This document shows, in pieces, positions 1-64,000 of a stretch of DNA of 64,000 nucleotides. Every line of letters begins with the position of its first letter. Position 1 is the stretch's first letter. The translations under genes and the position numbers were made by a program. Source of the DNA: Bartonella tribocorum CIP 105476 (GTDB lineage: Bacteria; Pseudomonadota; Alphaproteobacteria; Rhizobiales; Rhizobiaceae); contig NC_010161.1 of the NCBI RefSeq assembly GCF_000196435.1, positions 186,001-250,000 of the forward strand, in the 5' to 3' direction. The notes beneath the pieces are model-generated. The model saw only the letters and a list, made by a program, of their open reading frames with translations. It did no database searches and was not told where the DNA came from.

Positions 1-1352
1 AACTGGAATTTCATTGGATTTCAGTTGTAGTTTTTAAATATTAAAAGGGAAAGATAGTATGTTATCTTTCCCTTTTTGCATTGGTACTATAATAAATCTA
101 GAAAGTATACGGAAAACGAAAAAGGTAAAATTGGGGAAATGAATCTTTTCAATGAGGGGAGGAATTTGTTAGTATATTTGTGTATGATGATAGTGAAAAG
201 AATTTACTTTCTTTTTATGCATAAAGAGGTACTTAGTATTTTTTTAGAAGAGAGGCAATTTTTTCGGTAAATTATGAGAAATTTAATGAAAGCATTATTT
301 ATGTGATCATTTTGATAAAGAGGAATTTTTTTATCAGTATGTGTGATGGTGATGGGGGTATATTATTTTTGGATGGTGATGGGGGCAGGTCAGATGAGGC
401 CATTCTTTTAAAAAAGAAGGAATAAAAAATCCATAAAGCTGAATGATTAAAGCTTCTTTTAGGGAATATGTATTGAAGCATTTCTGTCAAACGACGGTGA
501 ATTATATTTTTGAGGAGGACTCAAGATATAAAAATAACCAATGTGCAATCAGCTATCTTCAAGAGTATTTTTTCTCTTTTCACTATTTATTGTACATTAT
601 TGAAAATCAACCAGCATAAGGGCTTAAAGTTAAGACAATAATTGCTTTTCGTTTTTGTGCTTTATTTATCTCATTTGACGAAATGTCTAGAAAGTAAGAT
701 ATTTATAGCATGTTTTTAAAGTTTAGTGGTTTATGATAGTGTTTGGGGGGTACTTTACAAATGTGTGACAGAGGGCATTGTGTGTTTGCGATATTGATTG
801 AAGCAAAGGATTAGCTTAAAATATATCAATGTTATATGATTGAGGGATTAGTATCGTAGGATGAGCTGCACAGAATTTTAAAGATAGTAAGTTGCATAGA
901 GCAATTTTAAATGGTGTAATAAATTTATAAGAGAGGTAGTCGATTAAATCAACTTGTAGGAAGAGTTAAAAATGTTAACTGAAGTTACAGATGATTGAGG
1001 AGGATGCTTTCTTATAGGGAGAATAATAGCAAGTTATGTTAAATAATTTGGGATAAAGAGAGCGTCTTTAAAACATAGTTTTCAGGTGATTGGGGCTGTA
1101 AAAATCGGGGTTTTGTCTTTGTAAAGTAAGAGTTTAAGAGTCAGATTTGCTTATGATGGTTTTAAGCAACCCGCGGGGTTATAATATCCAATTGTTTTAT
1201 CGGTTATCTTGAGGTATTTAAGCACCTCACTTAGTTCTATTGCGTAAAACAAAAAGTCGTAGTGTTGTGTACATCTCGTATTTTTGAAAATGTGGCTTTG
1301 AAATGAAATTTATCAGAGATTTTGTATTCAAATGTGAGGGCAGTTTGAATTC
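1..1352. other. Gene-poor region upstream of the PTS fusion gene
   Basis: About 1.35 kb without a convincing gene. Open frames here are short, lack ribosome binding sites and show no recognisable protein pattern. A strong terminator lies at the left edge (listed separately). A short direct repeat of the word gatggtgatggggg occurs near 350-385, and a small GC palindrome (aacccgcggggtt) lies at 1168-1180. The stretch may hold decayed gene remnants, but none could be identified. Confidence 0.5.
43..78 (+). terminator. Rho-independent terminator
   Basis: A perfect 14-bp stem (43-56 pairing with 63-76) with a 6-nt loop runs into a short T tract. It probably ends a gene lying to the left of the window. 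The A tract on its 5' side means it could also act on the minus strand. Confidence 0.75.
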
Positions 1353-1379
1353 ATGATGAGATGTGAGGAAGCAGAAGCA

Positions 1380-3887
1380 ATGAATGTAGATTTTACCGAG
1401 AGTGAAATCCTGTCTATCAAATCTGTACAACTTGCTGCTGCTTTTAATCATAAAAATGATGCGATTTATGCTGCTGCTGAATTGCTTGTACAGGTTGGCG
1501 CAGTTGACAAATGTTATTTGGCAAGCATGCTCGCACGTGAAGAAATAACGAATACTTGGTTGGGTAATGGGATAGCCATTCCTCATGGCATGGTTGAAAA
1601 TAGTGATTTAATCATCAAGGATGCTGTTGCTGTTATACAGGTTCCTGCTGGTGTTGAGTGGCAGGATGGAAAGAAAGCACATTTGGTTATTGCCATTGCA
1701 GCGTGTCCAGATCGCTATAGAGAAATTTGTAAAAAATTAACGTCTCTTTTATTTGATAAAAAACAGCTTGAAGTACTTGCAACAACTACGGACAAACAGC
1801 AAATTGTTACAACTCTGTTTGGTCAAGATATAAAGAAAGAAAAAGCTTTTATTGGTGATCTTTCGGTGTGTCAGGAATGGACTTTAGATTATCCGAGTGG
1901 TCTTCATGCACGACCAGCTTCTCTTTGGGTTGATTTTGCAAAAAAGATTCAAAATTCTATCAGAGTTCGCTATGGTCAATACGCCGTTGAAATGAAAAAT
2001 TTGGTTGGCTTATTGCAATTAGGCGCAAAAAACGGTGATGTTCTGATTTTTTCTACAGATGCTGTAGAAGGAGCACAACTTCTTAAGGAAGCGATTTCTA
2101 TTGTAAAAAAGGTGAGCATCAGTGAAAAATGCATGATGAGAGAAGTGGAATCTCAAACAAAGACTTTTCATGGTTGGTATCCACGCTCTATGCAAAAAGG
2201 CATTTCTGGTGTTGGAGCAAATTCAGGATTAGCGTTTGGTAAGATTTTTGTTTTAAGGCAGAATAATATTTCCATAGTAGATCAGCCTATTGATTTTGCA
2301 GCTGGTGCAACATGTCTTGAAAATGCTCTCACAAAAACAAAACAAAAAATGGAATCAGTGATTTCTGATATTACAGTACGTATGGGAGCGGATTCTGCGG
2401 CGATTTTTTCTGCGCAAATGGTTTTGCTTGAAGATGAAAATCTCATAGCTCAAGCTTGTCGTTTTATAGCAGAAGGTCATGGTGTTGCTTGGTCTTGGGA
2501 TAGAGCTGTTCGGCAATTTTCAGATATGTTTTCTAAGGTGAGTAATCCTTTATTAGCAGCACGTGCTGTTAATTTAGTTGATGTTGGTCGTCGTGTTTTA
2601 GGTGAAATAAATCCATCCTATCGATCATTCTTTTTAAATGATATTCCAAGTGGTGTTATTCTGGTTACAAATGATCTTTCTCCTTCTGATGTTGCACAAC
2701 TTGATGGTACAAAAGTAAAAGGATTAGCAACAGCATGGGGAGGTCCACTCTCTCATACAGCTATTTTGGCGCGTACTCTTGATATTCCGATGGTTGTTGC
2801 TTTAGGTGATGATATTTTATCGATACAGTCTGATGTCCAGGCTATTATTGATGGAGATAACGGGTTTATTTATCTTGATCCTACGCTTGAAGATGTTGAA
2901 GATGTTCAAAGGCATATTGATACTGTTGCGCAGAAACGTGTCAGTGAGATAAGTGCATGTAGATTACCAGTATACACGACAGATGGTCAAAGAATTCGTA
3001 TCATGGCTAATGTCAATTATGCAAATCAGGTTCCTGTTGCGCTAGATTTAGGGGCTGAAGGTGTCGGACTCATGCGTACAGAATTTTTATTTTTAGAAAA
3101 CCCCAATATTCCAGATGAAGAAGCACAATTTGATGTGTATCGTGCGATGATTGCAGCCGTAGGGGATAAGCCATTAATTATTCGTGCGCTTGATATTGGT
3201 GGGGATAAACAGGTTACGCATTTACATTTATCTAAAGAAGATAATCCTTTTTTAGGTGTTCGAGGAACACGGCTTTTGTTACGTCGGCGTGATCTTTTGG
3301 TTCCTCAGTTACGTGCTTTGTATCGGGCAGCAAAAGAGGGTGGAGATCTATGGATTGTATTTCCGATGGTGATGTCTGTTTCAGAGATTATTACTATAAA
3401 AAAGATTGCAGAAGAAATCCGCAATGATACTGATGCACCAAAATTAAAACTTGGTATTATGATCGAAGTTCCATCAGCGGCTATTATGGCAGATGTGTTG
3501 AGCGCCTATGTTGATTTTTTTTCAATTGGAACCAACGATTTAACACAATATACAATGGCTGTTGATCGGCAAAATCCGCACCTTGTGTCTGAAGCAGATA
3601 GCCTTGATCCAGCAGTTTTGCGTATGATTTATCAGACTATTCAGGGAGCAGCACAACATAAATGTTGGGTTAGTGTATGTGGTGGTGTGGCTGGAGATCC
3701 TTTTGGTGCGATGATTTTGACTGGATTGGGAATTAATGAGCTTTCTATGATATCTTGCGATATTGCTCCAGTAAAGGCGTGTTTACAGACTCATAGTTTT
3801 GAAGATATGAAAATTTTAGCACAAAAAGCACTACAATGTGAAACAGTACGAGCTGTACGCGCTCTAAGCAAGGATATTCGGTGGTAA
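1380..3887 (+). CDS. EIIA-HPr-EI fusion, phosphoenolpyruvate-protein phosphotransferase
   Basis: Multidomain phosphotransferase that takes phosphate from PEP and passes it along three sugar-PTS modules in one cytoplasmic chain. Residues about 1-150 are an EIIA of the fructose/mannitol type with active His in IPHG (about 67). Residues about 165-255 are HPr with its GLHARPA active site (about 175). From about 270 to the end is enzyme I, with the phospho-His loop GGPLSHTAILAR (about 458), the PEP-binding block GIMIEVPSAA, FFSIGTNDLTQY, and the active Cys in CGGVAGDP (about 767). The order matches the FruB-type multiphosphoryl transfer proteins. An ATG at 1353 would add nine residues; the ATG at 1380 is preferred because GAGGAA lies nine bases upstream. 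No EIIB/EIIC permease gene is nearby, so sugar uptake or regulation is uncertain. Confidence 0.9.
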   Translation: MNVDFTESEILSIKSVQLAAAFNHKNDAIYAAAELLVQVGAVDKCYLASMLAREEITNTWLGNGIAIPHGMVENSDLIIKDAVAVIQVPAGVEWQDGKKAHLVIAIAACPDRYREICKKLTSLLFDKKQLEVLATTTDKQQIVTTLFGQDIKKEKAFIGDLSVCQEWTLDYPSGLHARPASLWVDFAKKIQNSIRVRYGQYAVEMKNLVGLLQLGAKNGDVLIFSTDAVEGAQLLKEAISIVKKVSISEKCMMREVESQTKTFHGWYPRSMQKGISGVGANSGLAFGKIFVLRQNNISIVDQPIDFAAGATCLENALTKTKQKMESVISDITVRMGADSAAIFSAQMVLLEDENLIAQACRFIAEGHGVAWSWDRAVRQFSDMFSKVSNPLLAARAVNLVDVGRRVLGEINPSYRSFFLNDIPSGVILVTNDLSPSDVAQLDGTKVKGLATAWGGPLSHTAILARTLDIPMVVALGDDILSIQSDVQAIIDGDNGFIYLDPTLEDVEDVQRHIDTVAQKRVSEISACRLPVYTTDGQRIRIMANVNYANQVPVALDLGAEGVGLMRTEFLFLENPNIPDEEAQFDVYRAMIAAVGDKPLIIRALDIGGDKQVTHLHLSKEDNPFLGVRGTRLLLRRRDLLVPQLRALYRAAKEGGDLWIVFPMVMSVSEIITIKKIAEEIRNDTDAPKLKLGIMIEVPSAAIMADVLSAYVDFFSIGTNDLTQYTMAVDRQNPHLVSEADSLDPAVLRMIYQTIQGAAQHKCWVSVCGGVAGDPFGAMILTGLGINELSMISCDIAPVKACLQTHSFEDMKILAQKALQCETVRAVRALSKDIRW

Positions 3888-4496
3888 AGAACATTAAGAG
3901 AAAAGAACTTGTTCATTGTGCAAAGTCTTAGATCTTGAGTATTATGGACCATTGTTTTTTAGAGCGGATTATAGGCAACATAAAAATAACAAGCAGGTGG
4001 GTTTCATCTCAAGAGAGCAGTTTAAATCAAATTTGTCGTGGTTAAGAATCCTCATTTTGGGGAGAAGGAAGAAGGCTAAAACTGATTTTTCTTGAAACGG
4101 AATTTATTATCTAAATGAAGTAATTTTAATATTAGAAATTCATATCGCTATTATTCTATTGATTATTGGGACAATCAATGCAGATAGACGAGAGATGTTT
4201 AGTGACTTTATTGTAAAGAAAACATAAATCATATGCCAATTTTAAAAGCAGCGTTTTTTTAAGCAGAAGGTGTGTAAGTAAGCATGAAAGTTTATGGTTG
4301 GAGATAAGCTTTTTATTCCCATGTTTGCATTATACATAACTATCCACGGAAAAAGTTTTTTCTTAAAAAGGAAGGATGTGCTTGTTATTCAACAGATATC
4401 AGCTTTTATTTTAATCAATGAATTTATTTTTTGAGTTTTGAATGTATAATTTAAGCTTGCACGTTATTTCTTTCTGGGTATAGTGTGCGGACCTCT
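3888..4496. other. Intergenic region between the PTS fusion and tRNA-Ser
   Basis: About 600 bases with no supported gene. A TATAAT box at 4445-4450, about 47 bases before the tRNA, is the best candidate for the tRNA promoter -10. No well-spaced -35 was seen. Confidence 0.4.
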
Positions 4497-4586
4497 GGAG
4501 AGGTGGCCGAGTGGTTGAAGGCGCACGCCTGGAACGCGTGTATATGGGAAACCATATCGAGGGTTCGAATCCCTCTCTCTCCGCCA
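4497..4586 (+). tRNA. tRNA-Ser (anticodon GGA)
   Basis: A class II tRNA of 90 bases including an encoded CCA. The acceptor GGAGAGG pairs with TCTCTCC, closing with one G-T pair. The anticodon stem CACGC/GCGTG encloses loop CTGGAAC, giving anticodon GGA, which reads UCC and UCU. A long variable arm (tatatgggaaaccatat) and a T arm with TTCGAAT follow. tRNA 3' ends are common integration sites, and an integrase lies 2.8 kb downstream, but no second copy of this tRNA's 3' end was seen in the window. Confidence 0.96.
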
Positions 4587-4758
4587 TTTATCATAAAGTT
4601 GGTGGGTGATATAAAAGTTAGGGAATTTTAAGCTCTTTGGTTTTGTTAATTTATTTTTTTATCTATCTTATGCCCCTAAATGAATTTTCATTATCTTGAT
4701 AGTATGGTCTTATAAATTCAATATTCTTTGGCTTTTTTATTTGCAATTGATGTTTTCT

Positions 4759-5964
4759 CTATAAGAAATTGCTACGAATTATCCTCTCCAAAGTCGATAA
4801 TTCATCATCACTCTCGCCCCAAATTGCTATAATAGCTGGACAGGTGTTTAAATCGATGGTTAGGGGGAGAGGCTCATTTTCTTTAAAAAAGAGCATAAAA
4901 TGAACGACATTTTCCCAAGAATGAAGCTTTTGCTGCCATAGATTAACATCTTTTATGATACGATTGTTAACTTTGTTGATAAGAAAGATAATACGCCCTT
5001 TTTTCTTAAAACGACTTGGTGTTTGTGAAAACACTCCCGCAATAAGGTTAACGGCGCTTTCAAGTAGATCATTTTCATAGCAATGTGCAAACAAAGTGGG
5101 CGCAATCCCCCCGTGCAGGCGGGCTCCTACTTCGATCATTACTGGACCACGAGCGGTGTGCATGATTTCCATATGTGCAGGCCCATATTCAATTCCCACC
5201 GCGCGAATGCACTGTTTTGCATAAGAGATAAGAGCGGCATAAAGAGGATCTTGAGCATCAAGCACATCAAGCGATTCATAAACAAAGGCACTTCCATTAT
5301 GAATACCCTTTTTATATTGCGATAAAGCGCATATCTTTATAGCTTCTTCCTTTACAATGGCATCTACGATGTATTCTTCTCCTTCCAATCGTTCTTGGAG
5401 CAAATAAGCCTCGTTAGGTGTGCCAAAAATATTTTTTTGCGTCCAGTCAATTTCAGAAATCCACGCCGCCACTTCTTCCCGGTTAGAGAAAAACAAAACT
5501 CCATCGCTTCCTGCAGAATCGTTTGGCTTTACCACATAGCCACTGAGGCTTTCAAAATCATCGAGAGCACAATCACCTTTTGTAAGAATTTTTGATCGAA
5601 TATAGGATAAACCATTTTCACAAAGGCGCCTTTGCATTGCAGCCTTTTTTCGCCGCCAATCGGTGGTCAAGGGGTTATTTCCGGCACAACCATAATAAGC
5701 AGCCAATTGTTCTGCACAATAAATACCTATTTCGGAGCCTGCCACCACGGCTTTTATCGCACCGACAGGAAAGCGCTGTTTTATTTCATCGACACTATGA
5801 AGTTTCGCTTCTACCATGCCCTCACCCTGATAAGAGAGCATAAAGTGTGAAAAAGGAACTGGTTGAGAGACAACGCCATAACAAGCATAGCCTAATTTTT
5901 GTAAAGCAGGACTATAAAGAGCACCCGTGGAGAAAGGATCGATAATAAGAATGGATTTACTCAT
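4759..5964 (-). CDS. ATP-grasp ligase (amino-acid ligase-like)
   Basis: A 401-residue ATP-grasp protein of the carboxylate-amine ligase group, which activates a carboxylate as acyl phosphate and joins it to an amine. The N-terminal part (about 1-95) is a Rossmann-like pre-ATP-grasp domain beginning SILIIDPFSTG. The central part contains the ATP-binding strand YVVKPNDSAGSDGV. The metal-binding end is GPAHMEIMHT followed by MIEVGARLHGG, as in BacD/L-amino-acid-ligase relatives. Its ATG overlaps the stop of the upstream transporter gene by four bases (ATGA), so the two were translated together, suggesting synthesis and export of a small peptide-like product. Substrate cannot be read from the sequence. 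It lies outside the recognisable core gene order and may have been acquired. Confidence 0.8.
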   Translation of the reverse strand: MSKSILIIDPFSTGALYSPALQKLGYACYGVVSQPVPFSHFMLSYQGEGMVEAKLHSVDEIKQRFPVGAIKAVVAGSEIGIYCAEQLAAYYGCAGNNPLTTDWRRKKAAMQRRLCENGLSYIRSKILTKGDCALDDFESLSGYVVKPNDSAGSDGVLFFSNREEVAAWISEIDWTQKNIFGTPNEAYLLQERLEGEEYIVDAIVKEEAIKICALSQYKKGIHNGSAFVYESLDVLDAQDPLYAALISYAKQCIRAVGIEYGPAHMEIMHTARGPVMIEVGARLHGGIAPTLFAHCYENDLLESAVNLIAGVFSQTPSRFKKKGRIIFLINKVNNRIIKDVNLWQQKLHSWENVVHFMLFFKENEPLPLTIDLNTCPAIIAIWGESDDELSTLERIIRSNFL

Positions 5965-7191
5965 ACTTTGGCCCGCTGTGATGAAAGGAAAAAAACATAA
6001 ATAAAAATTATCAGCCCTATAAGGGGGAGAAGGTAAATGGCTGCTTGAGGTCCCATAAGGGCAGAGCTTGTAAGAAGACCAAGGATAACATAACCAGCCG
6101 ATTGAGAGAGAGTATAAAGCATGCCGCTATAGCTTCCCACCAGCTCTGCTTGAGTTTCTGTTCGGGTTGCTTCAATCATATGTTTGCGGGCGTTAATCCG
6201 CATGGTATTCATTGAAAAGCCAATAAAAAAGCAAAAAATCACAGCCCAATAAGGCGATTGCGTGGTGCTAAAAATAAGATCAGCTAAACCCAATATAAGG
6301 GCTGGAAGGATGAATTCAAAGCGCGGGATCTTGATAAAAGCAGCCAGAAAAGCGCCCACACCTGCAACAGCACTGCACAACCCATAATATTCAGAGCCAA
6401 AATTTTTCACACTCTGAAAAAGGATAGTTGCCAGTGTATTATAAGCGCAAATGTGAAAGCCAATAAGGCCTATGCAGATGCATAAAAGTTTAAGCTCTAG
6501 GGAAAGCCCATCTGCTTTGCGGTATAAGCATTGGCTCTTTATCGGTGATAGGCGGCAAGCTGTTTGTAGTGCTGTCGGCATGATATTCATCGCGAAAGAT
6601 GACATATCCGGCCACAAGGCTTACGATAATGTCAAACACACAAATCGCTGCAATCAAACCATTATAGCCGACTTCAGCTGCTACCCCTCGTGGGCTGGTT
6701 GCTTCTAAGAGATAACCACTCAATGCTGCCCCCAAAAAGGCGCCAATCTGCACCACTGTTTGCATAATGCGAGAAGCCTTTTGAGCACTAATATAGCCAC
6801 TAAGCGCGAGTTTAGTATTATAAGTCTTCAGCGTACTTAAGGTGATCAAAGAGAGATAACCAATAGAGATAGAGACCACAATAAAACCAAAAGGGGAGTC
6901 GACATAATGAAAAAGAGCAATCAATAAAAGGAGGCTATAGATGATGATCCGTCTTTTGTATAAATCGATCAATCGCAACGATGCTTTAATGTGCACAAAA
7001 CCACTCTTTTTCAAAAGATAGGGTGTAAGAGTCCCTAAAGCCATGGTTATGCCTAGAAAAACCGATGAGGATGTTATGCGATAAGCATTCCAAAGGTTAC
7101 TTAAGAAAAGCACCATATCAGAAAGATAGAGCAGAACAACAAGCCCATAAAACCGAAACATTAGCTGTTTGCGCACATCATTCCCCCCCAT
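5961..7191 (-). pseudogene. MFS transporter gene broken by a frameshift
   Basis: Two overlapping frames together make one roughly 400-residue, twelve-helix major facilitator protein. The 5' part (7191 to 6490) encodes the first six membrane segments and a charged central loop ending near ITDKEPMLIPQ. The 3' part, read one base later, resumes near KADGLSLELKLL and supplies the last six segments. The switch lies around 6505-6525, so a single-base insertion or two-base deletion explains it. There is no slippery heptamer to suggest programmed shifting. The start codon is followed by a run of seven G (7183-7189 on the plus strand as C), another possible source of length variation. It is coupled to the ATP-grasp gene and was probably its exporter. 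A sequencing error remains possible. Confidence 0.75.
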
Positions 7192-7402
7192 GTCTGCATC
7201 TTAAAAAATATGCAGTATTATAATTGGATAACACTTTGATTTATAATGATAATCTAGCGTTATTCATATTGAATGAGAGTCCCGAATAACGTAAGATTCT
7301 CTCATTTCAAAGCTGTTTATCTTGAATCAATCAAAACCATTCCCTTGCACGTCAAAAGCGGGGCTGGTGTGTGGGTAAAAACTGTATAAGAAAGGACTAA
7401 AA

Positions 7403-8569
7403 ATGGCTCTTATGAACCGTCTTAATGCAAGATCTGTCGCAACATTGGGGGCTGGCAAATATAATGATGGTGCTGGCTTGTTACTTCATAAGCGTAAAGA
7501 TGGAGGTGCTCAATGGCTTTATCGTTATACCCTTCACGGGCGCCGCCGCGAAATGGGCTTGGGTGCCTTGAGAGATGTTTCTTTAAAACAAGCTCGCGAA
7601 TGTGCAAATCAATGGCGTGCTGTTTTACGTGAGGGTCGTGACCCCATTAAAGAACGCAATAAACAAAAGCGTGAGGCAATGCGTAATCTCCATTATTTAA
7701 AAGACATTGCACTAGATGCTTTTGAAAGTCGTAAAGCTGAATTAAAGAATGATGGTAAGGCTAGTGATTGGTTTTTACCATTACGCCTTCATATTCTCCC
7801 TAAGTTAGGTTGTGTTCCCGTTTCTGAGATTACGCAAATAGAGATACGCAATACCCTCGCTCCTATTTGGCATACAAAAGCTGGAGCTGCTCATGCTGCA
7901 CTGAAACGTCTCAATATGTGTCTTAAACATGCGGCTGCTCTAGGATTGAATGTTGACTTACAGGCAATAGAAAAAACAAAAGCTCTCTTAGGAAAACAAC
8001 GTCATAAGGTCACTAATAGACCAGCTATGGATTGGAAAGATGTTCCGGCTTTTTATAAAACACTTTGTGAAGCATCAACCATAACAAAACTGGCTTTGCG
8101 TCTGCTTATCCTTACAGGGGTTCGTACCAATTCCTTGCGTCATATTCGTGAAGATCAAGTTGAGGGGGATATATGGACTATCCCTGCTGAGAATATGAAA
8201 GGAAGGCGTGATGCTACAACAGAATTTCGCGTGCCTCTATCAACAGAAGCACTGAAAATTATTGAACAAGCGCGTCTGCTTTCTCGTAATGATTTCTTTT
8301 TTTCTGCAACTGGTCGAGGTCCTCTCGGTGAGAATAATATGTCACAATACATGCAACAAACTGGAGTAAAAGCATGTCCCCATGGATTTCGTTCTAGTTT
8401 ACGCGATTGGCTCGCTGAAACAACCGATGCCCCCTATGAGGTCGCTGAAACTATTCTAGCTCATACAGTGGGCGGTAAAGTAGAGCGTGCCTATCGTCGT
8501 ACGGACTATTTAGAACAGCGTCGTGTCTATATGGATAAATGGGCGGCTTATGTCACCGGTCAATCTTAA
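7403..8569 (+). CDS. Tyrosine recombinase / P4-type phage integrase
   Basis: A 388-residue site-specific recombinase that would integrate and excise the surrounding element. The N-terminus (about 1-85) is the arm-binding domain typical of P4-like integrases (GGAQWLYRYTLHGRRREMGLG). The core-binding domain spans about 100-195. The catalytic domain carries Arg in TGVRTNSLRHI (about 241), HGFR (about 326-329), LAH (about 353) and the nucleophilic Tyr in AYRRTDY (about 369). All key residues look intact. AGAAAGGA precedes the ATG at 7403. The next genes are an AlpA-like regulator and a DUF3987 replication gene, the usual content of a small satellite-like island. Confidence 0.93.
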   Translation: MALMNRLNARSVATLGAGKYNDGAGLLLHKRKDGGAQWLYRYTLHGRRREMGLGALRDVSLKQARECANQWRAVLREGRDPIKERNKQKREAMRNLHYLKDIALDAFESRKAELKNDGKASDWFLPLRLHILPKLGCVPVSEITQIEIRNTLAPIWHTKAGAAHAALKRLNMCLKHAAALGLNVDLQAIEKTKALLGKQRHKVTNRPAMDWKDVPAFYKTLCEASTITKLALRLLILTGVRTNSLRHIREDQVEGDIWTIPAENMKGRRDATTEFRVPLSTEALKIIEQARLLSRNDFFFSATGRGPLGENNMSQYMQQTGVKACPHGFRSSLRDWLAETTDAPYEVAETILAHTVGGKVERAYRRTDYLEQRRVYMDKWAAYVTGQS

Positions 8570-8777
8570 GATATGGGGTGCATAACCCCATTATCTGTGG
8601 ATAACTTTATCTCTCTGTTTTCTCATATTATCTCAATTAAACTCATAAATTATCACATCAGAAATTATATGATAAAATATTGTTTTCTATAAATAAAATA
8701 CCTTCAAAAATAAACCAAAATGTGCTTAATAAATAGGCATGATTTGGTTCTATTTTTTATTATGAAAGGATTTTAGA

Positions 8778-8978
8778 ATGACAGAAAATGATATTCTTTT
8801 AACAGACCGTGAAAGTGCAAAATTGCTTCATATGAGTGTCTCAACTTTTCGCCGTCATGTTACCAATGGCTCTCTCCCAAAACCTTTAAAATTTGGTTTT
8901 TTATCCCGTTGGTTACAATCGGATCTTTTGAATGTAATCGAACAAGCGAAACAGCAACGTCAAAGTGACGCGGCATAA
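8778..8978 (+). CDS. AlpA/excisionase-like helix-turn-helix protein
   Basis: A 66-residue MerR/AlpA-type DNA-binding protein. The pattern LLTDRESAKLLHMSVSTFRRHV followed by LPKPLKFGFLSRWLQSDL is the winged helix of AlpA regulators and excisionases: helix-turn-helix, then a short wing and the W..SDL helix. Such proteins control integrase expression or help excision. AAAGGA lies before the ATG. The 208 bases before it are very AT-rich and have no gene. Confidence 0.85.
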   Translation: MTENDILLTDRESAKLLHMSVSTFRRHVTNGSLPKPLKFGFLSRWLQSDLLNVIEQAKQQRQSDAA

Positions 8979-8983
8979 AAAAA

Positions 8984-9059
8984 CCTTGTCACGTAAGGAC
9001 GGACAAGGCTTTCTCAAACTCATCACCTTAGAGCTAGCACAATCCGTCCTGTGACGCAA
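8984..9059 (+). promoter_or_regulatory. Nested inverted repeats upstream of the DUF3987 gene
   Basis: Two overlapping pairings are possible. Local hairpin: CCTTGTC (8984-8990) with GACAAGG (9002-9008). Long-range: TTGTCACGTAAGGACGG (8986-9002) with CCGTCCTGTGACGCAA (9044-9059), imperfect over about 16 bases. The two are mutually exclusive, as in an attenuator. Alternatively the element is an operator or the replication origin of the island. It sits between the AlpA gene and the replication gene. Confidence 0.45.
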
Positions 9060-9075
9060 TGTTATAGGATTTAAA

Positions 9076-10644
9076 ATGATGTGTTCTTTTAAGTTAGAGA
9101 ATAATACTCCTTTAAATGATAAGACTTGTTTAGAAGCCATTCCTTATAAACAAGCATTGCAACAAAATGGTTGGGGGGAATTAAAGCCTATCACGGCGGC
9201 TCTTTTACCCGTCGAGTCTTTTCATGCTGCGCAAATGCCTTTAACTTTAAGTCGCTATGTTTATGACGTTGCTGACCGTCAACAAGCGCCTCTCGATTTT
9301 GTGGCTGTCGCTGCTTTGTGTGGCTTGGCTGCTCTCATTGGCAATGGCGTGCGCATTGCTCCAAAACAACATGATGATTGGAAGATTGTTCCTAATCTCT
9401 GGGGCGCTCTTATTGGTCAACCTTCAACCATGAAAACACCTACCATGCAAGCCACTTTAACTCCTATCACTTGCCTTCAAAAGAAATGGTATAAAGACTG
9501 GTTAAAGCAGAAAGAAAAACAAGAAATTGAAGAGATACTTGAGACTTTAGACAAGTCTGAAAAGAAAAAACAAGCCCATAAAGCAATAAAAAAAGGAGAT
9601 CTTGAAACAGCCCGTGCTCTTTTGTCTGAAACCCTCTCTAAAGACAATGTGCATGATGAGGATGTCTCTCGTTTTATTGTCAATGATACGAGCGTGGAAA
9701 AGCTTGGGGAACTTTTAAAAGAAAACCCCCGTGGTCTCTTGATGGTGCGTGATGAATTATCCGGTTTCTTAACAGATATGGAACGCAAGGAATATCAAAC
9801 AGAGCGTGCCTTTTATTTGGAAGCTTTTAATGGAGATGGTCAATTTACTTATGACCGGATTGGGCGTGGAACCATTTTTATTCCTAATGCAACCGTTTCT
9901 ATTATAGGGGGCATTCAACCCTCTCGCATTCTCCCCTTTATACGCAATGTTTTATATGGCAAAGGCAATGATGGTTTCTTACAACGCTTTCAAATGCTGG
10001 TCTTTCCCGATGAGACAAAAGATTGGAAATGGGTTGATAGACCTCCCAATCAAGAGGCATGGGAAACGTATGAAGGGGCATTTCGTTCTCTTTATGATAA
10101 CCCCCTTGGTTCACCAGAATATCCGCTTGTGATGCGCTTTTCTGCTGAAGCTCAAGAGATCTTTCGTGAATGGATGCAAAAGATTTTTAAATAAGCCAAA
10201 GAGAATAAGCTTTCTGAAAGCTTACAAGCGCATCTTTTGAAAATGCCTAAGACCATAGTAAGTCTTGCATTGATTTTTGAATTAACTGAAGGGGGGCGTT
10301 TTGAAATCAATAAAGATGCCCTTCAAACAGCCTTGCGATGGGAAAAATATTTGTTCAGTCATGTCAAAAGGCTTTATGCGGCGGCGGATAGCTTAGCAAC
10401 AGAGGGGGCAAAATTGATTGTCGAGCGTTGTAATCATTTACCCGATGTCTTTACTTTACGTGATATTCATCAAAGAAGTTGGACGCATTTAAAAGATAAT
10501 CAAACCGTTAAGCAAGCTTTAGAGCTTTTATGTCGCTCCAATCATATTCGTCCAATAGCCAATGAAAATAGCTCTCAAAGCGGTCGCCCTACCATACGTT
10601 ATGAATGGCATCCTTTCGTTAAAAACAACAGCATCAAACAATGA
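9076..10644 (+). pseudogene. DUF3987 replication/primase-like protein, interrupted by an in-frame stop
   Basis: Reading through one TAA at 10192-10194 gives a continuous frame of about 522 codons, with the same frame before (372 codons) and after. The protein matches the DUF3987 family of phage and island replication proteins. An N-terminal region is followed by a P-loop-like GQPSTMKTPTMQ (about residue 115), then a charged helical linker (about 140-190), RDELSGFLTDMERKEY, and SIIGGIQPSRI. The C-terminal part after the stop continues with LSESLQAHLLKMPKTIVSLALIFEL and a winged-helix-like tail. The stop removes about 150 residues. No frameshift is needed, so a single substitution suffices. The truncated product could still be made but is unlikely to function normally. 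Confidence 0.82.
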
Positions 10645-10670
10645 AGTCATTGTAATCTTTTGTTATCCTT

Positions 10671-10732
10671 AAAACCTTCAAAGATCTTATCGTACCAACA
10701 AAGGGTTTACGTAGTATCTTTGAGGGTTTTTG
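10671..10732 (+). terminator. Terminator-like stem-loop after the DUF3987 gene
   Basis: AAAACCTTCAAAGAT (10671-10685) pairs with ATCTTTGAGGGTTTT (10716-10730) with one G-T wobble, followed by TGTTTT. The loop is about 30 bases. It lies 27 bases after the stop codon and is placed as a terminator. Confidence 0.6.
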
Positions 10733-10808
10733 TTTTATCATTTTTTAAAGAAGAGACATAAAGAGGTTCTTTTAAATCTTGTGTCTAAAGATATCCAAAA
10801 CACAACCT

Positions 10809-10973
10809 CTATGAGTTTTGAAGGGGTTTTGAGTTTTGAGGGTTGCTGCTATTATGTAAAAAAACGATAAAAAATAAAAACATTATATTTCAATGTGTTA
10901 ATATTTTATAGACCTTAAAAAAACAACCTATATTGATAACACAACCTATAAATTCAACCAATAATATACGTTT
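10809..10973 (+). repeat. Left arm of the inverted repeat flanking the restriction gene
   Basis: This stretch reappears reverse-complemented at about 16926-17090 with only a handful of differences by eye. It starts near tatgagttttgaaggggt and ends near caaccaataatata. It is non-coding. Together the arms enclose the single-chain restriction-modification gene and about 0.7 kb of flanking DNA. Confidence 0.8.
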
Positions 10974-11313
10974 TGAGGGGGTTTTGACGGTTTTTACACC
11001 TTCAAAACCTATAAGAAAAATTCGTAATAAAACTTATCAAAATACTCATTCTGATATCTTAAAGGACATAAGTGCATTTGTCTTGATTAACCCGTGAAAC
11101 GAATAGCAAATTTTACTACTTTGCTGATCTTATTCCATGCCAAGGGCTGTGGATAAATAGCCTTTTAAAAACCCTTTTTGAAAAAAAATTATCCGTTTTT
11201 ATGCATTTTTCTGCATTTTTTCTCAATTCGTTCAAAATGGATTTAATAAGCTTCATTTTGATTCTTTTGAAAAGAATTAACCCTCTCATACCAAAACGGA
11301 GCTCTGTTATAAT

Positions 11314-14300
11314 ATGCTGCAATCTCTTAAGTCTGATCATGAACATGTCACGCTACGCTCTCTGTTGGAATATTATCGTCAACAAGCTAAATCACCCCGT
11401 GAATTGGGAACGCTGTTTGAAAACCTTGTCATGGTTTATTTGAGTGAAGACCCGTTGCAAAAGCAAGAATACGAAAAGGTTCAAACTTATTTGGAATGGG
11501 CTAAGGAACATGATGAAGATGGGCGTGATATTGGGATTGATTTGGTGGCTACAATCCGTGATCAAGGAGGATATGCGGCTATTCAATGTAAATGCTATGA
11601 TGCTTCTCACATCATTAAAAAAGAAGATATTGATAGCTTTATCGCTGCCTCAGGGAAAAAGATTTTTACGCGTCGTATTCTCGTTGATAGCACCGAAAGC
11701 AATTGGAGTGATAATGCTAACAACACTTGTGATGGTCAAGAAGTTCGTATTCAACAGATTAATCTGTTTGATTTAGAAAACAGTCAAATTGATTGGGGCG
11801 CTTATAAAGAACAAGGACAAGCCGTCCTTAAAGAGAAATCAAAGAAAAAGCTTTTAGATCATCAGATAGAAGCGCTTGAAAGAGTTTGTGAAGGTTTACA
11901 AGAAGCAGACCGTGGCAAGCTTATTATGGCATGTGGTACGGGTAAAACATTCACCAGTCTTAAGATAGCAGAAACCATAGCAGGTCAAGGCAAGCGTGTT
12001 TTGTTTTTAGTGCCCTCCCTTGCTTTGATGTCACAAACAATCCGTGAATGGACCCTTGATACAGAAATCCCCTTGCGTTCCTTTGCGGTGTGTTCGGATA
12101 CACAAGTAGGCAAGCGTCGTAAAGGCAAACATGATGATGAATCTGGTCTTGATGCATCAGATCTTGTCTTGCCGGCGACCACGGATTCACAAGAGCTTGC
12201 GCGTAAAGCCAATAAGACCTCTCTTGATGTGATGACGGTGGTCTTTTCAACTTATCATTCCATTCAAGTGATTTCGGATGCACAAAAGGAATATGATTTA
12301 CCCGAATTTGATTTAATCATTTGCGATGAAGCGCATAGAACAACTGGGGTTGTGTTAGGAACAGACAAGCATGAATCTGAATTTATCAAGGTTCATGATA
12401 ACAGCATCATTCGGGGTAAAAAACGTCTGTATATGACAGCAACGCCTAAGATCTTTGCTGATAGTGCTAAAAAACAAGCCCATGAAATGAATGGCATTTT
12501 AGCGTCTATGGATGATGAAGCCCTCTATGGAAAAAATCTTTACACCTATACATTCTCAAAAGCCGTTAAGAATGAACTCTTAGTTCCTTATAAGATTATT
12601 ATCTTAGGCGTTAATGAAGAGGAAGTGAGTGAATCCATTCAACATCTGATGACCGATGAGAATTATGAACTTACTCTTGATGATAAAACCAAGATCATAG
12701 GCTGTTATCAAGCTCTTAGCAAAATAGATCTGAAGGTTGATTTGAGTGATGACCCTAATCCTATGCGTCGGGCTTTGGCTTTTTGTAAAGATATCAAGAC
12801 TTCTGAACGTATCCGTGACACATTCAATTCTCAAGAAATACAGAAAGAATTATATAATCTTCATAAGCTCTATAAAGAGACGCCGCCTCTTCAGTGTACC
12901 TTTGCTCATATTGATGGAACGCAAAGTGCCAAGAAACGCAATGAAGCTCTTGATTGGTTAAAGGAAGATGCGGGAGAGCATGTCTGCCGTGTGTTAACCA
13001 ATGTAAGATGTCTTTCTGAGGGTGTTGATGTTCCTGCTCTTGATGCGATCATGTTTTTACACCCGCGCAAAAGCCAAGTGGATGTGATACAGGCGGTGGG
13101 GCGTATCATGCGCCGTGCCAAAGGCAAGAAAAGAGGCTATATCATTTTACCCGTTGGGGTGCCGGCTGGGATTTCTGCTGAAGAGGCTTTAAAATACAAC
13201 AAGAGATACAGTGTTGTCTGGCAAGTGATCAATGCTTTGCTTGCTCATGATGAGAATTTCGAAATCACCCTTAACCAGATGATTTTAGGGCAAGACGTTA
13301 GTGATGTTTTGGAGATTAGCGCCTTAAAGAGCATGACAGCGGTTGAGGATAAAATCTATGTTTATGAGAAACCAGAAAGCGCGGGGCTTGAGATTGGAAA
13401 AGCAGCCTATGAACCACAAAAATACATTCATAGTGTTACAGGAAGATTACCCTTTTATAAAGAGTTTCCCAATGCCCTTAAAACCCTTTTGGCTAAGAAA
13501 TTTACCCTTGCCGATTACTGGGGCATTTGGGCTGGCAATGTTGCTGAGATTGCACAAAACCATATCACCCATCTTCAAAACCTGCTTGCTGATGAAAACA
13601 GTGAAGCCTTTCACGCCTTTGATGCCTTTCATAAGGAATTAAAGAACAATTTAAACAGTGAAATAAAGCAAGAAGAAGCGCTTGAAATGTTAGGACAACA
13701 TCTTGTGACACGTCCCGTGTTTGAAGCCTTGTTTGATGGCAATGAATTTGTGCAAAACAATGCCATTTCGCAAGCCATGGAAAAGATTTTAGCTGAGTTG
13801 GATAAAACCAATATCAAGCAAGTATCAAAAGAGTTACAAGAGTTTTATGACAGTGTGAAATTCCGTGCCTCTGGGATTACCTCCCCCCAAGCAAGACAAA
13901 ACCTTATTATCAAGCTTTATGAAGATTTTTTTACCAAGGCATTTAAGAAAACCACCGATAGGCTTGGGATTGTTTATACCCCCGTTGAGGTTGTTGATTT
14001 TATCATTCATTCTGTTGATGATGTGTTGCGCAATGAATTTGGCAAAAGCCTTGGTTCACGGGGTGTCTCCATTCTCGACCCTTTCACGGGAACGGGTACC
14101 TTTATCACACGGCTTTTACAATCCAATCTCATCAAACCAGAGGATATGGAATATAAATTCCGTCATGATATCCATGCCAATGAAATTGTTTTGCTTGCCT
14201 ATTACATAGCAGCGATTAACATTGAATCGACGTATCATAGTCTGATGAAAGGTGAATATATTCCCTTTAAGCATATTGGTTTAACCGATACGTTTCGGAT

Positions 14301-16278
14301 GCTTGAAGAGAAGAACCTGCTACAGGAATTATTTAAAGAAAACAGTGAATATTTAGAGCATCAAAAGAAACTGGATATCAAAGTTATCTTTGGTAATCCT
14401 CCTTATTCTTTTGGACAAAAGAGTGCTAATGATAATAATCCGAATACCTCTTATTTTATATTAGATAATCGTATTCGTAAAAAATATATATCGAATTCAA
14501 CAAAAATAATAAATCGAAATAAACTTTATGATAGCTATATACGAGCAATTTGCTGGGCAAGCGACCGCATAAAAGAGCGTGGTGTGATTGGTTTTGTCAC
14601 GAACGCGGGGTTTATCAGTGGTCATGCTATGGATGGTTTACGCAAATGTCTCGTTGAGGAATTTAGCAGCCTTTATATTTTCCATTTACGTGGTAATCAA
14701 CGAACCTCTGGAGAACTTTCTCGCAAAGAAGGTGGAAAAATTTTTGGTGAAGGCTCTCGAGCCCCTATTGCTATCTCTATTCTCGTAAAAAATCCAAATG
14801 CACAGCAGCATGGTAAGATATATTTTCGTGATATTGGAGATTATCTCAATAGAGAAGAAAAGCTCACGATAATTGAAAAATTTAGGAGCATTGATGGCAT
14901 TACACGGAGCAAAGAAGGTTGGCAAATAATTACACCAGATAAGCATGGGGATTGGCTTAGTCAACGTGATGACAGTTTTAAAGCATTTTTAGCCATAGGT
15001 GATAAGAAAGGTAATGATAAAAAGCTATTTGAAAATTTTTCGTGTGGTATCGTAACGAGTCGTGATGCTTGGACATATAATGCAAGCCATAAAGCTTTAA
15101 TACAAAATATGAGTGCTATGATCACTTTTTATAACAGTGAAGTAGAAAGTTTTAAAGATACCTGTCCTCATACTGACCGTAAAACACGTAATAAAACTGT
15201 AAACAATTTCATTAATATTGATGCTACAAAAATCAGTTGGAGTACTACTCTCAAACAAGAATTGGTAAGAAGCAAATTTTCCAAATTTGAGAATAATTGC
15301 CTTATTCAAAGCCTTTATCGCCCTTTTACACGACAGTGGCTCTATTATAATCGAACCTTTAATGAATCAGTTTTTCAAATGCCGCATATATTTCCTATGG
15401 GACAAGCAGTTGAAAATAAAGTAATACACGTTACCGGCATAGGGTCAATGAAAGACTTTTCTGTATTTATGAGTAAGACTGTGCCTGATTTTAAGGTAAT
15501 AGAGAATGGTCAATGCTTTCCACGCTATATTTACGAAGACACTACGGTTTCAAAAAGTAAAAGTGAAAAACAATCCCATTTATTTACAGAAGAAAGTACA
15601 ACGGCTGGTTTACAGAGGCGTGATGCCATTACTGATGAAGGTCTAGATCATTTTAAAGCGGCTTATCCTAATGAAAAAATCACTAAAGATGATCTATTCT
15701 ATTATGTTTACGGTTTACTTCATTCAAAAGATTATCGCTCTCGTTATGCTAATAACCTTTCTAAAGAACTGCCTCGTATCCCTTGTGTAAAGAGTGCTGA
15801 TGATTTTTGGAAGTTTGTGACAGCAGGGCGTGAACTGGGTCATTTGCACGTAAACTATGAAACTGTAGAGCCGTATCCAGTAACCTTTAAAAAAGGTAAT
15901 CCAAAAGTTACAGAGATCTCTAATCCCGAAAAATTCTATTATGTGACTGAAATGAAATTCGCAAAAATTAAGAATAGTAAGGAAAAGGATAAATCAACAG
16001 TTATTTATAATAGCAATATTACCATAACAGATATCCCTCTTGAAGCTTATAAGTATATCGTCAATGGAAAACCCGCTCTTGAATGGGTTATGGGGCGTCA
16101 ATGTGTAAAGACTGATAAAAAGAGTGGCATTGTTAATGATGCTAATCGCTATGCTGTTGAAACCGTTGGCAACCCTGCCTACCCTCTAGAATTGTTTCAA
16201 AGGGTTATTACGGTAAGTTTAGAGACAATCAAAATTGTTAAGAATTTACCAAAATTAGAAATTAGAGAAACTGAATAA
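11314..16278 (+). CDS. Single-polypeptide restriction-modification enzyme (type ISP-like)
   Basis: A 1,654-residue enzyme combining cleavage, translocation, methylation and target recognition. Residues about 60-110 hold an Mrr-like nuclease core (GIDLVA, then AIQCKCY). A superfamily 2 helicase follows: Walker A MACGTGKTF (about 205), CDEAHRTTG (about 337), YMTATP, and motif VI QAVGRIMRRA (about 593). After a helical coupler comes an N6-adenine methylase with SAM motif DPFTGTGTF (about 923) and catalytic NPPY (about 1028). The remaining 500 residues are a probable target-recognition domain. This order matches the LlaGI/LlaBIII type ISP enzymes, which methylate one strand and cut after head-to-head translocation. 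No separate specificity or methylase gene is present, as expected. All motifs are intact. CGGAG lies 12 bases before the ATG. Confidence 0.93.
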   Translation: MLQSLKSDHEHVTLRSLLEYYRQQAKSPRELGTLFENLVMVYLSEDPLQKQEYEKVQTYLEWAKEHDEDGRDIGIDLVATIRDQGGYAAIQCKCYDASHIIKKEDIDSFIAASGKKIFTRRILVDSTESNWSDNANNTCDGQEVRIQQINLFDLENSQIDWGAYKEQGQAVLKEKSKKKLLDHQIEALERVCEGLQEADRGKLIMACGTGKTFTSLKIAETIAGQGKRVLFLVPSLALMSQTIREWTLDTEIPLRSFAVCSDTQVGKRRKGKHDDESGLDASDLVLPATTDSQELARKANKTSLDVMTVVFSTYHSIQVISDAQKEYDLPEFDLIICDEAHRTTGVVLGTDKHESEFIKVHDNSIIRGKKRLYMTATPKIFADSAKKQAHEMNGILASMDDEALYGKNLYTYTFSKAVKNELLVPYKIIILGVNEEEVSESIQHLMTDENYELTLDDKTKIIGCYQALSKIDLKVDLSDDPNPMRRALAFCKDIKTSERIRDTFNSQEIQKELYNLHKLYKETPPLQCTFAHIDGTQSAKKRNEALDWLKEDAGEHVCRVLTNVRCLSEGVDVPALDAIMFLHPRKSQVDVIQAVGRIMRRAKGKKRGYIILPVGVPAGISAEEALKYNKRYSVVWQVINALLAHDENFEITLNQMILGQDVSDVLEISALKSMTAVEDKIYVYEKPESAGLEIGKAAYEPQKYIHSVTGRLPFYKEFPNALKTLLAKKFTLADYWGIWAGNVAEIAQNHITHLQNLLADENSEAFHAFDAFHKELKNNLNSEIKQEEALEMLGQHLVTRPVFEALFDGNEFVQNNAISQAMEKILAELDKTNIKQVSKELQEFYDSVKFRASGITSPQARQNLIIKLYEDFFTKAFKKTTDRLGIVYTPVEVVDFIIHSVDDVLRNEFGKSLGSRGVSILDPFTGTGTFITRLLQSNLIKPEDMEYKFRHDIHANEIVLLAYYIAAINIESTYHSLMKGEYIPFKHIGLTDTFRMLEEKNLLQELFKENSEYLEHQKKLDIKVIFGNPPYSFGQKSANDNNPNTSYFILDNRIRKKYISNSTKIINRNKLYDSYIRAICWASDRIKERGVIGFVTNAGFISGHAMDGLRKCLVEEFSSLYIFHLRGNQRTSGELSRKEGGKIFGEGSRAPIAISILVKNPNAQQHGKIYFRDIGDYLNREEKLTIIEKFRSIDGITRSKEGWQIITPDKHGDWLSQRDDSFKAFLAIGDKKGNDKKLFENFSCGIVTSRDAWTYNASHKALIQNMSAMITFYNSEVESFKDTCPHTDRKTRNKTVNNFINIDATKISWSTTLKQELVRSKFSKFENNCLIQSLYRPFTRQWLYYNRTFNESVFQMPHIFPMGQAVENKVIHVTGIGSMKDFSVFMSKTVPDFKVIENGQCFPRYIYEDTTVSKSKSEKQSHLFTEESTTAGLQRRDAITDEGLDHFKAAYPNEKITKDDLFYYVYGLLHSKDYRSRYANNLSKELPRIPCVKSADDFWKFVTAGRELGHLHVNYETVEPYPVTFKKGNPKVTEISNPEKFYYVTEMKFAKIKNSKEKDKSTVIYNSNITITDIPLEAYKYIVNGKPALEWVMGRQCVKTDKKSGIVNDANRYAVETVGNPAYPLELFQRVITVSLETIKIVKNLPKLEIRETE

Positions 16279-16599
16279 CTTATAAAGCATGCTCACATAA
16301 TGGTTATGATAAACGCATAAGGGGTATAGAGCTTATAACCATAATCTATACCTCTTTTGTGAAGTTGATTAGATACAATCCTAATATGCGTTATTCTAAA
16401 AAGAAAAAACTTGCACTTTTAGATACTCTTATTTGGATTGCTTTAAGATTTTTAAGAAATCCCATCTTAAATAGAGTTAGATTTTTTTACATTGCCTTTA
16501 AGAGATTATACCGTAATCTAAAATGAGTGCTTTATTGTTCTCAAAAGCTTTGTTTAAAGAGAGTTATATATATTCATTTTACTTATAGGTTTTGTCGGT

Positions 16600-17310
16600 T
16601 CTTAAAACCCCCAAAACCCCTACAAAACCCCTTTTTATATATATTATAGATTGTATTTACGGATTGTATTTAATATAGGTTGTTTCTTTAAAACATTAAC
16701 ATATTGAAATATAATAACTTTTATTTCTAATTAAAAAAATAAAATAATACCTATAAAAAGCACCCCCAAAACTCATAACCTAATGATCTTGATAGCATCT
16801 CTTATGAGTTACAAGCTATCTTTTTAAAAGCTTTAAAGGGTCATATGCTTTTCATAAGACACGTGTTAATCACTCACTAAAATGATCACTTTTGTCGGTT
16901 CAATTTACTGACAGATAACTGACAAATATATATTATTGGTTGAATTTAGAGGTTGTGTTATCAATATGGGTTGTTTTTTTAAGGTCTATAAAATCTTAAC
17001 ATATTGAAATATAATGTTTTTACTTTTTATCGTTTTTTTTACATAATAGCAGCAACCCTCAAAACTCAAAACCCCGTCAAAACTCATAACTATAATGATC
17101 TTGATAGCATCTCTTATGAGTTACAAGCTATCTTTTGAAAAGCTTTAAAGGATCACATGATTTTCATAAAGCACGTTGTAATCATTCTCTAAAATCATAA
17201 GGTTATCATTCAAAAGAACTGATAAAAATTCATAAAAGGGATTTTGATAACGTAATCAGTTTTTAATTTCATACGCTTTTCATAAGACACGTGTTAATCA
17301 CTCACTAAAA
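16600..17310 (+). repeat. Imperfect direct repeats downstream of the restriction gene
   Basis: Unit 1 (about 16600-16885) and unit 2 (about 16921-17200) share, in order: a gggttgttt-like block, aacatattgaaatataat, caaaactcataac, atgatcttgatagcatctc, and agttacaagctatctttt. A tail word, cttttcataagacacgtgtt, occurs at about 16850 and again at about 17275, with a degenerate version at about 17160. Unit 1 is more diverged in the middle. The repeats are non-coding and may come from repeated insertion or duplication of an element end. Confidence 0.7.
16926..17090 (-). repeat. Right arm of the inverted repeat flanking the restriction gene
   Basis: This is the reverse complement of 10809-10973, about 165 bases with a few substitutions. 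It includes the words tattattggttgaattta, ttgtgttatcaatat, ttaaggtctataaaat, and acataatagcagcaaccctc. Confidence 0.8.
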
Positions 17311-18017
17311 ATATAATTTTATCTTTTAAAAAGAACTAATCAAAATAACAAAAGCCTATTAAAAGGGACTTTGCTAATCTCTATAATTATCAATCTCTCT
17401 TTAGATATTTTCATAACAGTCTATAAATCGTAATTATCCTATTTATCGTTTCTCTTATGAAAATGAAAAATGATGCCATGGCTATAAAGCATATAACAGC
17501 TATAAAGAATGCATAAAAACAGTAGCTTTGTTTGAATAAAGCAAAAATGCAAATGAATGCATTGGTTATAAGAGCGCGGTGCCTATTAAGATAGTTCAAA
17601 TGATAAATGCGTTATAAACAAAATTCACAAAAAAATTAAAATTCATTTAGTGAAAAAAACTGATAGTTTATAAAGATAAAAATACGCATTATGAGAGCGT
17701 TTCTAAATATTATAAATGTATAGATTCAAAAAACAACGCAATCGTTTTATAAAGCCCATAATATAGCTTTAAAAGCACATAAATATAAAAGAAGCAATTC
17801 ATAAGCACATGATATTATCAATACATAATGTATCTAAAAAAATACAAAAAATATCAAAAAAATAAAATATTAATTGACAATAAATACGTATTTTGTTATA
17901 TAAATAATCAAGTGATGAAAAACACTTTAAACAGTAAGCGGATAGGTTACGAAACAATCTTTCCAAAGCTTTTAAAACTGACTATCTTTTATGCTTTAAT
18001 TAGCATATATGATGATT

Positions 18018-18044
18018 TTGTCGGGTGTGGTCACACCATACAAT
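18018..18044 (+). promoter_or_regulatory. Putative promoter with embedded operator palindrome
   Basis: A 14-base palindrome GGTGTGgtCACACC (18024-18037) sits between a -35-like TTGTCG (18018-18023) and a -10-like TACAAT (18039-18044), spacing 15. A further GTGTGAC half-site follows at 18061. The position suggests repressor control of the hexapeptide-repeat genes. The cognate regulator is unknown. Confidence 0.5.
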
Positions 18045-18073
18045 ACTCTTTATGAGAAAAGTGTGACGACGGA

Positions 18074-18142
18074 CTTACTGCCGTGTTTTTCAACGCCCGG
18101 CTCCCTTATAGGGTTGTCAATGAAAAACGTATAATCAGTAAG
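18074..18142 (+). promoter_or_regulatory. Structured 5' leader (nested stem-loops) of the hexapeptide-repeat genes
   Basis: Three nested pairings stack towards one centre: CTTACTG (18074-18080) with CAGTAAG (18136-18142); GTTTTTCA (18085-18092) with TGAAAAAC (18121-18128); and an inner CCC-ttata-GGG (18103-18113) extended by a CAAC/GTTG pairing. The outer stem ends eight bases before the ATG at 18151, overlapping the likely ribosome binding site (AAGG). The fold could therefore gate translation. No match to a known riboswitch class is claimed. Confidence 0.5.
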
Positions 18143-18150
18143 GTTTAAAT

Positions 18151-18810
18151 ATGAAAAATATCTCAAAAAACACCCCCATTAATAAGAAAAAAACATCTAA
18201 AAAATATGAGTTTACTGGCGAAATGGATTTTGTGACTGGTCTCATATTATACCGTATACGTGCTTTAAGAGATTTTGGGGATGTCAAAGCGGGCGATCTT
18301 GGGGGGTATATTGAAAACGAAAGTAACTTATCTCACAAAGGCAATTGCTGGGTGTATGACAAAGCGCGCGTCTTTCAAAATGCAAGGGTTTCAGGCAATG
18401 CTAAAGTAAAAAGCTTTTTTGTTGACGTTTGTGGTAATGCAAGAATTTATGGTAATGCTATTTTTGAAGGCATGTTATTAAAGGACAATGCAAAGCTTTA
18501 TGGCAATGCTCATGTTAGCAATGCCGTTGTAATTGAAGGTAATGCTAAAATTTATGATAACGCCCGCGTCACTAATCATGCTCATATTTGTGATGGCTCG
18601 CGTGTTTTTGATGATGCCGTGGTTTGTGGCGCTCTTATCTCTGGCGATTCTTATGTTCATAGCGCCGCCTCTTTAACTGCTGATGATCATATTTGGGATG
18701 AGGCATATCCAGAATTTGGGAGTGAAGATGATTATTACCGTCATGAATATTATGCTGATTGTGAGGGGTATTATGACGATGATAACGAATATGAAAATGA
18801 TGCTGCGTAA
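18151..18810 (+). CDS. Hexapeptide-repeat (left-handed beta-helix) protein, copy 1
   Basis: A 219-residue protein of unknown function. After a variable start comes a cap shared by all three neighbouring copies: KKYEFTG, then YRIRALRDFGDVKAGDLGGYIE, then ESNLSHKGNCWVYDKA (about 25-75). From about 75 to 175 run imperfect six-residue turns of the type GNARVY/GNAHVS/DNARVT, the signature of a left-handed beta-helix. The C-terminus is distinctive, strongly acidic and tyrosine-rich (DDYYRHEYYADCEGYYDDD). There is no signal peptide or membrane segment, so it is probably cytoplasmic. The repeats resemble those of acetyltransferases, but no catalytic His pattern was identified, so an enzymatic role is not claimed. 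It is the first gene after the operator and structured leader. Confidence 0.8.
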   Translation: MKNISKNTPINKKKTSKKYEFTGEMDFVTGLILYRIRALRDFGDVKAGDLGGYIENESNLSHKGNCWVYDKARVFQNARVSGNAKVKSFFVDVCGNARIYGNAIFEGMLLKDNAKLYGNAHVSNAVVIEGNAKIYDNARVTNHAHICDGSRVFDDAVVCGALISGDSYVHSAASLTADDHIWDEAYPEFGSEDDYYRHEYYADCEGYYDDDNEYENDAA

Positions 18811-18814
18811 ATAA

Positions 18815-18845
18815 CGCGCGGGCGCGGCGGGGGCGCCCCTCTTTA
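18815..18845 (+). terminator. GC-rich hairpin between hexapeptide copies 1 and 2
   Basis: GGGCGC (18820-18825) pairs with GCGCCC (18833-18838), followed by CTCTTT. The stretch is almost pure G/C in a very AT-rich neighbourhood. Its 20-base core (18818-18837) recurs exactly after copy 2. It is likely a terminator or attenuator. Confidence 0.6.
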
Positions 18846-18892
18846 AACATCTCATTTTAAAATTTATCAAATATAAACTTAGGGAGTTACCT

Positions 18893-19486
18893 ATGTCCAC
18901 TATAACTGTATCTAAAAAATATGAATTGACTAATGAAAATCACACTTTTGAAGGGATTACTGTACACCGCATTCGTGCTTTAAGAGATTTTGATGATGTT
19001 AAGGCGGGGGCATTAGGTGGTTTTATTGAAAATGAAAGCAATCTCTCTCATGATGGCAATTGCTGGGTTTATGATGATGCTCTTGTGTTTAAAAATGGTC
19101 ACGTTTATGAAAACGCAAGGGTTTTTGGCAAGGCTGTCGCTTGTGGTCATATCTATGGTCATGCCCGCGTTTATGAGAATGCTATCGCTGCTGGCTATAT
19201 TTATGATAATGCGCATGTTTATGGCAATGCCGTTGTTTCTGATAATTCCCGTGTCTATGGCAATGCTCATGTGTATGGCAAGGCTATTATTTATGATAAT
19301 GCCTATGTTTATGACAATGCTAGGGTTTATGAAAACGCGCGTATAGCAAATGACGTGCATATTTATGAAAATGCTCATATCCATGGCATTGCTGTTATTC
19401 GTGAAAATGTCGGCGGGTCTACTAAAATTAAAACCTATACTGAACGTCTCTCTCCTTATGGCGAGTTAGAAATTGTCTGGGTTTAA
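18893..19486 (+). CDS. Hexapeptide-repeat (left-handed beta-helix) protein, copy 2
   Basis: A 197-residue paralogue of its neighbours. The cap is KKYELTNENHTFEG, HRIRALRDFDDVKAGALGGF, then ESNLSHDGNCWVYDDA. It is followed by some 18 regular turns such as YENARVFGKAVACGHIYGHARV and VYGNAVVSDNSRVYGNAHVYG (about 60-175). The tail KTYTERLSPYGELEIVWV is unlike that of copy 1. AGGGAG precedes the ATG. The repeats are so regular at DNA level that the opposite strand is also open; those antisense frames are artefacts. Function unknown; the protein is probably soluble. Confidence 0.8.
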   Translation: MSTITVSKKYELTNENHTFEGITVHRIRALRDFDDVKAGALGGFIENESNLSHDGNCWVYDDALVFKNGHVYENARVFGKAVACGHIYGHARVYENAIAAGYIYDNAHVYGNAVVSDNSRVYGNAHVYGKAIIYDNAYVYDNARVYENARIANDVHIYENAHIHGIAVIRENVGGSTKIKTYTERLSPYGELEIVWV

Positions 19487-19494
19487 TCAATAAA

Positions 19495-19526
19495 GCAGCG
19501 GCGGGCGCGGCGGGGGCGCCTGCTTT
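19495..19526 (+). terminator. GC-rich hairpin between hexapeptide copies 2 and 3
   Basis: It carries the same 20-base G/C core (19501-19520) as the hairpin after copy 1. An outer GCAG/CTGC pairing closes it and TTTC follows. It is likely a terminator or attenuator duplicated together with the gene. Confidence 0.6.
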
Positions 19527-19591
19527 CAAAATAAATTTTCCATTTCAAATTTTATCAACTGTTTATCACATTAGATTGTGAGGGTACTCCT

Positions 19592-20371
19592 ATGTGCAAA
19601 AAATACGAATTAACCAGCGAAATCAAAAAAATCAAACATGCTCTTACGCGAAATATCACAAGCCTTTATCGCATTCGGGCTTTAAGAGATTTTGATGATA
19701 TAAAAGCGGGTGCTTTAGGCGGTTTTATCGAAAAGGAAGTCAACCTATCCCATGATGGCAATTGCTGGGTCTATGATGATGCTTGTATCTATGGTCATGC
19801 CCGTGTTTATGATGATGCAAAAATACGGCATTATTCGCAAGTCTGTGGTCTCGTTTATGGCAATGCTGAGGTCTATGGCAAGGCTTTTGTCTCTCAATAT
19901 GCAAAGATTTATGATCAGGCTTGTGTTTATGGGAGTGCTCATGTGTATGGCAATGTGTATGGCAATGCTCATGTGAGTGGTGCTGCCCGCGTTCTTGCTG
20001 ATGCTCATATTTATGACCATGCCCATGTTTCTTATGATGCTACGGTTTTTAGTTATGCACGCGTCTATGGTCATGCTAGGGTTTGTGGCTCTGCTTGTAT
20101 TTATAGCCATGCGAAAATTTATAATTATGCTGTGATTAATGGTCGTGCAAAGATTTATGGCAAGGTCTATGGCAATGCGCGCGTGGGGGGCTCTTGTGAG
20201 GTTTATGGCTCTGTCTATGGCAATGCAAAAATCTTACATTGTGCAACAATCTGGGGGCGTGCTTATGGCAATGCAACAATCAATACAAAAAGCAAAGCAA
20301 AGTTGGTTCCCAAAAATTGTGAGGTTTATCAAAGCGATAATGTCGTTAAGATTATTGATAAAACAGAATAA
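19592..20371 (+). CDS. Hexapeptide-repeat (left-handed beta-helix) protein, copy 3
   Basis: A 259-residue paralogue, the longest of the three. The same cap occurs (KKYELTSE, YRIRALRDFDDIKAGALGGF, VNLSHDGNCWVYDDA). About 28 turns follow, including VYGNAEVYGKAFVSQYAKIYD and VYGNVYGNAHVSGAARV. In places the period slips to a bare VYGN, as if turns had been gained or lost by slippage. GAGGG lies before the ATG. The tail (KAKLVPKNCEVYQSDNVVKIIDK) closes the helix. No signal peptide. Function unknown. Confidence 0.8.
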   Translation: MCKKYELTSEIKKIKHALTRNITSLYRIRALRDFDDIKAGALGGFIEKEVNLSHDGNCWVYDDACIYGHARVYDDAKIRHYSQVCGLVYGNAEVYGKAFVSQYAKIYDQACVYGSAHVYGNVYGNAHVSGAARVLADAHIYDHAHVSYDATVFSYARVYGHARVCGSACIYSHAKIYNYAVINGRAKIYGKVYGNARVGGSCEVYGSVYGNAKILHCATIWGRAYGNATINTKSKAKLVPKNCEVYQSDNVVKIIDKTE

Positions 20372-21946
20372 AAATAGGCATGGGGTGCCTTCTTGATAGC
20401 TATAAACGTATCATAAAAGAGAGAATTCATAAAAGAAAGCCGTGCCAACTGATATGACGCGGCTTTCAAATGTCTACCCTTATGAATCATTCCAAATGGA
20501 GTAATGAATTCATATATACAAAACGTATTATATTGCAAGCGCTCTATTGAGATATGAAAACTTATCAAAAGGAATGTAAATGATGCGTATGATCTTTAAT
20601 CACTCTTTTGAATGAGAAGCCTATAAACGCTTTTCGTTGCCATTAAATATATCAATCATAATGTCTTTAACTTAAAGAGATTCATTGAAAACAAAGCCCA
20701 TGATCATGATGCTTCTTTAAAACATTTTAAAACACTAAGCTCAAAATTGAGTTGAGTGAATTTCAAATAACGCATTTTCTAAAATCAAAACATATTAAAA
20801 CGTTTGGTAGCTTTATCAATTCAATCAAAAGAAAATGCCTATTAGACTAATATCTTTTTTAAAAACGTTCTTTTTACATTTACAAGCGTTAATTTTTCAA
20901 AACAAGCTCTCATAAGACAATAAACAACTGCTTTTATCAAATGGAAGGTTTTAAAAATTATTATAAACATCCGTTTCAAACGTTTAAACATTCATTTAGA
21001 AAGGCTTTCATAATAAGCGTATTTTAAACAAAGCTTCTTTGCAAATTAATCGCTCTATTTGGCTAGCAAAATTAAGTAAATCCTGTGCCTTATGATGTTA
21101 CAACGGTTTTGAATTTTACTTGCTTATCTTTGTCTAAAATAGATGCCCTCAAATTTGAGGAGATCTCATTTGGTTTCATATTTTAAAACGATAACTTTTA
21201 AAACGTTTTTTATACCATGTCTAAGGTATATAGTATTCTACTTCTATGGCATTATGCGCCTCCATTTTTTTATGGAAGCGAATATAGTTCTGTTCTAAAA
21301 ACTAGTCTGCAATCTATTCATTAAAAGGCTTTTCATTTCATAAGATATAAAAGACCTCTTTATCGTTTTCTAAACTTTTAGAAAGCGTTTAAAAGCGATC
21401 TTGTCCTTAATCCTTTTATGCAATCTTTATAAATTAAACCTATAAGCTTATGAATGCTTCAAACAGTTAATTTCTTTAATGCCATTTTAAAGGTTTTTCC
21501 CAATTTGGGGAAAAATTATATGATCTGTATTTTCTATAAATGCGTATCTTTTGATACAATTTACCTTATAACAGTTTCAAACGATTACCCTCTTATAGAA
21601 TGATCTAATATTGCTATAACACTCTTTAGATTTTGCGCTCGCCAATTTTGGCGAACGTTAATTTGCAATTAACAATCCAATCTTTAAAATAAGAAGTAAT
21701 CTTTAAAACGTATGTTATCGATAATTCCAAACGATTAAATTTTAAAACAATGTGATTTGTGCTGTGATAAAAACGTATCATAAAATTTATGAACTGTTAT
21801 GAATGATATCGGCTTTTCATTTCATTTGAACGTTTACATGCGTTATAATATTTACATCATGATTTGCTTTTTATGATCTATTCATACATAGCAATCTTAT
21901 ATAAAAAATAGTCAAATGAATCACGTATAAAAGGATGGATTCCTAA
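20372..21946. other. Gene desert upstream of the giant adhesin
   Basis: About 1.6 kb, very AT-rich, without a supported gene. A stem-loop at 20435-20467 (GAAAGCCG with CGGCTTTC) has its T-rich side on the minus strand. Remnants of the adhesin's original upstream region could lie here, but none could be recognised. Confidence 0.5.
20435..20467. terminator. Stem-loop downstream of the hexapeptide-repeat genes
   Basis: An 8-bp perfect stem, GAAAGCCG (20435-20442) with CGGCTTTC (20460-20467). Flanking T tracts are better on the minus strand (CTTTCTTTTATG), so direction is uncertain. Confidence 0.45.
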
Positions 21947-22069
21947 GTGGATTCATATAAAATAATTACACTCAACATATTGACTTTATTGTGTTTTTAT
22001 TTATAATGTGTATTCTTATTTGGTTATAAGGCGGAGGTCAATAATGCTACCTCTGTTGCTGTAGGTCAT
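21947..22069 (+). pseudogene. Signal-peptide remnant of the giant adhesin, interrupted by a stop codon
   Basis: Upstream of the open frame and in the same reading frame, a GTG at 21947 begins MDSYKIITLNILTLLCFYL, then TAA at 22004-22006, then CVFLFGYKAEVNNATSVAVGH, which joins the adhesin head without a break. The segment has a Lys and then a hydrophobic run, as in a signal peptide. An AAGGA lies 11 bases before the GTG. Without the stop this would be the natural N-terminus, so the gene is probably inactivated, or depends on readthrough or recombination with another copy. Confidence 0.6.
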
Positions 22070-25000
22070 TTGGCGCTCGCTGAAGGCAAAAAAAGTATTG
22101 CAATAGGTGGTGAAGGTAGATGGGAAGATAACCCAATTCCGCCTGAGGGGCGTACCATAGCACAAGGTGAAGAATCGATTGCTATTGGACGTCGTGCTAA
22201 AGCGATTAATGATCAAACTCTAGCTATAGGTTCTCATGCACAGGTGACGGGGAATAGAAGTATTGCTTTAGGTTATGATGCGCTGTCCTCAAAAGAGAAT
22301 AGTATTGCTATAGGTTACATGTCTCACGCTTTGGGGAAAAGCAGTGTCGCAATAGGTGGCGAATATAATGCAGGTAAGGAAAACGATTATACAACTGCTA
22401 AGAGTGATTATTCAACAGCTGTAGGTGCTGTTTCTAAAGCTTTAGAATATGGTTCGACTGCTCTTGGTCACCGTGCATATGCATTTGCTAAAAATGCTAT
22501 TTCTATAGGTTTCTATTCAGAAGCAAATGGAGTTGGAAGTATTGCTTTAGGTTCCGATTCTAATGTAAAGGTTGATGGTGGTGTTGCTATCGGAAACAAC
22601 TCTGTATCCAATAGGGCTGCTGGTGTTTTTGGTTATGCTCCTTCGTTAAAGGGTGAGGTTGCAACAAATGCTACAGCTCAGTGGAAAAGTACATCAGGTG
22701 CAGTGAGTGTTGGTGATTTTGGTCAGAACATAACGCGACAAATTATAGGTGTAGCAGCTGGTAGCGACGTGACTGATGCAGCAAATGTAGGGCAGTTAAA
22801 AGATTTAAAAACATTTGTGAAAGAAAATGGCTGGAAACTGTCTGTTGGCGGTAAAAATGGCAAGACTGTTCTTATGGACAGTGACGTAGATTTTTCCACT
22901 GGAAGTACAAACCTTAAGATTACCAAAGGCAATGAAGATAATAAAGTAAAGTTTGATCTTGCTCAAGACGTTACGTTAACAAGCTTAAAAGCAGGTACAA
23001 ATACCTTAGATGCAACAGGCTTAATAATTACGGGTGGACCTAAGATAACAACCGGTGGCATTGATGCTGGGAATAAAAAGATCACAAGCATTAAAGATGG
23101 AACACTTTCAGCAGATTCACATGAAGCGGTAAGTGGTTCGCAGCTTTTTGCAGCAAATAATGAAATTGCTAATGTAAGAGACAGTATTCTTGTTAAGCAA
23201 GTAACAGAGATGTCTTTATCGCGCAGTCTTCGTGATAGTGGAGCCGGTTTGATCACCATTGGTAGAGGCACTGGTGGCAATGAAATCAGTATCTTGAACA
23301 AAGGGAATGCAGGGCGGAAACTTTCCGGTCTCTTGGGTGGAGATCTCAGTGCAAGTTCAGACGAAGCCGTCAATGGTGGTCAGCTAAATAGTACAGCTAC
23401 CCACGTAGCGCGGTATTTGGGTGGTGGTATTGACTTTGGAAATGGTCAATGGAATGAAGCAAAATTCAAAGTTAAAACTTTGAACTCAGAGAACAATGAA
23501 GTTGAAGAAAAAACCTATGATAGTGTATCAGAAGCTTTAGAAGGTATAGGTCTTTCTTTTACAGAAATTGGTAACAAAATTAACAATGAAGTTAACAATA
23601 TAGTCAATGACAGCCTAGTTAAGCAGGATGACACCACAAAGCAGATTACTATAGGTGGTGCGAATGAAGGCAGTACAATCAGTATAGCAAATAAAGATGG
23701 CGCCTCACGGACTATTTCTGGTGTTGCGGCTGGTACTGCGGATACTGATGCGGTGAATTTTTCACAACTGCAAAAAGTTGAAAAAGATGTAAAAGAACAA
23801 GTAGCAGCCAGTAGCTTTGTTAAACAGAATTCTGAAACGAGACACATCACGATAGGTAAAGAAACAGATGGTGATAAAATCGATGTTGCCAATAACAAAA
23901 ACGAACAGCGTACGCTTACCGGTATAAAGGATGGGGCACTCTCAGCAGATTCACATGAAGCTGTAAGTGGTTCACAGCTTTTTACGACCAATCAAAATGT
24001 TACGACTGTAACAAGTGGTCTCAAAACAGCCTCTGAGAATATAGCCAAATATTTAGGTGGAGGAGCTAGTTATAAAGAAGGCGCATGGACCGCTCCCACT
24101 TTTAAAATAAAGTCAGTTAACACGGATGGTGAGGAAAAAGAAGCGACTTATTCTGATGTAGCAAGTGCTTTGAGTGGAGTTGGTAGTTCTATCACGAATG
24201 TTCAGAATAAGTTGACTGAACAGGTTAATAATGTGGTTAACAAAGTTGAAAGCGAAAGCTTTGTTCAACAAGATAAAACAACGCATAATCTCACTATTGG
24301 AGCGAAAGTAGCAGGCGGTGAAATCAACATTGCCAATAAGGACAAGGGCGACCGGACGCTATCTGGTTTGAAGGCAGCAACCAAGGATAATGAAGCAGTT
24401 AACAAAGGTCAGCTTGATACGAATATCAAGAAAGTAGAAGATAAATTAGCAGAAGCTGTCGGTAATGTTACACAACAAGTTCAAGGTGATGCTTTATTGT
24501 GGAGCGATACCGATAACGCATTTGTTGCTGATCATAAGAAGGATGGGGCGAAAACAAAGAGTAAGATTACCCATCTTTCGGATGGAAATATTGCTTCTGG
24601 CTCTACAGATGCCGTTACGGGTGGTCAACTTTATTCGATGAACGAGCAGCTTGCGACCTATTTTGGCGGTGAAGCAGGTTATAATGAAAAAGGAGAATGG
24701 AAAGCACCTACCTTTAAAGTCAAAACTGTTCAAGAAGATGGTAACTCTGAAGAGAAAGCGTATCAAAATGTAGCAGAAGCTTTGGCAGGAGTTGGTACAT
24801 CTTTTACAAATGTTCAGAATAAAATTACCAATGAGATAACCAACCAAATTAATCATCTTCAATCAGAAGATTCAGCGGTTGTTCATTATGATAAAGATGA
24901 TAAAAATGGCACCATTAATTATGCGAGTATCACTTTAGGTGGTAAAGATAAAACTCCTACGGCCCTCCATAATATTGCTGATGGTGCGATTTCTTCAGAA

Positions 25001-28000
25001 TCTCATGATGCAATCAATGGTAAGCAGATTAACAAAATCGGTGAGGATATTGCAAAATTCCTCGGTGGTGAAGCATCATTTAAAAACGGTGTCCTTAAAA
25101 GTCCCACCTATAAATTATCTTACATTGCCAAAGATGGTGTTGTAACAGAAAGTTCTCTTGATGGTGTTGGAACAGCGCTTGCAGGACTTGATAGTAATAT
25201 CAAGAATGTGAATGATCGTATTAAAGAAGTCTCAGAAGGGGTTGCACAGGATTCTTTAAATTGGAGTAATGCTGAGGGTGCTTTTGTCGCTCAGCATGAA
25301 AAAGAAGGTGAAAAAACAAATAGTAAAATTAAGTATCTTGCTGCTGGAGAGATTTCTGCTGCTTCCACAGAAGCAATTAATGGTTCACAGCTTTTCGAAA
25401 CAAATAATAATGTTGCTACTTATTTTGGTGGTGGCGCTGGTTATGATGAAAAAGGCAACTGGAAAGCACCTACCTTTAAAGTTAAAACTGTTACAGATAA
25501 TGGTGAAGCTGAAGAGCAAGAGTATAAGAATGTAGCGGAAGCTTTTGAAGGTGTTGGTACATCTATTACGAATGTTCAGAATAAAGTTACCAACGATATA
25601 ACGAATAAATTCAACGATTTTACTCAAAATATAACGAATATTACACAACAAGTTCAAGGCGATGCTTTGTTGTGGAATGAGGATGAGGGGGCATTTGTTG
25701 CTGATCATGGTAAAGATGACAAAAAGGCAAATAGTAAGCTTACGCATCTTTTGGATGGCACGATTTCAAAAGACTCGACAGATGCTATTACGGGTAAACA
25801 ACTCTATTCTTTGAGTGATAATGTTGCGAAATCCTTCGGTGATGGTGCCGGCTATGATGCGGAAGGCAACTGGAAAACGCCTACCTTTAAGGTTAAAACA
25901 GTTAAGGATAATGGTGAATCTGAAGAGCAAGAGTATAAGAATGTAGCAGCTGCTTTTGAAGGTGTAGGTGCATCTTTTACGAACATCAAAAAAGATATTA
26001 CCAATCAGATTAATCATCTTCAGTCAGAAGATTCGGCTGTTGTTCATTATGATAAAAAGGACGAAGGTGAAACTGATTATGCGAGTATCACTTTAGGTGG
26101 TAAAGATAAGACCTCCACGGCTCTCCGCAATGTTGCAGATGGTAAGATTGCTAAGGACTCACATGATGCAATCACTGGCGGTCAGATTAATAAGATTGGT
26201 GAGGATATTACTAAGTATTTAGGTGGAGAATCGTCCTTTAAAGATGGAGCTCTTACAGGTCCCAGTTATAACTTATCTGATGTTTCTAAAGACGGTCAGA
26301 TTACGGATAAGTCCTTTACTGATGTTGGCAAAGCCTTTGAAGGTCTTGATAGTAATATCAAGAATGTTAATGATCGTATTAAAGAAGTCTCAGAAGGGGT
26401 TGCACAGGATTCTTTATCATGGAGTAAGGGTGATGGTGCCTTTAGTGCGCAGCATGGATCAGGAGATACGAAAGCTAATAGTAAGATTAAATTTCTTTCT
26501 GCGGGTGATGTTTCTGCAAACTCGACAGAAGCTATTAATGGTTCCCAGGTTTATTCTTTGAGTGATCAATTTGCTAAGTATTTAGATGTTAACGCTGGTT
26601 ATGATGCGAAAGGGGAATGGAAAGCCCCAAGCTTTACGGTTAATGCTGTTAAAGATGATGGTGTTACAATTGAAGAGAAGAAGTACGATACAGTAGCAGA
26701 AGCTTTGTCTGATGTTGGTAATTCATTCACGAATATTAAAAAAGATATTACGAATGTTGTCAGTGATAGTCTAGTAAAGTGGGATGAAGAGCAACAAGTA
26801 GTCAAGATTGGTGCAGAAAAACACGGTAATAAAATCACAATTTCTGATCAGGATAGTAAAGACAGAATCCTTTCAGGAGTTAAGGATGCAGAGCATAGTA
26901 ATGAAGCGGTTAACAAAGGTCAGCTTGATGATAATGTAACTAAGCTTTCGGACGAAATTGCAGATGTGCGTTCTGTTGCAGTTTTCTACGATGAAGAAGC
27001 AGAGCCAAAAGGTGGCAATCCCCTTATCAGATCAGCGCGTAAAGTTAATAAGACGAGTGTAACGTTTGGAGATCCCCAAACGGGCACAGTTGCATTGCAC
27101 AATGTTGGCAATGGTTCCATTTCTTCAGAATCACATGATGCGATCAATGGCTCTCAGCTTTTTGAGACCAATAAGAATGTTGCAACTTATTTAGGTGGAG
27201 GGGCTAAATATGAGAATGGCGCGTGGGTCGCACCAAGCTTTAAAGTTAAGACGGTTAATGAGGATGGTAGTAAGGTTGAAGAGACGAGCTATGATAATGT
27301 AGCGGCAGCTTTTGAAGGAGTTGGTAGTTCTTTCACGAATATTCATAAAGAACTTAAGAATGAGATTAGCCAAGTTGTAGGGAATAGTCTTGTTAAGCAG
27401 GACGATGCAGGTCTTATCACTATTGGTAAAGAAGTAGCAGGCAGTGAAATCAATGTCGCCAACAAAACTGGTGAAGAACGGACACTTTCTGGTGTTAAGG
27501 CGGCAACCAAGGATAATGAAGCGGTTAATAAGAAACAGCTTGAAGAACATTTGAAAGATCTGTCTAGCAGTCTTCAGTCAGATGAATCAGCAGTTGTCCA
27601 TTATGATAAAACAGGAGATAAAACAGATTATACGAGTGTGACTTTGGGGAAAGGTAAGGATTCTGCTCCTGTAGGTCTTCATAATGTTGCAGATGGTCAG
27701 ATTGCTGAGAGTTCTCATGATGCAATCAATGGCGGCCAGATTAATAAGATTGGTGAGGATATTGCTAAGTATTTAGGTGGAGAATCGTCCTTTAAAGATG
27801 GCACACTTACAGGTCCCAGTTATAAATTATCTGAAGTTACTAAAGACGGTCAGGTTACGGATAAGTCCTTTACTGATGTTGGCAAAGCCTTTGAAGGTCT
27901 TGATAGTAATATCAAGAATGTTAATGATCGTATTAAAGAAGTCTCAGAAGGGGTTGCACAGGATTCTTTATCATGGAGTAAGGGTGATGGTGCCTTTAGT

Positions 28001-31000
28001 GCGCAGCATGGATCAGGAGATACGAAAGCTAATAGTAAGATTAAATTTCTTTCTGCGGGTGATGTTTCTGCAAACTCGACAGAAGCTATTAATGGTTCCC
28101 AGGTTTATTCTTTGAGTGATCAATTTGCTAAGTATTTAGATGTTAACGCTGGTTATGATGCGAAAGGGGAATGGAAAGCCCCAAGCTTTACGGTTAATGC
28201 TGTTAAAGATGATGGTGTTACAATTGAAGAGAAGAAGTACGATACAGTAGCAGAAGCTTTGTCTGATGTTGGTAATTCATTCACGAATATTAAAAAAGAT
28301 ATTACGAATGTTGTCAGTGATAGTCTAGTAAAGTGGGATGAAGAGCAACAAGTAGTCAAGATTGGTGCAGAAAAACACGGTAATAAAATCACAATTTCTG
28401 ATCAGGATAGTAAAGACAGAATCCTTTCAGGGGTTAAGGATGCAGAGCATAGTAATGAAGCGGTTAACAAAGGTCAGCTTGATGATAATGTAACTAAGCT
28501 TTCGGACGAAATTGCAGATGTGCGTTCTGTTGCAGTTTTCTACGATGAAGAAGCAGAGCCAAAAGGTGGCAATCCCCTTATCAGATCAGCGCGTAAAGTT
28601 AATAAGACGAGTGTAACGTTTGGAGATCCCAAAACGGGCACAGTTGCATTGCACAATGTTGGCAATGGTTCCATTTCTTCAGAATCACATGATGCGATCA
28701 ATGGATCTCAGCTTTTTGAGACCAATAAGAATGTTGCAACTTATTTAGGTGGAGGGGCTAAATATGAGAATGGCGCGTGGGTCGCACCAAGCTTTAAAGT
28801 TAAGACGGTTAATGAGGATGGTAGTAAGGTTGAAGAGACGAGCTATGATAATGTAGCGGCAGCTTTTGAAGGAGTTGGTAGTTCTTTCACGAATATTCAT
28901 AAAGAACTTAAGAATGAGATTAGCCAAGTTGTAGGGAATAGTCTTGTTAAGCAGGACGATGCAGGTCTTATCACTATTGGTAAAGAAGTAGCAGGCAGTG
29001 AAATCAATGTCGCCAACAAAACTGGTGAAGAACGGACACTTTCTGGTGTTAAGGCGGCAACCAAGGATAATGAAGCGGTTAATAAGAAACAGCTTGAAGA
29101 ACATTTGAAAGATCTGTCTAGCAGTCTTCAGTCAGATGAATCAGCAGTTGTCCATTATGATAAAACAGGAGATAAAACAGATTATACGAGTGTGACTTTG
29201 GGGAAAGGTAAGGATTCTGCTCCTGTAGGTCTTCATAATGTTGCAGATGGTCAGATTGCTGAGAGTTCTCATGATGCAATCAATGGCGGCCAGATTAATA
29301 AGATTGGTGAGGATATTGCTAAGTATTTAGGTGGAGAATCGTCCTTTAAAGATGGCACACTTACAGGTCCCAGTTATAAATTATCTGAAGTTACTAAAGA
29401 CGGTCAGGTTACGGATAAGTCCTTTACTGATGTTGGCAAAGCCTTTGAAGGTCTTGATAGTAATATCAAGAATGTTAATGATCGTATTAAAGAAGTCTCA
29501 GAAGGGGTTGCACAGGATTCTTTATCATGGAGCAAGAGTGATGGAGCTTTTGTTGCCTTGCATGGGGAAAAAGAAGGAGAGAAGGTAAACAGCAAGATCA
29601 CGTCTCTTGCTGCTGGTTCTATAGCTTCAGGTTCGAGTGATGCGGTTACAGGGGGGCAGCTTTATACCTTGAATCAGACGTTAGCGACTTATTTAGGTGG
29701 TGGAGCAGGCTATAATGAGGAAGGCAAATGGAATGGACCGACCTTTAAAGTAAAAAGCTACAACGAAGATGGTGAGGAAGTTGAAGAAGAACGTGGCAGT
29801 GTTTCTGAGGCATTTGATCTGGTAAACCAATCTTTCACGGATCTTCACAAGGAAGTTAACAGCAAGATTAACCAAGTTTTAGGAGATAGTCTTGTTAAAC
29901 AAGATGAAACATCCAAACTTATCAACATTGGTAAAGAAGTAGAAGGTAGTGAAATCAATATAGCCAATAAAACTGGAGCTTATCGTACTCTTTCTGGTTT
30001 AAAGAAAGCAGAGAAGGGCGATGAAGCGGTTAATAAAACGCAGCTTGATGAGGAAACAGAGGCTCGTACTGCAGCTATTAATAAAGTTAATTCTACAGCA
30101 GTTTTTTACGATATAATAGAAGATGAAGATAGCGGCGATTCCCGTCAGAGATCGCCAGGTTTAAGCAAGAGGAGTGTTACATTTGGAGATGCAGATGCGG
30201 TTGCACTGCGGAATGTAGCAGCGGGTAAGATTGAAAAAGATTCTACGGAAGCTGTAACGGGTGGACAGGTTCATACACTCACTCATGATGTATCGAAGAT
30301 TTTAGGTGGAGGAGTTGGGTTTGAAAATGGTCAGTTGAGCAAAGATAAATTCACAGTTCAAGCTTTCAACTCCGAGAAAAATGCTGTTGAAGGAACAAGC
30401 TATGATAGTGTAGCAGATGCATTTGAAGGAGTTGGTAAATCTTTCACGAATGTTGTTACTAGTTTTAATAAAAAAGTAGATAACATTACGGAATCTGTTC
30501 AAGGTGATGCTTTGTTGTGGGATGATAAAGCAAAAGCGTTTGTAGCGTTGCATGGAAAAGGTGATGCACGAGCCAATAGCAAGATCACGTCTCTTGCCGC
30601 AGGAGATATTACTTCTGGTTCAACGGATGCAGTTAATGGTTCCCAGCTCCATAGTCTAGGAGAAGAAGTTTCAAAGTCTTTAGGAGGAGAAGCTAGCTAT
30701 AAAGATGGCGCATGGTCAGCGCCAAACTTTAAGATTAAAATTGTCAAAGAAGATGGACAGGAAGAAGACAAGAGTTATCCTGATGTAGCGGCAGCCTTTG
30801 CTGGTGTAGGTAGTTCTTTCACGAATATTCATAAAGAACTTAAGAATGAGATTAGCCAAGTTGTTAGTGATAGTCTTGTAAAGCAGGATAAAGAGAGCAA
30901 GGTTATTAAGATAGGCGCTGAAAAAGGTGGAACAAGCATTAACATTGCCAATAGTGGAGATGCTGCACGGGCTCTTTCTGGTGTAAAAGCAGGATCACTC

Positions 31001-34000
31001 ACAAAAGAATCGACGGATGCGATTAATGGTTCTCAGCTTTATAGCTTGAATCAGACGCTTGCGAGCTATTTTGGTGGTGGCGCTAAATATGAGAATGGCG
31101 CGTGGGTTGCACCAAGCTTTAAAGTTAAGACAGTCAATGAGGATGGTAGTAAGGTTGAAGAGAAGAGCTATGATGATGTAGCGGCAGCCTTTGCTGGTGT
31201 AGGTAGTTCTTTCAGTAATCTTCATAATGAGCTTAAGCATGAGATTAGCCAAGTTGTAGGAGACAGTCTTGTAAAGCAGGATGAGAAGACGCATGTTATT
31301 GCGGTTGGAGGAGAAAAGAGCGGAACGAAAGTTACATTAGCAAATGTTGATAATGCCGCTCGGACCCTTTTAGGAGTTAAATCAGGCGAGCTTTCAGAGA
31401 CATCGACAGAAGCTGTGAACGGTTCTCAACTTTTTGCGACCAATGAGCATGTCAGCAGTGTCTCTAAAGATTTGGAAATAGCAGCTACGGATATAGCTAA
31501 GACTTTAGGTGGAGGTGCAGAATATAAGGAAGGTAAATGGGTATCACCAAGCTTTAAGGTAAAAACCATCAATGAGGATGGTGAAGCTGGAGAAGAGGCT
31601 TATGCGAGTGTATCGGCAGCTTTTGAAGGAGTAGGTAGTTCTTTCACGAATATTAAGAATGAGCTTAAGAATGAGATTAGCCAAGTAGTGAGTGATAATC
31701 TTGTTAAGTTTGATGAGAAGAGCAGGGTTATCAAGATAGGCTCAGAGAAAGATGGCTCATCAATCACGTTAGGCAATAGTGAAGGTATGGCACGTAGTTT
31801 ATCAGGAGTTAAATCAGGGGTTGTTTCGGAAGAATCGACGGATGCGATTAATGGATCTCAGCTTTATACTTTGAATCAGACGCTTGCGACGTATTTTGGT
31901 GGTGGTGCTAAATATGAGAATGGGACTTGGATCGCTCCAAAGTTTGTAGTTAAGACCGTTAATAAAGAAGGTGATGCTGTTGAAGAGACGAGCTATGATA
32001 ATGTATCGGCAGCCTTTGCTGGTGTAGGTACGTCTTTTGAGAATCTCCAAAAGAAGGTTACTGAAAGCAACACGCAGGTTACTGAAAACATTAAGCAGAA
32101 CGCGTTGTTGTGGAGTGATAGTGACAAAGCGTTTGTAGCGCAGCATGGAGAGAAAGAAGGAGCAAAGACCAATAGTAAGATTAAGTATCTTTCCAATGGT
32201 GAGATTAGTTCTAGCTCAAGCGATGCAGTAGCAGGTAATCAGCTTCATGCTCTGGGTGAAGAAGTTTCAAGGACCTTAGGAGGTGAAGCCAAGTATGAGA
32301 ACGGCACTTGGACTTCTCCAAAGTTTACAGTTAAAACGGTGAATAAAGAAAGTAATGCTGTTGAAGAGACGAGCTATGATGATGTCGTTGCAGCCTTTGC
32401 TGGTGTAGGTACGTCTTTTGAGAATCTCCAAAAGAAGGTTACTGAAAGCAACACGCAGGTTACTGAAAATATTAAGCAGAATGCATTGTTGTGGAGTGAT
32501 AGTGACAAAGCGTTTGTAGCGCAGCATGGCGAGGGAGATGCGAAAACGAATAGCAAGATTAAGCATCTTTCCAATGGTGAGATTAGTGCTAGCTCAAGCG
32601 ATGCAGTAGCAGGTAATCAGCTTCATGCTCTGGGTGAAGAAGTTTCAAAGACCTTAGGAGGTAACGCCAAGTATGAGAATGGCACTTGGACTTCTCCAAA
32701 GTTTACAGTTAAAACGGTGAGGAAAGAAAGTGATGCTGTTGAAGAGACGAGCTATGATGATGTAGCGGCAGCCTTTGCTGGTGTAGGTACGTCTTTTGAG
32801 AATCTTCAAAAGAAGGTTACTGAAAGTAATACGCAGGTTACTGAAAACATTAAGCAGAATGCATTGTTGTGGAGTGATAGTGACAAAGCGTTTGTAGCGC
32901 AGCATGGCGAGGGAGATGCGAAAACGAATAGCAAGATTACGCATCTTTCGGATGGTAAGATTGCTTCTGGCTCGAGCGATGCGGTTACAGGTGGCCAACT
33001 TTATTCGATGAACGAGCAGCTTGCGTCTTATTTAGGTGGAGGATCTGGCTATGATGAGAAAGGCAAATGGACTGCGCCAAACTTTAAGGTTAAAACTGTC
33101 AAAGAAGATGGTAAGGAAGAAGATAAGAGTTATGGGAATGTAGCGGCAGCTTTTGAAGGAGTAGGTAGTTCTTTCACGAATATTAAGAATGATCTTAGTA
33201 ACCAGATTAATAATGCGATTACCAATGTTAAAGGGGAGAGCCTTGTTAAGTGGGATGAGGAGACACAGCATATTAATATTGGTGGAGAAAAAGATGATGC
33301 TACAATCAATATTGCCGATAAGAATAAGAATAATCGTATCCTTTCTGGTGTGAAGGCAGCTGAGAATGATAATGAAGCGGTCAACAAAGGTCAGCTTGAT
33401 CAAGGGATAGAAGATGTACGTTCAGTAGCGGTTCTTTATGATGAAGAAGTAGAGCCAAAAGGTGTCAATCCCCTTATCAGAACAGCGCGTAAAGTTAATA
33501 AAAACAGTGTGACTTTTGGAGATCCCAAAACGGGCACAGTTGCTTTGCACAATGTTGGCAATGGTATCGTTTCCTCTGATTCACATGATGCGATCAACGG
33601 TTCGCAACTTTTTGAGACCAATAAGACTGTTGCGTCTTATTTAGGTGGCGGTGCTCAGTATGAGGAAGGCAAATGGACAGGTCCGACCTTTAAGGTAAAA
33701 ACCTTCAAAGAAGATGGTAAGGAAGTTGAAGAAGAACGCGGCAGTGTTTCCGATGCCTTTGATCTTGTAAATCAATCCTTCACGGACCTTCATAATGAAG
33801 TTAACAGCAAGATTAACCAAGTAGTGAGTGATAATCTTGTTAAGTTTGATGAGAAGACAAATCTGATCAGGGTTGGCGGTGAAAAAGACGGCGCTAGCAT
33901 CAGTATTGCGGATAAGGGAAGCAAAGATAGAAGGCTATCTGGTTTGAAGGCAGCTGAGAATGATAATGAGGCAGTTAATAAAGGTCAGCTTGATGAGAGT

Positions 34001-37000
34001 TTGAATGATCTTTCCAACAAACTTCAGTCTGAAGATTCGGCTGTTGTTCTTTACGATAAAACAGAAGGAGAAAATAGCACGACGAATTATGCGAGTGTGA
34101 CTTTTGGCAAAGGTAAGGATCGTTCTCCAGTTGGATTGCATAATGTTGCGGATGGTAAGATTGGTGAGGGTTCACATGATGCAATTAATGGTTCTCAGCT
34201 TTACACCTTGGGTAATGGTTTAGCTCATTCTTTAGGAGGTGAAGCCAAGTATGAGAATGGGACTTGGATCGCTCCAAAGTTTGTAGTTAAGACCGTTAAT
34301 AAAGAAGGTGATGCTGTTGAAGAGGCGAGCTATGATGATGTAGCGGCAGCCTTTGCGGGAGTAGGTACGTCTTTTGAGAATCTCCAAAAGAAGGTTACTG
34401 AAAGCAACACGCAGGTTACTGAAAACATTAAGCAGAATGCATTGTTGTGGAGTGATAGTGACAAAGCGTTTGTAGCGCAGCATGGCGAGGGAGATGCGAA
34501 AACGAATAGCAAGATTAAGCATCTTGCCGATGGTAACATTACTTCTGGTTCAACGGATGCGATTAATGGTTCTCAACTTTTTGAGACAAATGATAAGGTT
34601 GCCACTTATTTAGGTGGAGGAGCTAGCTATAAAGATGGCGCCTGGACCGATCCAAGCTTTAAAGTTAAGATAGTCAATGAGGATGGTAGTAAGGTTGAAG
34701 AGAAGAGCTATGATGATGTAGCGGCAGCCTTTGCTGGTGTAGGTAGTTCTTTCACGAATATTCATAAAGAACTTAAGAATGAGATTAACCAAGTTGTTAG
34801 TGATAGTCTTGTAAAGCAGGATAAAGAGAGCAAGGTTATTAAGATAGGCGCTGAAAAAGGTGGAACAAGCATTAACATTGCCAATAGTGGAGATGCTGCA
34901 CGGGCTCTTTCTGGTGTAAAAGCAGGATCACTCACAGAAGAATCGACGGATGCGATTAATGGTTCTCAGCTTTATAGCTTGAATCAGACGCTTGCGAGCT
35001 ATTTTGGTGGTGGCGCTAAATATGAGAATGGCGCGTGGGTTGCACCAAGCTTTAAAGTTAAGACAGTCAATGAGGATGGTAGTAAGGTTGAAGAGAAGAG
35101 CTATGATGATGTGGCAAAAGCCTTTGCAAGTGTAGGTAACTCTTTCAGTAATCTTCATCAAGAGCTTAAGAATGAGATTAGCCAAGTTGTAGGAGACAGT
35201 CTTGTAAAGCAGGATGAGAAGACGCATGTTATTGCGGTTGGAGGAGAAAAGAGCGGAACGAAAGTTACGTTAGCAAATGTTGATAATGCCGCTCGGGCCC
35301 TTTTAGGAGTTAAATCAGGCGAGCTTTCAGAGACATCGACAGAAGCTGTGAATGGTTCTCAACTTTTTGCGACCAATGAGCATGTCAGCAGTGTCTCTAA
35401 AGATTTGGAAATAGCAGCTACGGATATAGCGAAGACTTTAGGTGGAGGTGCAGAATATAAGGAAGGTAAATGGGTATCACCAAGCTTTAAGGTAAAAACC
35501 ATCAATGAGGATGGTGAAGCTGGAGAAGAGGCTTATGGGAGTGTATCGGCAGCTTTTGAAGGAGTAGGTAGTTCTTTCACGAATATTAAGAATGAGCTTA
35601 AGAATGAGATTAGCCAAGTAGTGAGTGATAATCTTGTTAAGTTTGATGAGAAGAGCAGGGTTATCAAGATAGGCTCAGAGAAAGATGGATCATCAATCAC
35701 GTTAGCCAATAGTGAAGGTATGGCACGTAGTCTATCAGGAGTTAAATCAGGGGTTGTTTCGGAAGAATCGACGGATGCGATTAATGGATCTCAGCTTTAT
35801 ACTTTGAATCAGACGCTTGCGACGTATTTTGGTGGTGGTGCTAAATATGAGAATGGTACGTGGGTTGCACCAAGCTTTAAAGTTAAGACAGTCAATGAGG
35901 ATGGTAGTAAGGTTGAAGAGACGAGCTATGATAATGTATCGGAAGCCTTTGCGGGAGTAGGTACGTCTTTTGAGAATCTTCATCAAGAGCTTAAGAATGA
36001 GATTAACCAAGTTGCGGGGGATAGCCTTGTTAAGCAGGATGAAAAGACGCATGTTATTAGTGTAGGAGGAGAAAAGAGTGGTACTGAAGTTACGCTTGCC
36101 AATATTGATGGTGCAGCACGTACGCTTTCCGGGGTCAAGGCAGGTTTGCTCTCAGAAGGTTCAATGGAAGCCATTAATGGATCACAGCTTTATTCGATGA
36201 GCAATGCGTTAGCGTCATATTTTGGAGGTGGAGCTAAATATGAAAATGGCGAATGGAAAGTTCCAGCGTTTAAGGTAACAGGTTTCAAGAGTGATGGTAG
36301 TTCTGATGATGAAAAGAGCTATAATGATGTAGCGAGTGCGTTTGAAGGAATTAATGGAAGCATGTCTACGATCAATAATCGCATAAGTGATGTTGAAAAG
36401 ACAGTTACGTCGAATGGTTTAAATTGGAATGATGAAGTTGGCGCCTATGATGGGAAGCATAATGGATCTTCGAGTAAGATTAGCAATGTCGCGGATGGTC
36501 TTATAGAAGAAGGCTCACAAGATGTTGTTAATGGTGGTCAGCTTTGGCAGACGAATGATAGGGTTAGCAAGGTTGAAAGTAAGGTAGATAGTATTGACCA
36601 GCAAGTAAAAGATATTGCGACTTCAACGGATGGAGCAGTTAAGTATGATAAAGATGAAGCAGGTCATAAGACGAATAAAGTTACGTTAGTTGGAGGCGAT
36701 GAGAGTGATCCAGTATTGATAGACAATGTAGCGGATGGTAAGATTGAAAGTGGTTCGAAAGAAGCAATAAATGGCGGTCAGTTGCATGATTATACGGATC
36801 AACAGATGAAGATAGTCCTTGATGATGCGAAGAAATATACGGATGAGCATCTGAAGGATATGGTCAACAATGGTGTTGATGAGGCGAAATCTTACACAGA
36901 TATCAAGTTTGAGACGTTAAATTATGCCATTGAGGATGTCCGCAAGGAGGCAAGACAAGCGGCTGCTATTGGCTTGGCTGTGTCTAATTTACGTTACTAT

Positions 37001-37177
37001 GATATACCAGGATCTGTGAGTATCTCATTTGGTAGTGGTTTATGGCGTAGCCAATCAGCCTTTGCTGTTGGAGCTGGTTATACATCTGAAGATGGAAATA
37101 TTCGCTCGAATGTGTCTATTACAAGTGCTGGAGGCCATTGGGGCATAGGCGCTGGGATTACTTTGAGGTTGAGATGA
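22070..37177 (+). CDS. Giant trimeric autotransporter adhesin (BadA/Vomp-like)
   Basis: An open frame of 5,035 codons for a trimeric surface adhesin (type Vc secretion). Residues about 1-200 form a YadA-like head of repeated SIAIG/SVAIG turns, followed by a neck (SGAVSVGD, then ITRQIIGVAAGS, about 205-240). About 4,650 residues of stalk follow. It is built from recurring necks (DAINGSQL), GGGAKYENG-W-AP-FKVKTV blocks, SYDDVAAAF-GVGSSF blocks and coiled coils. The last 90 or so residues are the YadA anchor (EARQAAAIGLAVSNLRY to WGIGAGITLRLR), which forms the outer-membrane barrel; it ends in Arg rather than the usual aromatic residue. The first available start in the open frame is a TTG at 22070 with no ribosome binding site. 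It lies inside the head, so no signal peptide is encoded. See the stop-interrupted leader just upstream. Confidence 0.88.
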   Translation: MALAEGKKSIAIGGEGRWEDNPIPPEGRTIAQGEESIAIGRRAKAINDQTLAIGSHAQVTGNRSIALGYDALSSKENSIAIGYMSHALGKSSVAIGGEYNAGKENDYTTAKSDYSTAVGAVSKALEYGSTALGHRAYAFAKNAISIGFYSEANGVGSIALGSDSNVKVDGGVAIGNNSVSNRAAGVFGYAPSLKGEVATNATAQWKSTSGAVSVGDFGQNITRQIIGVAAGSDVTDAANVGQLKDLKTFVKENGWKLSVGGKNGKTVLMDSDVDFSTGSTNLKITKGNEDNKVKFDLAQDVTLTSLKAGTNTLDATGLIITGGPKITTGGIDAGNKKITSIKDGTLSADSHEAVSGSQLFAANNEIANVRDSILVKQVTEMSLSRSLRDSGAGLITIGRGTGGNEISILNKGNAGRKLSGLLGGDLSASSDEAVNGGQLNSTATHVARYLGGGIDFGNGQWNEAKFKVKTLNSENNEVEEKTYDSVSEALEGIGLSFTEIGNKINNEVNNIVNDSLVKQDDTTKQITIGGANEGSTISIANKDGASRTISGVAAGTADTDAVNFSQLQKVEKDVKEQVAASSFVKQNSETRHITIGKETDGDKIDVANNKNEQRTLTGIKDGALSADSHEAVSGSQLFTTNQNVTTVTSGLKTASENIAKYLGGGASYKEGAWTAPTFKIKSVNTDGEEKEATYSDVASALSGVGSSITNVQNKLTEQVNNVVNKVESESFVQQDKTTHNLTIGAKVAGGEINIANKDKGDRTLSGLKAATKDNEAVNKGQLDTNIKKVEDKLAEAVGNVTQQVQGDALLWSDTDNAFVADHKKDGAKTKSKITHLSDGNIASGSTDAVTGGQLYSMNEQLATYFGGEAGYNEKGEWKAPTFKVKTVQEDGNSEEKAYQNVAEALAGVGTSFTNVQNKITNEITNQINHLQSEDSAVVHYDKDDKNGTINYASITLGGKDKTPTALHNIADGAISSESHDAINGKQINKIGEDIAKFLGGEASFKNGVLKSPTYKLSYIAKDGVVTESSLDGVGTALAGLDSNIKNVNDRIKEVSEGVAQDSLNWSNAEGAFVAQHEKEGEKTNSKIKYLAAGEISAASTEAINGSQLFETNNNVATYFGGGAGYDEKGNWKAPTFKVKTVTDNGEAEEQEYKNVAEAFEGVGTSITNVQNKVTNDITNKFNDFTQNITNITQQVQGDALLWNEDEGAFVADHGKDDKKANSKLTHLLDGTISKDSTDAITGKQLYSLSDNVAKSFGDGAGYDAEGNWKTPTFKVKTVKDNGESEEQEYKNVAAAFEGVGASFTNIKKDITNQINHLQSEDSAVVHYDKKDEGETDYASITLGGKDKTSTALRNVADGKIAKDSHDAITGGQINKIGEDITKYLGGESSFKDGALTGPSYNLSDVSKDGQITDKSFTDVGKAFEGLDSNIKNVNDRIKEVSEGVAQDSLSWSKGDGAFSAQHGSGDTKANSKIKFLSAGDVSANSTEAINGSQVYSLSDQFAKYLDVNAGYDAKGEWKAPSFTVNAVKDDGVTIEEKKYDTVAEALSDVGNSFTNIKKDITNVVSDSLVKWDEEQQVVKIGAEKHGNKITISDQDSKDRILSGVKDAEHSNEAVNKGQLDDNVTKLSDEIADVRSVAVFYDEEAEPKGGNPLIRSARKVNKTSVTFGDPQTGTVALHNVGNGSISSESHDAINGSQLFETNKNVATYLGGGAKYENGAWVAPSFKVKTVNEDGSKVEETSYDNVAAAFEGVGSSFTNIHKELKNEISQVVGNSLVKQDDAGLITIGKEVAGSEINVANKTGEERTLSGVKAATKDNEAVNKKQLEEHLKDLSSSLQSDESAVVHYDKTGDKTDYTSVTLGKGKDSAPVGLHNVADGQIAESSHDAINGGQINKIGEDIAKYLGGESSFKDGTLTGPSYKLSEVTKDGQVTDKSFTDVGKAFEGLDSNIKNVNDRIKEVSEGVAQDSLSWSKGDGAFSAQHGSGDTKANSKIKFLSAGDVSANSTEAINGSQVYSLSDQFAKYLDVNAGYDAKGEWKAPSFTVNAVKDDGVTIEEKKYDTVAEALSDVGNSFTNIKKDITNVVSDSLVKWDEEQQVVKIGAEKHGNKITISDQDSKDRILSGVKDAEHSNEAVNKGQLDDNVTKLSDEIADVRSVAVFYDEEAEPKGGNPLIRSARKVNKTSVTFGDPKTGTVALHNVGNGSISSESHDAINGSQLFETNKNVATYLGGGAKYENGAWVAPSFKVKTVNEDGSKVEETSYDNVAAAFEGVGSSFTNIHKELKNEISQVVGNSLVKQDDAGLITIGKEVAGSEINVANKTGEERTLSGVKAATKDNEAVNKKQLEEHLKDLSSSLQSDESAVVHYDKTGDKTDYTSVTLGKGKDSAPVGLHNVADGQIAESSHDAINGGQINKIGEDIAKYLGGESSFKDGTLTGPSYKLSEVTKDGQVTDKSFTDVGKAFEGLDSNIKNVNDRIKEVSEGVAQDSLSWSKSDGAFVALHGEKEGEKVNSKITSLAAGSIASGSSDAVTGGQLYTLNQTLATYLGGGAGYNEEGKWNGPTFKVKSYNEDGEEVEEERGSVSEAFDLVNQSFTDLHKEVNSKINQVLGDSLVKQDETSKLINIGKEVEGSEINIANKTGAYRTLSGLKKAEKGDEAVNKTQLDEETEARTAAINKVNSTAVFYDIIEDEDSGDSRQRSPGLSKRSVTFGDADAVALRNVAAGKIEKDSTEAVTGGQVHTLTHDVSKILGGGVGFENGQLSKDKFTVQAFNSEKNAVEGTSYDSVADAFEGVGKSFTNVVTSFNKKVDNITESVQGDALLWDDKAKAFVALHGKGDARANSKITSLAAGDITSGSTDAVNGSQLHSLGEEVSKSLGGEASYKDGAWSAPNFKIKIVKEDGQEEDKSYPDVAAAFAGVGSSFTNIHKELKNEISQVVSDSLVKQDKESKVIKIGAEKGGTSINIANSGDAARALSGVKAGSLTKESTDAINGSQLYSLNQTLASYFGGGAKYENGAWVAPSFKVKTVNEDGSKVEEKSYDDVAAAFAGVGSSFSNLHNELKHEISQVVGDSLVKQDEKTHVIAVGGEKSGTKVTLANVDNAARTLLGVKSGELSETSTEAVNGSQLFATNEHVSSVSKDLEIAATDIAKTLGGGAEYKEGKWVSPSFKVKTINEDGEAGEEAYASVSAAFEGVGSSFTNIKNELKNEISQVVSDNLVKFDEKSRVIKIGSEKDGSSITLGNSEGMARSLSGVKSGVVSEESTDAINGSQLYTLNQTLATYFGGGAKYENGTWIAPKFVVKTVNKEGDAVEETSYDNVSAAFAGVGTSFENLQKKVTESNTQVTENIKQNALLWSDSDKAFVAQHGEKEGAKTNSKIKYLSNGEISSSSSDAVAGNQLHALGEEVSRTLGGEAKYENGTWTSPKFTVKTVNKESNAVEETSYDDVVAAFAGVGTSFENLQKKVTESNTQVTENIKQNALLWSDSDKAFVAQHGEGDAKTNSKIKHLSNGEISASSSDAVAGNQLHALGEEVSKTLGGNAKYENGTWTSPKFTVKTVRKESDAVEETSYDDVAAAFAGVGTSFENLQKKVTESNTQVTENIKQNALLWSDSDKAFVAQHGEGDAKTNSKITHLSDGKIASGSSDAVTGGQLYSMNEQLASYLGGGSGYDEKGKWTAPNFKVKTVKEDGKEEDKSYGNVAAAFEGVGSSFTNIKNDLSNQINNAITNVKGESLVKWDEETQHINIGGEKDDATINIADKNKNNRILSGVKAAENDNEAVNKGQLDQGIEDVRSVAVLYDEEVEPKGVNPLIRTARKVNKNSVTFGDPKTGTVALHNVGNGIVSSDSHDAINGSQLFETNKTVASYLGGGAQYEEGKWTGPTFKVKTFKEDGKEVEEERGSVSDAFDLVNQSFTDLHNEVNSKINQVVSDNLVKFDEKTNLIRVGGEKDGASISIADKGSKDRRLSGLKAAENDNEAVNKGQLDESLNDLSNKLQSEDSAVVLYDKTEGENSTTNYASVTFGKGKDRSPVGLHNVADGKIGEGSHDAINGSQLYTLGNGLAHSLGGEAKYENGTWIAPKFVVKTVNKEGDAVEEASYDDVAAAFAGVGTSFENLQKKVTESNTQVTENIKQNALLWSDSDKAFVAQHGEGDAKTNSKIKHLADGNITSGSTDAINGSQLFETNDKVATYLGGGASYKDGAWTDPSFKVKIVNEDGSKVEEKSYDDVAAAFAGVGSSFTNIHKELKNEINQVVSDSLVKQDKESKVIKIGAEKGGTSINIANSGDAARALSGVKAGSLTEESTDAINGSQLYSLNQTLASYFGGGAKYENGAWVAPSFKVKTVNEDGSKVEEKSYDDVAKAFASVGNSFSNLHQELKNEISQVVGDSLVKQDEKTHVIAVGGEKSGTKVTLANVDNAARALLGVKSGELSETSTEAVNGSQLFATNEHVSSVSKDLEIAATDIAKTLGGGAEYKEGKWVSPSFKVKTINEDGEAGEEAYGSVSAAFEGVGSSFTNIKNELKNEISQVVSDNLVKFDEKSRVIKIGSEKDGSSITLANSEGMARSLSGVKSGVVSEESTDAINGSQLYTLNQTLATYFGGGAKYENGTWVAPSFKVKTVNEDGSKVEETSYDNVSEAFAGVGTSFENLHQELKNEINQVAGDSLVKQDEKTHVISVGGEKSGTEVTLANIDGAARTLSGVKAGLLSEGSMEAINGSQLYSMSNALASYFGGGAKYENGEWKVPAFKVTGFKSDGSSDDEKSYNDVASAFEGINGSMSTINNRISDVEKTVTSNGLNWNDEVGAYDGKHNGSSSKISNVADGLIEEGSQDVVNGGQLWQTNDRVSKVESKVDSIDQQVKDIATSTDGAVKYDKDEAGHKTNKVTLVGGDESDPVLIDNVADGKIESGSKEAINGGQLHDYTDQQMKIVLDDAKKYTDEHLKDMVNNGVDEAKSYTDIKFETLNYAIEDVRKEARQAAAIGLAVSNLRYYDIPGSVSISFGSGLWRSQSAFAVGAGYTSEDGNIRSNVSITSAGGHWGIGAGITLRLR
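26304..29532 (+). repeat. Tandem 1,554-bp repeat inside the adhesin stalk
   Basis: DNA from about 26304 repeats at about 27858 and, for a partial third copy, at about 29412, always 1,554 bp (518 codons) apart. Copies 1 and 2 differ at only a few bases by eye (for example 27067 against 28621, and 26876 against 28430). This indicates recent unequal exchange. The frame is kept. Confidence 0.9.
30781..31920 (+). repeat. Distant direct repeat inside the adhesin stalk, first copy
   Basis: About 1.14 kb is nearly identical to 34714-35853, an offset of exactly 3,933 bp (1,311 codons). A few substitutions separate the copies, and divergence begins just past the right end. Confidence 0.85.
34714..35853 (+). 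repeat. Distant direct repeat inside the adhesin stalk, second copy
   Basis: Second copy of 30781-31920. The segment between the copies contains shorter units encoding QNALLWSDSDKAFVAQHGE, seen at about 32100, 32470, 32850 and 34440. Confidence 0.85.
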
Positions 37178-37776
37178 TAATAGAAAAAATGATTATTATT
37201 ATGAAAAAGAGAAGTATGTTAGTGAAGATTCTGTTTGCTCTTGCCTTAATAGGCAAGGGTGAAAGCTTTGCTAATGAAAATAATGGCATTTATACAGTTC
37301 ATCCACCGCACTTATCGATACCTAGGGGAGAACCAGGTGAAACACGCCGAATTATTATGCAGTTTTATGACTGGACTTTGATTTGTGATGAAAAACAAAA
37401 GCTTAAGCTTAAGCAAGGTATATGTAATGTGACACAGACTGTTCATGATCAGGAAGGAAATACCATTTTTAGTTGGTCTCTTGTTTCTACGACAAATGGT
37501 CAAGCAGTGATGCTGTTTCGAACATTGCCAAATTCTGATATAAGTGTTCCGATTCAAATGTTTGTGAAAGGTGTAAAAAAGCCTGTTCTTATTCGTTATA
37601 CGCAGTGTAATGAAACGGTTTGTTTGGCACAATCACCTGTAGGGCCGGTTTTTACTGAACAAATAGAACAGGACAATAAAGTACGTATTTCCTATAAGCT
37701 TAAAGATGGAAAGATATTTTCTTTTACTGTGCCATTTAAAGGGTTAAACGCAGCACTTAATTCTTTGCGCCCTTAG
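37174..37776 (+). CDS. IalB-family invasion-associated protein
   Basis: A protein of about 200 residues related to IalB, an envelope protein linked to erythrocyte invasion in Bartonella. Its signal peptide is KKRSMLVKILFALALIG with cleavage near ESFA. The mature part has the family pattern FYDWTLICDE, GICNVTQTVHD, MLFRTLP, and paired cysteines (CNETVCLA) that probably form a disulfide. The ATG at 37174 overlaps the adhesin stop codon (ATGA), with GAGG seven bases upstream, so it is the favoured start. ATG 37201 would give a more classical signal peptide. It is likely translated from the adhesin message, or from its own promoter if that gene is silent. A second IalB-family gene lies at 49366. 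Confidence 0.83.
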   Translation: MIIEKMIIIMKKRSMLVKILFALALIGKGESFANENNGIYTVHPPHLSIPRGEPGETRRIIMQFYDWTLICDEKQKLKLKQGICNVTQTVHDQEGNTIFSWSLVSTTNGQAVMLFRTLPNSDISVPIQMFVKGVKKPVLIRYTQCNETVCLAQSPVGPVFTEQIEQDNKVRISYKLKDGKIFSFTVPFKGLNAALNSLRP

Positions 37777-38709
37777 GAATTCGTCGAGATTTTTTTAAAA
37801 AGAGTCATTTTTTCATAAATCGTTGTGTTATATTTTTGAATGTAAATTATAAGGTGAAATAAGTAAGAAGTTTTATGTAATATGTATTCGAGAGAGTAGA
37901 AGTTTTCTGAGGTTAAAGTCACAATGAGTGCTTTATATAATAGAAAATTAGGTTAGAGCGTTTCACAAATCCTAGAGCGTAAGTGCGTTGTTTGCAATAA
38001 AAAGTTATGAGAAATACTGAATTTTAAATAAATAGAAATATGGCTTCCTTACAATAAGGAGCAGGTTAGGCTCTTTTTTAAAGTTTGATATGGCTTTTTA
38101 GAGTGGTTTGATTAAGTATTAATGTTTTTCAATTGAAATGTGATAGTAACAAGTAAATTTATAATCCTAGAGATTTTTTAAACGATAGTTTTTCTTTGTA
38201 TTCACGAAATAACGTTTATCGTAATTGCATTTTGTAGGGCCATGAAGCTTTTATTCTAGTATAATCAAAACCATTTTGTTGCATATAACAAACGAGGTTT
38301 GTGTATGAATAACGCGATTGAAAAAAAGAATTTTCTCCCTTATAAAATATGTCAATGTATAGGTTGTTGCAACCTTAAGCCTTGTCAAAGAGTATGATAA
38401 TGCTGGTTTGTTACAATAGAGTTGTACTTCATATAAATGATATAAAAATAGCATAATTTACAAAATTGATATGAACGTAAACGATAAATTTATAGTTTTA
38501 AGTTCATAAAGAGAAGCATGACTTCATGGAAACAATCAAAAGATTATATAAAATCTGAATGATACGAGCTTAGAAAATTTCGATGATAAGAAAAAAGGGA
38601 ATGCTTTCTTGTATTTTATCATTTGATGCTGCATTTTTGCCTTATTTAGGAATAAGCAGAAGAGTTTTCGCGTTTATTTATTGGGGGAAACGCTCAAGGG
38701 ATAAGAGAA
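37777..38709. other. Intergenic region after the IalB-like gene
   Basis: About 930 bases with no supported gene. A small stem ACAAAC/GTTTGT lies near 38286. A short frame at 38583-38786 overlaps the next gene in another frame and is treated as chance. Confidence 0.45.
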
Positions 38710-40020
38710 ATGACCCCGTTAAATTATGGTTCAAAAGAGTCAAAGCAAGGAGAAACATACGATACCAAAGCAAATCAGTTGCATGATCAGTGTGGAAATA
38801 ATAAAAATAATCGTTCTGCACTGTCACGAACAGAGGCATGCTCTATCCTTGTTGATATAAAGAGACAACAGAGAAAAAGACATTTTAAACAGAAACAGGT
38901 TTTGATCCAATCGGAGACAGCTTTTGAGTTTCATCGTCAAACAATAATAGAAGCTCAAAAAACAAAAAAACGCCAAGCGCCTTTTCTTCGACGGTTCTCT
39001 CGAGTAAAATCTCCACCCCTTTATGCGGCGCTTGATTTAGGAACGAATAATTGTCGTCTTCTTATCGCATCTCCTAGTAAACCTGGATATTTTCGTGTTG
39101 TTGATGCTTTTTCTCGTATTGTACGATTGGGAGAAGGTTTAATAAATAATGGTTTGCTCAATACACAAGCTATGGATCGTGCGATTGAAGCATTAAAGAT
39201 TTGTCGTTTAAAGTTAAAACAAAGGCATATTAAGCGTTATCGCTTGATTGCAACAGAAGCTTGCCGTTCAGCAGAAAATGGTAGATATTTTATTCAGCGT
39301 GTTTTGGATGAGACAGGTCTTGAATTGGAAATTGTTGATCGGCAAACAGAAGCACGTTTTGCTGTTACAGGATGTAGTACGCTTGTTGAACCAAATACTG
39401 AGGCAATTGTACTTTTTGATATTGGAGGAGGGTCATCAGAAATTGTGCTCCTTGATGTTTCTCAAAAGCGTTCTTTTCGTTTAGCGGGACAAATTACCGC
39501 TTGGACTTCTCTTCCTGTTGGGGTTGTTACGCTTGCTGAACGTTTTGGAGGGAATAATATTCGTTTAGACGATTTTGAAAAAATGAAAAGTTATGTGCGA
39601 GGATTGTTAAATAATTTTTCAGATCGTCATAAATTAGGAGAGTTAGCGCAAGGATCGAAGTTTCATCTTTTGGGAACCTCCGGTACGGTTACGACTTTAG
39701 CAGGGATGTATCTTAATTTAGAGCGTTATGATAGGAGGAAAGTGGATGGCATTTGGATGGATGATGCAGACATTACGCTTATGACAAAACGCTTATTGTC
39801 ATGGGATATAGAAAAACGTGTCATAAATCCTTTCATTGGGCGCGAGAGAGCAGATTTAGTTTTAGCTGGCTGTGCAATTTTAGATGTTATTCGAGAAGTT
39901 TGGCCAAGTCAGCGTTTAAGAGTTGCTGATCGTGGCTTAAGAGAAGGAATTTTGATAGAGCTGATGTTACGCGATGGTGTATGGTGTCGAGGTAGAAAGA
40001 GCAGAGATTTCAAGCGTTAG
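38710..40020 (+). CDS. Ppx/GppA family phosphatase
   Basis: A 436-residue exopolyphosphatase/guanosine pentaphosphatase-type enzyme of the ASKHA fold. It hydrolyses terminal phosphates from polyphosphate or pppGpp in the cytoplasm. The N-terminal 100 residues are a basic, low-complexity extension (KRQQRKRHFKQKQ) not found in the core family. The catalytic domain then starts at YAALDLGTNNCRLLIA, with the second phosphate loop LFDIGGGSSEIVLL and LGTSGTVTTLAG. The C-terminal YppG-like helical domain of longer Ppx proteins is absent, as in many alphaproteobacteria. The gene is followed 29 bases later by rlmE, a common alphaproteobacterial pair, implying co-transcription. Confidence 0.88.
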   Translation: MTPLNYGSKESKQGETYDTKANQLHDQCGNNKNNRSALSRTEACSILVDIKRQQRKRHFKQKQVLIQSETAFEFHRQTIIEAQKTKKRQAPFLRRFSRVKSPPLYAALDLGTNNCRLLIASPSKPGYFRVVDAFSRIVRLGEGLINNGLLNTQAMDRAIEALKICRLKLKQRHIKRYRLIATEACRSAENGRYFIQRVLDETGLELEIVDRQTEARFAVTGCSTLVEPNTEAIVLFDIGGGSSEIVLLDVSQKRSFRLAGQITAWTSLPVGVVTLAERFGGNNIRLDDFEKMKSYVRGLLNNFSDRHKLGELAQGSKFHLLGTSGTVTTLAGMYLNLERYDRRKVDGIWMDDADITLMTKRLLSWDIEKRVINPFIGRERADLVLAGCAILDVIREVWPSQRLRVADRGLREGILIELMLRDGVWCRGRKSRDFKR

Positions 40021-40049
40021 AGAATTAAATATGGAGACAATGAATAACG

Positions 40050-40778
40050 ATGAAAAAAACAACAAAACCCCCAACGGGTGGCTATGGAGGTTCAGGATCA
40101 CATGAATTATATCAGCGCGTAAAAAAGAAAGCTGGAACCATTAAAGCTTCATCACGGCGATGGTTAGAAAGGCATTTGAATGATCCTTATGTTCATCAAT
40201 CAAAAGTAGATGGTTATCGTTCGCGTGCGGCTTATAAGCTCATTGAAATTAATGAACGTTATAAGTTTCTGAAAAAAGGTCAAAAGGTTATTGATCTAGG
40301 GGCAGCACCGGGCGGATGGTGTCAGGTCGCTGAGCGCATCGTAGGGTCAAGTAATGAAAAACCTAGTGTCGTTGGCATTGATTATTTGCATGTGGATCCA
40401 TTGCCTAGAGTTGCAATGTTAGAAATGGATTTTTTACATGCAGATGCACCGCAGAAATTAATTGAAACTTTAGGGACAAAACCGGATGTGGTTCTTTCTG
40501 ATATGGCGGCGCCAACAACAGGTCATCGTCAGACGGATCATTTAAGAACGATTTATTTATGTGAAGTTGCAGCTGATTTTGCTCTTTCGGTTCTCAAGCC
40601 TGGGGGACATTTTTTAGCAAAGGCTTTTCAAGGAGGAGCAGAAAATACTCTTCTTGCGATATTAAAACAGCATTTTAAAAAAGTCTATCATGTTAAACCA
40701 CCTGCAAGCCGATCAGAATCAGTGGAGCTTTACCTTCTAGCGCTTGAATTTAAGGGAAAAACAAAAATACAAGAATAG
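40050..40778 (+). CDS. rlmE: 23S rRNA (uridine-2'-O-)-methyltransferase RlmE
   Basis: A 242-residue FtsJ/RrmJ enzyme that methylates U2552 in the A loop of 23S rRNA late in 50S assembly, using SAM. The catalytic K-D-K-E tetrad is visible: Lys in AAYKLIEI, Asp in VLSDMAAP, Lys in FLAKAFQGG and Glu in SESVELYLL. The SAM loop is [15 protein letters not shown] glycine-rich N-terminal extension ([21 protein letters not shown]) is typical of alphaproteobacterial forms. It is probably in an operon with the Ppx/GppA gene upstream. Confidence 0.95.
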
Positions 40779-40945
40779 CGGCTTCTTTGAAGAATCAATT
40801 TTACTTAACCTATTTAAATAGGATGATTTTTTCTCAAAGAGTTATCAGTGATAGTGATAGTTTTTCTGTTATCAATGATGAAAAACTGGTAAAATTAATG
40901 TATTGCCTATAGAGGTAGAGAGTGATTCCTCAGTGAGTGTTTTCA

Positions 40946-41971
40946 ATGAAATTTCTTGATCAAGCTAAAGTTTATATTCGTTCTGGTAATGGAGGTTCTG
41001 GAGCAGTATCATTTCGCCGTGAAAAGTTCATAGAATTTGGGGGACCTGATGGAGGAAATGGAGGACGGGGTGGTGATGTCTGGGCTCTTGTAGTTGATGG
41101 GCTTAACACGCTGATTGATTATCGCTACCAACAGCATTTTAAAGCAAAAACAGGGGGACATGGCAAGGGGCGTAATATGACGGGTGAGAAGGGGGGGGAT
41201 GTCATTCTTAAAGTTCCGGTTGGGACGCAAATTTTTGAAGAAGATAATACAACGTTAATCTGTGATTTAACCGAAGTGGGACAGCGCTATCGTCTTGCAA
41301 AAGGAGGGAATGGCGGTTTTGGCAATCTTCATTTTACGACATCGACAAATCGGGCACCACGTCGTGCAAATCCAGGCTTGGCTGGAGAAGAGCGTGCAAT
41401 ATGGCTTCGTTTGAAGCTAATTGCTGATGCGGGGCTTGTTGGTTTACCTAATGCCGGAAAATCAACTTTTTTATCTTCTGTAACAGCAGCAAAGCCAAAA
41501 GTTGCAGATTATCCTTTTACCACTCTCCATCCTCATCTTGGTGTTGTACGAATTGATGGTCGTGAATTTGTTTTGGCTGATATTCCGGGGTTGATCGAAG
41601 GAGCCCATGAAGGGGTGGGAATTGGAGACCGTTTTTTAGGACATGTGGAACGTTGTCGTGTCCTCCTTCATTTGATTTCTGCTCAAGAAGAAGATGTTGC
41701 AAAAGCATATCAAATTGTGCGTCATGAACTGGAGGCCTATGGAAATAATCTAAGTGATAAAACTGAAATTGTCGCGTTAAGCCAGATAGATACGCTCACG
41801 ATTGAAGAGCGTAAAATGAAACAGAAAGCTTTGCGAAGAGTAACGGATCAACCTGTTATGATGTTTTCGGCGGTTAGTCGCGAAGGTTTAGAAAATGTAC
41901 TGCGTGCTGGTGCACATATTATCGAGATGTCACGCAAAGAGGAGATGGGTGGGGATAGCAGGATTGATTGA
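40946..41971 (+). CDS. obgE: GTPase ObgE/CgtA
   Basis: A 341-residue ribosome-associated GTPase needed for 50S maturation and cell-cycle control. The N-terminal Obg fold is glycine-rich ([15 protein letters not shown]). The GTPase domain has G1 GLPNAGKST (about 165), the switch region DYPFTTL, G3 [12 protein letters not shown], and G4 read as SQID in place of NKxD; the SxID form occurs in Rhizobiales Obg proteins. The C-terminal domain of longer Obgs is lacking. ATG 40946 is preferred to an upstream GTG because [14 protein letters not shown] is the canonical start. The proB start follows one base after its stop. Confidence 0.95.
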
Positions 41972-41972
41972 G

Positions 41973-43112
41973 ATGGCGGTTGGATTGCAAAAACTCACAC
42001 ACTATAAACGTATCGTGGTCAAGATTGGATCTGCACTTTTGGTTGATCCTCAGACAGGTTTACGCGTTGAATGGCTTAAAAGCTTGATTAATGATGTTGT
42101 TGAATTGCACAAAGGAGGCGTAGAAATATTATTGGTGTCTTCAGGCGCTATTGCTCTAGGAAGGACATTGCTACAGCTTCCTAAAGGAGCTTTGAAATTG
42201 GAAGAAAGTCAGGCATGTGCTGCTTTGGGACAGATTGAATTAGCAAAAACCTATGGTGATGCGCTTGCACAACATGGGCTCAAAACAGGCCAGATTTTGC
42301 TCACTTTATTTGATACGGAAGAGCGAAGACGTTATCTCAATGCACGTGCGACGATTAATGTACTTTTACGTTTTGGAGCTGTACCCGTTATTAATGAGAA
42401 TGATACTGTTGCGACAAATGAAATTCGTTATGGTGATAATGATCGCTTAGCTGCACGTGTGGCAACAATGATGGGGGCAGATCTTTTAATACTTTTATCT
42501 GATATTGATGGTCTTTATACAAAGTCTCCCCATTGCGATCCGACGGCTGAATTTATACCTTTTGTAGCGTCCATTACGCATGATATCGAGAAAATGGCAG
42601 ACGTTGCTGCTTCAGAGTTTTCACGGGGAGGAATGAAGACTAAGCTTGATGCAGGAAAGATAGCGAATGCTGCTGGAACGGCGATGATTATTACTTCAGG
42701 CAAACGTATGAATCCCCTTGCAGCGATTGACAAAGGTGAACGCAAGAGTTTTTTTGCGGCTGGGGAGAAATCCGTTAGTGCTTGGAAAACATGGATTTCT
42801 GGTCATTTAGATCCGTCTGGTATTTTGACGATTGATCAAGGAGCCATTAAGGCTCTTGAATCAGGAAAATCATTATTAGCAGCAGGAGTTATTGCTGTTG
42901 AGGGAAATTTTAATCGTGGGGATACGGTTGCTATTGTTGATACAAATGGGGTTGAGATTGCGCGAGGACTTGTAAGTTATGGCAAAGATGAAGCTGTACG
43001 CATTATAGGACGTAAAAGCGAAGAAATAGAATCTATTCTTGGGTATGAGGCACGCTCTGCTATGGTGCATCGTAATGATATGATTTTACGCTGCTTGACC
43101 AATTCTGTTTAA
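41973..43112 (+). CDS. proB: Glutamate 5-kinase
   Basis: A 379-residue enzyme catalysing the first step of proline synthesis, phosphorylation of glutamate to gamma-glutamyl phosphate. The amino-acid kinase domain spans about 1-260 ([56 protein letters not shown]). A PUA domain follows at about 280-365 ([29 protein letters not shown]). The frame extends 26 codons upstream into obgE; ATG 41973 is chosen because homology starts there and AGGATTG lies at a workable distance. proA follows, completing the two-step route to glutamate semialdehyde. Confidence 0.95.
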
Positions 43113-43156
43113 AAAAGTTACTTTGGTTTTATTGTTTTAATAGAGTGAATGATACG

Positions 43157-44413
43157 ATGACTTTAGAAGAACAAATGAAGGATATGGGGCAAAAAGCACG
43201 CTCTGCCGCTGCAGCGTTGGCTGTTGCTTCTTCTGAGCAAAAGAACAATGCATTAGAAATGATCGCTTTAAGCCTAGAGGCTCACTCAGATGAAATTTTA
43301 CGGGCAAATTGTTTGGATTTAGAGAAGGCTACTCAGAATAATTTGAAAGCCGCAATGGTTGATCGGCTCAAATTAGATGAATTGCGTTTGGCTGCAATGA
43401 TAGATAGTGTTCGCCAAGTTGCTCGTTTATCTGATCCTGTTGGGCAGATCATGAGTGCGTGGACACGCCCCAATGGGCTTCATATAAGTCGTGTACGGAC
43501 ACCTCTTGGTGTGATTGGTATTATTTATGAGAGTCGCCCAAATGTTACAATTGATGCAAGTTCTTTGTGTTTAAAAGCGGGCAATGCTGTGATTTTGCGC
43601 GGTGGTTCGGATAGTTTTCATTCTTCATATGCTCTTCACTGTGCATTGGTACAAGGTTTAGAGCACTCTGGTTTACCAAAAAGTGCGATTCAGATGGTTG
43701 GAACGACAGATCGTGCTGCCGTTGGGGAAATTCTCAAAGGATTGGATGGAGCGATTGATGTGATCGTGCCACGTGGTGGAAAGAGTCTTGTTGCGCGCGT
43801 TCAGTCTGATGCACGTGTTCCAGTTTTTGCCCATTTAGAGGGGCTTTGTCATATTTATATTGATAAATCGGCAGATTTGGATATGGCGCGCAATATTGTT
43901 TTAAATGCGAAGTTGCGTCGGACAGGGATATGTGGTGCTGTTGAGACAGTTCTCATTGACAATGAAGCATTAAAAAAGTTTCTTCCTGTTTTGACTGCTT
44001 TACAGGAGAAGGGGTGTGAAATCCGTGCTACAGAAGATATTGCGTTTCTTGTGCCAGATGTAAAATTAGCCTCTGAAGAAGACTGGTCACATGAATATCT
44101 TGATGCTATTCTTTCTGTTAAAACGGTTGAAGGGGTTGAGGGAGCCATTTCTCATATTAAGCGTTATTCATCAGGGCATACGGAATCGATTATTGCTGAG
44201 GATATGGAAGTGGTGAAGAAATTTTTTAATCATTTGGATTCAGCTATTTTATTGCACAATGCATCTACACAATTTGCTGATGGAGGTGAATTTGGTTTTG
44301 GAATGGAAATTGGTATCGCAACAGGAAAAATGCATGCACGTGGTCCCATAGGTGTTGAACAGCTAACATCATTTCAATACCATATTAAAGGAAATGGTCA
44401 GGTTAGAGCTTGA
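43157..44413 (+). CDS. proA: Gamma-glutamyl phosphate reductase
   Basis: A 418-residue NADPH-dependent enzyme that reduces the ProB product to glutamate 5-semialdehyde. It is an aldehyde-dehydrogenase-fold protein with the diagnostic [34 protein letters not shown] and catalytic Cys in [11 protein letters not shown]. The C-terminus has [25 protein letters not shown] at 43145 would add four residues; ATG 43157 with GAGTGA upstream is preferred. It is 44 bases after proB and overlaps the nadD start, so the run is transcribed together. Confidence 0.95.
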
Positions 44414-45027
44414 AAAGTCCATTTTTTCCATGGAAAAATCGTATGCCACCTGTTGAAAGATCCAATGTTGTCGGTCTTTTTGGTGGTTCCTTTAATCCAC
44501 CGCATGCGGGGCATCTTCTTGTTGCAAAAATTGCTATTCGGCGTTTGCAGCTTGATCAGTTATGGTGGATGGTTAGTCCAGGGAATCCTTTAAAGGATTG
44601 TACACAGTTGCTTTCTTTAGAGGAGAGAATGCGATTAAGTTTTAAGCTTATTGATCATCCAAAAATTCGCTTAACAGGTTTTGAAAAGGCTATAGGGAGC
44701 AAAGTATCAGTAGAGACGATTTTTCATATTCTGAACCATTACAGTAGCGTAAATTTTGTATGGATTATAGGTGCAGATAGTTTTACAACGATTCATCATT
44801 GGTATCGATGGCGTGATATTGTCTCTATGCTTCCTATTGCAATTATTGATCGTCCTTTAGGCAATAAGTCTGCCCTCTCTTCTCCTATGGCACACATTTA
44901 TCGTCAGTTTCGTTTGGATGAAAGAGAAAGTGAGCGATTACCTTTTATAAAACCACCAGTTTGGACTTATTTGCATGGACCTTTATCTTTTCAATCTTCA
45001 ACAAACCTTCGTTTGAAGAAAGAATAA
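44410..45027 (+). CDS. nadD: Nicotinate-nucleotide adenylyltransferase
   Basis: A 205-residue enzyme joining nicotinate mononucleotide and ATP to form deamido-NAD. The nucleotide-binding [16 protein letters not shown] and [11 protein letters not shown] are present, as is WIIGADSF. The C-terminal SSTNLR motif is present, but the protein ends six residues later, without the 20-30 residues that normally follow. TTG 44410, overlapping the proA stop, is the longest start; ATG 44443 would remove eleven residues and still keep the nucleotide-binding loop. Confidence 0.88.
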
Positions 45028-45144
45028 TTTTTCTTGAACAATTAATAAGATTCTGCTTCTCTTTAAAGATAGCTTTTTTATATTCTACAACAATAAGAAA
45101 GGAATATTGATCTGAAAAACGTTTTACGAAACCACTCTTACAAT

Positions 45145-45534
45145 ATGATGCCGTCAAAAGCAAAAAAAGTTTTTTCTATTCATGAGAGTCTTAAAATTAT
45201 TCTCAAGAGTTTAGAAGATACAAAAGCAGAAGATATTGTTGCTATTGATATTCAAGGGAAGTCATCTTTGGCTGATTATATGGTCATAGCTTCAGCAAAT
45301 TCGCAGCGTCATGTATCTTCAATTGCTGATCATTTGTTACGCATTTGGAAAGACAGCGGGCAGGGCCTTGCGCGTGTAGAAGGGCTTTCTGGAGGTGATT
45401 GGGTATTGATTGATACAGGTGATATTATCATTCATCTTTTTCGTCCGGAAATTCGTCTTTTTTATAATTTAGAAAAAATATGGATGGCTCCAGATTTAAA
45501 CAATACAACATCGGTTCTCTTCGGAGATCATTAA
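45145..45534 (+). CDS. rsfS: Ribosome silencing factor RsfS
   Basis: A 129-residue RsfS/Iojap protein that binds ribosomal protein uL14 and blocks subunit joining when nutrients are low. Family markers: DIVAIDIQGKSSLADYMVIASANSQRH with the C-terminal GDWVLIDTGDIIIHLF and RLFYNLEKIW. It follows nadD, the usual neighbour in many bacteria, and is one base from rlmH. A second ATG directly follows the first, so the start may be 45148. Confidence 0.93.
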   Translation: MMPSKAKKVFSIHESLKIILKSLEDTKAEDIVAIDIQGKSSLADYMVIASANSQRHVSSIADHLLRIWKDSGQGLARVEGLSGGDWVLIDTGDIIIHLFRPEIRLFYNLEKIWMAPDLNNTTSVLFGDH

Positions 45535-45535
45535 A

Positions 45536-46018
45536 ATGCAAATTTCTATTTTTGCGGTTGGTCGTATGAAAAGTGGAGCGGAGCAAAAATTGGTCCAGCA
45601 TTATTTGGATCGTTTTTCTAAAAGTTCTGGGGCTGTAGGATTTCATTTAAAAAAGTTACAAGAGATACCAGAAAGTCGTGCTCAAACAGCGTGTCAACGT
45701 ATGGAGGAAGAGGGAAGAAAACTTATTGAATTTTTACCTGAAAAATGTCAATTAATTGTGTTGGATGAGCGTGGAGAGTCAATCTCTTCAGCTGCTTTTG
45801 CTGAAAAATTAGGGTGTTATCGTGATGAAGGCATTCGGGATGTCATCATTGCTTTGGGGGGACCTGACGGGCATAATGAACAAATAAGGAATCGTGCTGA
45901 TTTTCTTTTATCTTTTGGTTTTATGACGTGGCCACATCAAATTGCACGTATTCTTCTTACAGAACAACTTTACCGTGCTGTAACCATTGCAAATCATCAT
46001 CCATATCATCGTTTTTAA
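45536..46018 (+). CDS. rlmH: 23S rRNA (pseudouridine-1915-N3)-methyltransferase RlmH
   Basis: A 160-residue SPOUT-class methyltransferase acting on pseudouridine 1915 in helix 69 of assembled 70S ribosomes. The knot region is seen as IIALGGPDGHNEQIRNRADFLLSFGFMTWPHQ, and the C-terminus LLTEQLYRAVTIANHHPYHR carries the conserved YHR end. It is translated right after rsfS. Confidence 0.95.
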   Translation: MQISIFAVGRMKSGAEQKLVQHYLDRFSKSSGAVGFHLKKLQEIPESRAQTACQRMEEEGRKLIEFLPEKCQLIVLDERGESISSAAFAEKLGCYRDEGIRDVIIALGGPDGHNEQIRNRADFLLSFGFMTWPHQIARILLTEQLYRAVTIANHHPYHRF

Positions 46019-46128
46019 ATATTTTTGTTCAACTTTTAGCACTTATTTATATATTTATTAATAGAGTTTTAGCCGACACCGTTTAAAGCATCTTTCGTAT
46101 ATACGATGAGGTGTTATGGTTTTTGCAA

Positions 46129-47397
46129 ATGAAAAAGCTTCTTCATAGAAAGATGCGATATTTATATGGGGAATGCGTGATATTTGTCATCTTGCTCTTG
46201 AGTATGTTTTTTTGCTTTTCTGTATCGCAAGCGGAAGATACAATCAGGAGTACAGAAGTACATAAAGAATTGGGAGAAATTCGTCAAAATATTTCACTTT
46301 CGCGTGAGCGTGTTGTTTTTCTTACGCGTCAAGTTGAGAATTTAAAAAAAGATCAACGTGTTTTGAGTGATGCACTCATAAAAGCTGCTCAAGAAGAACG
46401 TAAAATCGCAGATGATATTGCTAAAAGGGAAGAAAAGCTTGAAAAAATGATAGAAAAGCGGGTACAAGTCTATCAAAGTTTAAAAAGTCGTCGCACTGAA
46501 TTTGCGGAAGTTCTTGCAATTTTAGAACGTATGGGGTTGAATCCACCTCCAGCTCTTATGATACAGCCAGAGGATGTGTTGGCTTCTATGCGCAGTTCTG
46601 TTTTATTAGGGACTATCATTCCTCAGATGCAAGAGAAAACGCGAGATTTAACAGAGAAACTCAGGGAGTTGACCAATTTAAGCAATTCCATTACTACGGA
46701 ATATACGACGTTAAAGACAAAACTGCAAAGTCAAGCAGAGCAGCGAAAACGTTTAGAGCTTTTATTAGACAAAAAAAATAAACTACAAAAAAAATCAGAA
46801 AAAGAACTTACAGAACAGCAACAAAAAAATATTGCTCTTGCTAAAAAAGCGCAGTCTTTGGAAGAATTGATTTTAGAGCTTGACCGTCAGTCAAAACTTA
46901 GCTCCGACTCATCAATACAGATACGGAAAAGTTTACAATTGTTAGAGCAGTCCAATTTTGAAAACCGAAAAGGTTCTTTACTTTTTCCTGTTTCAGGAAA
47001 AAGAATTCGATATTCTCATAAGAATTCGCAGATTACACGTTTTGGTGAGACGATAGAAACAGAGTCAGGGGCTGTTGTTATATCGCCAGCGGATGCTTTT
47101 GTTGCTTTTGCTGGGCCATTTCGTTCTTACGGACAGTTAATCATTCTCAATGTTGGAAATGGTTATCACATTATTCTTACCGGAATGTCGAAAATTAATG
47201 TAAAACAGGGGCAGTTTGTTCTTTCAGGCGAGCCTCTGGGTATGATGGGGACGCAATTTATTGCAAATAGTGTTGCATTGGATATAGGAAAAGCTGCTCC
47301 AATGCTTTACATTGAGTTTAGAAAGCAGGGAAAGCCTGTAAATCCAACTCCTTGGTGGCAGACTGAAAAAATGAGAAGGAGCCAAAATGATTCGTAA
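46129..47397 (+). CDS. EnvC-like murein hydrolase activator (degenerate M23/LytM)
   Basis: A protein of about 422 residues exported to the periplasm (signal segment CVIFVILLLSMFFCFSVSQA). Residues about 40-260 are a long coiled coil rich in Glu, Lys and Gln. The C-terminal 120 residues are a LytM/M23 fold with VVISPADAFVAFAGPFRSYG and LYIEFRKQGKPVNPTPWW. The zinc-binding His of active peptidases is replaced (LYIEFR instead of the usual H-x-H), so it is read as an activator of cell-division amidases rather than a peptidase. A GTG at 46111 could add six residues. Its 3' end overlaps ctpA by 11 bases. Confidence 0.82.
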   Translation: MKKLLHRKMRYLYGECVIFVILLLSMFFCFSVSQAEDTIRSTEVHKELGEIRQNISLSRERVVFLTRQVENLKKDQRVLSDALIKAAQEERKIADDIAKREEKLEKMIEKRVQVYQSLKSRRTEFAEVLAILERMGLNPPPALMIQPEDVLASMRSSVLLGTIIPQMQEKTRDLTEKLRELTNLSNSITTEYTTLKTKLQSQAEQRKRLELLLDKKNKLQKKSEKELTEQQQKNIALAKKAQSLEELILELDRQSKLSSDSSIQIRKSLQLLEQSNFENRKGSLLFPVSGKRIRYSHKNSQITRFGETIETESGAVVISPADAFVAFAGPFRSYGQLIILNVGNGYHIILTGMSKINVKQGQFVLSGEPLGMMGTQFIANSVALDIGKAAPMLYIEFRKQGKPVNPTPWWQTEKMRRSQNDS

Positions 47398-48697
47398 AGT
47401 TATTCTTTTGGTCGCTGGGGTATTGCTCGGCGCCTGTTCAATGATTATGGTGCAGTCTGTTGCTGCAAATAATGAAGATAATGCCTATAAAAAGTTGGCC
47501 ATATTTGGTGATGTTTTTGAACGCGTGCGTAAGCAATACGTCACAGTTCCAGATGATAAAAAGCTTATTGAAAATGCTATCAATGGCATGCTCACATCAC
47601 TGGATCCCCATTCATCTTATTTGAATGCTGAAGAAGCTAAAGATATGCGAGATTCTACGAAAGGAGAATTCGGAGGCCTTGGTATTGAAGTCACTATGGA
47701 AAAAAACTTAATTAAAGTTGTTTCTCCGATGGATGATACCCCCGCTTCAAAAGCAGGTATTTTGGCAGGAGATCTTATTTCAAAAATTGATGATGTACAA
47801 ACGAATGGTCAAACATTGAATGAAGCTGTTAATAAGATGCGAGGGGCTCCTGGAACACCAATTACCTTAACAATTATTCGTTCTGGCGTTGATCAGCCAT
47901 TTGAAGTTAAGATTATTCGTGATATTATCAAGGTAAAAGCGGTGAAATATCGGGTTGAGGGCGACATTGGATATTTAAGAGTTATTCAGTTTTCTGAGCA
48001 GACATTAGGGAATCTTCTGGCAGCGATTAAAGATGTCCAATCTAAAATTCCTGAAGATAAACTAAAAGGTTACGTCCTTGATTTGCGGCTTAATCCTGGT
48101 GGACTTTTAGATCAAGCTGTTAATGTTTCGAGTGCTTTTCTCAATAAAGGTGAGATTGTGTCAACGCGTGGCCGTAAAAAGAGTGATGTGACGAGATTTG
48201 ATGCAAAGCCAGGTGATGTCACCAATGGAAAACCACTTATTGTCCTTATTAATGGTGGTTCGGCAAGTGCTTCTGAAATTGTTGCTGGTGCCCTACAAGA
48301 TCATCGTCGTGCGACAATTTTGGGTACGCAATCTTTTGGTAAAGGATCTGTTCAAACGATTATTCCTCTAGGCGAAGATGGTGCCTTGCGTTTAACAACA
48401 GCACTTTATTATACGCCGTCTGGCACTTCTATTCAAGGAACAGGGATTACACCTGATATTATTGTAGAGCAACCACTTCCTGAAAAATATAAGGGTTATG
48501 ATGTAAAAGTTGGTGAGTCTGCATTAAAAGGGCATATCAAAGGGAAACGAGAAAACAATAAAGGATCTGGTTCAGCTGCTTTTGTTCCGAAAGATCCTAA
48601 GGATGATATTCAATTGAATGAGGCTTACAAACTGTTACGGGGTGAGATGGCAAATGCAGCATTTCCACCAGATCCCAATAAGGATATATTAAAGTGA
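47387..48697 (+). CDS. ctpA: Carboxy-terminal processing protease CtpA (S41)
   Basis: A 436-residue periplasmic serine protease. It has an N-terminal signal or lipoprotein-like segment (VILLVAGVLLGACSMIMV), a cap helix region, then a PDZ domain (about 85-170; GGLGIEVTMEKNLIKVV, ASKAGILAGDLI). The S41 catalytic domain carries Ser in NGGSASASEIVAGAL and Lys in SFGKGSVQT. In Bartonella and Brucella ctpA lies with these genes and affects cell shape and envelope. It overlaps the envC-like gene, suggesting joint work on peptidoglycan remodelling. Confidence 0.94.
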   Translation: MIRKVILLVAGVLLGACSMIMVQSVAANNEDNAYKKLAIFGDVFERVRKQYVTVPDDKKLIENAINGMLTSLDPHSSYLNAEEAKDMRDSTKGEFGGLGIEVTMEKNLIKVVSPMDDTPASKAGILAGDLISKIDDVQTNGQTLNEAVNKMRGAPGTPITLTIIRSGVDQPFEVKIIRDIIKVKAVKYRVEGDIGYLRVIQFSEQTLGNLLAAIKDVQSKIPEDKLKGYVLDLRLNPGGLLDQAVNVSSAFLNKGEIVSTRGRKKSDVTRFDAKPGDVTNGKPLIVLINGGSASASEIVAGALQDHRRATILGTQSFGKGSVQTIIPLGEDGALRLTTALYYTPSGTSIQGTGITPDIIVEQPLPEKYKGYDVKVGESALKGHIKGKRENNKGSGSAAFVPKDPKDDIQLNEAYKLLRGEMANAAFPPDPNKDILK

Positions 48698-48734
48698 GAA
48701 ATGATATCTATAGCTTGCGCTTTTGAGGAATATA

Positions 48735-49256
48735 ATGGATGCAGATGTTAACTTGAAGACTCTTCCTTATCGCAAATGTGTTGGAATTGTTGTCTTTAAT
48801 CATGAAGGTAAAGTCTGGGTTGGGCGTCGTTTAATGACGTTAGCTCATGCAGATATTGACAGATCTCATCGTTGGCAGCTTCCTCAAGGAGGAATTGATG
48901 AAGATGAAAAGCCATTAGATGCAGCATATCGAGAACTTTATGAAGAAACGGGTATTCGATCTGTAAAGTTGATTAAAGAAGCACAAAATTGGTTCTATTA
49001 TGATTTTCCACAAGAACTTGTTGCGTGCACATTAAGCAATAAATATTGTGGGCAAATGCAAAAATGGTTTGCTTTCCAGTTTACGGGAGAACTTTCTGAA
49101 ATTGTGATTAATCCGCCACCAGATGGCAATAAAGCAGAATTCGATCAATGGAAATGGATTGATCTAGAATCCCTTCCTTCGATTGCCGTTTCTTTTAAAA
49201 AGCATGTTTATATGAAAGTTGTCAGCGAATTTCGAGGTAGCCTTAGATCATTATAA
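48735..49256 (+). CDS. rppH: RNA pyrophosphohydrolase / invasion protein IalA (Nudix)
   Basis: A 173-residue Nudix hydrolase that cleaves dinucleoside polyphosphates and removes pyrophosphate from RNA 5' ends. The Nudix box GGIDEDEKPLDAAYRELYEE is complete, followed by TGI. Preceding blocks YRKCVGIVVFN and HRWQLPQGG, and the later PPPDGNKAEFDQWKW, are typical of RppH. In Bartonella this gene is ialA, first of the invasion locus ialAB. A TTG at 48723 opens the frame; ATG 48735 with GAGGAAT just before is chosen. A terminator separates it from ialB. Confidence 0.95.
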   Translation: MDADVNLKTLPYRKCVGIVVFNHEGKVWVGRRLMTLAHADIDRSHRWQLPQGGIDEDEKPLDAAYRELYEETGIRSVKLIKEAQNWFYYDFPQELVACTLSNKYCGQMQKWFAFQFTGELSEIVINPPPDGNKAEFDQWKWIDLESLPSIAVSFKKHVYMKVVSEFRGSLRSL

Positions 49257-49287
49257 AAGCTATATGACTATGAGAAAGCTTTTTTTA
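49255..49287 (+). terminator. Terminator between rppH and ialB
   Basis: AAAAGCT (49255-49261) pairs with AGCTTTT (49277-49283), and the T run continues to 49287. The stem is short but the T tract is good. ialB probably has its own promoter downstream. Confidence 0.6.
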
Positions 49288-49365
49288 TTAAGATGCTTTA
49301 TGTGATATAATCATTTATAGATGATAAACATGTTTCTCTTTTATGTAAAGAACAGGAATATAAAA

Positions 49366-49926
49366 ATGAAAAAGTTATTTAATTTACTTATAGTTTGTAC
49401 TCTTTTGAGTATTTCATCTGTTGCATTTGCGACAAATTCAAAGCCTCCTGCACCGAAAGAGGCATCAGCGACATTGCCAAATGGCGCTTCTTCTTTGACT
49501 GAAACCTACGGCTTGTGGACCATTAACTGTGGGTTACAAGAAGGGAAAAAAGTTTGCTTTATGCACCGTCAAGAAGTGAATGAGCAGGGGCGTGTTGTTG
49601 TGGCTATGGCTCTTATTCTCAATGCTGAAGGTGTTGTATCGGGTAATTTAACAGTTCCTTTTGGCATTTTGGTTTCTAAGCCTGTTCGTTTACAAGTTGA
49701 TGAGGGAAAAGCTGTTATTGAAACCGGTATTCGGACTTGTGTACCAGCAGGTTGTATGGTTCCAGTCGCTTTTGATAAAACTCATGTAGCAGCTTTACGT
49801 GCTGGAAAACAGTTAAAGTTGGCGATGACAATTGCTGCTGCAGGTGAACCAGCTTTGAATGATTTATTTGTTCAGCTCGATGGTTTTAGTAGTGCCCTTA
49901 ACCGTTTGGCTGCTTTGCAGAAATAA
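49366..49926 (+). CDS. ialB: Invasion-associated protein IalB
   Basis: A 186-residue envelope protein, the second gene of the Bartonella invasion locus. Signal peptide MKKLFNLLIVCTLLSISSVAFA, with cleavage after AFA. The mature part follows the IalB family: YGLWTINCGLQEGKKVCFMH, LTVPFGILVSKPVRLQVDEG, and cysteines in RTCVPAGCMVP. The first ATG of the frame (49321) is rejected because ATG 49366 has AGGAA upstream and a classical signal peptide. Length and context match ialB closely. Confidence 0.93.
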   Translation: MKKLFNLLIVCTLLSISSVAFATNSKPPAPKEASATLPNGASSLTETYGLWTINCGLQEGKKVCFMHRQEVNEQGRVVVAMALILNAEGVVSGNLTVPFGILVSKPVRLQVDEGKAVIETGIRTCVPAGCMVPVAFDKTHVAALRAGKQLKLAMTIAAAGEPALNDLFVQLDGFSSALNRLAALQK

Positions 49927-49945
49927 TTTTAAAAATAAAATAAAA

Positions 49946-49967
49946 GCGGCCTTTTAAGGCCGTTTTT
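49946..49967 (+). terminator. Terminator after ialB
   Basis: A perfect CGGCCTT/AAGGCCG stem is flanked by AAAA and TTTTT, so it may work in both directions. The rest of the 336-base gap to 50262 holds no gene. Confidence 0.85.
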
Positions 49968-50262
49968 AGTTTGTGCGTATAAATTGATCATTAAAACGAT
50001 GAGATTTAAGATTAGCTCTATAATTCAGCGCTTTTAAAGTTTTCAGATTATTTGTCATTTCTTCTATTTTCATTGCACTCTTTTTAATTTTGATATTTGT
50101 TTTCTAGCTTTATCATCATTAAATAGAGAGATGAATAATTTGGGCTGTTTAGTTTTTTCTTCACGGAATGTTGGGATATAAAATTATTATTCAATATACA
50201 GATTCATTTTAATGAAGGCTTTCTATACTCTTTTCTGTTTCCTTGATTGAAAGGGATAACGC

Positions 50263-50556
50263 ATGGTTTATGCATTGCTTCAAACGATTGATTTAATTTT
50301 TGATATTTATATTGATATTTTAATTGCTAGTGTTATCTTTTCCTGGCTCTATGTCTTTAATATCATAAATTCGCGCAATCGCTTTGTTGTTTTGATAGGG
50401 AACTTTCTATATCGCCTTACAAATCCCGTTTTAAACCCTATCCGGCAAATTTTACCAAATTTGGGAACAATTGATATTTCACCTATTGTGGTGTTCATTA
50501 TTATTTATTTTATTCGTAATTTCATGTGGCGCGCTTACGCAGGCATGTATCTATAG
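50263..50556 (+). CDS. YggT family integral membrane protein
   Basis: A 97-residue inner-membrane protein with two hydrophobic segments (about 5-30 and 65-88). The family signature between them reads [20 protein letters not shown], then [11 protein letters not shown]. YggT proteins are linked to osmotic tolerance and to cell-division proteins; the exact role is unsettled. A DUF167 gene follows 22 bases later, a widely conserved pair. Confidence 0.9.
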
Positions 50557-50578
50557 AAATATGATTTGAGGCGAATAA

Positions 50579-50905
50579 ATGTTTTATCAAGTTGATAAAA
50601 ATAGCTTGGTTTTGTTTGTATACCTCATTCCCAAATCATCCGTTGATAAAATAATAGGGATTGAATGTAGGGATGGTGAAAAACAATATCTGGTTATACG
50701 CCTTCGTGCTGTTCCTGAAGATGGAAAAGCAAATAAAGCTCTCATTAAATTTTTTGCGAAGCAGTGGAAAATTCCATCTTCTTCTATTTCTCTGAAAAGT
50801 GGGGCAACATCTCGCTACAAACAACTTCACTTTTCAACACATTTAGAAGAGTTAAAGCAGATATGGCAATCCTTTAGGGATTGTATCTCGTATGAAAATA
50901 AATAA
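50579..50905 (+). CDS. DUF167 (YggU) family protein
   Basis: A 108-residue cytoplasmic protein with the DUF167 pattern LVLFVYLIPKSSVDKI, VIRLRAVPEDGKANKALIKFFAK and SISLKSGATSRYKQL. The fold is small alpha/beta and the biochemical role is unknown. It is co-transcribed with the yggT gene. Confidence 0.9.
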   Translation: MFYQVDKNSLVLFVYLIPKSSVDKIIGIECRDGEKQYLVIRLRAVPEDGKANKALIKFFAKQWKIPSSSISLKSGATSRYKQLHFSTHLEELKQIWQSFRDCISYENK

Positions 50906-50907
50906 TA

Positions 50908-50931
50908 AAGCCTATTAAAAAAATAGGCCTT
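50908..50931. terminator. Bidirectional terminator between the DUF167 gene and ppa
   Basis: GCCTATT (50910-50916) pairs with AATAGGC (50922-50928) between two convergent genes, with moderately A/T-rich flanks on both sides. Confidence 0.7.
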
Positions 50932-50946
50932 ATGTTATTAAAACTA

Positions 50947-51477
50947 TTATATTTCTTTATTACGCTCAACAGCTTGCTTAATTAATTCATGGGCAAAGTT
51001 CTTATCACGCCACCCTTCAATTTTGGCCCATTTTCCAGGTTCCAAATCTTTATAATGCTTGAAGAAATGTTCAATTTGCTTGAGTGTAATCTCAGGCAGG
51101 TCTGTATAGTCATGAATATTGATATAGCGTTTTGTTAATTTTGGTGTAGGAATGGCAATAATTTTTTCATCTTTACCACCATCATCTTCCATCATCAGAG
51201 CACCAATAGGGCGAACATTGATCACACAACCAGGCATTAGTGGACGGGTATTACAAATCAGAACATCAATAGGATCACCATCATCTGAAAGTGTATGAGG
51301 AACAAAACCATAATTTCCAGGATAAACCATTGAGGTATGAAGAAAACGGTCAACGAATAATGCGCCCGACTTTTTATCCATCTCATATTTTATTGGTTGA
51401 CCACCAAGAGAGACTTCCACAATAACATTAATATCTTCTGGTGGGTTTTTGCCTACGGGTATTTCCTTAATATTCAT
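50947..51477 (-). CDS. ppa: Inorganic pyrophosphatase
   Basis: A 176-residue family I soluble pyrophosphatase that hydrolyses PPi and drives biosynthetic reactions. Metal-binding signature DGDPIDVLI; other family blocks are [25 protein letters not shown] and [11 protein letters not shown]. The length is that of bacterial hexameric enzymes. It follows typA on the same strand with a 66-base gap. Confidence 0.95.
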
Positions 51478-51543
51478 AGAGACATCCTTTCTGGGATTAA
51501 AGTAAGGCTTACAATAAAATATTTTACCAAAGAGATTATGAAA

Positions 51544-53370
51544 TTAGCTTGAAATTGATGCACGTGTTTTTTCAAAACGCTTACGTTCATTGGGATCAAG
51601 ATAAAGTTTGCGGAGACGAATATTTTTAGGGGTGACCTCCACAAGTTCATCATCTTGTATCCACGATAGGGCACGTTCTAGTGTCATTTTAATGGGAGGC
51701 GTTAACTTTACGGCTTCATCTTTTCCAGAAGCGCGCATATTGGTGAGTTTTTTTCCTTTTAAAACATTGACTTCTAAGTCGTTATCCCGTGAATGAATGC
51801 CAATAATCATACCTTGATAGACTTTAACACCTGCATCAATGATCATAGGTCCGCGATCTTCAAGATTAAACAGAGCATAAGCGACAGATTCACCGTTGTC
51901 ATTTGAAATCATAACACCATTAACACGACCCGCAATGTCTCCTTTATAAGGTTCATAAGCATGGAAAAGGCGATTCATAATGGCTGTACCACGGGTGTCC
52001 GTTAAAAGTTCAGATTGATAACCAATGAGTCCTCGGGTGGGCGCGTAAAAAACAAGGCGGACACGATTCCCTCCAGAAGGACGCAATTCCACCATTTCAC
52101 CTTTACGTTCAGACATCTTTTGCACAACAGTACCGGAATATTCTTCATCAACATCGATAACAACTTCTTCTATTGGCTCAAGAGTTATTCCATTTTCATC
52201 TTTTTGCATCACAACACGTGGACGTGAAACACTAAGCTCAAATCCTTCACGGCGCATATTTTCAATGAGAACCGCAAGCTGTAATTCTCCTCGTCCTGAA
52301 ACATAGAAAGAATCTTTATCGGCTGATTCTTCAATTTTAAGGGCGACGTTGCCTTCTGCTTCTTTTAACAAACGGTCACGAATGACACGGCTTGTTACTT
52401 TATCTCCTTCCGTTCCTGCAAGGGGACTATCGTTGACGAGAAAACTCATCGTAACAGTAGGCGGATCAATGGGTTGGGCAGTCAAGGGTTCATTAACAGC
52501 TGGATCACAGAAAGTATCCGCAACGGTACCTTTTTGTAGACCTGCAATCGCAACAATATCACCAGCATTGCCTTCTTCAATAGGTTGCCGTTCTAGACCA
52601 CGAAATGCTAAAATTTTTGAAATACGTCCAGTTTCTAAAAGTTTTCCATCTTGCCCAAGAACCTTGACATTTTGATTGGGTTTTAGAGAGCCGGAATGAA
52701 TACGACCTGTAATAATTCGTCCCAAAAACGAATCTGCTTCAAGAATAGTCCCAATCATGCGGAATGGTCCTTCTGCGACACGAGGAGAAGGAACGTGCCG
52801 CGTTACAAGATCAAATAAAGGACCGAGTCCCTGATCTTTTGGTCCCTCTGGAGTTTCAGCCATCCATCCATCGCGCCCCGAGCCGTAAAGAATAGGAAAA
52901 TCAAGTTGTTCGTCGGTTGCGTCAAGAGCGGCAAAAAGGTCAAAAACCTCATTAATGACTTCATCAACGCGTGCATCAGGTCGGTCAATTTTATTAATAG
53001 CAACAATAGGGCGCAATCCCACTTTTAATGCTTTACCAACGACAAATTTTGTTTGTGGCATTGGTCCTTCAGCAGCATCAACAAGGACGATGGCTCCATC
53101 AACCATATTTAGAATACGTTCAACTTCTCCACCAAAATCGGCATGTCCTGGTGTATCAACGATATTAATTCGGGTATCTTTCCAAACAACAGATGTCACT
53201 TTCGCTAGAATTGTAATTCCACGTTCTTTTTCAATATCGTTTGAATCCATCATACGTTCGCTTGTACGCTGATTATCACGGAAGTTTCCTGATTGCTTGA
53301 GAAGTCCGTCTACAAGCGTTGTTTTCCCATGGTCAACGTGGGCAATGATGGCAATGTTACGCAATTGCAT
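51544..53370 (-). CDS. typA: Translational GTPase TypA/BipA
   Basis: A 608-residue ribosome-binding GTPase of the EF-G family, involved in 50S assembly and stress or low-temperature growth. G1 [15 protein letters not shown], switch RGITI, G3 [15 protein letters not shown]4 NKID. Domain II and the EF-G-like domains III and V follow, with the TypA-specific C-terminal part ([18 protein letters not shown]). Full length. Its promoter should lie in the long gap upstream. Confidence 0.96.
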
Positions 53371-54534
53371 AAATTTTCTTCTTTTCGTTTAATGAAATTT
53401 CATTTGAGGCAAAGTCTTTACATTCTTCGCCTGATTATTAAAAAGTCTTTTACATGCTTTTTTATAATTTTGGAAGATAGAGACCATATTTTTATGGCAA
53501 AACGATTCGTCCAAGTCTTTAATACTCGATGAAGCCTTAATTGCTGGAGTTTCGTAAAAGAACTTTATGGTTCGTGTGTGTTCTATTCTCGAGCCAAGAA
53601 TTGTCCATAAATCATAGTCAACTGGATTTTTATCAATATGACGCAAGAGATTTATATGAATGGCTTGTAGGAATAAGTACAGCGAGCTGTGTCATATTTG
53701 TTGTTTTGCAAAAGATTGATAAAAATCTAGAATATCTCTCAATCTATAGCCAATCTATTGACGCTTTATAACATTGTTATTCCTAATAAAGCTTTCGTTT
53801 CTTTTGGAGTTTGTCAATCAAAATCTCCAGATTTAATGCAACCGCATATTTGAGATAAATATTGAGACGATTAAGAATTTTATAAGAAGTTCTAACTTTT
53901 GTATGCCAGATTAGAGGAAAAGTGATATCTGTTTGATTTATTTGTGAAACGCAAACACAACCTGATTTATAAAGAATATGAAGGTATAGAAAGTTTCCCT
54001 CTTTGCCATTATTTTTAATTCAGTTTTATGACTTAAAAAGCATCTCAAAAAATACATTTTAAATCATCAAGATTGGTGTATCGCCTACATTTTTGTTTAT
54101 CATACTTTATAGAATTATACCTCTCCTGCGACTAGAATGATCTAAAAAGAATATACTTGTTGTTGCACATTTATGTCCGTTTAAAGAGAGATCCCTTAAT
54201 ATCACACATCCATTTCATGATAGGGACAATGAATGTTCTAATACACGTGAACGGTATACCCTCAACGCCTTTGTGAAGCATATAAACCCTATAACCTCCA
54301 TTATTATTCTTGTCTCAGTTGTCAATATTGTGACAGCTTTTGTATTTGAGAGGGGATATAAGAAGTATTTTACTCCTTTCTTGAATAATTTCCAGCCACA
54401 CATCTATCCTACCTATGACAGACAAGAAGATGATTTTACGGTATGATTTAATATAAAAATGATTAATTATCATTATAAAGCAATGTATTATTTATAAAAT
54501 GATGTGCTAGAAAACAGATAATAGAGCTTGTGCT
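53371..54534. other. Intergenic region with one copy of a decayed duplicated sequence
   Basis: About 1.16 kb without a convincing gene. The part about 53950-54485 is a diverged copy of about 56160-56740 on the other side of mgtE. Small frames (for example 54215-54403 minus) look like fragments. The copies are probably remnants of a duplicated gene or element. Confidence 0.5.
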
Positions 54535-54578
54535 CTTATGGAAAGATCTGGAATGATATGACAAGATCTTTCCATAAG
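54535..54578. terminator. Long perfect stem-loop downstream of mgtE
   Basis: A 15-bp perfect stem, CTTATGGAAAGATCT (54535-54549) with AGATCTTTCCATAAG (54564-54578). It lies just after the mgtE stop. A TGTTTTT run follows on the plus strand, not on the mgtE side, so direction is uncertain. Confidence 0.6.
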
Positions 54579-54600
54579 GGTATGTTTTTACTTCCCATGT

Positions 54601-55977
54601 TTAAAGAAGAGTTCCTGACAAAATGAGGGAAGCTACAGAAAAATAGATTATAATACCCATGACATCTACTAAAGTTGCCACAAAAGGAGCAGAAGCACTT
54701 GCAGGATCAAATTTTAAACCTTTAAGGATAAAGGGCAACATAGAGCCAGAGAGAGAACCGAAGGTAACGATGCCGACTAAAGCGGTGCCTACAGTTGTTG
54801 AAACAGCAATCCAATGTTGTCCATAGTCATAGATACCGAGTTTTTGCCAAAGAGCAATGCGCGTAATGCCGATAATTCCGAGTAAGAGACCAAGGGATAG
54901 TCCTGTTGGAATTTCACGAATGATAACTTTCCACCAGTCTTTTAGCGTGAGTTCACGTAAAGCCAATGCGCGGATAATAAGGGAAGTAGCTTGTGAACCG
55001 GAATTCCCTCCTGAACTCATAATGAGAGGAATAAACAGCGTAAGAATAATGGCTTTTTCAAGTTCAGTTTCGAAATGTTGCATAGCGCTTGCGGTTAGCA
55101 TTTCACCGATAAAGAGTAAAGCGAGCCAGCCGCCGCGTTTTTTCATCATTTCAGGAAATTTGATTTGCATATAGGGCTTATCAAGCGCTTCCATACCCCC
55201 AAATTTATAAGCATCTTCATTCATCTCATCGACCATAGTATCAAGCACATCGTCAACGGTTACAATGCCAATGACATGGTTATTTTCATCAACGACGGGC
55301 ACCGAGAGAAGGTCATGGCGCTGGAAAAGACGCGCAATATCTTCATGATGCGTGAAGGGCGATATTGTAATGGGCGAATCATGGGTAGGGACATTAAGAA
55401 TTTGTTCATCAGGTGAGGCAAGAATAAGGTTACGCAGTGAAACAGCTTTGAGAAGAGTTCCTGTTTTAGGGTCAATTACATAGCTGGTATAAACTGTTTC
55501 ACGTGTTCGCTCGACCTCACGAATGTGATCCAAAGTTTTTTGTATGGTCCAATTTGAAGGAACCGTTATAAACTCAGTTGTCATCAGTGCCCCTGCTGTA
55601 TGATCAGGATAACTGGTGAGTTTTTTAAGTTCAGCGCGCGTTAAGGGTTTAAGCAAGGCATAAAGCCGCGTGCGGGTTTCTTTATCCATTTCTTGAAAGA
55701 CGTCTGCAGCAGCATCTGCAGACATGCCATCAAGAATTTCAACAGCACGATTTATGGGCAGAAGTTCTAAAATAGCAACAGGTTGCTCAAGCTCTGGTTT
55801 ATCAAATAGCTCGATAACATATTCAAGAGGCAGAAGACTAAGAATAGTTACACGCTCCATGATATCGAGGTCATTGATGATATCAATAGAGTCTGCAAAA
55901 TGCTGACTTTTTAATTTTTCAGCGAGAGCTTCAGGAGAAAAATTTTTGAAGTCGAAGGTCGTTTTGATTTCAGTCAT
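54601..55977 (-). CDS. mgtE: Magnesium transporter MgtE
   Basis: A 458-residue inner-membrane Mg2+ channel. The N-terminal MgtE_N helical domain (about 15-135; LLPINRAVEILDGMSADAAADVF) is followed by two CBS domains (about 140-260; MTTEFITVPSNWT, DLLSVPVVDENNHVIGIVTVDDVLD). These sense cytoplasmic Mg2+ and gate the pore. Five membrane helices follow, with the pore signature MSSGGNSGSQ and FGSLSGSMLPF. Length and motifs are complete. Confidence 0.95.
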   Translation of the reverse strand: MTEIKTTFDFKNFSPEALAEKLKSQHFADSIDIINDLDIMERVTILSLLPLEYVIELFDKPELEQPVAILELLPINRAVEILDGMSADAAADVFQEMDKETRTRLYALLKPLTRAELKKLTSYPDHTAGALMTTEFITVPSNWTIQKTLDHIREVERTRETVYTSYVIDPKTGTLLKAVSLRNLILASPDEQILNVPTHDSPITISPFTHHEDIARLFQRHDLLSVPVVDENNHVIGIVTVDDVLDTMVDEMNEDAYKFGGMEALDKPYMQIKFPEMMKKRGGWLALLFIGEMLTASAMQHFETELEKAIILTLFIPLIMSSGGNSGSQATSLIIRALALRELTLKDWWKVIIREIPTGLSLGLLLGIIGITRIALWQKLGIYDYGQHWIAVSTTVGTALVGIVTFGSLSGSMLPFILKGLKFDPASASAPFVATLVDVMGIIIYFSVASLILSGTLL

Positions 55978-56921
55978 GATAAAGTACCTCCTGAAAAGTT
56001 GGAGCGTTATAAATCTAGATAAGATGACGAGATAAAAAAATAAAAGTTTATGGAAGATCCGAAAAAAACCTCCCCGACCGTATTCCCAATTATTAATATT
56101 TTAATTAAAGTCAAGGATAGATTATAAGTTATAAACAAGTTTCTGAAATCACTGAAAGCAAGAATACAACCTAATTTAGGATAATATGAAGGCGTAAATG
56201 TAAAAATCAATACTTATTTTTATCACTATTTCTTTAGTGCAATTTTGCAATTTTCCAAAGAATCTATAGTCATATCTTGTAAAGATTAGAGATTATACCT
56301 TTCTTCAACCTTTTGTTTTTTTACATTCTTTATGGGGTCAAACCTCAAAAAAAAGCATACACTTGTGTTGCGAATTCATACGCTTGTTTTAAAGAAATAT
56401 CTCTGAGCACATGTCACACCCATTTCATGACGTTACGCGTAAATGGTATAAAATCCATAGAAGATTACCATCTTTAAGTTTAAATAAAAGATGCAAGCTG
56501 GTCTCATTATACTATTTTCCAGCTCCCAATATTATAACAGCTCTTGCATTTTAAAAATTCATAAGAAGCGTTTTTATATCTTTCTTCAAGTTTTTTTATC
56601 AATAGGCAATTTCATTTGTGATGTGCGAGCGAATAATCTTTATTGCTTCGATATAATATGATTTAAAATGAAAGAATCCTACGATATTCAAGTTTCTCAT
56701 TCAATATAAAAAACGATAATTTATCATTATAAATCAAAGATTTTGTTTGATAAGTGTAGAAATTCTTATTTTATTGATCTCATGAAGCTAAAGATATTCT
56801 TTATTCAATAGAGCTTTGAAAGTTAGTTTTTGAAATTCACGAAATAGTTTTAGTATATTATCAATTTGTGTCGTAAAGATAATTGTTACAGCTGAAATTT
56901 ATAATGGAGACATAAAGTATT
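55978..56921. other. Intergenic region with the second copy of the decayed sequence
   Basis: About 940 bases between divergent mgtE and the M3 peptidase gene. The part about 56160-56740 matches about 53950-54485: for example catttcatga (56421 and 54211) and ttatcattataaa (56721 and 54467). No intact gene. Promoters for both neighbours should lie at its edges. Confidence 0.5.
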
Positions 56922-58946
56922 ATGACAAAAGAAGCAGTGCTGGACTGGAAGGGATTTTCAGGTCTTCCTGATTTTTCTTCTATAGAAGATGAAGATTTTA
57001 AACCCGCTTTTGAACAGGCCCTTCAAGAAGCCGAAGAAGAATTAGAGGCGATTGCGATGGTGCAAGAACCACCAACGCTTAAGAATTTTTTGCAACCTTT
57101 TGAGCTTTGTGGCAAAGCGCTTGATCACGTCTGTTCAATATTTTTCTTGCGCACCAGTGCTCATACGAATGCGTTGATTCAACAGCTCGAACAAGAAGTC
57201 GTTGTAAAACTTTCCCGTTATTCTTCAAAAATGATGATGGACGCGCGGATATTTTCAAAAATAGATGTACTTTATAAACAGTCGCAGCAGGGCACGTTTG
57301 AAAGTGAAACAACACGCGTTCTTGAATTATGGTGGAAAAAGTTCGTTTGTCATGGTGCAAAACTAGACGATAAAGCTCAGAAACGGCTTGTGGAAATTAA
57401 CGAAAGACTTGCTTTTTTAAATGCTACTTTTGGGCAGAATGTCTTAAACGATGAAGCTGAATGGATTCTATTTTTAAAACAAACAGACTTATCGGGTTTA
57501 CCAGAAGATCTTATTGCTTCAATGAAGGAAATTGCGTGTGAAAGAGGCAATGAAGAAGCCTATGCATTAACACTAGCACGCTCGATTGTTGAACCTTTTT
57601 TAAAATTCTCTGATCGTCGTGATTTGCGTGAGATTGCATTCCAAGCTTGGGCTAAACGTGGTGAAAATAATAACAAGAATGATAATCGAACCATTATTTT
57701 AGAGATTGTTGCGCTTCGAGATGAGCAGGCTAAATTATTGGGATATAAATCTTTCGCAGATTTGAAACTCGATAATACCATGGCTAAAAGTGTTGATTCC
57801 GTTATGGATTTGCTTATGCCTATATGGGAGCGCGCAAGAGCGAAAGCTTCTATTGAGCAAATTGAATTACAAAATTTTGCCAAAAATCAAGGAAGCAATG
57901 AATCTTTAGCCGCTTGGGATTGGCGTTATTATGCTGAAAAGCTTCGCACTGAAAAACTTTCTTTCGATAGCGCTGAAATTAAATATTATTTTCAACTTGA
58001 TCGTATGATTAAAGCGGCTTTTGGGGTAGCAGAAAAACTCTTTGGCATTACTTTTGTAGAAAAAAATGCTGTTGCACTTTGGCATCCTGATGCACGTCTG
58101 TGGGAAGTAAAGAAATCTGATGGAAGTTTACTTGGGCATTTCATTGGTGATTATTTTGCACGTTCTTCAAAACGGTCCGGTGCATGGATGAGCCAATTGC
58201 AATCGCAGCATAAATTGGATGGTGGACAAAAACCGGTTATCTACAATATTTGTAATTTTGCTAAACCCTCTAAAGGGGAGGTTGCACTTTTATCACTTGA
58301 TGATGCCCGTACACTTTTCCATGAATTTGGGCATGCATTGCATGGTTTGCTTTCTGATGTCACATGGCCCTCTGTAGCGGGAACATCTGTTGCACGTGAT
58401 TTTGTTGAACTTCCCTCTCAACTTTATGAACATTGGTTAACCGTACCTGAGATATTAAAATCTTATGCTATACATGCAAAAACAGGGTATCCGATGCCAC
58501 AAGAATTGATCAATAAAGTTTTGGCGGCACAGACATTTAATGCTGGATTTTCTGCTGTTGAATTTATCTCATCAGCTTTAGTGGATATGGCTTTTCATCA
58601 AGGAGAAACAGTCACTGATCCAACAATTTTTGAACATAAAGAATTAGAAAAGTTACAAATGCCTGATACAATTATTATGCGTCATCGTCCTGCGCATTTT
58701 ATGCATGTGTTTGCAGGGGATGGTTATGCTGCTGGTTACTATTCTTATATGTGGTCGGAAGTACTTGATGCTGATGCTTTTCAAGCATTTGAAGAAACTG
58801 GTGATGTCTTTAATTCAAAGCTTTCTGATCTTTTAAAGCGTTTTATTTATTCTGCTGGGGGAAGCTGCGATCCAGAGGAACTGTATAAAGCTTTTCGGGG
58901 ACGGATGCCTTTACCAGAGGCAATGATTAACAAACGTGGACTATAA
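56922..58946 (+). CDS. M3 family metallopeptidase (oligopeptidase A / dipeptidyl carboxypeptidase type)
   Basis: A 674-residue zinc peptidase cleaving small peptides in the cytoplasm. The zinc site LFHEFGHALHGLL holds HExxH, followed downstream by the third ligand in the ARDFVELPSQLYEHW region. C-terminal M3 blocks MRHRPAHFMHVFAGDGYAAGYYSYMWSEV and DLLKRFIYSAGGS are typical of Dcp/PrlC proteins. There is no signal peptide. Full length. Preceded by GGAGAC at a good distance. Confidence 0.93.
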   Translation: MTKEAVLDWKGFSGLPDFSSIEDEDFKPAFEQALQEAEEELEAIAMVQEPPTLKNFLQPFELCGKALDHVCSIFFLRTSAHTNALIQQLEQEVVVKLSRYSSKMMMDARIFSKIDVLYKQSQQGTFESETTRVLELWWKKFVCHGAKLDDKAQKRLVEINERLAFLNATFGQNVLNDEAEWILFLKQTDLSGLPEDLIASMKEIACERGNEEAYALTLARSIVEPFLKFSDRRDLREIAFQAWAKRGENNNKNDNRTIILEIVALRDEQAKLLGYKSFADLKLDNTMAKSVDSVMDLLMPIWERARAKASIEQIELQNFAKNQGSNESLAAWDWRYYAEKLRTEKLSFDSAEIKYYFQLDRMIKAAFGVAEKLFGITFVEKNAVALWHPDARLWEVKKSDGSLLGHFIGDYFARSSKRSGAWMSQLQSQHKLDGGQKPVIYNICNFAKPSKGEVALLSLDDARTLFHEFGHALHGLLSDVTWPSVAGTSVARDFVELPSQLYEHWLTVPEILKSYAIHAKTGYPMPQELINKVLAAQTFNAGFSAVEFISSALVDMAFHQGETVTDPTIFEHKELEKLQMPDTIIMRHRPAHFMHVFAGDGYAAGYYSYMWSEVLDADAFQAFEETGDVFNSKLSDLLKRFIYSAGGSCDPEELYKAFRGRMPLPEAMINKRGL

Positions 58947-58951
58947 ACGAT

Positions 58952-58981
58952 AACGGTATGGTTAAGTACCATGCCGTTTTC
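58952..58981 (+). terminator. Terminator after the M3 peptidase gene
   Basis: AACGGTATGGT (58952-58962) pairs with ACCATGCCGTT (58968-58978), with one mismatch, followed by TTTC. Confidence 0.8.
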
Positions 58982-59110
58982 ATATTATTCGAAAGATGCA
59001 GTTGCGATTTATGCAAATTTTCTTTTCATTTACGGTTCTATAAACAGTATTTTTTATCTTATTCGCTTTTTGTTTATGGAGAGAATGAGATATTATATTT
59101 TAAATCAACA

Positions 59111-60187
59111 TTATGGGGAAGAAAAATTATCAGCTCGATCTTTTTGATGCCCATTTGGCGGAAACCATGATTTTTTTATAAAACTTGATTTTCTTCTACC
59201 TAGAAGGTGGGTATTTTGTTGTGTCATATCCTCGAGGCTCATCGGAGGCTGACGCATAATATTACTTGGTTCTTGTTTTTCTGATTCTTGTATAAGTTTT
59301 TGAAGTGTTTGATCGGTTGAGTATATTCCGTCATGAGAAGAGGCATGAAAATTTAAAATATTTTTCAATGGTTTCTCTAAATAAGAGGCAAGTTTTTTCT
59401 TTCCTTCAGAGGTGAAATGCATGCCATTATTGGTACGTAATTTGGCTCTTTTCCCATGAATGTCATAGCCTGAAAAAGAAAAGTTTCCTTCTTCATCACT
59501 AAAGCCACTCCAGATATCGAGAAAATACCCTCCTGCCGTTTCTGTTTCTTGTTTGTAGAGCGCATTAAAAATTTTTATTTTTTGTGTCAAAAGGTCATTT
59601 CCAAAAGAAGGCTGACCTATCCATATCCATGATTTTCCAGAGGCATGAAGACTTTCAGCAATTTCGATAATTCTTTGTTTGTAGATGCGCATCCATTCTG
59701 ACTGATCTGTGTTAATTATGCTATAAGAGTCTGTGATGGGTTGATTATCATTTGCACCGATCATCATGATAATAACATCGGGGTTATTTTGATCAATGAG
59801 TTTAGAAATATTGCTTTGCCAAGAATAATAATCCGTTCGAACTAAGCCAGAAGCAGGCATTGTGTTGTTTATGATAGCGATATCGCTATTATCCGCAAAA
59901 AACTTTTTAAGTGCTTCGGCAACAGCAGAAGCTGTAAAATCCCCTATGATAAGAATGGGTTTTGCATTCTCGTTCTTCAGTTTTTGTGTATTTTTTTGTG
60001 TTACGATCTTTTTTTGCGGCTTGTTTATTTTTTGTTCTATAATTTGCGGTGGTTGTTGTGTCGGTTTATTTTGTTGTGACAACCATTTGAAGAAGTTGGT
60101 TGCGTGACTTGGGGATGGCTGTATGATTCCCACAATAGAAAGTGAAAACAGCAAGAATATCAAGTATATCAGACGAAAAAGAGACAA
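59111..60187 (-). CDS. DUF459 SGNH-hydrolase-like periplasmic protein
   Basis: A 358-residue exported protein. The N-terminal signal segment LIYLIFLLFSLSIVGIIQPSPSHA is followed by a Gln/Lys-rich linker (about 30-70). The SGNH fold comes next: block I as ILIIGDFTASAVAEAL, where the usual GDS serine is replaced by Phe-Thr; block III MIGANDNQ; and the final DxxH region as NNGMHFTSEGKKKLA. The altered first block leaves catalytic activity uncertain. It is 15 bases after the transglycosylase gene, so both may act on cell-wall sugars or their acyl groups. Confidence 0.82.
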   Translation of the reverse strand: MSLFRLIYLIFLLFSLSIVGIIQPSPSHATNFFKWLSQQNKPTQQPPQIIEQKINKPQKKIVTQKNTQKLKNENAKPILIIGDFTASAVAEALKKFFADNSDIAIINNTMPASGLVRTDYYSWQSNISKLIDQNNPDVIIMMIGANDNQPITDSYSIINTDQSEWMRIYKQRIIEIAESLHASGKSWIWIGQPSFGNDLLTQKIKIFNALYKQETETAGGYFLDIWSGFSDEEGNFSFSGYDIHGKRAKLRTNNGMHFTSEGKKKLASYLEKPLKNILNFHASSHDGIYSTDQTLQKLIQESEKQEPSNIMRQPPMSLEDMTQQNTHLLGRRKSSFIKKSWFPPNGHQKDRADNFSSP

Positions 60188-60202
60188 AACCTTAACGCTC
60201 CA

Positions 60203-61483
60203 TTATTGTTTGCGAAGGAGAAAAAGCACTTGAGAGGATGGATATCCATTTGCTTTTAAACCGTGATGTAGCTGAAAAGCTTTAATTGCTTTGCGGGAGG
60301 CGGTTCCGATTTTTCCATCAACATTCCCTTTATAATAGCCCAGTGCACTTAAGCGCGATTGCAGTTCTTTGCATTCTTGGAAGGTAAGGGGTTGAAAAGG
60401 TCTTTGCCAATCATGCACTAATCCAGGATGTCCAGCAATACGCTCAGCAAGAAGGGCAACAGCAAAAGCATAACGATCTGCATTATTATAACGTTTTATA
60501 ACAAAGAAATTTTTTGTGACTAAGAATATAGGTCCTTTGGCTCCATCTGGATATTTTAATATTGCTTGTTCAGTTAATGGAGGAAGAGGATGCCCATTTG
60601 CGCATTTTACACCTAATTTTTTCCATTGTTCAAAGGAATACCAGCTTTCAGGAAGTTTTTTCCCCTGGGGAACTTTCACCTCTATTCCCCAAGTAAGGTG
60701 AGGTTGCCAACCATTTTTGTGGAGAAGATTAGCAGCCGTCGCCAGAGCATCTGGAACAGAGGTCCAGATATCACGCCGTCCATCTTTGTCCATATCAATG
60801 GCATAGGCGAGATAACTGCTTGGAATAAATTGGGTATGTCCCAATGCGCCGGCCCAAGATCCAGTGAGTTGAGAGCGTTGAATTTCACCACTTTGTAGAA
60901 TTTTCATAGCAGAAATCAGTTGTGTATGGGCATATTTTGTACGTTTTTTATCAGCATAGGCTAGGGTTGCAAGTGAGCGAATGGTATCACGCATGACACT
61001 TTTATTGGTTAAAATTTTTCCGTAATTGCTTTCCATTGACCAAATAGCAAGCAGAATATTGTGGTCAACACCAAAACGTTCTTCAATTTGAAGAAGCCAT
61101 TTATTCCATTTTTTTGCTTGGCGCCGTCCTTCCAAAATTGCAATATCATGGACACGATTATCAAAATAATTCCATGGAGGAGCAACAAATTCCGGTTGGT
61201 ATGCGGCGCTTTTTAAAACTTCTGGATCAATGGCATTAACACCTTTAAAAGCCATATGAAACGTAGAGGGGGTAATATTATGAGCAATAGCTGTTTTTTT
61301 AAACTCTTTAATCCAGCGTTTAAATCCACTATCAGCATATGCAAAGGATGCAAAAAATATTAAAAAAGCAGACAAAAGAACGACAAAGCCAGTGATAAGC
61401 GTTCTCCGATTTATTGACTTCTCTAAAAAAGAGAAAGTCTTCAATTCTGTTTTTTGCATTTTGAAATCCCCATTAATATTCAA
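60203..61483 (-). CDS. Lytic murein transglycosylase (MltB family)
   Basis: A protein of about 426 residues that cuts peptidoglycan glycan strands. A membrane-spanning or signal segment (TLITGFVVLLSAFLIFFASFAYA) precedes the SLT_2 domain. The catalytic Glu lies in AIWSMESNYGKI. Further blocks are GSWAGALGHTQFIPSSYLAYAID, DMDKDGRRDIWTSVPDALATAANLL and NADRYAFAVALLAERI. The C-terminal 60 residues are a peptidoglycan-binding domain (LQSRLSALGYYKGNVDGKIG). ATG 61459 is an alternative start. It is in an operon with the DUF459 gene. Confidence 0.92.
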   Translation of the reverse strand: MNINGDFKMQKTELKTFSFLEKSINRRTLITGFVVLLSAFLIFFASFAYADSGFKRWIKEFKKTAIAHNITPSTFHMAFKGVNAIDPEVLKSAAYQPEFVAPPWNYFDNRVHDIAILEGRRQAKKWNKWLLQIEERFGVDHNILLAIWSMESNYGKILTNKSVMRDTIRSLATLAYADKKRTKYAHTQLISAMKILQSGEIQRSQLTGSWAGALGHTQFIPSSYLAYAIDMDKDGRRDIWTSVPDALATAANLLHKNGWQPHLTWGIEVKVPQGKKLPESWYSFEQWKKLGVKCANGHPLPPLTEQAILKYPDGAKGPIFLVTKNFFVIKRYNNADRYAFAVALLAERIAGHPGLVHDWQRPFQPLTFQECKELQSRLSALGYYKGNVDGKIGTASRKAIKAFQLHHGLKANGYPSSQVLFLLRKQ

Positions 61484-61696
61484 TTTATCAGATGTATAAT
61501 AACTTTATTTTGTATTTAGTTTAATCGATAATATGATCAAGAAGAGGAAAAAACTGCAACAAATAATTCGTTTAATCTTTTCAATAAATTTTCATATTCT
61601 CTTTTACATTTTTGATTACCCATTATAAGGATAATCAAAACAATAAGATATCTTTTTTACTATTTCATAAAAACATGTGATAAACAAAAAGGTTAT

Positions 61697-62611
61697 ATGA
61701 ATTCATTGAGGAGGGTGAGTTTGCGTAAAATCCGGAAAGCAGTATTTCCCGTAGCAGGTCTTGGTACGCGTTTTCTTCCTGCGACAAAAACGATACCGAA
61801 AGAAATGCTAACAGTTGTTGATAAGCCTGTTATTCAATATGTTGTGGATGAGGCACGGGAGGCTGGTATTGAGCATTTTATTTTTGTGACTGGGCGCAAC
61901 AAAGCAGTCATTGAGGATTATTTTGATGCGCAAGTTGAATTATATACAACACTTGCTGAATGTGGGAAAAAAGAAGATCTTGCGCATTTATACCGTTTAC
62001 AGCCGTTGCCAGGGACAACTTCTTTCACACGTCAACAGCAACCTTTGGGGTTAGGGCATGCGCTTTGGTGTGCGCGTGAATTAGTTGCAGGCGAACCTTT
62101 TGCTTTATTATTACCTGATATGTTGATACAAGCGAAAAAGGGATGCCTTTCTGAGATGATGAGTCTTTATGAAAGAACGGGGGGTGGAAATATTATAGCA
62201 GTTCAGGAATGCGATCCTAGAGAAACCCATAAATATGGTATTGTGGGGAAAGGCAAACAGATTGCCAATGGTTTTGAAATCACAGAAATGATAGAAAAAC
62301 CAGCGCTTGGAACGGCACCATCAAATTTGTACATCAATGGACGTTATATTTTGCAGCCAGAAATTTTTAATATTCTTTCCACTCAAGAACGAGGAACAGG
62401 AAATGAAATTCAACTAACAGATGCGATGATAAGGCTTTCAAACGAACAGGATTTTTGGGGTTTGCAATTAGAAGGGCGCACTTTTGATTGCGGTTCTAAA
62501 GCTGGTTTTATTGAAGCTAACGTTGCATTTTCTTTGGCACGTGCTGATATGAACAGCCATGTTTCTGCCTCATTGAAAAATTTACTGGAAACCATTACAG
62601 TTGAAAAATGA
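61697..62611 (+). CDS. galU: UTP-glucose-1-phosphate uridylyltransferase
   Basis: A 304-residue enzyme making UDP-glucose for envelope polysaccharides and glycolipids. The nucleotidyltransferase start [55 protein letters not shown] and [15 protein letters not shown] are all present. ATG 61697 may be preceded by a short non-conserved stretch; the GTG at 61715 is a possible later start. kdsD follows after 39 bases, linking the pair to cell-surface sugar supply. Confidence 0.94.
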
Positions 62612-62650
62612 TGTAGATCTCTCATTTAACTTTATTGATTGAATTTGATT

Positions 62651-63643
62651 ATGACAATACCATTTTCTCATATGGCTTTGCAGGGTGCTGTTGCATCGGC
62701 GCTTAAAACGCTTGCCAGTGAAAAGCAAGGGCTTGAAGCCCTTGAAGCAGCTCTTCTTGGAAGTCTTTCATCTTCTTTTGAAGCGGCTGTTCAAACCATT
62801 AGAAATGCCCGTGGACATGTGGTCATTACGGGGCTTGGGAAAAGTGGTCATATAGGGACAAAAATTGCAGCAACCTTAGCTTCAACTGGAACACCTGCTT
62901 TTTTTGTTCACGCTGCAGAAGCCAATCATGGTGATCTTGGTATGATTGGGTCTGATGATGTTATTCTTGCTTTATCATGGTCTGGTGAAACGCAAGAGTT
63001 AAGTGGCATTATGAGTTATGCGGCGCGTTTTCGTATCCCCCTTATTGCAATAACATCAAGTGAACACTCTGTGTTAGGACGACAAGCTGATATTGTTCTC
63101 TTATTACCAAAGATAGAAGAGGCTTGCCCCCATGGTTTAGCGCCTACAACTTCAACAATTATGCAATTGGCAATGGGAGATGCATTAGCGGTTTCTCTTT
63201 TAGAAATGCGTGGCTTTACCGCGACCGATTTCAAAATATATCATCCTGGTGGTTCTCTTGGTGCAAGCCTTAAATACGTGTGTGATATTATGCATGAGGG
63301 TGATTGTATTCCTTTGGTTATGCAGGGAACAGCGATGACTGAAGCGATGAATGTTTTGGTAGAAAAACATTTTGGTTGTGTTGGTGTTATTAATCAAAAA
63401 GGTGAACTTATCGGAATTGTGACCGATGGTGATCTTGCACGGAACATTCATTTTAATTTATCAAAATTTAATGTTGATGAGGTGATGACCAAAGCTCCTA
63501 AAGTTGTAAAGCCAAATACACTTGTTGGTGCAGCAATGGCTTTTATTAATGATCATCATATTGGTGCATTTTTCGTGGTTGAAGATAAAAAACCGATAGG
63601 AATTGTTCATTTCCATGATCTTTTGCGCATCGGTGCTGCTTAG
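62651..63643 (+). CDS. kdsD: Arabinose-5-phosphate isomerase (KpsF/GutQ)
   Basis: A 330-residue enzyme interconverting ribulose 5-phosphate and arabinose 5-phosphate, the precursor of Kdo in lipopolysaccharide. The SIS domain (about 30-170) has VVITGLGKSGHIGTKIAATLASTGTPAFFVHAAEA and LALSWSGETQEL, with PTTSTIMQLAMGDALAV. Two CBS domains follow (about 205-325; GVINQKGELIGIVTDGDLAR). A TTG at 62639 would add four residues; ATG 62651 is chosen. Confidence 0.93.
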   Translation: MTIPFSHMALQGAVASALKTLASEKQGLEALEAALLGSLSSSFEAAVQTIRNARGHVVITGLGKSGHIGTKIAATLASTGTPAFFVHAAEANHGDLGMIGSDDVILALSWSGETQELSGIMSYAARFRIPLIAITSSEHSVLGRQADIVLLLPKIEEACPHGLAPTTSTIMQLAMGDALAVSLLEMRGFTATDFKIYHPGGSLGASLKYVCDIMHEGDCIPLVMQGTAMTEAMNVLVEKHFGCVGVINQKGELIGIVTDGDLARNIHFNLSKFNVDEVMTKAPKVVKPNTLVGAAMAFINDHHIGAFFVVEDKKPIGIVHFHDLLRIGAA

Positions 63644-64000
63644 ATTAAAGTTCCCTATCAGGTAAGATGTTATTTTAGGCGAAAACAGATTGAACGATAC
63701 AAAGTTACAATTTTATTGTGAAGGGGCTTTTTGCTGATATTTTGTGGAGAAAAATGATTATTTTATTCATTTTATAATGTTTAGAAAGTTCTACAGATAG
63801 AGACTATATCAGTCTCTTTGCGTATTTTAGAAAGAATTTTCTATCAGGAGGAGAAGGGATCACCTCCTGTTTGATGTATGTACCCCCTCTATTCTTAATT
63901 AAGAGAGGTTTCACTTTTACTTTGTTGAAGCTTTCCGCTTAAGGGAAAACTGTGCTCCCGTATGTGAGGTGCAGAGAAGTTGTGTGGCGTCATATGACAT
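63644..64000. other. Right-end intergenic region with two stem-loops
   Basis: No gene is supported in the last 357 bases. Stem AGAGACT/AGTCTCT (63799-63817, TTTG after it) and stem CAGGAGG/CCTCCTG (63845-63869, TTTG after it) are terminator-like and may end the galU-kdsD transcript. Confidence 0.5.

What the first reader, a model, noticed from the sequence alone, without database searches (positions are those of the whole stretch)
21947..22070. Giant adhesin has a stop codon inside its apparent signal peptide
The 5,035-codon frame opens inside the head domain with no ATG and no ribosome binding site. In the same frame upstream a GTG start gives MDSYKIITLNILTLLCFYL, a TAA, then CVFLFGYKAEVNNATS running straight into the head. 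One base change would restore a hydrophobic leader. The remaining 15 kb has no stop, so loss is recent, or the locus is a silent donor for recombination with expressed adhesins, or the codon is read through.
Basis: partly seen in the sequence, partly recalled or inferred. Interest (0 to 1): 0.75.

Follow-up and report, generated by a model that had tools for sequence, protein, structure and literature searches.

The report
Phage DNA beheaded the only adhesin
The giant surface-adhesin gene of this Bartonella genome has lost its whole front end to a phage-related DNA block, and the supposed stop codon in a signal peptide lies in what looks like a phage promoter.

Summary
The letters are as reported: GTG 21947, TAA 22004-22006, then an open frame to 37177. 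But no signal peptide is interrupted. DNA up to about 22019 belongs to a dispersed phage-associated repeat; DNA homology to adhesins starts at 22020 in the 4 loci that reach furthest left. The TAA lies in the -10 box of a promoter-like site (TTGACT-16-TATAAT) whose spacing is kept in 21 of 25 repeat copies. CVFLFGYKAEV is the remnant of a head repeat that lies about 200 residues into intact relatives. A 14.8-kb phage-related island stands where the close relative G070 has an array of badA-type genes and the front of this one. The genome shows no leader match and one anchor, so no expressed partner for a silent donor. Best reading: recently 5'-truncated, non-exportable remnant. Two twists: the promoter points into the frame, and an IalB-like gene starts in an ATGA overlap with its stop, as in 13 of 13 relatives. 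Passages in print count one full-length badA in B. tribocorum and list BadA among its infection genes; an expression test is worthwhile.

The parts
4485..7227 (.). left flank, collinear with the close relative G070; holds tRNA-Ser at 4497-4586
   Evidence: 95.9% identical to G070 C1 from 479.8 kb; collinearity stops at 7227; tRNA
7228..22019 (.). phage-related island that stands where G070 has other genes, an adhesin array and the 5' part of this adhesin gene
   Evidence: starts where collinearity with G070 ends; 7228-17950 has some match in 53 of 61 genus genomes, own included, several of them weak, and long 87-97% copies elsewhere in the own genome
7403..8569 (+). tyrosine integrase at left end of island
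   Evidence: PF00589 and PF13356; phrog_1 integrase E 1.1e-35
9076..10194 (+). DUF3987, phage helicase-like
   Evidence: phrog_2373
11314..16278 (+). Type ISP restriction-modification enzyme
   Evidence: PF18135, PF22240, PF13156
18151..20371 (+). three solenoid-repeat genes (18151-18810, 18893-19486, 19592-20371), part of the dispersed module
   Evidence: YdcK-type solenoid; 18893-19486 matches phrog_5070 (the only one of the three tested there); module copies
20372..22019 (+). tail of the dispersed module without a listed gene, ends at the junction
   Evidence: four other places in own genome, pieces of 82-98% identity; 28 hits (25 distinct) end between 21998 and 22023
21947..22006 (+). spurious leader frame (GTG to TAA) read by the first stage; lies wholly in the module tail
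21980..22007 (+). sigma-70-type promoter-like site, TTGACT - 16 - TATAAT; the TAA 22004-22006 is inside the -10 box
   Evidence: 11 of 12 consensus letters; spacing kept in 21 of 25 distinct copies; activity untested
22020..22023 (.). junction between phage module and adhesin, about 3-4 shared letters
   Evidence: DNA homology to adhesins begins at 22020 in 4 loci; module copy L152 equals the window from 21930 through 22020, differs at 22021 and departs after 22023
22020..37177 (+). 5'-truncated BadA/Vomp-type trimeric autotransporter adhesin: head repeats, stalk, anchor
   Evidence: YadA_head, YadA_stalk (18 stretches) and YadA_anchor; one open frame
36995..37162 (+). membrane anchor, the only one found in the genome
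   Evidence: PF03895
37174..37776 (+). IalB-like gene whose ATG overlaps the adhesin stop (ATGA)
   Evidence: PF06776; ATGA overlap here and in 13 of 13 relatives

Best explanation
This is the remnant of a BadA/Vomp-type adhesin gene whose promoter, start, export leader and first 200 or so residues are gone. A phage-related island (integrase to solenoid genes, 7228-22019) sits where a close relative carries further badA-type genes. Its right-hand break joins phage-module DNA to the middle of a head repeat at 22020-22023 with 3-4 letters of shared sequence, as expected of an illegitimate deletion that took out the rest of the phage, the neighbouring adhesin genes and the front of this one. The break left the module's outward-facing promoter-like site just before the frame. 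The frame may be transcribed, but at best gives a leaderless polypeptide that cannot use the usual Sec and type Vc route. Shown: module identity, junction, conservation of the promoter-like site, missing leader, lack of other copies. Inferred: order of events, transcription, lack of export.
For: Module copies reach 21998-22023 and stop; DNA homology to adhesins starts at 22020 in L113, L035, L038 and L048. In relatives the frame runs 207-283 codons back from that place to the preceding stop (6 places, one cut by a contig end), and the leader match begins about 204 and 226 residues before it in G070 and G013. G070 is collinear up to 7227 and again at 36207-38769, with five leader matches between. 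Leader query: 0 matches in own genome against 5, 7, 4 and 7 in G070 (its source), G019, G017 and G013 at E up to 1. One anchor. Promoter-like site. Phage nature: integrase and helicase families in the island; head, connector, tail and endolysin families next to module copies L150, L154 and L158.
Against: Passages in print count one full-length badA in B. tribocorum (PMC2697382) and name BadA among the loci needed for infection in the B. tribocorum rat model (PMC2883598; PMC3430587). The remaining frame has no stop and looks constrained, which also fits a gene still in use. No relative shows intermediate states, so the order insertion-then-deletion is not proven. A chimaeric assembly cannot be excluded without reads.
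Confidence: 0.84

Rival explanations
1. Captured promoter and coupled operon: the leaderless frame is kept because transcription (and perhaps translation) from the phage promoter through it feeds the overlapping IalB-like gene; insertions in 'badA' would then act by polarity.
For: Promoter-like site 21980-22007 points into the frame; ATGA overlap with the IalB-like gene in the window and in 13 of 13 relatives; constraint on the anchor region. No terminator-like site in 36900-38720, but only 0.9 were expected by chance, so this is weak.
Against: No convincing in-frame start near the promoter, so most of a 15-kb mRNA may be untranslated and subject to polarity; the IalB-like gene has ribosome-site-like letters of its own (by eye) and promoter-like sites of 9 of 12 letters lie nearby; four other IalB-like genes exist in the genome.
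Confidence: 0.15
2. Assembly artefact: the sequence joins two parts wrongly and the strain has an intact array.
For: Module copies up to 98% identical occur elsewhere in the genome, and badA arrays are hard to assemble (unresolved sites in the B. grahamii badA region, PMC2697382 passage). A BadA hit in the rat screen would be natural.
Against: The junction shares only 3-4 letters, too few for a repeat collapse; both sides of the replaced stretch are collinear with G070; no leader match or second anchor in the 2-contig genome.
Confidence: 0.08
3. Signal peptide interrupted by a single stop, read through or recently lost.
For: A 19-codon hydrophobic frame precedes the stop in frame.
Against: That stretch is conserved repeat DNA with a conserved promoter-like site; leaders of the family in relatives are followed by about 200 residues before the equivalent place; the frame after the stop starts inside a head repeat.
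Confidence: 0.02
4. Silent donor cassette for recombination with expressed adhesins.
For: The frame is open; recombination events are said to affect BadA expression (PMC3430587 passage). Donation between cells is possible in principle.
Against: No other adhesin of the family was found in this genome.
Confidence: 0.04

Closest known systems
BadA / Vomp / Brp trimeric autotransporter adhesins of Bartonella
   Same: YadA-type head repeats, long stalk, C-terminal anchor, same chromosomal place as the array of G070
   Different: No leader, start codon or N-terminal head; a single remnant where G070 has five leader matches
fha-repeat type phage-related islands of rodent Bartonella (passages of PMC2697382)
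   Same: Integrase and phage genes, dispersed copies (80-100% identical in that paper), clusters of three phage-like genes
   Different: No fha/hec family among the 9 proteins scanned; equating the three solenoid genes with the three-gene clusters of that paper is my inference
5'-truncated pseudogenes made by deletion next to a prophage (general knowledge)
   Same: Sharp junction with short shared sequence, lost start
   Different: An outward promoter-like site is left before the frame, and 5056 codons are still open

Membership tests
BadA/Vomp trimeric autotransporter adhesin | YadA-like membrane anchor at C terminus | tested here: met
   PF03895, E 5.2e-13
BadA/Vomp trimeric autotransporter adhesin | YadA head repeats and coiled stalk | tested here: met
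   PF05658 and PF05662
BadA/Vomp trimeric autotransporter adhesin | start codon with export leader | tested here: not met
   no leader match in own genome, while the same query finds 5, 7, 4 and 7 places in four relatives; junction at 22020. The ESPR family search (no match) says little: the Bartonella rows carry no PF13018 either
BadA/Vomp trimeric autotransporter adhesin | surface display and adhesion | not testable with these tools
   needs protein work
Phage-related island | integrase at an end and phage-family genes | tested here: met
Phage-related island | attachment-site repeats at both ends | tested here: inconclusive
   no exact copy of 12 or more bases of the tRNA-Ser 3' end elsewhere in the window, apart from one 12-base match of the letters just behind it; repeats around 7228 itself were not searched, and the right end is lost if the deletion reading holds
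Sigma-70-type promoter | -35 and -10 hexamers 16-18 apart, conserved among copies | tested here: met
   11 of 12 letters (where 13 sites were found against 10.8 expected); 21 of 25 copies at spacing 16, at most 4 at any other spacing tried. Activity not tested
Interrupted signal peptide | leader homologous to the family's leader upstream of the stop | tested here: not met

The most novel reading that the evidence does not exclude
A phage promoter was captured by a beheaded adhesin, and the 15-kb leaderless frame has since been kept as the coupled front part of an operon that makes an IalB-like protein; the infection phenotype credited to BadA in this species would then belong to the gene behind it.
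Probability: 0.12. Interest if true: 0.6.

Novelty: new member of a known kind. Interest (0 to 1): 0.36.

Why it matters
By size the genome is that of B. tribocorum CIP 105476 (sizes recalled), used in the rat infection model. If its only badA-type gene lacks any export leader, statements that BadA acts in that model need checking, and the adhesin array of rodent Bartonella is shown to be open to removal beside phage-related islands. It also shows how T-rich promoter DNA can mimic a signal peptide in a stop-to-stop reading.

Tried and rejected
A leader elsewhere in the genome, moved by inversion at a module copy: rejected; the 248-residue N-terminal query matched only this gene's own head and the 80-residue leader query matched nothing. 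Island end in tRNA-Ser: no duplicate of the tRNA end found in the window. Decay of the frame: no sign; dN/dS 0.177-0.248 against 9 relatives, compared with 0.14-0.243 for G070 against 8 (4 of 13 relatives dropped because their match began late). The window-only changes there are few (0, 1, 5 by codon position), so this is weak. A near-identical full-length protein from another strain: 591 hits, of which the 120 listed show at most 62% identity; only the 1213 candidates sharing most words were scored. A hidden later leader: the most hydrophobic 15-residue stretches have a mean of 1.27 at most and look like repeated stalk pieces. Published note of this truncation: none seen in the listings; only open-licence papers are held, and of seven papers only passages were seen.

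Full report
What is there. GTG 21947 opens a 19-codon frame that ends at TAA 22004-22006; the same frame is then open to TGA 37175-37177. The protein has YadA-type head, stalk and anchor. The first in-frame candidate starts are TTG 22070, GTG 22244 and ATG 22319.

The stretch before the frame is not adhesin. Window 20372-22000 matches four other places of the same genome in pieces of 82-98% identity and belongs to a longer module, 18.0-22.0 kb, with three solenoid genes. The search with 20372-22300, which includes some head, matched 44 of 61 genus genomes. In one search the 28 module hits (25 distinct; three loci were held twice) end between 21998 and 22023. Genes near the end of other copies were scanned for 4 loci: L150, L154, L158 and L159 gave phage head, connector, tail sheath, tape measure, endolysin and transglycosylase families. 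In the reverse sense, the four adhesin loci that reach furthest left (five rows, one place held twice) start at 22020; other adhesin rows start at 22052 or later. Copy L152, from the same genome, equals the window from 21930 through 22020, differs at 22021 and departs after 22023. The junction is therefore 22020-22023.

Why it looked like a leader. The module ends with TTGACT, 16 bases, TATAAT at 21980-22007 (11 of 12; the scan found 13 promoter-like sites against 10.8 expected, so a scan hit alone means little). The test is conservation: in 25 distinct copies the second hexamer keeps at least 5 of 6 letters at spacing 16 in 21, and in at most 4 at any other spacing from 0 to 49. The first hexamer lies inside the stretch used to find the copies, so only the second is an independent test. 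The TAA is inside that second hexamer. T-rich letters give a hydrophobic reading. After the stop, CVFLFGYKAEV lines up with SVAVGYGAQV-like head repeats of homologues. There the frame runs 207-283 codons back to the preceding stop (one of 6 places cut by a contig end), and the leader match starts about 204 (G070) and 226 (G013) residues earlier.

How it arose. In the flanking genes behind the adhesin G070 is closest (96% over 38710-41900); in the genes before it G019 (92%) is slightly closer than G070 (91%). The contig length of G070 equals that given for Bartonella kosoyi proteins. G070 is collinear with the window at 4485-7227 and again at 36207-38769. Between them G070 has, by eye, a transporter-like and two regulator-like frames, and five leader matches in long adhesin frames. 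The window has the island instead: integrase, DUF3987, Type ISP restriction-modification enzyme, solenoid genes. The simplest course is island insertion followed by a deletion from the module end into the head of one adhesin gene; the order is inferred.

No partner in the genome. All five head matches of the own genome lie in this frame, one anchor was found, and the leader query gives nothing, while it finds 5, 7, 4 and 7 places in G070, G019, G017 and G013 (E up to 1; three of these 23 have E above 0.05). The ESPR family also gave nothing, but it is a poor test here, since the Bartonella proteins do not carry that family. In one search, 30 of 37 genus genomes, own included, have head matches and 7 have none.

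Age. Of all single-base changes in the frame 4.1% would make a stop; with none seen, neutral drift since the truncation is at most 0.0048-0.0057 substitutions per site (95%). The anchor region has dN/dS like that of intact pairs. Recent loss or continued use both fit.

What it may still do. The promoter-like site points into the frame. The IalB-like gene begins at 37174 inside the ATGA that ends the adhesin, and this overlap is kept in 13 of 13 relatives examined (the 13 are all other genomes with one match of at least 90% identity over nearly the whole flanking query; G078, in two pieces, was left out). No terminator-like site was found in 36900-38720, against 0.9 expected. Four other IalB-like genes exist in the genome. 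Transcription through the remnant could matter for the gene behind it; this is untested.

Literature seen. PMC2697382 (passages) gives badA as 5, 1, 2, 3, 3 in B. grahamii, B. tribocorum, B. henselae, B. quintana and B. bacilliformis, full-length genes only. PMC2883598 (passages) says that the screen in the B. tribocorum rat model found 98 essential loci, BadA and IalB among them; PMC3430587 (passages) says the like. The screen paper itself was not seen. PMC5387305 (passages) lists two sequenced B. tribocorum isolates of 2.62 Mb.

Noticed in passing
window 18000-22010; L150, L151, L152, L154, L158, L159: A roughly 4-kb module (three solenoid genes and 1.6 kb without listed genes) recurs in many Bartonella genomes beside different phage genes and nearly always ends at the same outward promoter-like site. 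In L154 it abuts a frame that matches only the second half of a tail-sheath family (from profile position 238 of 496), as if inserted into that gene; it behaves like a dispersible unit.
   Followed up: partly
window 22033-22064: A ribosome-site-like GGAGGT with ATG 22044 gives a six-codon frame out of step with the adhesin, ending just before TTG 22070.
   Followed up: partly
L165 7343-8930 (G070): Two helix-turn-helix-like frames (by eye) lie just upstream of the adhesin array in the relative; the island stands in their place here. In B. henselae Brt RNAs and Trp proteins control badA (PMC5387305, title and passages).
   Followed up: no
window 49516-49908: A second IalB-like gene in the same window (own genome has five in all).
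   Followed up: no
window 11314-16278: The stretch with the Type ISP restriction-modification gene has 88-92% relatives at three other places of the same genome.
   Followed up: no
G006 G007 G008 G012 G014 G018 G021: Seven of 37 genus genomes have no adhesin head match at E up to 0.001; they are also among the most distant in the flanking genes (67-71% identity).
   Followed up: no
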